From a virus: a stretch of 24,496 nt of DNA. The translations under genes were made by a program, and so were the position numbers. Positions 1 through 24,496 of the stretch are shown here, one piece after another. A model generated the notes under the pieces. It searched no databases, was not told where the DNA came from, and saw only the letters and a list, made by a program, of their open reading frames with translations. The stretch is from positions 1 through 24,496 of the IMG/VR virus record IMGVR_UViG_3300042398_001160, one strand, 5' to 3'. The number at the start of each line of letters is the position of its first letter. Positions within the stretch are counted from its first letter, which is position 1.

Positions 1-830
1 ATGTAGTTATCAACTTCTACCGGTGGAATATTACCAATATCAATTTTAAATATTCTTTTTTCAGGTGCTCTCATAATACGATGGATTAACATCGCATCTT
101 CCATAAGAGATAATTGTTTCCAAATTCGTCTAGCCCCTTCTACCATTGATTTACCATAAGGTAGAAAGTTCGTATCAGATAACATACGAAAGTGAGCCAT
201 TTCATATTGCTCATATTCTTTTTTACCAAACCTATCCATTTCTACCTTATACTTAACGTAGTTTTGGTTGTTAGGGTCAGTACCTTCCAATCTCTCTACA
301 TTGTAAATTGAATGTGGCATACAATTGATAACTCCTTTACCTTCTGCAATTTCTAATGCTAAGAAAGCATCGCCATATTTTACTAAGTTTCTAACCCAAG
401 GCCATAAGTTGAATTCTATATTCAATACATCATAAAATAGGTTGTGTAATAATTCTCTTACGTTTTCATTTGTAGATTTAATCTGAATTACATCCCCATA
501 TTCATTCTTAGTTGTAGATTCATCCGCATATATATCTAATGCAGATGATATAATTGGGTCACTATCCATAGCATCATAATCTCTAAAAAGTTCTCTACGA
601 ACTTGATGGTATGCCATTGATTGAGCACCCTGCTGAGTTTCATAATAAGACCTTTGTAACTTTGTATATCTATCTCTAAGATTTACGAAGTTAGTATTAT
701 ATTGACGGTCTTCAGTATCTACAACTTTTCTCTTACCATCTTTATCAACCGTTACAATCGCATTGGTTGAAAATAGTTTTTTAAGTCTACCAAAGAAATT
801 CCTATCGTCTATTTGTTGTTCTTCTGCCAT
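1..830 (-). CDS. Portal protein, gp20-like (N-terminal part, runs off the window)
   Basis: N-terminal 276 residues of a T4 gp20-type portal, the dodecameric ring at the head vertex through which DNA is packaged. Start is the ATG whose complement lies at 828-830, 8 bases after the stop of the preceding gene; the frame is open to base 1, so the C-terminal half is outside the window. Visible support: an early MAEEQQIDDRNFFGRLKKLF segment, a helical middle, and a stretch near residues 250-273 (IMRAPEKRIFKIDIGNIPP) that closely resembles the conserved RAPERRxFYIDxGNLP signature of T4-like portals. The leader AAAATAAATT has no Shine-Dalgarno sequence. The gene follows TerL and one small protein, fitting the late head module of T4-like phages, but sheath and tube genes (18, 19) that separate 17 from 20 in T4 are absent here. 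Confidence 0.93.
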   Translation of the reverse strand, partial: MAEEQQIDDRNFFGRLKKLFSTNAIVTVDKDGKRKVVDTEDRQYNTNFVNLRDRYTKLQRSYYETQQGAQSMAYHQVRRELFRDYDAMDSDPIISSALDIYADESTTKNEYGDVIQIKSTNENVRELLHNLFYDVLNIEFNLWPWVRNLVKYGDAFLALEIAEGKGVINCMPHSIYNVERLEGTDPNNQNYVKYKVEMDRFGKKEYEQYEMAHFRMLSDTNFLPYGKSMVEGARRIWKQLSLMEDAMLIHRIMRAPEKRIFKIDIGNIPPVEVDNY

Positions 831-838
831 AATTTATT

Positions 839-1276
839 TTACCATTTTCTACAGCTCCAGTAGTTTGCTTTTGTTCTTGGACCGGGATTATCACAATTCA
901 TTCTAGCTCTGAATGATTTTCTAGCAGCTGGATTTGATTTTCTAATCTTCATTCCTTTTTGTCCAAAGTTTACTTTAATTACCTTACCTGTTTTTGGATT
1001 CTTAACATATACCTTAAATTTCTTAACATCACCCTGCATTGGTTTACCCAATTTTACTTCTCTACCCTGATATTCTGCTTCGAATACACAAGGACAATTA
1101 GCTTCAGTTAGTTCGTTTGAGTATGATTTTAAAAAGTTAATAAAATCATCCATATCTTCTTGCTCAACATCCAATTCATCATAATCATCAATTGGATTAT
1201 CTTGCGGAGTATCCCCCATAGAATATGCATTATCTACATATTCATCTTCATTTAGGATATTTGTTAATCTAATCAT
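839..1276 (-). CDS. Small conserved virion-associated protein of unknown function, possibly head-internal
   Basis: 145 residues, function not recognised. The N-terminal half is strongly acidic (about residues 20-45, rich in D/E); the C-terminal half is basic and ends in a compact Cys/Trp motif: a KVNFGQKGMKIRK strand, then RKSFRARMNC, PGPRTKANYWSC and a final RKW. I know this C-terminal motif as recurrent in marine T4-like phage genomes, where it remains unassigned. Cys at CPC (residues 61-63), NC and SC could bind metal. The extreme N-terminus reads MIRLTNILNE, with an I/L-x-E pattern of the kind cleaved by the T4 prohead protease gp21, so a role as a packaged or core protein is possible (inference). 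It sits between TerL and portal with its own 52-base AT-rich leader, so it is probably expressed late with head genes. Confidence 0.8.
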   Translation of the reverse strand: MIRLTNILNEDEYVDNAYSMGDTPQDNPIDDYDELDVEQEDMDDFINFLKSYSNELTEANCPCVFEAEYQGREVKLGKPMQGDVKKFKVYVKNPKTGKVIKVNFGQKGMKIRKSNPAARKSFRARMNCDNPGPRTKANYWSCRKW

Positions 1277-1328
1277 AGAATTTGTATTTTGACATTATAT
1301 AACATAAATATGGTAATTTATCAAAACC

Positions 1329-2924
1329 CTACAACCATTGAGTTAAATCTTCCATACTATCCCCAATTTGCATCTTCCATGGATTATCTTCCATATTACT
1401 ACCACCATATACACCGGAGTGTTGCATGTTTGATGATATACCACCCATAGCCCTTTTAGTTAAATCAATACCTTCTTGCTTTAAACGAAGTGCGGTATCT
1501 CTAACCCACAATCCAATACAAAATGCCATTACCAAGTCATCATTATAACTTTTCATAGCTTCAGCCCTACCATTGTTGAATATAAAAGTAAATAACTCAT
1601 CTATTAAACGATTGGAACGAACAGTCACTGCTTTTTCTCTAAAGTATTCATCTAATTTAGAAATAATAAGGGGTCTAGTCTTAGATGTGGTAGAAAATCC
1701 AGCTACCATCTGCCTTTCATCTGCTCGGTATTTGTTTCTCATTTGATTTTCTACATCCACATACTTTAAATCCTTACTCATATAGAATAGGTTTTTGTAT
1801 GCTCTATCAATCACCTGCTGAATACAAGCCCAACCAATGTTTGCATTCTCTATTACAAGTAGTGCATCATTATATTGTGTGGATAATTCAACTAAGAAGT
1901 TTCCAAAATCTTTTGTATCAACCTTACCTTTATATTCGGCTACCTGTGTACAAGTGTTTATTTCCATAACGTGCGCTGCGGAATAATCCGAACCATCTCC
2001 TCTAGCTACGTCCGCAATAACCATATAAGAACCATTTGCAGTTGGGTATTCCCATCTCCATAAATTACCATCGAACCCAGTTTTCTCTAATGGTTCTTGG
2101 CAAAATGATTCTTTATAGAACATTAATAGTTCCGGTTCAATTACGGTATCACCGGAAGATACGAAGTCACAATCACACTCTTGGGCTGCTTTCTTTGCTC
2201 CCAATAGTTTTTCTTGCTCAGCCCTCCAAGCTTCACCTCTTTCAGGGTGTAAAGTCCAATGTAATTTAATTGTATTGAATGGGTTAGTACCTTCTTCTGC
2301 GTTTAACCAAGTTTTATGAAACCAGTTACCCACACCATTTGGAGTAGAAAGTGCTATACAAGCTCCACCCGTTGATAAGGTAGATTGAGCTGCCACCCAA
2401 ATCTCATCGATATCATCAATGAAGGCGGCCTCATCAAATATAAGAAGTGATAAGGCTTCAGAACGTCCTGCATCAGGAGAACTAGCAATAGCCTTAATTT
2501 GAGAGCCATTATTTAAACGAAGGGAAAGTTTGTTATCTTCCAAAGAACCTCCTTTAAGCCAGCCGGGAAGTAATTCATGCATTACTCTTACCTTTGTTAC
2601 TAAGTTCTTTGCAACATCTTGTTTTGTTGCAATAACCAATACATTATAATCTGAATTAAATATCATTTTCCAAAGTGCATATCCAGCCGATAGGGTTGAG
2701 ATACCAGTTTGACGTGATTTTAAAACTATATTAAATCGATTATCTTTAAATTGTGTTAGAGTTTTTTCCTGAAATGGGAAAAGGTGAAATGGTATCTTAC
2801 CTCTAACAGGATGCTGAATCATACAATACTTCTTCATAAAGTGAATCGGGTCTACCGCACACTTTTTGTATTCTTCTGCTACTATCTCTTTTAGAGATTT
2901 CTTTTGTGTTATACCAGTACTCAT
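1329..2924 (-). CDS. Terminase large subunit, gp17-like
   Basis: 531-residue packaging motor ATPase-nuclease that drives DNA through the portal and cuts the concatemer. ATPase domain: P-loop region SRQTGIST at residues 70-77, Walker B LLIFDEA around 160-166 (D164, E165), coupling motif ALSTPNG near 191-197. Nuclease domain: first acidic residue in IADVARGDGSDYS (D305), second in LLVIEN (E359), third in SYNDDLVMAF (D462/D463); all three RNase H-fold metal positions are present, so the protein looks intact. The P-loop has Ile where the usual Walker A Lys would be, as seen in other distant T4-like terminases that rely on the preceding Arg. Start chosen at ATG 2924, one base after the stop of the upstream gene (TAATATG), so translation is probably coupled. 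Length is close to that of marine gp17 homologues. Confidence 0.95.
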   Translation of the reverse strand: MSTGITQKKSLKEIVAEEYKKCAVDPIHFMKKYCMIQHPVRGKIPFHLFPFQEKTLTQFKDNRFNIVLKSRQTGISTLSAGYALWKMIFNSDYNVLVIATKQDVAKNLVTKVRVMHELLPGWLKGGSLEDNKLSLRLNNGSQIKAIASSPDAGRSEALSLLIFDEAAFIDDIDEIWVAAQSTLSTGGACIALSTPNGVGNWFHKTWLNAEEGTNPFNTIKLHWTLHPERGEAWRAEQEKLLGAKKAAQECDCDFVSSGDTVIEPELLMFYKESFCQEPLEKTGFDGNLWRWEYPTANGSYMVIADVARGDGSDYSAAHVMEINTCTQVAEYKGKVDTKDFGNFLVELSTQYNDALLVIENANIGWACIQQVIDRAYKNLFYMSKDLKYVDVENQMRNKYRADERQMVAGFSTTSKTRPLIISKLDEYFREKAVTVRSNRLIDELFTFIFNNGRAEAMKSYNDDLVMAFCIGLWVRDTALRLKQEGIDLTKRAMGGISSNMQHSGVYGGSNMEDNPWKMQIGDSMEDLTQWL

Positions 2925-2925
2925 A

Positions 2926-3609
2926 TTAATCGATAGGTGGTTTAACTAAATCGTAACTTTTATCTTTTAGTTTATCCCACGCTTCGTTTCTTAGTTTGGT
3001 TGCCTGTTGGATTTCTTCTTTAAAATTTGTAATATCCGTTAGTATCTCAGCTTTAAGTTCATCTACGTTTCGCTCCATACTCCATTTTTCAATCGTACCA
3101 TCTTCTTGAACCATGTCATACGTTTGTTTGGCATCGTTATAAGCCTGTTGGAATTGAGCTACTACATCCTTACCATATGCAATCATATTATTGTATATTT
3201 TATAATCTTCATATGCTTCCCACAAACCATCATATTTAATTTGAGCTTCTCTTTTTGCTAAACAAGTTATACAATATCCAGTTTTAGATATTAATTTTTT
3301 ATCTACTCTACCTAATTTAATTGTGTTACAATCATCTGCTTTACAACTGTTTAACTTATCTAAGTAAGCTCTTGTTTCAGCCATAATATCACCCAATTCC
3401 GAAAATTCTATTCTACCACCTTCGGTTTGTTCCCAAGATTTGCCATTTTCATCTGTCCATTTTTCACCAACCTTACGTTTTATAATTTCTTTATCTGCTC
3501 CTGAAAATGATATTTGTGTGTTTTTTTCGTACTCACCACCACTCAATACCATATTTACCAACTTTCTACGAGTTGGATGCATAAACTTTTTATTGAATTC
3601 CTTTGCCAT
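2926..3609 (-). CDS. Zinc-ribbon-like/coiled-coil protein in the small-terminase position
   Basis: 227 residues, not confidently recognised. Three parts are visible: a basic N-terminus (residues 1-60) with HPTRRKLVNMVLSGG and a small β-rich RKVGEKWTDENGKSWEQ segment; a middle C-x4-C ... C-x2-C arrangement (SCKADDC, then GYCITC about 23 residues later) that looks like a zinc ribbon; and a long charged helical C-terminal half (about residues 120-220) likely to form a coiled coil. It ends one base before the TerL start, which is where gp16 (small terminase) lies in T4. The sequence does not resemble T4 gp16, so a DNA-recognition role in packaging is inference from position, the putative zinc site and the basic N-terminus. 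It has its own leader containing the 19-base element described separately. Confidence 0.75.
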   Translation of the reverse strand: MAKEFNKKFMHPTRRKLVNMVLSGGEYEKNTQISFSGADKEIIKRKVGEKWTDENGKSWEQTEGGRIEFSELGDIMAETRAYLDKLNSCKADDCNTIKLGRVDKKLISKTGYCITCLAKREAQIKYDGLWEAYEDYKIYNNMIAYGKDVVAQFQQAYNDAKQTYDMVQEDGTIEKWSMERNVDELKAEILTDITNFKEEIQQATKLRNEAWDKLKDKSYDLVKPPID

Positions 3610-3624
3610 ATTACTTACGATATA

Positions 3625-3643
3625 TTTGTATATATAAGTATAT
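3625..3643 (-). promoter_or_regulatory. Repeated AT-rich element upstream of the zinc-ribbon gene, candidate late promoter
   Basis: On the minus strand this reads ATATACTTATATATACAAA, ending 15 bases before the start codon at 3609. The identical 19 bases occur at 6866-6884 before another gene, and a 16/19 match occurs at 12216-12234. Repetition at a similar distance (13-21 bases) from three start codons is what I see; promoter function, and which RNA polymerase would use it, is inference. Confidence 0.45.
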
Positions 3644-3660
3644 CAAAATCAAGAAAACAA

Positions 3661-6426
3661 TTAACTATCGAAAAATATTCCTAAAATTTGGTTAAGCGGT
3701 GCGAATGCACCTGTTAGTTTGTAGGTGTTACCATTATATACAAATACAATACCTTCGTTTGGTACAATTTTATCAAATCCACCTAATGCGTTTAAACGTT
3801 GTAGTTCTAATTTAAGTTTTTCAATCTTTTTAGGGTCACCACTTGCTTTTACTTGTTGAATCGTAGATTCCAAACGTGCTACCATTTGTCTTTTTGCTGA
3901 TTCTGGATTTGCCGTAAGTACCGAGCTCATAAATGATAATACATCGGCACCAACTCCTAAGAATATCTCCTCAAATCTCATTAGGTTTTGTTTTGATATC
4001 TTTTGTTGGTCTTGTTTATCAGTTTGCTCAGCCCAATCTTTTAATTTAGGGTCTTGTATTGTTGCTATTCTGAATGATTTATCACCGAATGCCCATCTCT
4101 TTACTAATCCTATTTTTTCTTGTGCATCTAATTTCTTTCCACCTTTTTCTACAAACTTACTCCACCAAGCCTGATGGTATTCTCCCACACCATCATTATC
4201 AGATAGTCCAAACTCCGATTGTAATTTAGAAATCATTCCTAAATACTTTCCTTGTAATTTGGCTAGTTGTTCTGATTTAGGTAACTTAGTCATTGGTGGT
4301 CCTTGTATTGTGTACTTAGATTGTACATGCGCATTTACTTGCTTAATCATACCACCTAATATAGATGCCGCTTGTTGGTTCTCACCTACAATAGTACCAG
4401 CATCATCATATTCAAATGTACCATGAAATACTAATAGGGGTTGGTTGTAAGGGATTACGTTTACGGATGTTGGATATATTACTTCCAAATTCATAAAACA
4501 TGCACCATCCTTAAAAATCTTCTTTCTTTGTGGTTCGGATAAAGCTGCTATTGCTTTTGATAAATCTTGCATAGCGAAGTTGTAAGCATCAGTTAATCCA
4601 CCTCTACCAGCAAACTTATCTGCTACTTGCCCTATTGTCATAGCACCTTCACCTTTATTCTTTAGATGTGATTTGTTACGAGCTGCTACTAATCTACCAT
4701 TTACCCAACTAATTGCCAATGCCTGACCATCAGTTTTTTCTCTAGCTAATTCCAAATCACCATTCAGTGCTTTAGTTACGATATTTTTAAGGTCACCAAA
4801 AGTAAGATTCATTTGAATATCAAATGGATGATTCATGTGACCATAAGCCCCACCTTCTAATAATAAAGATTCGTTTACTGATTTGCGATTGATATCTCTT
4901 TTTTGTAAAACTAAAGTGTTTATTTGTGAAAATATATCTGCAATATCTTTATTTAATTTTTTTTCATCTGCACTCATTGGAGATTCGATATCAACATTAG
5001 AGTAAAGTTTTTTCTTTTTTGCAATTAATACATCTGCTTTTTTAAGTAAATCAGATTTCACTTTATCCAAATCTTTTAGGATTTCAGATGAAGTTGCTTC
5101 TTTTACAGGTGTGTATTCATCGCCATTATCACCATCCAATTTAGATTTTAACTTCTTTACATCTTTTGGGTCTGGTGCTCCATTAATATATCCACCAGGT
5201 AAAGATAATCCCACACCAGCTCCACCACCTAATCCCATTTCACTCATTATGCTTTCTTCAAACTCATCCATAATTTCATTGATATCTTCTTTCGAAATTA
5301 TAGTATCCTTTTGATTATCAGGTAATTCCCAAAATCTTTTAGGTTTTTCATCAGGATTTTCTCTATAAGCATCTTCCCAATCTTCTACCTTAAATGGGTC
5401 ATCCGCTGGATTTAATGTACTTTGTGTTACATTCTTTAATTTATAGTATGCTTTTCTGAATTGAGTTTCTGTATCTTTTGATTTTCCTCTACCCCTCATA
5501 GCGTCTGCTTTAGGAGTATCCATTTGAGTATATCCACCTTGCTTATACCAATTTTCAGGCTTAGCTGTGTTTAATATTCTAGGTTGTCCATCTGCTACAA
5601 ATGATGTATCAGGCTCATCCTGTCCGCCAAATCCACTATTAGATGCTGTTTCTTTTAATTGCTCTTTTTTAGGGATTCTAAATGTTACTGCTTTTTTACC
5701 ATTAATTGTTGGCATTCCCCATTCATCTTTACCAATTGATTTAACAACAACTTTTTTATTTTTAAACTTACCCATTAACAAAGTATCACCAATATTTACG
5801 TTTAGTTTAATTTCTTCGTTAATACATTCTTTTAATCCCTTTAACTTAAGAGTAATTAATTTGAATATTTGGTCATCGAATTTTGGATATGCTTTTGTAA
5901 AGTTTTTCTTTCGTTCCGCTTCACTACCACTACTTAACCAATAACGCACATCAGTTCCACTAATAGCGTTTGGTTGTGCTGGTGAAGCGTACACATATCC
6001 TTTATCTAAATACCCTTGCTCTACTTTACCTTTATATGGTGTAAAATATTTACCACTTAAACGTGAAGAATCTTTTTCACCTACCACAGTTATAAAACCA
6101 GTAGTATCTGAATCAAATTTATTAAGTATTTCTTGTGGAGCGTATGGATTTTTTATGTTGAAAATTTTGTTTGATGGAATACCAAACATCTTCATCATTA
6201 TTGCTTTCTTTTCCTTAAAATTAAATGGAGATTTTTTTGAATCGGTAACATTAGAAGTTCCGATATATACGTTATCTTTTCCGAATTTGCGTATTAAGTT
6301 TTCATAAGTTGCGTAATGACCCTTATGAAATGGTTGAAAGCGGCCTGAATAGACAACCACCACATCGTCTATCCCAGCCGCTTCTCCCAATATTGTTTCT
6401 ACTAAAAAATTTGACAATCCCTTCAT
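3661..6426 (-). CDS. Fusion of NMN-adenylyltransferase-like domain and nucleic-acid-ligase-like nucleotidyltransferase
   Basis: 921 residues with at least three modules. Residues 21-195: a nucleotidyltransferase α/β-phosphodiesterase-type fold with GRFQPFHKGH (28-37, the HxGH motif) and ISGTDVR (155-161, like the ISxTxxR motif of NMN adenylyltransferases). Residues 208-252: a small SH3-like module (GDTLLMGKFKNKKVVVK) common in marine phage proteins. Residues 260-520: low-complexity/helical linker. Residues 525-921: a domain carrying what look like all covalent-nucleotidyltransferase ligase motifs in order: I = EKTDG (K564), Ia-like RNKS (583-586), III = NLEVIYP (646-652), IIIa = LLVFHG (664-669), IV = EGIVFVY (891-897), V = YKLTG (902-906). 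Known role of these families: NAD synthesis, and strand joining through a lysyl-AMP. The N-terminus has two I/L-x-E sites (LVE at 8-10, LGE at 13-15), as in T4 internal head proteins. The combined function is unknown; it sits between the glycosylation and packaging blocks. Confidence 0.85.
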   Translation of the reverse strand: MKGLSNFLVETILGEAAGIDDVVVVYSGRFQPFHKGHYATYENLIRKFGKDNVYIGTSNVTDSKKSPFNFKEKKAIMMKMFGIPSNKIFNIKNPYAPQEILNKFDSDTTGFITVVGEKDSSRLSGKYFTPYKGKVEQGYLDKGYVYASPAQPNAISGTDVRYWLSSGSEAERKKNFTKAYPKFDDQIFKLITLKLKGLKECINEEIKLNVNIGDTLLMGKFKNKKVVVKSIGKDEWGMPTINGKKAVTFRIPKKEQLKETASNSGFGGQDEPDTSFVADGQPRILNTAKPENWYKQGGYTQMDTPKADAMRGRGKSKDTETQFRKAYYKLKNVTQSTLNPADDPFKVEDWEDAYRENPDEKPKRFWELPDNQKDTIISKEDINEIMDEFEESIMSEMGLGGGAGVGLSLPGGYINGAPDPKDVKKLKSKLDGDNGDEYTPVKEATSSEILKDLDKVKSDLLKKADVLIAKKKKLYSNVDIESPMSADEKKLNKDIADIFSQINTLVLQKRDINRKSVNESLLLEGGAYGHMNHPFDIQMNLTFGDLKNIVTKALNGDLELAREKTDGQALAISWVNGRLVAARNKSHLKNKGEGAMTIGQVADKFAGRGGLTDAYNFAMQDLSKAIAALSEPQRKKIFKDGACFMNLEVIYPTSVNVIPYNQPLLVFHGTFEYDDAGTIVGENQQAASILGGMIKQVNAHVQSKYTIQGPPMTKLPKSEQLAKLQGKYLGMISKLQSEFGLSDNDGVGEYHQAWWSKFVEKGGKKLDAQEKIGLVKRWAFGDKSFRIATIQDPKLKDWAEQTDKQDQQKISKQNLMRFEEIFLGVGADVLSFMSSVLTANPESAKRQMVARLESTIQQVKASGDPKKIEKLKLELQRLNALGGFDKIVPNEGIVFVYNGNTYKLTGAFAPLNQILGIFFDS

Positions 6427-6460
6427 ATCATATAAATATTGGAGATTATTGTTTTAGTAA

Positions 6461-6844
6461 TTATTTACCAGCTCTCATTTCTTGAGCTTCTTTTTGTTGT
6501 TGCTCAGCAAGTTGCTTTCTACTTAAAGAACCAGGTTGATATTGAAGATATCCTTCTTGTAAATTGATTCTAGCTTGCGGATATTTATCATCTAACGATT
6601 CTAAAGTTGCTTTTAATTCCGCTGATACTAACATAAACTCATCTTCTGATTTTTCTAAAACCTTATCCAATTCAGCTAGTTCTTCATTTAATTCTTTTTT
6701 TCTAATGTAAATGCTACCAAAATCAGTAATTAGCATACTTTGAGTTTTGTTCAAGTCTGAAATTGTTTTTAGTACACTTTCTTCAATTTTTACCGTTTCG
6801 ATTTCAATTGATTGCTTTTGTGGAATTTTATCTAATTCTGCCAT
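6461..6844 (-). CDS. Small coiled-coil protein, paralogue of the gene at 11374-11643
   Basis: 127 residues, highly charged and helical; residues 20-85 look like a continuous coiled coil, followed by a YPxxxINLxEG segment (88-98) and a Gln/Lys-rich tail. It aligns without gaps over about 80 residues with the 89-residue protein encoded at 11374-11643 (offset 15): matching positions include EL, EF (69-70), YP (88-89) and EG (97-98). Proteins of this type are common and uncharacterised in marine phages. It follows the heptose kinase after a 39-base gap that holds a 19-base repeated element, and ends 34 bases before the ligase fusion gene. No catalytic motif is visible; an adaptor or assembly role is only a guess. 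Confidence 0.78.
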   Translation of the reverse strand: MAELDKIPQKQSIEIETVKIEESVLKTISDLNKTQSMLITDFGSIYIRKKELNEELAELDKVLEKSEDEFMLVSAELKATLESLDDKYPQARINLQEGYLQYQPGSLSRKQLAEQQQKEAQEMRAGK

Positions 6845-6865
6845 AAATTTTTGTTTTTTTATTTG

Positions 6866-6884
6866 TTTGTATATATAAGTATAT
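6866..6884 (-). promoter_or_regulatory. Repeated AT-rich element upstream of the 127-residue coiled-coil gene, candidate late promoter
   Basis: Exact second copy of the 19-base sequence at 3625-3643 (minus strand ATATACTTATATATACAAA), ending 21 bases before the ATG at 6844 and touching the stop codon of the upstream kinase gene by one base. Its placement would let the 127-residue gene be transcribed apart from the glycosylation operon. Promoter function is inferred from repetition and position only. Confidence 0.45.
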
Positions 6885-7636
6885 TATTTTTTAGTTTTAA
6901 ACACAGAAACTCCTTTTTCTTTTACAACTTCACCAGCACAATGATTTGCCCATTCAATTGATTCTTCTATGTTTTCGGAATCTAAGTATTTAGATATAAA
7001 TCCAGCTACAAATGTATCACCAGCACCACTAACATCAGCGGTATCTACGGATTGTACTTTAAATGTTTGTGTTTTGTACATAGCACCACCCCTATCTAAT
7101 GTACATATAATTTTGTCAAATAACCAATCATTTTCTTTTATAACTCCAAAGTTGTTTTGAAATTCTTGTCTATTTACTTTGATAAATGTAATATCCTTAC
7201 ACCAATCTCCAAGCCTTTTCTTTGTATCCAAAATAACCAAGCTATGCAATGATGCTATTGTATTGATATCTTCTTCTTTTAAAAATCCCTTACAATAATC
7301 CGATATAACTACTGCATCGTATTTTAGCAAATCAGGCAAGTCGTAAATATCTATTCTATTAGTTGTATCATTCTCATCAACTCGTAAATACAGTTCGTTT
7401 GTATCTTTATTTACATACCTTGTTTTAGTAATCATTCCTTTATCAAAATATGTATCAACATCCAAACCCATTGCCATCAGGTTATTAGCAGTGTTACCGG
7501 CCATACCCAATCCATATGTTTCACTAATTGGAACAAAAACAGGTCCATTTCCTTCTGGAGATTTTCTTTTAGATACTCCGTATTTAAAAATATCCGTACA
7601 TACTTCTCCAATAACTAAAACTTTATTTTCCATCAT
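6884..7636 (-). CDS. D-glycero-β-D-manno-heptose-7-phosphate kinase, HldE domain I-like (PfkB family)
   Basis: 250 residues. PfkB/ribokinase fold matching the kinase half of HldE (RfaE1), which phosphorylates heptose-7-phosphate at C1. Seen: GEVCTDIFKYG near the N-terminus, KRKSPE (23-28, cf. RISPEAPVPV of HldE), GLGMAGNTANNLMAMG (42-57), SDYCKG (112-117, cf. SDYxKG) and the PfkB signature VSGAGDTFVAGF with the catalytic Asp at 207. Usual HldE kinase domains are about 320 residues, so this is a compact version, but the substrate and ATP motifs are kept. It has two adjacent ATGs (7636 and 7633); both overlap the end of the adenylyltransferase gene, so translation is coupled. With that gene it would give ADP-heptose; the isomerase GmhA and phosphatase GmhB are not in the window and would come from the host or elsewhere in the genome. 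Confidence 0.88.
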   Translation of the reverse strand: MMENKVLVIGEVCTDIFKYGVSKRKSPEGNGPVFVPISETYGLGMAGNTANNLMAMGLDVDTYFDKGMITKTRYVNKDTNELYLRVDENDTTNRIDIYDLPDLLKYDAVVISDYCKGFLKEEDINTIASLHSLVILDTKKRLGDWCKDITFIKVNRQEFQNNFGVIKENDWLFDKIICTLDRGGAMYKTQTFKVQSVDTADVSGAGDTFVAGFISKYLDSENIEESIEWANHCAGEVVKEKGVSVFKTKK

Positions 7637-8012
7637 TCAATATCTTAGTTGTACTTACACCTTCTATCTTTTTAAAAAATTCAATATGAGGTATGTATTC
7701 TACTCCAATTATTTCTTCATGTTTATAATCATCACCAATTACCATAATATCAGGCTTCCATTCATATATTCTGTTAATAAGTTCATCATCCGTATCGAAA
7801 GATACAACAGAATCAACATAACGAATAGATGTGATAAAATCCATCCTATCAGATAAGCTGTTAAATGGTCTTGTTTCCCCTTTCTTTTCACTAACTCTTT
7901 TATCCGTGTCCAATCCCACTCTAACAACTCCGAATGATGAAGCATGTTCAAGCAAACGTATATGCCCAATATGTACAATATCAAAAGTACCATTTACCCA
8001 AACTTTTTTCAT
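7623..8012 (-). CDS. D-glycero-β-D-manno-heptose-1-phosphate adenylyltransferase, HldE domain II-like
   Basis: 129-residue cytidylyltransferase-fold enzyme matching the C-terminal half of HldE (RfaE2), which makes ADP-heptose from heptose-1-phosphate and ATP. Seen: NGTFDIVHIGH (8-18, HxGH), KKGETRPFNSLSDRM (cf. LKGDSRPVNPLEQRM of E. coli HldE), DSVVSFDTDD (cf. WVVSFEEDT), PDIMVIGDDYKHEEIIG (cf. PDLLVKGGDYKPEEIAG) and EGVSTTKI (cf. CSTTNI). The glycerol-3-phosphate cytidylyltransferase TagD is the main alternative (same length and some shared motifs), but the RPxN, VVSF and DYKxEEI(I/A)G features and the adjacent heptose kinase favour HldE. In most bacteria the two HldE halves are fused; here they are separate overlapping genes in reverse order (transferase first). 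Its ATG overlaps the stop of the heptosyltransferase as TAATG. Confidence 0.87.
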   Translation of the reverse strand: MKKVWVNGTFDIVHIGHIRLLEHASSFGVVRVGLDTDKRVSEKKGETRPFNSLSDRMDFITSIRYVDSVVSFDTDDELINRIYEWKPDIMVIGDDYKHEEIIGVEYIPHIEFFKKIEGVSTTKILNDGK

Positions 8013-9160
8013 TATAAGAACTTTTCTAATTCTTTTATAACCATTTCTGATGTTATAGTTTTAGTACATTCGAATTGTCTTTCAGTTCCTTTATGGTCAG
8101 GACACCAGTTCCAATCACCAGCATCTAATTTAACTCTATTAAAACATCCTTCGCATTTTCCCTCAGGCGCGCCAATCCTAACACAATCTTCCATCTCCGC
8201 CCATTTGTATGAGAATCCACTTATAATAACAGTAGGTACATCCAATGCCCAACTCAACCAACTCAATCCACTACCAATACCAATAAATGCTTTTGATTTT
8301 TTCATTTCATCCATTACCAATTCAATTGGTCCGTTTGGATGTTGAATTATTCCTGTTGGTAATTTATTACCCATATAGTTATCACCTTCTTTGGAAAGTA
8401 ATCTAACTTTATAACCTCTATTATTTAACCAATCTACCACATCCTGCCAACCAGTTGGATTATTCCAAAATTTAGATTGAGCAGTACCATATGTTGCGAT
8501 ACAAACCTGCTTTAAATCATTATCAATAGCTACTGTTCTTTTTTTAACCTTAGGTCTAATTTCTTCAAAATCCAATCCTAATATATCAGATGCCATTCTT
8601 TGCATAGTAACTGATTTTGGGTCTTTTGGATTTTTGAATAAATTAACAGAACCATTTTCATTATAAAACAATCCAACACAATACATACCATAGATATCAG
8701 TAACAGCAACGCCAGGTGTAACAAATTCAATATCAGGATATCTAGTACTAAACATATCATTCATAAAGGTAGATACTATTACTTGTGCTTTATGTTTTTT
8801 TCTAAATTCTTCAACGTAAGGAATCCATGCTAAACTATCCCCCAAAGCTTTAGAATCCATTGCTATGTATATTCTTTTATTTTCAGCATTGTAAACTGTT
8901 TCATACCATAATTTTCCGTTTTCGTAAATTACAATTTTCCACTCAATAAAATATTCAATACTACATCTACACCAACAATTGTTTTTTATTGTATTGGTAT
9001 AACATATTTCTCCTGTTTTATTATTTATGAACTCAATTTTATAATCGGCTTCTTTAGGTCCTTTTACTTCAACAAAAGGTCCATTTATAAAATGATAAGA
9101 AACCTGATTTTGAATTTCTCTTACATTATTTTTTATTTTAACTAAATTATCGTATATCAT
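8012..9160 (-). CDS. TibC/Aah-like (BAHT family) protein O-heptosyltransferase
   Basis: 382 residues from the ATG at 9160 (TAATG overlap with the upstream stop); an in-frame TTG at 9169 would add three residues. GT-B glycosyltransferase related to GT9 heptosyltransferases, most like the autotransporter heptosyltransferases that transfer heptose from ADP-D,D-heptose to Ser/Thr. Seen: an N-terminal β-rich region with CWCRC (about 62-66); KALGDSLAWIPYVEEF with the Asp (D108) in the position of the GT9 catalytic base; QSKFWNNPTGWQDVVDWL; IGIGSGLSWLSWALDVPTV, the C-terminal donor-binding region; and near the C-terminus four cysteines, C336-x2-C339-x13-C353-x11-C365, matching the pattern of the TibC iron finger. 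The two downstream genes supply the expected donor. The acceptor is unknown; phage fibre proteins nearby are candidates. Confidence 0.85.
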   Translation of the reverse strand: MIYDNLVKIKNNVREIQNQVSYHFINGPFVEVKGPKEADYKIEFINNKTGEICYTNTIKNNCWCRCSIEYFIEWKIVIYENGKLWYETVYNAENKRIYIAMDSKALGDSLAWIPYVEEFRKKHKAQVIVSTFMNDMFSTRYPDIEFVTPGVAVTDIYGMYCVGLFYNENGSVNLFKNPKDPKSVTMQRMASDILGLDFEEIRPKVKKRTVAIDNDLKQVCIATYGTAQSKFWNNPTGWQDVVDWLNNRGYKVRLLSKEGDNYMGNKLPTGIIQHPNGPIELVMDEMKKSKAFIGIGSGLSWLSWALDVPTVIISGFSYKWAEMEDCVRIGAPEGKCEGCFNRVKLDAGDWNWCPDHKGTERQFECTKTITSEMVIKELEKFL

Positions 9161-11322
9161 TAACTCCAAGTTTTAATTGTTTCATCTATTAAAGAATACC
9201 CTTCGGCCTGCTTACAATAAACTTTATTTGTGGTATATCTTAATTTTGGTTCTTTATAAAATACATCAGTCAACCAAATATCAAATCCTTCCCAAGGGGT
9301 ATCATTAAATCTATCAACCCACCATTGTTTAGTTTTATTTGGAATTAAATATGCGTGTGCTAAATCCTGATTTGCTGCTGTCTTTGAAAAATACTCATCA
9401 ATTCTTTCTTTATTCATTGAACTATTATTAGCAAGTCCCATATAATATACATCATCTCTTTCGGATAAAAAACATGCTCTATTTACAATCTCAACAAATT
9501 CTTCCAATCCAGTATAGATAAATGCATCAGCTTCAAATATTAAAGTATAATCATAGTTATCATCCATTGTTTCCAATGCTTTTCTATGTGCACTAAAACA
9601 ACCATAATGTCTGCCTGTTAAAGGTCCTAAACCATTTCCAAAGTTTCCAGGTTTATCTGAAATATGTTCCGCTCTTTTACAAAATTCAGATGGTGGTAAT
9701 CCTTCGTATGGTTTATTCACCATTGGCAAGTAATCTATACCATACTTTGCCAATTGCTTTATAGATGCCATGCTAACTCTTTCTCTAACATCTTCAGGTT
9801 TAGTCAATAAATGTCTAACTTGAATTTTTGGTTTTTTACGAATGAATGAACGGAATCCTTTTTCAAATTGTTTATAAAAATATTCATCTGCAGCTTGAGT
9901 AACTCCGTGAAACACACCATAATCATCTCCACTAACAATACCTCCAGGTTTTACTTTATTATACCAAGCTTTTAAATCTTCCATTAGAGCATCGTATGAA
10001 TGACCAGCATCTAACATAAGATAATCAATACTTCCATTTGCGAATTGATTTGATGCATTCTTAGATGTATCTTTAATCATATTAATATGACCGTAGTTAT
10101 CAGATAGAATTGAATTATCAACAAATTCGTAAAATATATCTCCCGCAAAAGAACCTACAATTTCCTGATGGATATCTTCATCATCCGTACCTTTCCAAGT
10201 ATCAACAGTTGTAAATTGAATATTCTTTTTAGATTCTCTAATTTGTTGTGCCATATAGTTTGTTGATTTACCAAACCAAGCACCCACTTCAACAAATACA
10301 TCATCATTACCAGCTGCTTTAACTACATCAGTATAAAGGTCTTGATATGCAAACCAACCTGGTATTTCATTAAATTCAGGTTTCAGTTTATCTAAAATAT
10401 ATCGTTTGGTTAATTTCAAATCAGCATTGATATATTGTACCAATGGATTATTATCATATGTGTCCAAATATGTATGTAACTTTCTAAACAAAGAAGGCAT
10501 CTTAAATGAAAGTGCTTCCTTAACGGAAAGTGGATTCAATTCCAATGTTGATGAAAAATAAAAAAGGTCACATGCTGCATAAAATGTATCAACATCATCT
10601 CGTTCACCCCATATTACACAATTGTCAGGTTTATGTTTCATCAATGGTAACCAATAATGTTCATAGTTCATAGCCTGATTTCCTACAAAATGAAATTTAA
10701 TTTTATATTTTTCTAATTGTCTTGCTATTGAAAATATTTCGGCTTGATTTTTGCCAGGTGAAAATAAACCAACATTCAATACATGCTTATAAGTTGGGTC
10801 TAATCCCAACAATTCCATAGATTGTTTTTTATCAAACGTATAATCTTCTATTGGATATTCCCATAATGTAGTTTCAATACCAGTATCTTCAAATCTTCTT
10901 CTACTCCATTCGGATACTAAAACATATCTATCTGGATGATATACTATATCAGCTGGGTTTGTAAAAGAACCATGTGTTGTTGCTAAAATAAAATAAGTTC
11001 TATCCTCTCTGAATATTTTATCCAAAACAAAAGTAGGTAAATCAAATTGTGGAATCTCCTGAAAATGTATAATATCCGGATTAAATTGTTCTATCACTTT
11101 CAATACTTCAGATTTATCATCACCTAAAGTATGTACTACTGCTAAAGATTTTATTCTATTTTTTTGTACTACAAAAGCAGTACCTCCACTATTATTTAAT
11201 TCTACAACTTCAATATCAAAATCTTTGATGAAGTGTTTTACTTGCTTATATGTGTATTGAGGTTGTCCACCAGTAGATAAATGCGGACATATGTAAAGTA
11301 ACCTTTTACGTGTTTTTTCCAT
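9160..11322 (-). CDS. Three-domain glycosyltransferase-methyltransferase-glycosyltransferase fusion
   Basis: 720 residues, three recognisable enzymes. Residues 5-315: GT-B, GT4-like glycosyltransferase with STGGQPQYT (16-24), VLNVGLFSPGKNQ (181-193) and an E-x7-E motif (E261, E269 in LELNPLSVKEAL). Residues 325-500: class I SAM methyltransferase of the Methyltransf_24 type, with VEVGAWFGKS (344-353), TVDTWKG (372-378) and LDAGHSYDALMEDL (437-450). Residues 505-720: GT25-like glycosyltransferase with YGCFSAHRKALE (573-584) and LIFEADAF (594-601), the equivalent of the EDDA metal-binding motif. Likely builds and methylates a short glycan. It is the first gene of the cassette behind the Bacteroidota-like promoter at 11341-11372, and its TAA overlaps the heptosyltransferase ATG. 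Acceptor and sugars cannot be told from sequence. Confidence 0.87.
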   Translation of the reverse strand: MEKTRKRLLYICPHLSTGGQPQYTYKQVKHFIKDFDIEVVELNNSGGTAFVVQKNRIKSLAVVHTLGDDKSEVLKVIEQFNPDIIHFQEIPQFDLPTFVLDKIFREDRTYFILATTHGSFTNPADIVYHPDRYVLVSEWSRRRFEDTGIETTLWEYPIEDYTFDKKQSMELLGLDPTYKHVLNVGLFSPGKNQAEIFSIARQLEKYKIKFHFVGNQAMNYEHYWLPLMKHKPDNCVIWGERDDVDTFYAACDLFYFSSTLELNPLSVKEALSFKMPSLFRKLHTYLDTYDNNPLVQYINADLKLTKRYILDKLKPEFNEIPGWFAYQDLYTDVVKAAGNDDVFVEVGAWFGKSTNYMAQQIRESKKNIQFTTVDTWKGTDDEDIHQEIVGSFAGDIFYEFVDNSILSDNYGHINMIKDTSKNASNQFANGSIDYLMLDAGHSYDALMEDLKAWYNKVKPGGIVSGDDYGVFHGVTQAADEYFYKQFEKGFRSFIRKKPKIQVRHLLTKPEDVRERVSMASIKQLAKYGIDYLPMVNKPYEGLPPSEFCKRAEHISDKPGNFGNGLGPLTGRHYGCFSAHRKALETMDDNYDYTLIFEADAFIYTGLEEFVEIVNRACFLSERDDVYYMGLANNSSMNKERIDEYFSKTAANQDLAHAYLIPNKTKQWWVDRFNDTPWEGFDIWLTDVFYKEPKLRYTTNKVYCKQAEGYSLIDETIKTWS

Positions 11323-11340
11323 TAGACAATATTAATGTAA

Positions 11341-11372
11341 CAAATATACGAAATTTTTCTGAGACTACCAAA
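11341..11372 (-). promoter_or_regulatory. Bacteroidota-type promoter before the glycosylation operon
   Basis: On the minus strand TTTG (complement at 11369-11372) is followed after 20 bases by TATATTTG (complement at 11341-11348). This fits the TTTG-N19-21-TAnnTTTG consensus of the primary sigma factor of Bacteroidota. Initiation about 7 bases downstream would give a leader of roughly ten bases before the ATG at 11322. It lies in the 51-base gap between the 89-residue coiled-coil gene and the fusion glycosyltransferase. No comparable match was seen in the other gaps, suggesting host-polymerase control of this cassette. Confidence 0.55.
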
Positions 11373-11373
11373 T

Positions 11374-11643
11374 TTATTCTGCGATAGTTACAGTACCTTC
11401 AACCAAATCAATTTCTCCATTTGGATAAATCTTTTCCAATTCAGCAAGATATTCGGTATATTGTTTATTTAGTTCATCAAATTCTCCTTCGAATTTAGAA
11501 ATCAAAGTATTGATTCTAGATAATTCTAAAGTCAAATCTCTAACTCTTAAATGACCTTCTCCGATATTTAAAACAGATTCACTTATCTTATTTTGTAAAT
11601 TTGTAAGCTTTTCTATTTGCTCATCTGTCAATTTTTGTACCAT
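11374..11643 (-). CDS. Small coiled-coil protein, paralogue of the gene at 6461-6844
   Basis: 89 residues, almost entirely helical and charged, with a heptad-like pattern from about residue 8 to 70, ending in IYPNGEIDLVEG (72-83) and a short β-like tail. It aligns without gaps (offset 15) with the 127-residue protein at 6461-6844 but lacks that protein's N- and C-terminal extensions. It starts one base after the stop of the hydroxylase gene region (stop at 11645-11647), so the two are probably co-translated, and it is separated from the glycosylation operon by a promoter-like gap. I do not recognise a function; related small coiled-coil proteins with a Y-G/P-x-G-x-IDLxxG end are frequent in marine phages. 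Confidence 0.78.
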   Translation of the reverse strand: MVQKLTDEQIEKLTNLQNKISESVLNIGEGHLRVRDLTLELSRINTLISKFEGEFDELNKQYTEYLAELEKIYPNGEIDLVEGTVTIAE

Positions 11644-11644
11644 A

Positions 11645-12202
11645 TTATTTTATTTTAAATTTATTTTCTCTTACCCAAACAATTGCTATGTATTTTGTTT
11701 GAGTTTTTACAGGCAATCCAGCATGAAAGCTTTCTGGGTCTAATGTGCCATCTTCATTCATATTTCTCCAAATTAGCATTCTACCTTCTCTTGGAGTAAC
11801 TTTTATTTTTTTATTTGGAAATTCCGTTTCACCACCAGTGTAATTATGATTTAAATAAATTAAAAATGAAAACGGTCTATTACCTGCTGTTCCCATAGAA
11901 TCTTTATAATATTGCTCATTTGGATGAAAATAATCGTGGTGTGGTTTATACTCACCTCCAATATCATATTTTACAATGTGAATATTTTCTTGGTTTTCAA
12001 CAGGTAATCCACTTTCTTTTGCAATAAAATTTATAATTTTTTCGGTAGTTGGTGTTGATTCATACAACCAACTATTATCAGCAGTACGATATCCATCTAT
12101 TTTTGCCCCCAATGTGGTTGCTTTTTGCATTTGCTTAGTACCCATATCTATGAGTTCCAAACATTCTTCTTTTGTTAGAAAATTATCAATTATCTTAATC
12201 AT
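11645..12202 (-). CDS. Prolyl-4-hydroxylase-like 2-oxoglutarate/Fe(II) dioxygenase
   Basis: 185 residues, a complete single P4Hc-type double-stranded β-helix domain. Seen: GYRTADNSWLYES (37-49, cf. vRTSxxxWL), IVKYDIGGEYKPHHDYF (76-92) with the metal ligands H88 and D90, FLIYLNHNYTGGETEFP (113-129), ESFHAGLPV with the distal ligand H160, and K170 ten residues later in KYIAIVWVRE, the expected 2-oxoglutarate-binding position. No signal peptide, so it acts in the host cytoplasm. Viral and bacterial members hydroxylate proline in proline-rich peptides or ribosomal/elongation factors. Its gene starts 70 bases after the stop of a protein with about fifty residues of Pro/Ala/Thr repeats, which makes that protein and the 705-residue one the obvious candidate substrates (inference). 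It is preceded by a variant copy of the repeated AT-rich element. Confidence 0.9.
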   Translation of the reverse strand: MIKIIDNFLTKEECLELIDMGTKQMQKATTLGAKIDGYRTADNSWLYESTPTTEKIINFIAKESGLPVENQENIHIVKYDIGGEYKPHHDYFHPNEQYYKDSMGTAGNRPFSFLIYLNHNYTGGETEFPNKKIKVTPREGRMLIWRNMNEDGTLDPESFHAGLPVKTQTKYIAIVWVRENKFKIK

Positions 12203-12215
12203 AACATATTAATTT

Positions 12216-12234
12216 GGTGTATATATAAATATAT
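12216..12234 (-). promoter_or_regulatory. Variant copy of the repeated AT-rich element before the prolyl hydroxylase
   Basis: Minus strand ATATATTTATATATACACC, matching the element at 3625-3643 and 6866-6884 at 16 of 19 positions and ending 13 bases before the ATG at 12202. The opposite strand contains TATAAATA, the T4 late-promoter consensus, but in the wrong direction for this gene. Function is inferred. Confidence 0.35.
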
Positions 12235-12250
12235 AACTTTTGGATTAAAC

Positions 12251-12272
12251 AATAAAAAATCACATTTTTATT
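12251..12272 (-). terminator. AT-only stem-loop directly after the stop of the 281-residue gene
   Basis: AATAAAAA (12251-12258) and TTTTTATT (12265-12272) are exact inverted repeats with a six-base loop, abutting the stop codon at 12273. An all-A/T eight-pair stem is weak; it might act as a terminator or protect a 3' end, or be chance in an AT-rich gap. Confidence 0.25.
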
Positions 12273-13118
12273 TTATAAACAAGATCCACAATTAACTCCA
12301 GTTGTAGCAGGAACAAATAATGTATAATTTGCAGGGCCAGGATAAGCTCCCAATCCAACTACAGACCATATATCCCCACTATATGATACACAACCAGGAT
12401 TACTTCCTGCAATTGCTTCATAAGTATATTGAGCTCCCGTATATGCTCCCGCACCAGTACAAGGTTCATAATCCCAATATTCATATACAACAGGCGGTGG
12501 AGCTGCAGGTGGTGTTGGTGGGGCTGGACATGCACTACAATTCGTTCCTACATAGGTAGAACCATCACCCAAATCAATATCAAAAGAAGGACCAAATGTT
12601 TCTTCGGTTATTCTAACACAAACACCCGGTGTGTCGGTTTCAAATACGCTGAAAGCTACCTGGTCAACAGTAAACCTTAGAACCACAGGAGTTGCACTAA
12701 AACAATATTCACCACTATAATAGAAATAAGATGATGCTGCTGGAGTTGGTGCTGCTGGCGCCGGAGTTGGTGCTGCTGGAGCTGGGGTTGGTGCTGCTGG
12801 CGCCGGAGTTGGTGCTGCCGGTGCTGGTGTTGGAGCTGCAGGTGCCGGAGTTGGTGCCGGTGTTGGGGTTGGTGCCGGAGTTGGGGCGCCCGTTACACTT
12901 ATATCTTGATAAACTGATGCACATGTCCCAGTACCTTTTACTCTAACAGAAGTTGTACCATCAGGTACACTTAATGCATATCCACTTACCAATGTTGCTT
13001 TAGCAACACCACTAGCTACCGCAGTTGCATAACTATCGTAATTGGAAAAAATATCTAATGTAGATACCGTTGCTCCAAATGTTCCTGCTGCGTATGTTAT
13101 GTTTACCCAAAATGCCAT
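12273..13118 (-). CDS. Proline-repeat, Cys-rich adhesin-like virion protein (281 residues)
   Basis: No family firmly recognised. Residues 1-77: small β-rich (Ig-like) domain starting MAFWVNITYAAGTFG, with no signal peptide. Residues 78-128: Pro/Ala/Thr linker containing five exact copies of APAAPTP (92-126). Residues 131-197: domain with C139, C167, C194 and C197. Residues 198-217: second Pro linker. Residues 218-281: second domain with C220, C243, C277 and C280. Both Cys domains share the layout C-x(~25)-C-x(~30)-C-x2-C, which also occurs once in the neighbouring 705-residue protein, suggesting disulfide- or metal-stabilised modules. Bead-and-linker architecture and position after the tail-fibre gene suggest a fibre or head decoration protein. 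The linker is a candidate target of the hydroxylase encoded next and of the glycosyltransferases. Leader AATAATTATATACA has no Shine-Dalgarno sequence. Confidence 0.8.
   Translation of the reverse strand: MAFWVNITYAAGTFGATVSTLDIFSNYDSYATAVASGVAKATLVSGYALSVPDGTTSVRVKGTGTCASVYQDISVTGAPTPAPTPTPAPTPAPAAPTPAPAAPTPAPAAPTPAPAAPTPAPAAPTPAASSYFYYSGEYCFSATPVVLRFTVDQVAFSVFETDTPGVCVRITEETFGPSFDIDLGDGSTYVGTNCSACPAPPTPPAAPPPVVYEYWDYEPCTGAGAYTGAQYTYEAIAGSNPGCVSYSGDIWSVVGLGAYPGPANYTLFVPATTGVNCGSCL
12741..12845 (-). repeat. Five tandem 21-base units encoding APAAPTP
   Basis: Codes residues 92-126 of the 281-residue protein. The peptide unit is identical five times while third codon positions differ between units (for example GCC/GCT/GCA for Ala, CCA/CCG/CCC for Pro), so the repeat is kept at protein level and is not a fresh DNA duplication. 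Confidence 0.85.
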
Positions 13119-13156
13119 TGTATATAATTATTATTTTTTTCTATTTTATTATTAAT

Positions 13157-15274
13157 TTATGGAGTGGGACAAGGGGAACATCCTTCAGGACATGTTTCAC
13201 CGAAATATTCTGCACAACCAGCTCCACAATCACACCATACACTAAATCCTGCTTCAGGTGATGGTGTTGGTGTTGGTGCTTCAGGTGTTGGTGTTGGAGC
13301 CGGTGTTGGTGCTGGTGCAGGTGTTGGTGATGGACTTCCAGCATAACATACTGCTCCACCACTCAATACTCCGGATGTAGAATACCAAACACTACCACCT
13401 ATAGCGTAATATCCATCCGTAGGAGTTCCAGTTCCATTGGAGTTATTATATATTGAAATACCATTTGAGGTAGGGTCATTATTCTGATTGTATTTCACAA
13501 CATAATCAGCAATTTCCCAATTTGTACAAGCTATATCAGGATCAGCACCATGGAATCCGTAATTCAATGCATTCAATACTGGTGCTGCCGGTGCTGGCGT
13601 TGGAGCCGGCGTTGGTGTTGGTGTTGGTGGTGGTGCTGCTGGCGCTGGAGTTGGAGCAGGAGTTGGTGCCGGCGTTGGTGCCGAAATTGGTGGTTCACCA
13701 GGAGGTATTTCTTCTGATTGAGGTGGTGGTGCTGTTGGTGTTGATATTGGTGATGGTGTTGGTGCCGGTGTTGGTGCTGTTGGCGGACCAAAGCAATAGG
13801 GCTGACATTCCATTAGGTCTGCGTATATTCCCAAACCAGGTCCAATATATGTACATGTACCATCAACACAATCCCAATCTAAAGAAGATGCAGGTGGTGG
13901 TGCTGCAGGTGTTGGTGTTGGTGCTGCAGGTGTTGGAGTTGGTGCTGCCGGAGTTGGAGTTGGTGCTGCTGGCGCCGGAGTTGGTGCTGCAGGTGCCGTT
14001 ACTTGTGATGCCGTACCACCACTTATTGTACAATCCGCACAATCAACAACAACGTTTCCTAAACTTCTACTACCATATGAATCATACAATACAACTGCAT
14101 ATGTACCATTTGCTAAACTAGCTGGTCCATTTCCAGCTCCAACAGTATAAGAACCAGCTCCATTAAGAGTAAAGTAATATCCAGTACCAGTACCACCAGC
14201 TACACTCGTCACATCGATTCTAGCATTTGTTGCTGTGAAATCGATACAAGTAAATCCAGCCGTACCAGTTGGTGCTTCATAACATGCAATTGTTTCAGTA
14301 GAAAGTACACTAACGTTTCCAATACTATCATATAATCTAACAATATATGAACCATCTGCTAATCCAGTTGCACCAGTTGCTCCAGTTGAATATGAACCAG
14401 CTCCATTTAATGTGAAGTAGTATCCTGTTCCAGTTCCACCAGCTGGCGATGTTACTGTAATCTTACCACCTGCGTTATTTGTAGATGTACATACCTTTGC
14501 AACAGTTCCACTTGGTGCAATATAACATGCTAATGTTTGTGATGTTAATGCTGCAGAATTTCCACCATCATCATATAAATTCACAGAGTATGTACCATCT
14601 GCTAAGCTATCCACATTTGTTGCAGCTGCTCCAGCTATTCCATAACTACCTGCTCCATTTAATGTAAAATAATAAACACCAGTACCACCAGAAGGAGTTA
14701 CCGTTATTCTACCATTTTGTCCACCATTATCTAAACAAGATTGTGCTGATGTACCACTTAAAGCAGGTAAAGATGAATTACAAGAAGTACAAGTTAGATA
14801 AGCACTTATTACAGAAATACTCGTCCCATCTACTAATGAACCTGTTGTATCTTGTTCAACTATTGTATAACAATATCCAGATGGGTATGGAGACCCAAAT
14901 CGTATTGCCATATTATTTGAATAATTACCAAACGGAGAAACAGATAGGTATTTATATCCACCTGTACCATTGCATCTAATTACTTTTAATCTTTGTGGTG
15001 CACTTGATGGAGGTGTGTATGGTGGTGGTGGTGGAGTTGGGCCGGGAGTTGGGGGTGGGGATGGTGGTAATTGACTATAAACTCTCCATCTACGAGATTC
15101 AACTCCATCTATTATTGTAAAAGTACCTAAATCCTGCACTTCTGCTTCGTTTGGATATGTCAATGAGCTTATCCTACCTACAAAATCAATACCACCACCT
15201 CTAATAGTGACATTAATTTGAGGTCCAGTATTACCAGCCGGTTGTACCCATCCTACGTTTCCTTCTCTAGCCAT
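13157..15274 (-). CDS. Multidomain proline-linker protein with SprB-like repeats and Cys-rich modules
   Basis: 705 residues arranged as beads on Pro/Thr/Ala strings. 1-66: β-rich N-terminal domain (MAREGNVGWVQPAGNTG), probably the virion attachment part. 68-93: Pro linker. 97-165: Cys domain (C101, C135, C162, C165) of the type seen twice in the 281-residue neighbour. 180-415: three Ig-like repeats of about 80 residues, each with GGTG..YYFTLNGAGSY, a L(A)(D/N)G(T/S)Y strand and a LYD end, resembling the SprB repeat of Bacteroidota surface adhesins. 427-462: Pro linker. 468-494: C-x4-C ... C-x3-C mini-domain. 497-565: long Pro linker with PTPAP units. 566-645: unrecognised domain. 647-673: Pro linker. 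681-702: dense Cys cluster (seven Cys). No signal peptide. Located just downstream of the tail fibre, so a receptor-binding or fibre-associated role is likely; hydroxylation or O-glycosylation of the linkers is inference. Confidence 0.82.
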   Translation of the reverse strand: MAREGNVGWVQPAGNTGPQINVTIRGGGIDFVGRISSLTYPNEAEVQDLGTFTIIDGVESRRWRVYSQLPPSPPPTPGPTPPPPPYTPPSSAPQRLKVIRCNGTGGYKYLSVSPFGNYSNNMAIRFGSPYPSGYCYTIVEQDTTGSLVDGTSISVISAYLTCTSCNSSLPALSGTSAQSCLDNGGQNGRITVTPSGGTGVYYFTLNGAGSYGIAGAAATNVDSLADGTYSVNLYDDGGNSAALTSQTLACYIAPSGTVAKVCTSTNNAGGKITVTSPAGGTGTGYYFTLNGAGSYSTGATGATGLADGSYIVRLYDSIGNVSVLSTETIACYEAPTGTAGFTCIDFTATNARIDVTSVAGGTGTGYYFTLNGAGSYTVGAGNGPASLANGTYAVVLYDSYGSRSLGNVVVDCADCTISGGTASQVTAPAAPTPAPAAPTPTPAAPTPTPAAPTPTPAAPPPASSLDWDCVDGTCTYIGPGLGIYADLMECQPYCFGPPTAPTPAPTPSPISTPTAPPPQSEEIPPGEPPISAPTPAPTPAPTPAPAAPPPTPTPTPAPTPAPAAPVLNALNYGFHGADPDIACTNWEIADYVVKYNQNNDPTSNGISIYNNSNGTGTPTDGYYAIGGSVWYSTSGVLSGGAVCYAGSPSPTPAPAPTPAPTPTPEAPTPTPSPEAGFSVWCDCGAGCAEYFGETCPEGCSPCPTP
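13256..13336 (-). repeat. Pro/Thr/Ala-coding low-complexity repeat (C-terminal linker of the 705-residue protein)
   Basis: Codes residues 647-673, alternating SP, TP, AP and EAP dipeptides. Locally GC-rich in an AT-rich genome; + strand reads as GGTGTTGGTGCT-like units. Confidence 0.75.
13580..13786 (-). repeat. Long Pro/Thr/Ala-coding repeat (central linker of the 705-residue protein)
   Basis: Codes residues 497-565, dominated by TPAP, TPTP and APAAP units, interrupted by an acidic QSEEIPPGEPP spacer. It separates a Cys mini-domain from the unrecognised 566-645 domain. Confidence 0.75.
13889..13996 (-). repeat. Tandem APTPTPA-coding units following the SprB-like repeats
   Basis: Codes residues 427-462 with a seven-residue period (AAPTPTP, one unit AAPTPAP), the same period and near-identical unit as in the 281-residue protein, pointing to common origin of the two linkers. 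Confidence 0.8.
14030..14737 (-). repeat. Three tandem Ig-like (SprB-type) repeat modules
   Basis: Codes residues 180-415 of the 705-residue protein. Copies begin near residues 180, 262 and 343 and share GGTG(T/V)(G)YYFTLNGAGSY; copies 2 and 3 are the most alike. Each copy starts and ends near a Cys (C180, C250, C262, C331, C343, C412), so inter- or intra-module disulfides are possible. Confidence 0.75.
15039..15060 (+). other. Potential G-quadruplex on the template strand
   Basis: Runs GGG, GGG, GGGGG and GGGG separated by 2, 4 and 1 bases fit the G3+N1-7 quadruplex pattern. It lies in the Pro-coding linker (residues 68-93) of the 705-residue gene, on the strand used as template for transcription. 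It could simply follow from CCN proline codons. Confidence 0.4.
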
Positions 15275-15295
15275 TTAATTTTAAATATTACTTTA

Positions 15296-18200
15296 TTAAA
15301 TTTTTGAACTACTAATATATGCTTCTAAATTTTCTACCTTTTCCATTAAAGTTTGAACGGCTTTTGTTAAAAGTACAGTCAATCTATCATAGTGTACACT
15401 TCTTGGTATAGGAGTTTCTTCTTGTTCATAATTTAAAAATTTTCTTAATTCAGGATGTTCATCCAAATCTTCTGCTAAAAATCCTGGCATTTTTCCCATA
15501 TATTCTCTTGGGTTTTCAAAAGAAAAAGTATTGGAATAATCATAAGAACCAGAACCTTCCATATTTTCACCATCTTTTGGTACAAATAGAATTGGTTTTA
15601 ATTTTTTTATAGAATCATATGCACTTGATGGATATTCTTCTATTTCTGTCTTATATCTTCTAGTAGAACTATCGTATGTAAGTCTGTATCCGGTAATTCC
15701 TAAAGCAGTTTGATTTGGTCTCAAACGGCCGGCATCACCACCAATAGGATTATAAGCTGGAGGGTCTTGTAGAATTAAAATGGATTTATTTCCATCAGTT
15801 CCCATTCGTATTCCATCAGTTATGTAATCCGTACCAATCCATCCTAAATTTACACGTATATTGTTTCCTAAACCAGAACAATAGATATCACCATCATCAA
15901 CTTGAATTGCTCTAACATCTGTACCAGTGGCTGTGTTTGCAATTCTTATCCCCGGTGTAAGTGCACCACCATTTGTTTTAATATCTACAATTGGAGCAGT
16001 TGTAGTTCTTTTAATTGAAGCGTAGTTGTTAGTATCGCTCAATACAATCATTCCATCTCTACCAATTTCTGTTTGGTCCAATGAAAGTGTGGGTACTATT
16101 GAGTCGGGAGTTATCTGTCCATAAACATTTAGTACCGACCCATAGGGAACGAATCCATATAAGTATGTTACGGTATGAAAATAATAAGTACCAGCAGTTG
16201 GAAATGTTACTACAAATGTAGATGAATTATTACTGGTAGATACTGATTCGTTTGGTCCATTCACATACGCACCATATGCTAGGTTGTAATGTAAAAAATT
16301 TGTACCACTACGAGTTGGGTTTGTCCAACCTTCTATCGTCACACTAACTGATGCATATCCGCTAGTAAAATTACTATCAGTTATTATCCCTATCGCATCA
16401 CTTCCGAAGCTCGGAGTTGTTATTGTATATGTACCAGGTGTTGTAACGACAACCCCAACAGTATCAAGTGTCTCATGGTCAAAATCAATTCCACCACCAT
16501 AAACTGTGTAAGGACTAAAGTAAGTACCAAAATCATACGAGTCTTGTGCTTGGACAGTTACAGAAGTTGCTAATGCTGGGACTGTAATTAAACCTTGCTT
16601 AATAAATACCCTAGGTACATTACCAGCATCCGAAATCTTAATTTGTTTATTACCTGCATCTAAAACAATTTGCCCACTATTATGTTGGAAATTTCCGTCC
16701 AAAACTTCCCAATCACCAATTTTAGATGTAAAATTATCATCGGTTTCAATTTTTCCTCTAATTGTTAAAGTGGAGTTATCCCATCGCAAATATGGAGGTT
16801 TTTGACCCACTGGATAATGTACATCTTCTGGGTTGTGTCCTAATCTAAACTGTCCATCGGTTTGCATAAAAAATCCCGGTAGAGAACCAGTTAATAGTGA
16901 GGTTGCATTAGCACTTCTGATATATCCTCCAGTTCCGGCAGTTCCTTCAACTCCCATAACCAAACCACGAGTAATGGTTGCATCTTGCGCCAATAATATA
17001 TCAGTTGCCACCGAACTGAATTGTGCTCCAAATGATTCCCAATATACTGAACTTGGTGCTGTTGGTAATTGGTTTGTTGAGTTTAATTTAGCTACATAAA
17101 AATTGCCCAAATATTTAACTACATCTCTCCTAACACCAGTTTGGAATATATAAGCAATTGCAGAATTCCATTCACCTCTATATACAACACCCGGTCCAGT
17201 TGCACCATTACTTCCGGATTGTATGTAACTTCCCCAAGGACCTGCGCCAGGATAACCAGTAGTTGCATTTGATGAATTTGTAGATACATGAGAAAATGGT
17301 GATGTGCATATCCAACTTGAACCACTATAAGATGCTATATCATTATTGTAATATTCAGTAGCACTTGCCCATGCACCTCTTAACATTGGTTCATTTACAC
17401 CTGGCGTAGTTTGTCTTACACCACCAACTATATATAAATTACTACCATCCCATTTAAGAGCTTTACTACCATCATTATTTCTAATTGAAAATCTTCCGGT
17501 AGTTCCGTTTGGTACTGGGTTTTCGTATATACCTAAGAAAATACCAGGTTTATCATAACCAATAACGCCTGTTGTTACCTGGTCACCACTCAATCCAATA
17601 GTACCACTTTGTCCCATAGCCATATATGGGTCATTACGTCCTCCAGCTAATACAATATTTGCAAATGCACCTGTTGTATCTTTTGTACCAATGTTTAAAG
17701 TATTTTTAATATAAGATTCTTCAAATATTGCAATCTTAGCTGCTACAAAAAATTCTTCATCTCCCAAATACTGCCAATAAGCAGTATCAGTTTCTAAACC
17801 ACTTGGTTGTTGTGCACCTACCGTAGCAGGTCCACTTCCACTTACAGCTGCATAATATCTTAAAGTAGATGAATATGGGTTATAGTTTACAGCATCCCTT
17901 CTTTTATTTGTTGTTTCAACTGCACCTATATAATCAATTGAACCAGTCCAAGGACCTCTAAATACAATACCAGGACCAACTTGCCCCTCATAACTCAATG
18001 ATATAGATTGTGTTTTGTATAATTTTCCCAAACCTTCACAATCTACTTCATATACAATAAATCCAGTTGAGTAGGTTTCAGGATATGACCAATCCGTAAT
18101 ATTTGCTAAAGTTGCTACATTATTAACAATAGGAACGTAATCACCTGGAAGTAAATTACCAGCCAATGTTAAATGAGATGACTTTGAATATACTTTTACT

Positions 18201-21200
18201 GTGTATTGATTTTTGTATCCGGTTGTTCCAAATATTGTTGTTTGTGGTGAACTAAAAGATGTACTACCCGTCAATACATTATTTCCTCTAGTTGCTGATA
18301 TAGTTGTACCAGTTCCATTAAATGTAATTTGTCCAGATACTTTATATGTTATACTAGATGCCTCATTACTTAAAAATGCGTTATATGAACCAACACCTTC
18401 AATTTGAACATTGATTGATTGAGTCATAAACTGAGTTGCTCTAGCTCCTTCAAAATCTACTTTATAAACAACTTGTGCCGATGTATTTACACCCGGAGTT
18501 GTCCATCCAGTTATATTTGCTATTGTTGCTGGATTTCCAGTTAATCTATTTGCAGCTGCAAGTGTTATATATGGTGATTTGGAATGTATTGATGCTGAAT
18601 AATATCCCAAATAACCAATGTTTTCATATTTTATATTTTGAACCATTGTACCAGCACCATATGTACTTCCTGTTATGTGAATTAAATCAACCCCTGATTT
18701 AAATGCTTTTACATCAGTACCTGTACCAGTAAAGGTTACATCCCATATATTAGCTTGTATTGAACAATTATCATTTGTGAGTTTGGAAGTAAATGAATCT
18801 GCACCATCCTTAACACCAAATATAGTAACTTCATCTATTGCTCTAACAATATCACCATTTCCATCTCTCATCTCAACTCTCCAAACAGCAGATTCACCAG
18901 GAGATGTTGCTTCATCAGGATATATTGTAAGTTTATTACCTTCCGCTGAGTATGGTGCTATTGCCGAATATGCTCCATATGTTAATGTATCAGGATCATA
19001 TTTAAAAAACTGATAACGTGTCTCATCAATAGATGATGAAAAGTTAATAGGTGTTGCTTCAAAATTTATACTATCACTTGGTGTTATCAATACACCATCT
19101 TTATCAAATGTAACTGTGTTGGTTGATACTGCTAATTTAACAGTTCTTGCTTTTATTGCATCACTATTTTTTGTAAAACTTTGCGTTGTGAATAAATCAA
19201 CCGAACCAGTACGATGACCTGGTAACAATGAATATGGATATGCTTTAATTGAATAAAATGCACTAGCCGATATAGCAGGCGGTAAGAAGTTAGTAAATGA
19301 TACCGCGCCAATTGGAGTTGATACTCCAGCGGCAGGTAACACTAATGATTGTGTTTGTATATTACTACCACTTATAGATTGAAAATACCAAGTACCTCTT
19401 TGTTGCGATTGCGTATAAATTAAATTTTCAGCTCCTTCTTTTAAAACAATTGATGTATTTGATGGAGCATAACTTTTAACAAATCCGGTTTCAGTTGCTT
19501 GTAATATTACATTACCAGGTTCTAATAAAATTTCTATTGGTGGTGCACCATCAACCGCTTTAGTAAAGTTTTGTACTAAACTTTGAGTGTACTTAGAAGA
19601 TGTGTAATATGGATGGATTAATAAATCATAAGTTAAACTTGCACTTAACTCAGTCATATTATTTGCACCACTCATAATTAATGATGCCGTATAGGTTTTA
19701 TCAAGTAGAACAGAACCAGTCAATATCATTGATTGTGTTACGTGATTTAACCAAAACGTACCAGCTTCTTTACTTGCTGTAAATGACAAATACTTTGCAC
19801 CTTGTTTTAATTTTATTTCAGTATTAGCTGGTGTGTATGTTGATATGATACCTTTCGCATTTGCATTTAATGTTACATTAGCAGGTACTATTTCAAATAC
19901 AATACTTTCATCACCCGGCTTACCTTCGGGTACAATAGTAAAAGTTTTATCAACACTAATTTGTGTTAATGTATATGGTTCTGTATATGTGAACGTTGTT
20001 GTTAATACTTTACTTTGTGATAATGGCAATCCAACAAATTGGTTAAACGCTGTTGATTTAATTTCTCTACCAAGCTCATCAACTGCTACAATTGAAATAT
20101 CAGGATTCCAAGTATTACTTTTTGTTACATAATACATCCAATATTCAGGAACAAAATCCTTATTGATTGACATCGATGGATATACTTCAATTGATGAAGA
20201 TATTGGTGCTTCATTTGTACCCCTTAAATAAAAAGATGCGGTTACGGAGGCCGATGTTGGTCTAAACTGAAATTCATCTCTATACTTTATAGTAAAAGTA
20301 TCTGCATTATATGTTATAACAGGCGTATCTAAACCATCTTGTAAATCTTCTAAATTTATAGATGCTAATACCGATTGAGATACATTATATGCAAAATCGG
20401 ATGCAGCTGATGCTGAATTTATAAGATATACAATTCTTCTCTTATCTATTGAATCTCTATTAAAGATTGCATTGTAGTTAATTTCCTTTGTACCCAATTC
20501 ACCGGCAGATAACCCATTTACATAACCACTATTTGCGGCATATTCTAAGTTTACAAATTTTTCAGTATCACCAGAACTACTTAATATGTGTAGTTGTATC
20601 AGATTCCAATTTCTTTCAGGTCTAGAACCACTATATAATTCAATATCATTAATACCATCGATTCTAACTGCTTGAACCTCTAAACTTTGTGTACTACTAT
20701 TTCTAATTTGAGTTCCTCTGTAAGGTCTAATAATATGATTAACCCCACCAAACCCATCCAATACTGCGGTGATTGTTACACTATCAGTTACACCTTCACA
20801 CTCTCCCGTAAATGTTATTAATTGAACATCTATATCATCTCTACTACCTGTAAAATTTGCAACAGTTAAAAATGGAATACTTGGATTTGTAAAATCTAAA
20901 GTACCAGGAAAAACACCACCTACATATTGGGATGCAGATAAAACATTTCCAAAAAAATCTATTGAAGATGATGTAAAGTTTACAGAACCAGTTAATAAAG
21001 TTTTTTCAATATTAAAAGCTATAACTGTTGGTGGTACTGGTTGTGAACCGGAATCAAATTGAAAATATAATGATGATGGATTTAAATCTAACTTCTTTTC
21101 AATTCTTTGAATATTACCACCATCAAATGTTTTTGATAACTGATTCTCATCAATTGATATTGGTATTAAATTACCATTTACATCATAAAATTTGAAAAGA

Positions 21201-22756
21201 TATTGAAAAGTTTCAGCTATTAAACTTCTTGGTACTGATTGTACGAATGTTACTTCGTTTGGTGAGAATGAACTTTCTTGTGATGATTTTAAACTAATAT
21301 CCGCCACATACCAATCATTACCAATTACTTCAAAATATAATTTTGCATTAGATATATTATCAGCTTTAAAATTTTTGGTAATTAATGTTTTTTGTAAATA
21401 TGAATTTGATGTACCATCTACAGTAATAATATTTTGCTCAACTTGTGCAGTTGTTAAATTTCCATTAAATGTAGTTTCTTTAGAACCACTTATAAATACT
21501 CTAAGTTCGCCACCAGTATTTAATTTTCTAGTGTTAAAGTTTAACGAATACTCACCACCCTCTACTAAACTAAATGATTGTGTTGTATGAAAATAGTTTT
21601 TAGTACCAGATGCATCTAACTTAGATGAGTTATATAAATAATTTTGATTAAATTGTGAAGTTAATGCATTTGATGATGTTACCCAATAGTTTTTTAATAC
21701 ATCAGCTGATAATATACCATATACTTCTTCGTTCTTTTCTTTAGTATCATAATCTTTTAATATTTCATTTGATTCTAATATTACTTTTTGAACGAACTCA
21801 TAATCTCCTATTTTGGATAAAGATTTTCTATAAATGTCAACAGATACAACATCTCCAACAAAAGTTTCTAAATTGCTTAAAGTAATTTTTGCAAAAGAAC
21901 CAGTTAATGCTGTTTTTAAATTAGATGTGTTTGATGTATCTGCAAAAGATGCTGTGTATCCAACGTTATCCAAATTTTCAACATATCCATTTATTGTATA
22001 TGGGTCAGATACAAACAATTCTTTATTTGTAATTACCTGTTCTACTAAAGGATTCCAATTTAATTCAGGAAATGATAATCTAGTACCAACAATCGAACCA
22101 GTCCAATTTGTATTATCATTTATTGTTAATCTATAAAAAGTTGGTAGAGTATAATTTGTTAGTTTTTGTTGAGATTGTGGTGCAACCGCCGTTCCATCAA
22201 CACTACCAGTTTGAATTACAACAGGAGTTGCTGCTGAAAATAATGGTTTTACTAATTCATCTATTCTAACATCTGGTCTTTTATAAAAACGAACTTTATC
22301 TTCGTTCAATAAAAGTCTATTTACTTTAAATGCTCTTTCCCACTTTAAGTTGTAAACACTTTTCCATTCATCGGGTACATCTCTTACAACTCCATCGGAA
22401 TCTATATAAGTTTTTAATTCCCCTAATACTGTAATTTTGGCTTCTCCAATCGGAGTATCTTCATATATGTAAACAGCAACTACTTTAGATAATCCTTCAT
22501 AATATTCAGGAATACCATTACCAGGTTCCCAATATATAGGATTACCCTCTACATCTAAAATTTCAATTTTTATTTCAGTTGTTTCTTTTAAATGTTCAGA
22601 GCCTTCTATTAAAAATCCATTCTTACCACCCGTAAACGATTCTTTAAACTCTGTTATTCTAAAATATGTAGAGTTTGGATTACTATCAACCACAAACGTA
22701 TTATATGTGGTTAAATTTGGGTATAGCGTTTCGGGATATTTTTTTATTATTGCCAT
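15296..22756 (-). CDS. Giant modular tail fibre with C-terminal S74 intramolecular chaperone
   Basis: 2486 residues. N-terminal ~170 residues (MAIIKKYPETLYPNLTTYN, then YFRITEFKESFTGGKNG) look like a virion-attachment domain. About 945-1595: five tandem ~125-140-residue β modules, each following a DG/EG-containing hinge (KPGDESIVFEI, AVDGAPPIEI, GVKDGADSF and others). About 1595-1910: CBM5/12-like carbohydrate-binding motifs with the pattern RGxWxxxxxYxxxDxVxYxGxxY (RGPWTGSIDYIG, RGAWASATEYYNNDIASYSG, RGEWNSAIAYIF). From about 1930: β-rich shaft repeats. 2363-2486: peptidase S74 domain beginning SSTRRYK, with Ser 2364 and Lys 2369 spaced like the Ser-Lys pair that cleaves the chaperone after trimer folding, then GFLAEDLDEHPEL and a terminal coiled coil. 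Likely trimeric receptor-binding fibre that recognises surface glycan. A 21-base gap separates it from the 705-residue gene, so the two are probably co-transcribed. Confidence 0.9.
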   Translation of the reverse strand: MAIIKKYPETLYPNLTTYNTFVVDSNPNSTYFRITEFKESFTGGKNGFLIEGSEHLKETTEIKIEILDVEGNPIYWEPGNGIPEYYEGLSKVVAVYIYEDTPIGEAKITVLGELKTYIDSDGVVRDVPDEWKSVYNLKWERAFKVNRLLLNEDKVRFYKRPDVRIDELVKPLFSAATPVVIQTGSVDGTAVAPQSQQKLTNYTLPTFYRLTINDNTNWTGSIVGTRLSFPELNWNPLVEQVITNKELFVSDPYTINGYVENLDNVGYTASFADTSNTSNLKTALTGSFAKITLSNLETFVGDVVSVDIYRKSLSKIGDYEFVQKVILESNEILKDYDTKEKNEEVYGILSADVLKNYWVTSSNALTSQFNQNYLYNSSKLDASGTKNYFHTTQSFSLVEGGEYSLNFNTRKLNTGGELRVFISGSKETTFNGNLTTAQVEQNIITVDGTSNSYLQKTLITKNFKADNISNAKLYFEVIGNDWYVADISLKSSQESSFSPNEVTFVQSVPRSLIAETFQYLFKFYDVNGNLIPISIDENQLSKTFDGGNIQRIEKKLDLNPSSLYFQFDSGSQPVPPTVIAFNIEKTLLTGSVNFTSSSIDFFGNVLSASQYVGGVFPGTLDFTNPSIPFLTVANFTGSRDDIDVQLITFTGECEGVTDSVTITAVLDGFGGVNHIIRPYRGTQIRNSSTQSLEVQAVRIDGINDIELYSGSRPERNWNLIQLHILSSSGDTEKFVNLEYAANSGYVNGLSAGELGTKEINYNAIFNRDSIDKRRIVYLINSASAASDFAYNVSQSVLASINLEDLQDGLDTPVITYNADTFTIKYRDEFQFRPTSASVTASFYLRGTNEAPISSSIEVYPSMSINKDFVPEYWMYYVTKSNTWNPDISIVAVDELGREIKSTAFNQFVGLPLSQSKVLTTTFTYTEPYTLTQISVDKTFTIVPEGKPGDESIVFEIVPANVTLNANAKGIISTYTPANTEIKLKQGAKYLSFTASKEAGTFWLNHVTQSMILTGSVLLDKTYTASLIMSGANNMTELSASLTYDLLIHPYYTSSKYTQSLVQNFTKAVDGAPPIEILLEPGNVILQATETGFVKSYAPSNTSIVLKEGAENLIYTQSQQRGTWYFQSISGSNIQTQSLVLPAAGVSTPIGAVSFTNFLPPAISASAFYSIKAYPYSLLPGHRTGSVDLFTTQSFTKNSDAIKARTVKLAVSTNTVTFDKDGVLITPSDSINFEATPINFSSSIDETRYQFFKYDPDTLTYGAYSAIAPYSAEGNKLTIYPDEATSPGESAVWRVEMRDGNGDIVRAIDEVTIFGVKDGADSFTSKLTNDNCSIQANIWDVTFTGTGTDVKAFKSGVDLIHITGSTYGAGTMVQNIKYENIGYLGYYSASIHSKSPYITLAAANRLTGNPATIANITGWTTPGVNTSAQVVYKVDFEGARATQFMTQSINVQIEGVGSYNAFLSNEASSITYKVSGQITFNGTGTTISATRGNNVLTGSTSFSSPQTTIFGTTGYKNQYTVKVYSKSSHLTLAGNLLPGDYVPIVNNVATLANITDWSYPETYSTGFIVYEVDCEGLGKLYKTQSISLSYEGQVGPGIVFRGPWTGSIDYIGAVETTNKRRDAVNYNPYSSTLRYYAAVSGSGPATVGAQQPSGLETDTAYWQYLGDEEFFVAAKIAIFEESYIKNTLNIGTKDTTGAFANIVLAGGRNDPYMAMGQSGTIGLSGDQVTTGVIGYDKPGIFLGIYENPVPNGTTGRFSIRNNDGSKALKWDGSNLYIVGGVRQTTPGVNEPMLRGAWASATEYYNNDIASYSGSSWICTSPFSHVSTNSSNATTGYPGAGPWGSYIQSGSNGATGPGVVYRGEWNSAIAYIFQTGVRRDVVKYLGNFYVAKLNSTNQLPTAPSSVYWESFGAQFSSVATDILLAQDATITRGLVMGVEGTAGTGGYIRSANATSLLTGSLPGFFMQTDGQFRLGHNPEDVHYPVGQKPPYLRWDNSTLTIRGKIETDDNFTSKIGDWEVLDGNFQHNSGQIVLDAGNKQIKISDAGNVPRVFIKQGLITVPALATSVTVQAQDSYDFGTYFSPYTVYGGGIDFDHETLDTVGVVVTTPGTYTITTPSFGSDAIGIITDSNFTSGYASVSVTIEGWTNPTRSGTNFLHYNLAYGAYVNGPNESVSTSNNSSTFVVTFPTAGTYYFHTVTYLYGFVPYGSVLNVYGQITPDSIVPTLSLDQTEIGRDGMIVLSDTNNYASIKRTTTAPIVDIKTNGGALTPGIRIANTATGTDVRAIQVDDGDIYCSGLGNNIRVNLGWIGTDYITDGIRMGTDGNKSILILQDPPAYNPIGGDAGRLRPNQTALGITGYRLTYDSSTRRYKTEIEEYPSSAYDSIKKLKPILFVPKDGENMEGSGSYDYSNTFSFENPREYMGKMPGFLAEDLDEHPELRKFLNYEQEETPIPRSVHYDRLTVLLTKAVQTLMEKVENLEAYISSSKI
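15299..15670 (-). other. S74 self-cleaving chaperone domain of the fibre
   Basis: Codes residues 2363-2486. Ser-x4-Lys spacing in STRRYK, the PGFLAEDL motif and a C-terminal heptad region are those of intramolecular chaperone domains of tailspike and fibre proteins, removed by autoproteolysis once the trimer is folded. The mature fibre would therefore end near residue 2363. Confidence 0.8.
17970..19920 (-). repeat. Five tandem β modules in the fibre
   Basis: Approximate boundaries at residues 946, 1076, 1203, 1325, 1453 and 1596. Modules 1 and 2 resemble each other most (VPANVTLNANAKGIISTYTPANTEIKLKQGA against EPGNVILQATETGFVKSYAPSNTSIVLKEGA positions), as do modules 4 and 5 (SKSPYITLA / SKSSHLTLA; LANIT(D/G)W). 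Sequence divergence shows old duplications. Boundaries are read by eye. Confidence 0.65.
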
Positions 22757-22822
22757 TGATATTCAATTGTTACTTTAATAAATATTAGCATTATGTATTT
22801 ACATAATTAGATTATATAGAAT

Positions 22823-22840
22823 TCTAAAGAATACTTTAGA
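22823..22840 (-). terminator. Small hairpin after the carbamoyltransferase stop
   Basis: TCTAAAG (22823-22829) and CTTTAGA (22834-22840) are perfect inverted repeats with a four-base loop, 3 bases downstream of the stop codon at 22844-22846. There is no clear U-tract on the minus strand, so it is a weak terminator or mRNA-end candidate. The rest of the 87-base gap to the fibre start is AT-rich and presumably contains the fibre promoter, but I see no consensus. Confidence 0.35.
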
Positions 22841-22843
22841 GTA

Positions 22844-24496
22844 TTATTTTAATAAAAATTTGTCAGTAATTACCTTATCTAATCCAGTAGTATCTCTAAT
22901 TAGTATAGCATCGGCATATCTATTTAGTATTGGATTACCCTGAATATTGAATGATGTATTCAATAATACCGGTATATGTCCTCTATTTTCTAACTTTGAC
23001 AATAGTGTATATATTAATTCATTTTGATGTTTAGTTACAGTTTGCAATCGTGCTGTACCATCTATATGTGTTATTGCTGGTATTTTACTTTTGTACTTTT
23101 CTTTTACAATAGAATTATGAGTCATCCATCTAGTATGATTACCAAATTCAAAAAACTCACTAGCATCTTCTAATCTAACAACAGGTGCAAAAGGTCTAAA
23201 CATTTCCCTATGCTTTACTTCTGAATTTAATTTTTCTTTCATGCCAACCGATGGCATACATATTATACTTCGATTACCTAAAGAACGAGCGCCATGCTCA
23301 CTATTACCCTGAATGATTCCTATAATTTTACCATTTATTAAATCTGTTACAATTTCTTCTATATTTAAATCAAAATAATCGGGCAAACTATCATATGGTT
23401 CAGAACCCAAATATGTAGAATCTATGATGTTTCCTGTTTTTATTTTACTCAAAACAAGCCCTAATGCAATACCCCTATCGTCTGGATTTGGTGATACAAA
23501 TGCATCGTATATACTATTATTTATTATATTCATAGCACCACCTCCACTAAATTGCAATTCCCTATCTTTATATTTTTCAATGAATGGTTCTACTATTTTT
23601 TTAAACGTTTTTTCAAAAACAAATTGATTTACTCTTGCTAAATCTTTTTCAAAATTACCCGTTAACCTTGTTTCATTTGTAAATCCAAATATTTTTTGAA
23701 ATCTATAATGTGCATTATTAACATCATCTGTTTCTTGGCCTTCATAAAATTCAACCATCTTACTAACCAATAATGCCGTATTATTTCCATATGATGATAA
23801 TCCCATAAGTTTTCCAGCATAAACTAAATTACCTATCCACCAATTATCTTCTCTTTTTATTGAACTTAAATAATGTGCTATTGTTTGATAACAAACTGCC
23901 AAGTCTTTTGAAGATGTAAAAATCTTTTCAGGTTCTTTACCTCTTTCACCTAAATAAATATTGAATGTACCCTCATCACTACCACCATCAAATGAAATAT
24001 TTAATGATTTTTTAGAAGGTGATTGATACATAGCATTACATACATGCGCGTAGTGATGTGGTTTGAATTCATAATTTTTAGCAGGAAATTGTAAATGTGC
24101 AGTTTTACTTGAATTCCAAATAACGTTATCATAATAATATGCACCATATTTATTTTTAAAATATTCGTAAATATTTTTTGCAACATCATCGGGATTATCT
24201 ATTGGAAAATGATAATAAAAAGCTGCATTCTTTTTGTTAACCCATCTTTCTAATTCAACAACTTCTAATACATCACCTTTATAAGATATTGCCATAGCTG
24301 AATTATGTGAACCAAAGAATCCTAAATTAAAATAATTTCTCTCATACTTCCAGCAAAAATCCCAAATCTTATCCCAACTATAAGATTCAACTTCCCAAGG
24401 AAACCTATCGTAGTTTAATTTTGGTAATTTAAAATTAGTGCCTTCTCTATGAAAATCAAGTTTATTAGAATATCCTCTTAATATGTTTATGTAATC
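22844..24496 (-). CDS. NodU/TobZ-type carbamoyltransferase with an upstream fused region (5' end outside window)
   Basis: O-carbamoyltransferase that activates carbamoyl phosphate with ATP and carbamoylates a sugar or nucleoside hydroxyl. Open for 550 codons to the window end. The enzyme proper starts near YFNLGFFGSHNSAMAISYKG (the usual LGxxxxHNSAxA N-terminus), which lies upstream of the first ATG (24295); starting at that ATG would delete the first β-strand, so I extend the gene to 24496. Further motifs: HHYAH (HxxxH metal site), NISFDGGSDEGTF, FSGGGAMN, GNSEHGARSLGNRSI, FRPFAPVV and NTSFNIQGNPI, all in family order. About 55 residues before the carbamoyltransferase are aromatic-rich (FPWEVESYSWDKIWDFCW) and belong to another, unidentified domain. 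Phage homologues usually occur with glycan or modified-base genes, consistent with the cassette downstream. Confidence 0.9.
   Translation of the reverse strand, partial: DYINILRGYSNKLDFHREGTNFKLPKLNYDRFPWEVESYSWDKIWDFCWKYERNYFNLGFFGSHNSAMAISYKGDVLEVVELERWVNKKNAAFYYHFPIDNPDDVAKNIYEYFKNKYGAYYYDNVIWNSSKTAHLQFPAKNYEFKPHHYAHVCNAMYQSPSKKSLNISFDGGSDEGTFNIYLGERGKEPEKIFTSSKDLAVCYQTIAHYLSSIKREDNWWIGNLVYAGKLMGLSSYGNNTALLVSKMVEFYEGQETDDVNNAHYRFQKIFGFTNETRLTGNFEKDLARVNQFVFEKTFKKIVEPFIEKYKDRELQFSGGGAMNIINNSIYDAFVSPNPDDRGIALGLVLSKIKTGNIIDSTYLGSEPYDSLPDYFDLNIEEIVTDLINGKIIGIIQGNSEHGARSLGNRSIICMPSVGMKEKLNSEVKHREMFRPFAPVVRLEDASEFFEFGNHTRWMTHNSIVKEKYKSKIPAITHIDGTARLQTVTKHQNELIYTLLSKLENRGHIPVLLNTSFNIQGNPILNRYADAILIRDTTGLDKVITDKFLLK

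Follow-up and report, generated by a model that had tools for sequence, protein, structure and literature searches.

We propose, with a probability of roughly 55%, that a 921-residue protein of an aquatic T4-like phage is a two-enzyme precursor, packaged into the phage head, cleaved there and injected, which yields an RNA-ligase-like enzyme and an enzyme resembling NMN adenylyltransferases (NMNAT). Its gene (3661..6426, minus strand) begins with ATG and lies in a complete virus record of 24,496 bases, the whole of which is called the window below; the plus strand across the same positions is full of stop codons. From the N-terminus, the translated ORF comprises a candidate targeting peptide, an NMNAT-like domain, a small module containing GKFKNKK, a variable linker and an RNA-ligase-like domain. 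The ligase-type assignment of the C-terminal domain is very likely correct, packaging is probable, and the roles in RNA and NAD metabolism are tentative, with at best an even chance of being right.

The C-terminal domain carries invariant ligase motifs

Motifs and predicted fold mark residues 525-921 (3664..4854, minus strand) as an RNA-ligase-like nucleotidyltransferase domain with a helical insertion. By alignment, motif I is KTDG (residues 564-567; 4726..4737), with K564 as the candidate lysyl-AMP site, and the motif Ia position is taken 19 residues later by R583 (4678..4680) within ARNK, which starts at residue 582. Motif III supplies E648 (4483..4485) in NLEVIYPTSVNVIPY (NLEVIYP from residue 646), the motif IIIa position is H668 (4423..4425) in FHGTFEYD, motif IV supplies E891 (3754..3756) in EGIVF (EGIVFVY), and motif V supplies K903 (3718..3720) in YKLTG (YK at 902-903), all on the minus strand. 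Motifs I, III, IIIa, IV and V were thus found, in order from K564 to K903, exactly where an earlier note on this DNA had placed them. The unusually long spacing between motifs IIIa and IV to which it drew attention is also real: 223 residues separate H668 from E891, and they are mostly helical in two AlphaFold models described below.

We aligned 53 sequences, reaching relatives at about 25% identity. K564, D566, G567, R583, E648, E891, G892, F895 and K903 are identical in all 53, as are A582, N584, Y660, T905 and G906. Because they remain invariant down to such low identity, the motifs between K564 and K903 cannot be ascribed to chance. On sequence grounds, the spacings within the domain (19 residues from K to R, 20 from the motif III glutamate to IIIa and 12 from IV to V) fit those of RNA ligases, with T4 RNA ligase values and alignments as the reference. 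An extended motif III, N-x-E-x3-P-x7-Y, is spaced in NLEVIYPTSVNVIPY exactly as in its T4 Rnl1 family counterpart NFEFVAPTNRIVLAY. The chain stops 18 residues past K903.

Profile methods returned little for this domain. Nothing in Pfam, PHROGs or NCBIfam matched it, and the Pfam profile of the T4 Rnl1 family (PF09511) did not match anywhere in the 921-residue protein. When the family's own HMM was run against known RNA ligases and 774 decoys, Rnl1 did not rise above the decoys and no clear separation was obtained. With hhalign, the score against Rnl1 fell within the range of shuffled sequences, and the comparisons with Rnl1 and Rnl2 were suggestive only. Searching solved structures with a profile of this domain gave chance matches to ribosomal protein eS6 and nothing else.

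The predicted fold is closest to RNA ligases

Two AlphaFold models were compared with known structures. Model 1 is the window domain, built from a 30-sequence alignment (pLDDT 81, pTM 0.73); model 2 is a 25%-identical relative, L178 (pLDDT 83.6, pTM 0.81). For model 1, a Foldseek search of the PDB gave RNA ligases at ranks 1-16, all with weak E-values (0.06-0.4), and rows 1-30 of the VIA comparison were all nucleic-acid ligases, nearly all of them RNA ligases, led by Naegleria Rnl (Z 7.1) and T4 Rnl1 (Z 6.9); by VIA's own note, a Z near 7 is not decisive alone, and it is the uniformity of the match list that carries the weight. For model 2, Foldseek found T4 Rnl2 at an E-value of 0.0026 and ligases in the top 26 rows, and VIA gave ligases in all 50 rows listed, with Naegleria Rnl best (Z 9.1 over about 190 residues at 4 Å), followed by T4 Rnl1 (8.1), Rnl2 (7.6), Trl1 (7.5) and DNA ligases (about 6-7). 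In both models, RNA ligases outranked DNA ligases and capping enzymes, and the strands bearing motifs III, IIIa, IV and V were properly placed. The insertion between IIIa and IV spans model residues of about 165 to 365 and is mostly helical.

Structure prediction and comparison with known ligases therefore gave an adenylation-domain fold whose nearest neighbors are RNA ligases, an outcome that upholds the ligase reading of the earlier note, and by fold and motifs together we are highly confident that the C-terminal domain is a ligase-type covalent nucleotidyltransferase. With the ATP-dependent ligases of the T4 Rnl1 (PF09511) and Naegleria (Rnl5) types it shares motifs I, Ia, III, IV and V in order as well as the predicted fold, and with T4 Rnl1 the extended motif III. 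It differs from Rnl1 and Rnl5 in having some 220 residues from IIIa to IV, most of them a helical insertion, and in the absence of a Pfam match, and it has ARNK where Rnl1 has KSKGS. It also ends right after motif V and so has no counterpart of the C-terminal domain found in Rnl1, where it is helical, and in Rnl2; the helical insertion may stand in for this missing domain.

A ligase fold could serve another purpose, for instance by transferring AMP to proteins or metabolites or by contributing to structure or assembly, and T4 Rnl1 itself also promotes tail-fibre attachment. The canonical C-terminal RNA-binding domain is absent, the gene lies in a late cluster beside virion genes, and the phages Mel-JY01 and LR756508 each encode a separate canonical Rnl1, so that classical RNA ligation is perhaps already covered. 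We nevertheless regard such a job as distinctly unlikely, since every catalytic residue is invariant, RNA ligases stand above DNA ligases and capping enzymes in the fold ranking, and RNA-processing modules occur within the same polypeptides.

The N-terminal domain resembles NMN adenylyltransferases

Residues 21-200 (5827..6366, minus strand) form an NMN-adenylyltransferase-like domain with GRFQPFHKGH (28-37), SPF (66-68), VGEKD (115-119) and ISGTDVR (155-161). The NMNAT motifs HxGH and ISxTxxR recognized earlier in this part of the chain correspond to HKGH at 34-37 and ISGTDVR at 155-161. Pfam CTP_transf_like (PF01467) matched residues 25-161 with 35.7 bits against a cut-off of 21 (E 1.2e-8), and a phmmer search of the PDB found 2qjt (E 4e-4). 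The nearest NCBIfam models are NMN adenylyltransferases, with PRK05379 (NMNAT/Nudix) best; no NMN-specific equivalog cut-off was reached, the top NCBIfam score being 32.3 bits against 397. NadV, which supplies NMN, was sought in nine records and found only in LR756500, with none in Mel-JY01.

Pfam, the invariant motifs and the AlphaFold matches agree that the protein joins an NMNAT-type domain to an adenylation domain of ligase type. Phage NadM (NMNAT-Nudix) and NadR (NMNAT-kinase) have an NMNAT domain of the same superfamily, but there the partner is a Nudix or kinase domain rather than a ligase-like one, and the passages of PMC9503650 that were consulted do not describe the NMNAT-ligase-like architecture.

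The earlier note had suggested that such a chain could make NAD+ with one half and spend it in ligation with the other, the ligase taking AMP from NAD+. The two domains are indeed linked in many phages, in both orders and also as neighboring genes. However, a Pfam search at E 1 found none of the domains of the NAD-dependent ligase LigA (NAD-binding Ia, OB, HhH or BRCT), for which reason an NAD-dependent ligase identity was set aside; ATP-dependent RNA ligases match the fold best, and the two domains are likely to be cut apart. We consider this coupling highly improbable.

A candidate capsid-targeting tag and protease motifs point to packaging

The first 10 residues of T4 internal proteins such as IPIII direct them into the head, with positions 4 and 7 important for targeting and positions 8 and 10 for processing, and the gp21 prohead protease cleaves after L/I-x-E (PMC9026906). 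The window protein begins with a candidate capsid-targeting propeptide, MKGLSNFLVE (residues 1-10; 6397..6426, minus strand), in which L4, F7, L8 and E10 agree with the T4 capsid-targeting sequence (CTS), and continues as TILGE-A, giving a further [LI]xE that ends at E15. In having an N-terminal CTS of about 10 residues that ends in [LI]xE, it is like the packaged internal head proteins of T4-type phages; T4 Alt and the internal proteins likewise have a cleavable N-terminal targeting peptide, and the enzymes differ. Relatives have tag-like starts that closely resemble MKTYQEFIAE, the tag of T4.

A further candidate prohead-protease site, LLE (residues 522-524; 4855..4863, minus strand), lies at the junction with the ligase-like domain, directly before GGAYGH. 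Right ahead of this domain, 46 of the 50 distinct hexapeptides in the family close with [LI]xE, which is kept although the flanks diverge. Within the first 18 residues, [LI]xE occurs in 48 of 50 distinct family N-termini versus 240 of 811 other ORF starts, a contrast that does not amount to a probability because the family members are related. In the window protein, [LI]xE ends at residues 10, 15, 200, 204, 259, 384, 524 and 631, and only the last is clearly inside a folded domain; the overall count is not above that of shuffled sequences (6 in linkers versus 4.1 expected). Two of these sites border the small basic module GDTLLMGKFKNKKVVVKSIGKDEWGMPTINGKKAVTFRI (GKFKNKK; residues 205-256; 5659..5814, minus strand), which sits between INE-EIK and LKE-TAS. 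The linker that follows (residues 261-520; 4867..5646, minus strand) varies in length and content among relatives.

The genomic neighborhood is that of head genes. On the minus strand, the window encodes a T4-type large terminase (1329..2924); a small protein (839..1276) with the CTS-like N-terminus MIRLTNILNE-D, a homologue of HTVC008M gp131 (53% identity) that is fused to an NMNAT-like protein in Methylophilales phage Melnitz; and the N-terminal part of a gp20-like portal protein (1..833), recognized by eye and located as in Mel-JY01. In Mel-JY01, the homologue of our gene belongs to a head cluster that also includes the genes for terminase, capsid and prohead protease. A T4-type prohead protease (PF03420; S77, gp21-type) was present in 12 of 15 records of relatives tested, and in one contig (L016) it lies about 7 kb from the family gene; the window ends before the corresponding region. 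Peptidase_S78 was considered as the prohead protease and rejected (0 of 5 records); the T4-type S77 enzyme fits instead.

Homologues of the NMNAT-like domain have been detected in virions of three cyanophages, S-SM1 (T4-GC190, PMC3037559), S-SZBM1 (PMC9146016) and S-CREM2 (PMC10665884). The S-SZBM1 protein, SSZBM1_140, starts with MRFRQFIIEA and matches the family NMNAT profile (E 1e-11); its DUF6267 neighbor, SSZBM1_141, is absent from the part of the S-SZBM1 virion table that was consulted. These virion-associated cytidylyltransferase/NMNAT proteins (T4-GC 190; phrog_395, phrog_3041) combine a homologous NMNAT-like domain with a T4-like CTS. They differ from the window protein in being encoded by a separate gene, unfused to a ligase domain in the genomes examined except in phrog_455-type fusions, and usually in having GRFNPP in place of GRFQPF.

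The same two enzymes could instead act unpackaged in the infected cell, as a late-gene repair and NAD enzyme whose tag and linker motifs arose by chance or from common helix composition. Such motifs are indeed frequent, given that 30% of the other ORF starts at the same loci also carry [LI]xE and that shuffling the window protein gives similar site counts, and the authors of PMC10665884 caution that virions may not have been freed of highly expressed proteins. Chance does not readily account for an [LI]xE conserved right where the ligase domain begins, between divergent flanks, for the agreement of the N-terminus with CTS positions in a gene of the head cluster, or for independent detection in three cyanophages. 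We therefore judge action in the cell alone to be unlikely and packaging in the virion, for which these analyses argue, to be probable.

Relatives recombine the same modules

Relatives of the C-terminal domain were found on more than 570 viral contigs and a few MAG contigs. Among 50,697 phage records, the domain occurred only in Microcystis phage Mel-JY01 and two huge metagenomic phages; two other matches covered only the small module or the NMNAT-like domain. Family proteins range from 421 to 2070 residues. In a Pfam survey of 36 representatives, CTP_transf_like was present in 28, a P-loop kinase (AAA_33 or Zeta) in 18, NUDIX in one and CCA-adding-type domains in three to four, the latter labeled tRNA nucleotidyltransferase by PHROGs (4/36; best E 1.2e-65).

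Domain order also varies. The ligase domain leads in L170, L175 and L176, and the GKFKNKK module often directly follows the targeting peptide in marine relatives. In L083/L085 and L088/L089/L181/L182, the ligase domain has its own gene, starting with MKFLKSYEEFLNE, MALLSYTQFLNE or similar; the latter four also have a separate NMNAT gene nearby, with FAEFIFE, FLEFLAE or FEEFILME ahead of the NMNAT-like domain. Both genes of these split pairs have tag-like starts. That NMNAT and ligase domains are repeatedly linked, in one arrangement or another, speaks for a common function.

In Pelagibacter phage HTVC008M, the modules are neighboring genes: gp127 (DUF6267), gp128 (which includes the GKFKNKK module), gp129 (kinase), gp130 (NMNAT-like) and gp131 (the homologue of window positions 839-1276). 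DUF6267 (PF19782; T4-GC 71) is known from 471 phage records, mostly marine cyanophages, where it adjoins a cytidyltransferase/NMNAT-like gene, and phrog_455 covers both. Its motifs are HLEH..D, KWDGAP, FHTTY and EGYV..K, so that this cyanophage and pelagiphage family shares with the window domain an H[LM]xHxxD start, KxDG, FHxTxY and EGxV..K; by contrast, its motif III is QGD where the window domain has NLE, and several members lack a visible tag-like N-terminus. Profile similarity is modest, with an hhalign score of 29.9 against a maximum of 26.4 in 40 shuffles, and the PF19782 profile had no Pfam match to the window protein. From these sequence features, DUF6267 is probably a sister of the ligase-like domain.

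The architecture also recalls polyvalent proteins, in which several unlike enzymes share one polypeptide predicted to be injected (PMC5512222). Those proteins have a built-in peptidase, whereas cleavage of the window protein would come from the prohead protease; Pfam detected no zincin-like peptidase or other typical polyvalent domain in it, and the passages of the 2017 survey (PMC5512222) that were consulted mention no RNA ligase domain.

A proposed course of events and its meaning

In the course of events that we favor, the N-terminus would direct the precursor into the prohead core as a T4-like CTS, and the T4-type prohead protease would cut after [LI]xE, removing the tag and parting the NMNAT-like from the RNA-ligase-like enzyme. 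Both would enter the host alongside the phage DNA. The ligase-like enzyme, presumably ATP-dependent and of Rnl1/Rnl5-like type, would form lysyl-AMP at K564 and most likely seal or adenylylate RNA ends, for example of tRNAs that host nucleases have cleaved; early in infection, the NMNAT-like enzyme would replenish NAD+ or a related dinucleotide. Packaging, cleavage, ATP use and the RNA substrate are each deduced from the features described above. RNA repair and the countering of host NAD depletion, the second of which the earlier note raised, remain plausible and draw some support from the kinase and CCA-adding modules of relatives. The CTS-like N-terminus, the protease motifs, the setting among head genes and the polyprotein relatives go beyond what that note had recognized. 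More speculatively, aquatic T4-like phages might inject a 'first-minute repair kit' against tRNA cleavage and NAD+ depletion before phage gene expression, made up of an NMNAT and an RNA ligase of a new family (sister to DUF6267), to which relatives would add a nucleic-acid kinase and a CCA-adding enzyme.

Cyanophage virion-associated NMNAT-like proteins, phage RNA ligases, T4 packaged proteins and polyvalent proteins were already known. Judging by the literature searched, it is new that this domain, and probably DUF6267, is of ligase type, that it is fused to an NMNAT, and that RNA-repair modules occur in a polyprotein with protease motifs between them. A search that lacked most subscription journals and preprints turned up no paper describing either a fusion of an NMNAT with an RNA ligase or an RNA ligase that is packaged.

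Our findings offer a testable function for a hitherto unannotated domain of more than 570 viral contigs and probably for DUF6267, and bear on a cyanophage virion NMNAT-like protein previously seen without explanation. They suggest that the capsid-targeting logic of T4 also serves to bring several enzymes into the head as a single polypeptide and to part them afterwards. If packaging holds, ready-made RNA repair and NAD synthesis arrive with the phage DNA, which would explain how infection gets through its first minutes in the face of defences that cut tRNAs or deplete NAD.

Modular organization of the relatives

Among closely related phages, the linker that joins the NMNAT and ligase domains carries swappable additional modules (loci L058, 10001-13342, L052, L075 and similar), examples being a VEEGFTKGQLFAGKMKVGG module and a segment, CDNC..CHKC, that resembles a zinc ribbon. 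In a further relative (L040, 2405-5204), the frame is interrupted within the ligase domain, giving 854 aa and 81 aa in different frames; either the frameshift is genuine or the sequence contains an error. Three polyproteins (L171, 835-6555; L086; L159) contain CCA-adding-type tRNA nucleotidyltransferase modules that precede the NMNAT-like and ligase-like domains; in L171, the match to the PolyA_pol head domain has an E value of 1.5e-29. In Pelagibacter phage HTVC008M, the modules of the marine polyproteins are individual adjoining genes (gp126-gp132; L334, 8768-15548), of which gp127 is a DUF6267 protein with the ligase-like motifs KWDGAP and EGYV..K. The NMNAT signature GRFQPFHKGH is replaced by GRFQPFGPHH in marine relatives (e.g., L171, 4156-4734), and the first His of HxGH is thus lost. 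Judging from this signature, the marine NMNAT-like domains may have a different substrate or activity.

Other genes of the window

Two separate minus-strand genes encode an HldE-like kinase and adenylyltransferase (6884-8012) and, together with the adjoining GT9 glycosyltransferase gene (8012-9169), constitute a heptose-type sugar pathway of the phage. The minus strand also encodes a NodU-like carbamoyltransferase (22844-24295), likewise found in some cyanophages, and two adjoining proteins with long proline-rich repeats (APTPAPAAPTPAP; 12273-15274). A small minus-strand protein (839-1276) has a start resembling the T4 capsid-targeting sequence, MIRLTNILNE, with a candidate prohead-protease cut before the following D. 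It shares 53% identity over 81 aa with HTVC008M gp131, and Methylophilales phage Melnitz has an NMNAT-like protein (phrog_7595) whose C-terminus resembles it. This small protein may be further cargo packaged by the system of the NMNAT/ligase-like protein.

Follow-up and report, generated by a model that had tools for sequence, protein, structure and literature searches.

The vCPH enzyme of PBCV-1, a Chlorella virus, is reported to act on proline-rich repeats, and its gene is not known to adjoin an adhesin module. Its structures (5c5t/5c5u) show the same fold as the virus-encoded prolyl 4-hydroxylase (P4H) described here, but it comes from a virus of eukaryotic algae and its sequence is only distantly related. 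Algal and plant P4Hs act on extensin and arabinogalactan-protein (AGP) repeats in the secretory pathway, alongside dedicated hydroxyproline (Hyp) arabinosyl- and galactosyltransferases. In Dictyostelium and Toxoplasma the corresponding pathway is cytoplasmic: PhyA, a P4H, modifies a single Pro of the ubiquitin-ligase subunit Skp1, and the Skp1-hydroxyproline GlcNAc-transferase Gnt1, a member of the PF11397 family, acts after it (PMC11570480). A different kind of modification is carried out by autotransporter-type protein O-heptosyltransferases (BAHT, such as TibC and Aah), which act on serine (PMC4358343). In phages, PHD/P4H-like folds are widespread (Phold paper, PMC12774648), and the cyanophage 2OG-Fe(II) oxygenases of phrog_61 belong to the same PHROG and superfamily as the enzyme examined here, at about 24-38% identity. 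The literature surveyed holds no description of hydroxyproline in phage virions, nor of any link between a phage P4H and a substrate.

The window, that is, the whole 24.5-kb virus record analysed here, encodes a portal protein (PF07230) and a T4-type terminase, which mark it as T4-like; its source is a freshwater T4-like phage infecting bacteria, known from a metagenomic fragment. All the genes of interest lie on the minus strand, in the order carbamoyltransferase, 2486-aa fibre, 705-aa protein, 281-aa protein, P4H, 89-aa protein, 720-aa fusion, 385-aa GT9-type protein, two HldE halves, terminase and portal. The long tail-fibre-like protein of 2486 aa (15296..22756) has homologues in 54 loci and is core in its clade; a Pfam search with it gave no match, and by eye its C-terminus resembles an S74-type chaperone. 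Upstream of the fibre gene there is also a decoration enzyme, a NodU-like carbamoyltransferase (22844..24496, minus strand; PF16861/PF02543, phrog_1601) whose 5' end is cut by the window edge.

The P4H-type 2OG/Fe(II) dioxygenase (185 aa; 11645..12202, minus strand) matches PF13640 at 62 bits (cut-off 27). Its Fe ligands H88, D90 and H160 and its C-terminal 2OG-binding lysine, K170, are invariant across about 26 phage relatives. Every PDB sequence match, including those from a profile search, is a prolyl 4-hydroxylase, and an AlphaFold2 model (pLDDT 84) has as its top structural match 3gze, an algal P4H solved with (Ser-Pro)5, with the Bacillus anthracis P4H, human C-P4H-II and PBCV-1 vCPH as further matches. 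Its closest matches by profile and by fold are P4Hs, ahead of any other 2OG oxygenase, and it appears to be a competent-looking enzyme, predicted to be of the type that binds XP peptides.

The genes just upstream encode two adhesin-like proteins, which are the proposed substrates. The Cys-containing 281-aa protein (12273..13118, minus strand) has an AP/TP linker at residues 78-129 (12732..12887) with five tandem APAAPTP heptads, and since the synonymous codons differ from heptad to heptad this linker is not a fresh slippage product. The multidomain 705-aa protein (13157..15274, minus strand) has four Pro-rich linkers, the longest at residues 497-565 (13580..13786) and the others at 14996-15067, 13892-13996 and 13250-13336; it also contains a Cys-bounded globular domain (residues 567-643; 13346..13576), seen by domain search in relatives, and a weak SprB-repeat match. 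The longest ([ATS]1-2 P)n run spans 49 aa in the 281-aa protein, where 1000 shuffles of its sequence gave at most 12, and 34 aa in the 705-aa protein, against a shuffled maximum of 10. The AP/TP/SP linkers of both proteins are far above chance, and they provide the [AST]P or PP repeats that characterise AGP/extensin-like Hyp-rich glycoproteins. An initial annotation of this DNA had described, at 11645-15274, a complete P4H following two proteins with linkers of AGP-glycomodule composition; gene calls, which put all three genes at these coordinates on the minus strand, the PF13640 match and the shuffle test bear it out.

Do the enzyme and the linkers travel together? A scan selected solely by the heptosyltransferase returned 80 related contigs. 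All five P4H contigs of this clade (L002, L003, L007, L008 and L062, with the window additional to them) have Pro-linker proteins just upstream, as against none of the 45 P4H-less contigs in which the interval from fibre to GT fusion is fully covered (contig-level Fisher p 5e-7), a pairing without exceptions. In P4H-less contigs that interval is usually 0.3-1 kb and the order is fibre, small genes, GT; in P4H contigs it is fibre, Pro-linker protein(s), in some cases a GT, P4H, GT. The P4H tree is too poorly resolved for counting gains. The heptosyltransferase tree shows only about two, one of them certain, and when restricted to well-supported branches it yields a single independent pair; phylogenetic support is therefore modest, and co-insertion by chance keeps some probability. 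A terminase-seeded control set consisted mostly of contigs too short to include the fibre region, and its single P4H contig was one already known. P-rich 'APLIYPPGK' ORFs in the BAHT loci run antisense to a core gene and were left out. These comparisons support a predicted accessory module, made up of P4H and Pro-linker proteins, that sits between the fibre gene and a core block.

The pairing extends to other phages. At 57% identity or above, 10 of 10 P4H contigs encode a protein with Pro-rich linkers no more than about 4 kb from the P4H, and the set spans other backbones (L004, L009, L010, L011/L012) with adhesin sequences unlike one another. The P4Hs on those backbones (57-62% identity) come after a fibre with an S74-like end and an unrelated linker protein whose linkers are (TP)n, (PPPPT)n or P11, and the same pairing recurs in L019 (49% identity) and in L056/57/59 (48%). 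Among more distant P4Hs (about 45-55% identity), however, most are without a local Pro-rich neighbour. The survey of co-occurrence proposed in the initial annotation thus upholds the association for the clade and close relatives and fails to do so for most distant enzymes; P4Hs occurring as often without Pro-rich proteins as with them, the result named there as telling against the idea, is seen only at that greater distance. Far-off XP-linker proteins exist in only some of the distant-P4H genomes: G014 (AP/TP), G019 (TP, SP), and G010 and G025 (TP); the G016 genome has a P-rich linker. Multi-hit TP patterns were absent from 30 P4H-less controls, and single TP-pattern matches in P4H-less records are probably chance or antisense. 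An (SP)n DNA match in G005 (the L017 record) was discarded as antisense to a (GE)n gene. In the reverse direction, a P4H, of the distant kind, was found in the fetched flank for 2 of 106 viral XP-repeat proteins, and the notion that XP linkers imply a P4H was rejected on this result; L239, an 89-kb record with TP linkers and a YxxWQ-type GT but no P4H, is a counterexample.

Phages with Thr linkers give a further view of the relationship. In other phages with a P4H, the Cys-bounded domain of the 705-aa protein again lies between Pro linkers, and a domain search found a 64%-identical copy in L448/L460 flanked on both sides by poly-Thr linkers. The 82-kb record of L448 has no P4H, and the gene after its Thr-linker adhesin is a zinc-finger/glycosyltransferase/radical-SAM fusion, the zinc-finger segment of which is also found joined to the L019 P4H, an enzyme encoded after a P12-linker protein. 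Within the heptosyltransferase clade, the slot in L087 holds a 229-aa Thr-linker adhesin; a GT of the L448 type comes next, and there is no P4H. The first 68 residues of this adhesin are related to the N-terminus of the 281-aa protein (z 8.2). In L008 and L062, proteins combine Thr linkers with Pro linkers, and the P4H and this GT are both encoded. In G025, chosen because it has the Thr-linker type of GT, Thr-containing linkers were predicted beside that GT and found. These cases support the view that linker chemistry tracks which enzyme is present. A broader scheme of swappable cassettes in aquatic phages, with P4H for Pro linkers, the 'YxxWQ' GT for Thr linkers, both enzymes for both, and in some lineages a Gnt1-family enzyme glycosylating hydroxyproline, is put forward tentatively, as somewhat short of an even chance. 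The likeness of the 'YxxWQ' GT to plant HPAT/SRGT enzymes was drawn by eye, and was dropped when Pfam and PDB profile searches gave it no support.

On the other side of the P4H lies a block of glycosylation genes. The initial annotation placed three glycosyltransferase domains and a methyltransferase immediately downstream; the count is right, but a small core gene of 89 aa (11643-11374, minus strand), recognised by clade comparison, intervenes and separates the accessory module from the GT block. The 720-aa protein (9160..11322, minus strand) is a fusion of GT4, Methyltransf_24 and GT25-like domains that Pfam and clade order identify as core in the clade and P4H-independent. GT25 is a family that includes procollagen galactosyltransferases. 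Its C-terminal match here (PF01755) is under the cut-off in the window, yet found in 12 of 12 family members, and the AlphaFold2 model of the domain has a pLDDT of 45, so the assignment rests on the Pfam matches, weak but consistent. A TibC-family O-heptosyltransferase and ADP-heptose genes, overlooked in the initial annotation, complete the block. The 385-aa GT9-type enzyme (8012..9169, minus strand) scores 283 bits against TIGR04414 (cut-off 200) and matches TibC (PDB 4rap) at E 2e-53. Mapping of the BAHT catalytic and iron-finger residues (PMC4358343) shows that the four cysteines of the iron finger are retained, as are Asp-110, Thr-226, Lys-230 and Trp-305; the position of the sugar-binding Arg-286, where the alignment is locally uncertain, is Val in the window and not Arg in any of ten relatives. 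Unlike TibC and Aah, this enzyme is phage-encoded and has no autotransporter passenger beside it: its neighbours are phage fibre, terminase, portal and the split HldE halves, a heptose-1-phosphate nucleotidyltransferase (7623..8012, minus strand; phrog_7878, TIGR02199) and a PfkB-type heptose-7-phosphate kinase (6884..7636, minus strand; PF00294, TIGR02198). We infer that the block would O-heptosylate a conserved protein of the virion, which may be the fibre.

Adjacency on one strand makes it tempting to read hydroxylase, linker genes and GTs as a single chain in which the P4H makes linker Hyp that is then glycosylated by the GTs downstream in the window, and the GT25-like domain fits this picture. 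The complete chain nevertheless seems unlikely. Among clade contigs, fibre, 89-aa gene, GT fusion and heptosyltransferase nearly always follow one another in this order without P4H or Pro linkers, and because P4H-less, Pro-linker-less relatives keep this order the block cannot be dedicated to hydroxyproline. Serine is the residue modified by those relatives of the heptosyltransferase that have been characterised (PMC4358343). Within the window no match was found to known Hyp-glycosyltransferase families, including those that partner the algal and plant P4Hs, and no GT there is both dedicated to Hyp and coupled with the P4H. What the initial annotation took for a dedicated Hyp-glycosylation chain therefore does not hold for these GTs. 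In the sister phages L010 and L011/L012 a PF11397 gene (130 and 110 bits; cut-off 21) does lie between the Pro-linker protein and the P4H, as Gnt1 is partnered with PhyA in the Skp1 pathway, and this makes hydroxyproline glycosylation plausible in those phages. PF11397 is absent from the window locus and from the near-identical record G054, and it occurs in 5 of 47 P4H-positive and 0 of 45 P4H-negative records (p 0.056); its position is suggestive and the numbers are small. The pairing of P4H and linkers recurs in relatives, and glycosylation survives as a possibility for the wider group, but the window's GTs are core genes found without P4H.

Two other explanations would separate the P4H from the linkers altogether. 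P4Hs of B. anthracis and Pseudomonas putida have been reported to act on EF-Tu. The nearest structure-bearing sequence relatives of the phage enzyme include the B. anthracis P4H, whose entry 5v7y bears a title on EF-Tu modification, and distant phage P4Hs lie outside the structural genes with no Pro-rich proteins nearby, so a P4H that targets another protein such as EF-Tu and just travels with a mobile adhesin cassette has to be considered. This is improbable, since it leaves unexplained both the tracking of P4H with Pro linkers across backbones and the absence of P4H from Thr-linker relatives. It is about as doubtful that recombination at the fibre locus simply carries P4H and adhesins as one cassette with no functional link, a view that draws on the few independent gains and on the general variability of the slot after the fibre, which in L116, L129 and L139 holds unrelated 2OG oxygenases without Pro linkers. 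Passive carriage does not account for the repeated pairing of P4H with unrelated Pro-linker proteins (L004, L009, L010, L011, L019, L056), or for the correspondence of enzyme and linker in L087, L448, L008 and G025.

The reading favoured here is that the two Pro-linker proteins would form, together with the P4H, an accessory module of adhesins and linker-modifying enzyme, inserted at a hypervariable site just after the long tail-fibre gene, and that the phage P4H probably hydroxylates the Pro linkers of the co-encoded adhesins. The sequences, motifs, predicted fold, gene order and co-occurrence are observations; substrate, reaction, virion location and benefit are inferences. Prolines of the AP/TP/SP linkers would be hydroxylated during infection with host O2, Fe(II) and 2-oxoglutarate. 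Hydroxylation could tune polyproline-II-like spacers, in stiffness or protease resistance, and may supply hydroxyls for later glycosylation. The GT/heptosyltransferase block is a separate core glycosylation system, predicted to act on other or additional sites of virion proteins.

If correct, this would give a substrate to a common orphan phage enzyme and reveal post-translational tuning of adhesin spacers, and it would provide a compact pair of enzyme and substrate with which hydroxylated polyproline linkers could be produced in E. coli. A second candidate system, for protein glycosylation, is the O-heptosylation block of the phage. Should the cassette reading also hold, these phages would have a prokaryotic-virus counterpart of the plant Hyp-rich glycoprotein and Skp1 pathways.

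Phage glycosyltransferases of the PF11397 (Gnt1) family, found in the related phage loci L010 (7585-8457) and L011 (6794-8698), adjoin the genes for the prolyl 4-hydroxylase-type dioxygenase (P4H) and for the adhesin-like proteins with Pro-rich linkers. The glycosyltransferase-like 'YxxWQ' family, for which Pfam gave no match, adjoins adhesins with Thr or TP linkers (L087, 939-2936; L460, 10900-13119; L008, 9046-9981), and some of its members carry a radical SAM/SPASM fusion.

A second 2OG-oxygenase-like domain is either fused to P4H or encoded after it (L004, 9163-10215; L009, 8849-9922; L010, 9300-10406; L013, 10545). In three phages that have neither P4H nor Pro linkers, L116 (4475), L129 (2561) and L139 (6934), the variable slot downstream of the long tail-fibre-like gene is filled by a different 2OG-oxygenase-like protein of ~200 aa, distinct from P4H.

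The window also encodes a TibC/Aah-type O-heptosyltransferase together with split HldE genes (6884-9169). The heptosyltransferase gene is core in the freshwater T4-like clade (115 IMG/VR stretches matched), and the enzyme is also encoded by uncultured phages of 636-735 kb and by Microcystis phage Mel-JY01, where it is annotated as an FkbM methyltransferase. Also core in the clade is the gene for a 921-aa protein with an N-terminal nucleotidyltransferase and a KxDG ligase-like motif (window 3661-6426). The NodU-like carbamoyltransferase upstream of the fibre gene (window 22844-24496) has no relatives in any other fetched locus, and is therefore an accessory gene.

Some Pro-linker proteins end in C-terminal Hint/intein-like segments (L011, 6068-6772; L362, 4104-5444), which suggests that these proteins are self-processing adhesins.
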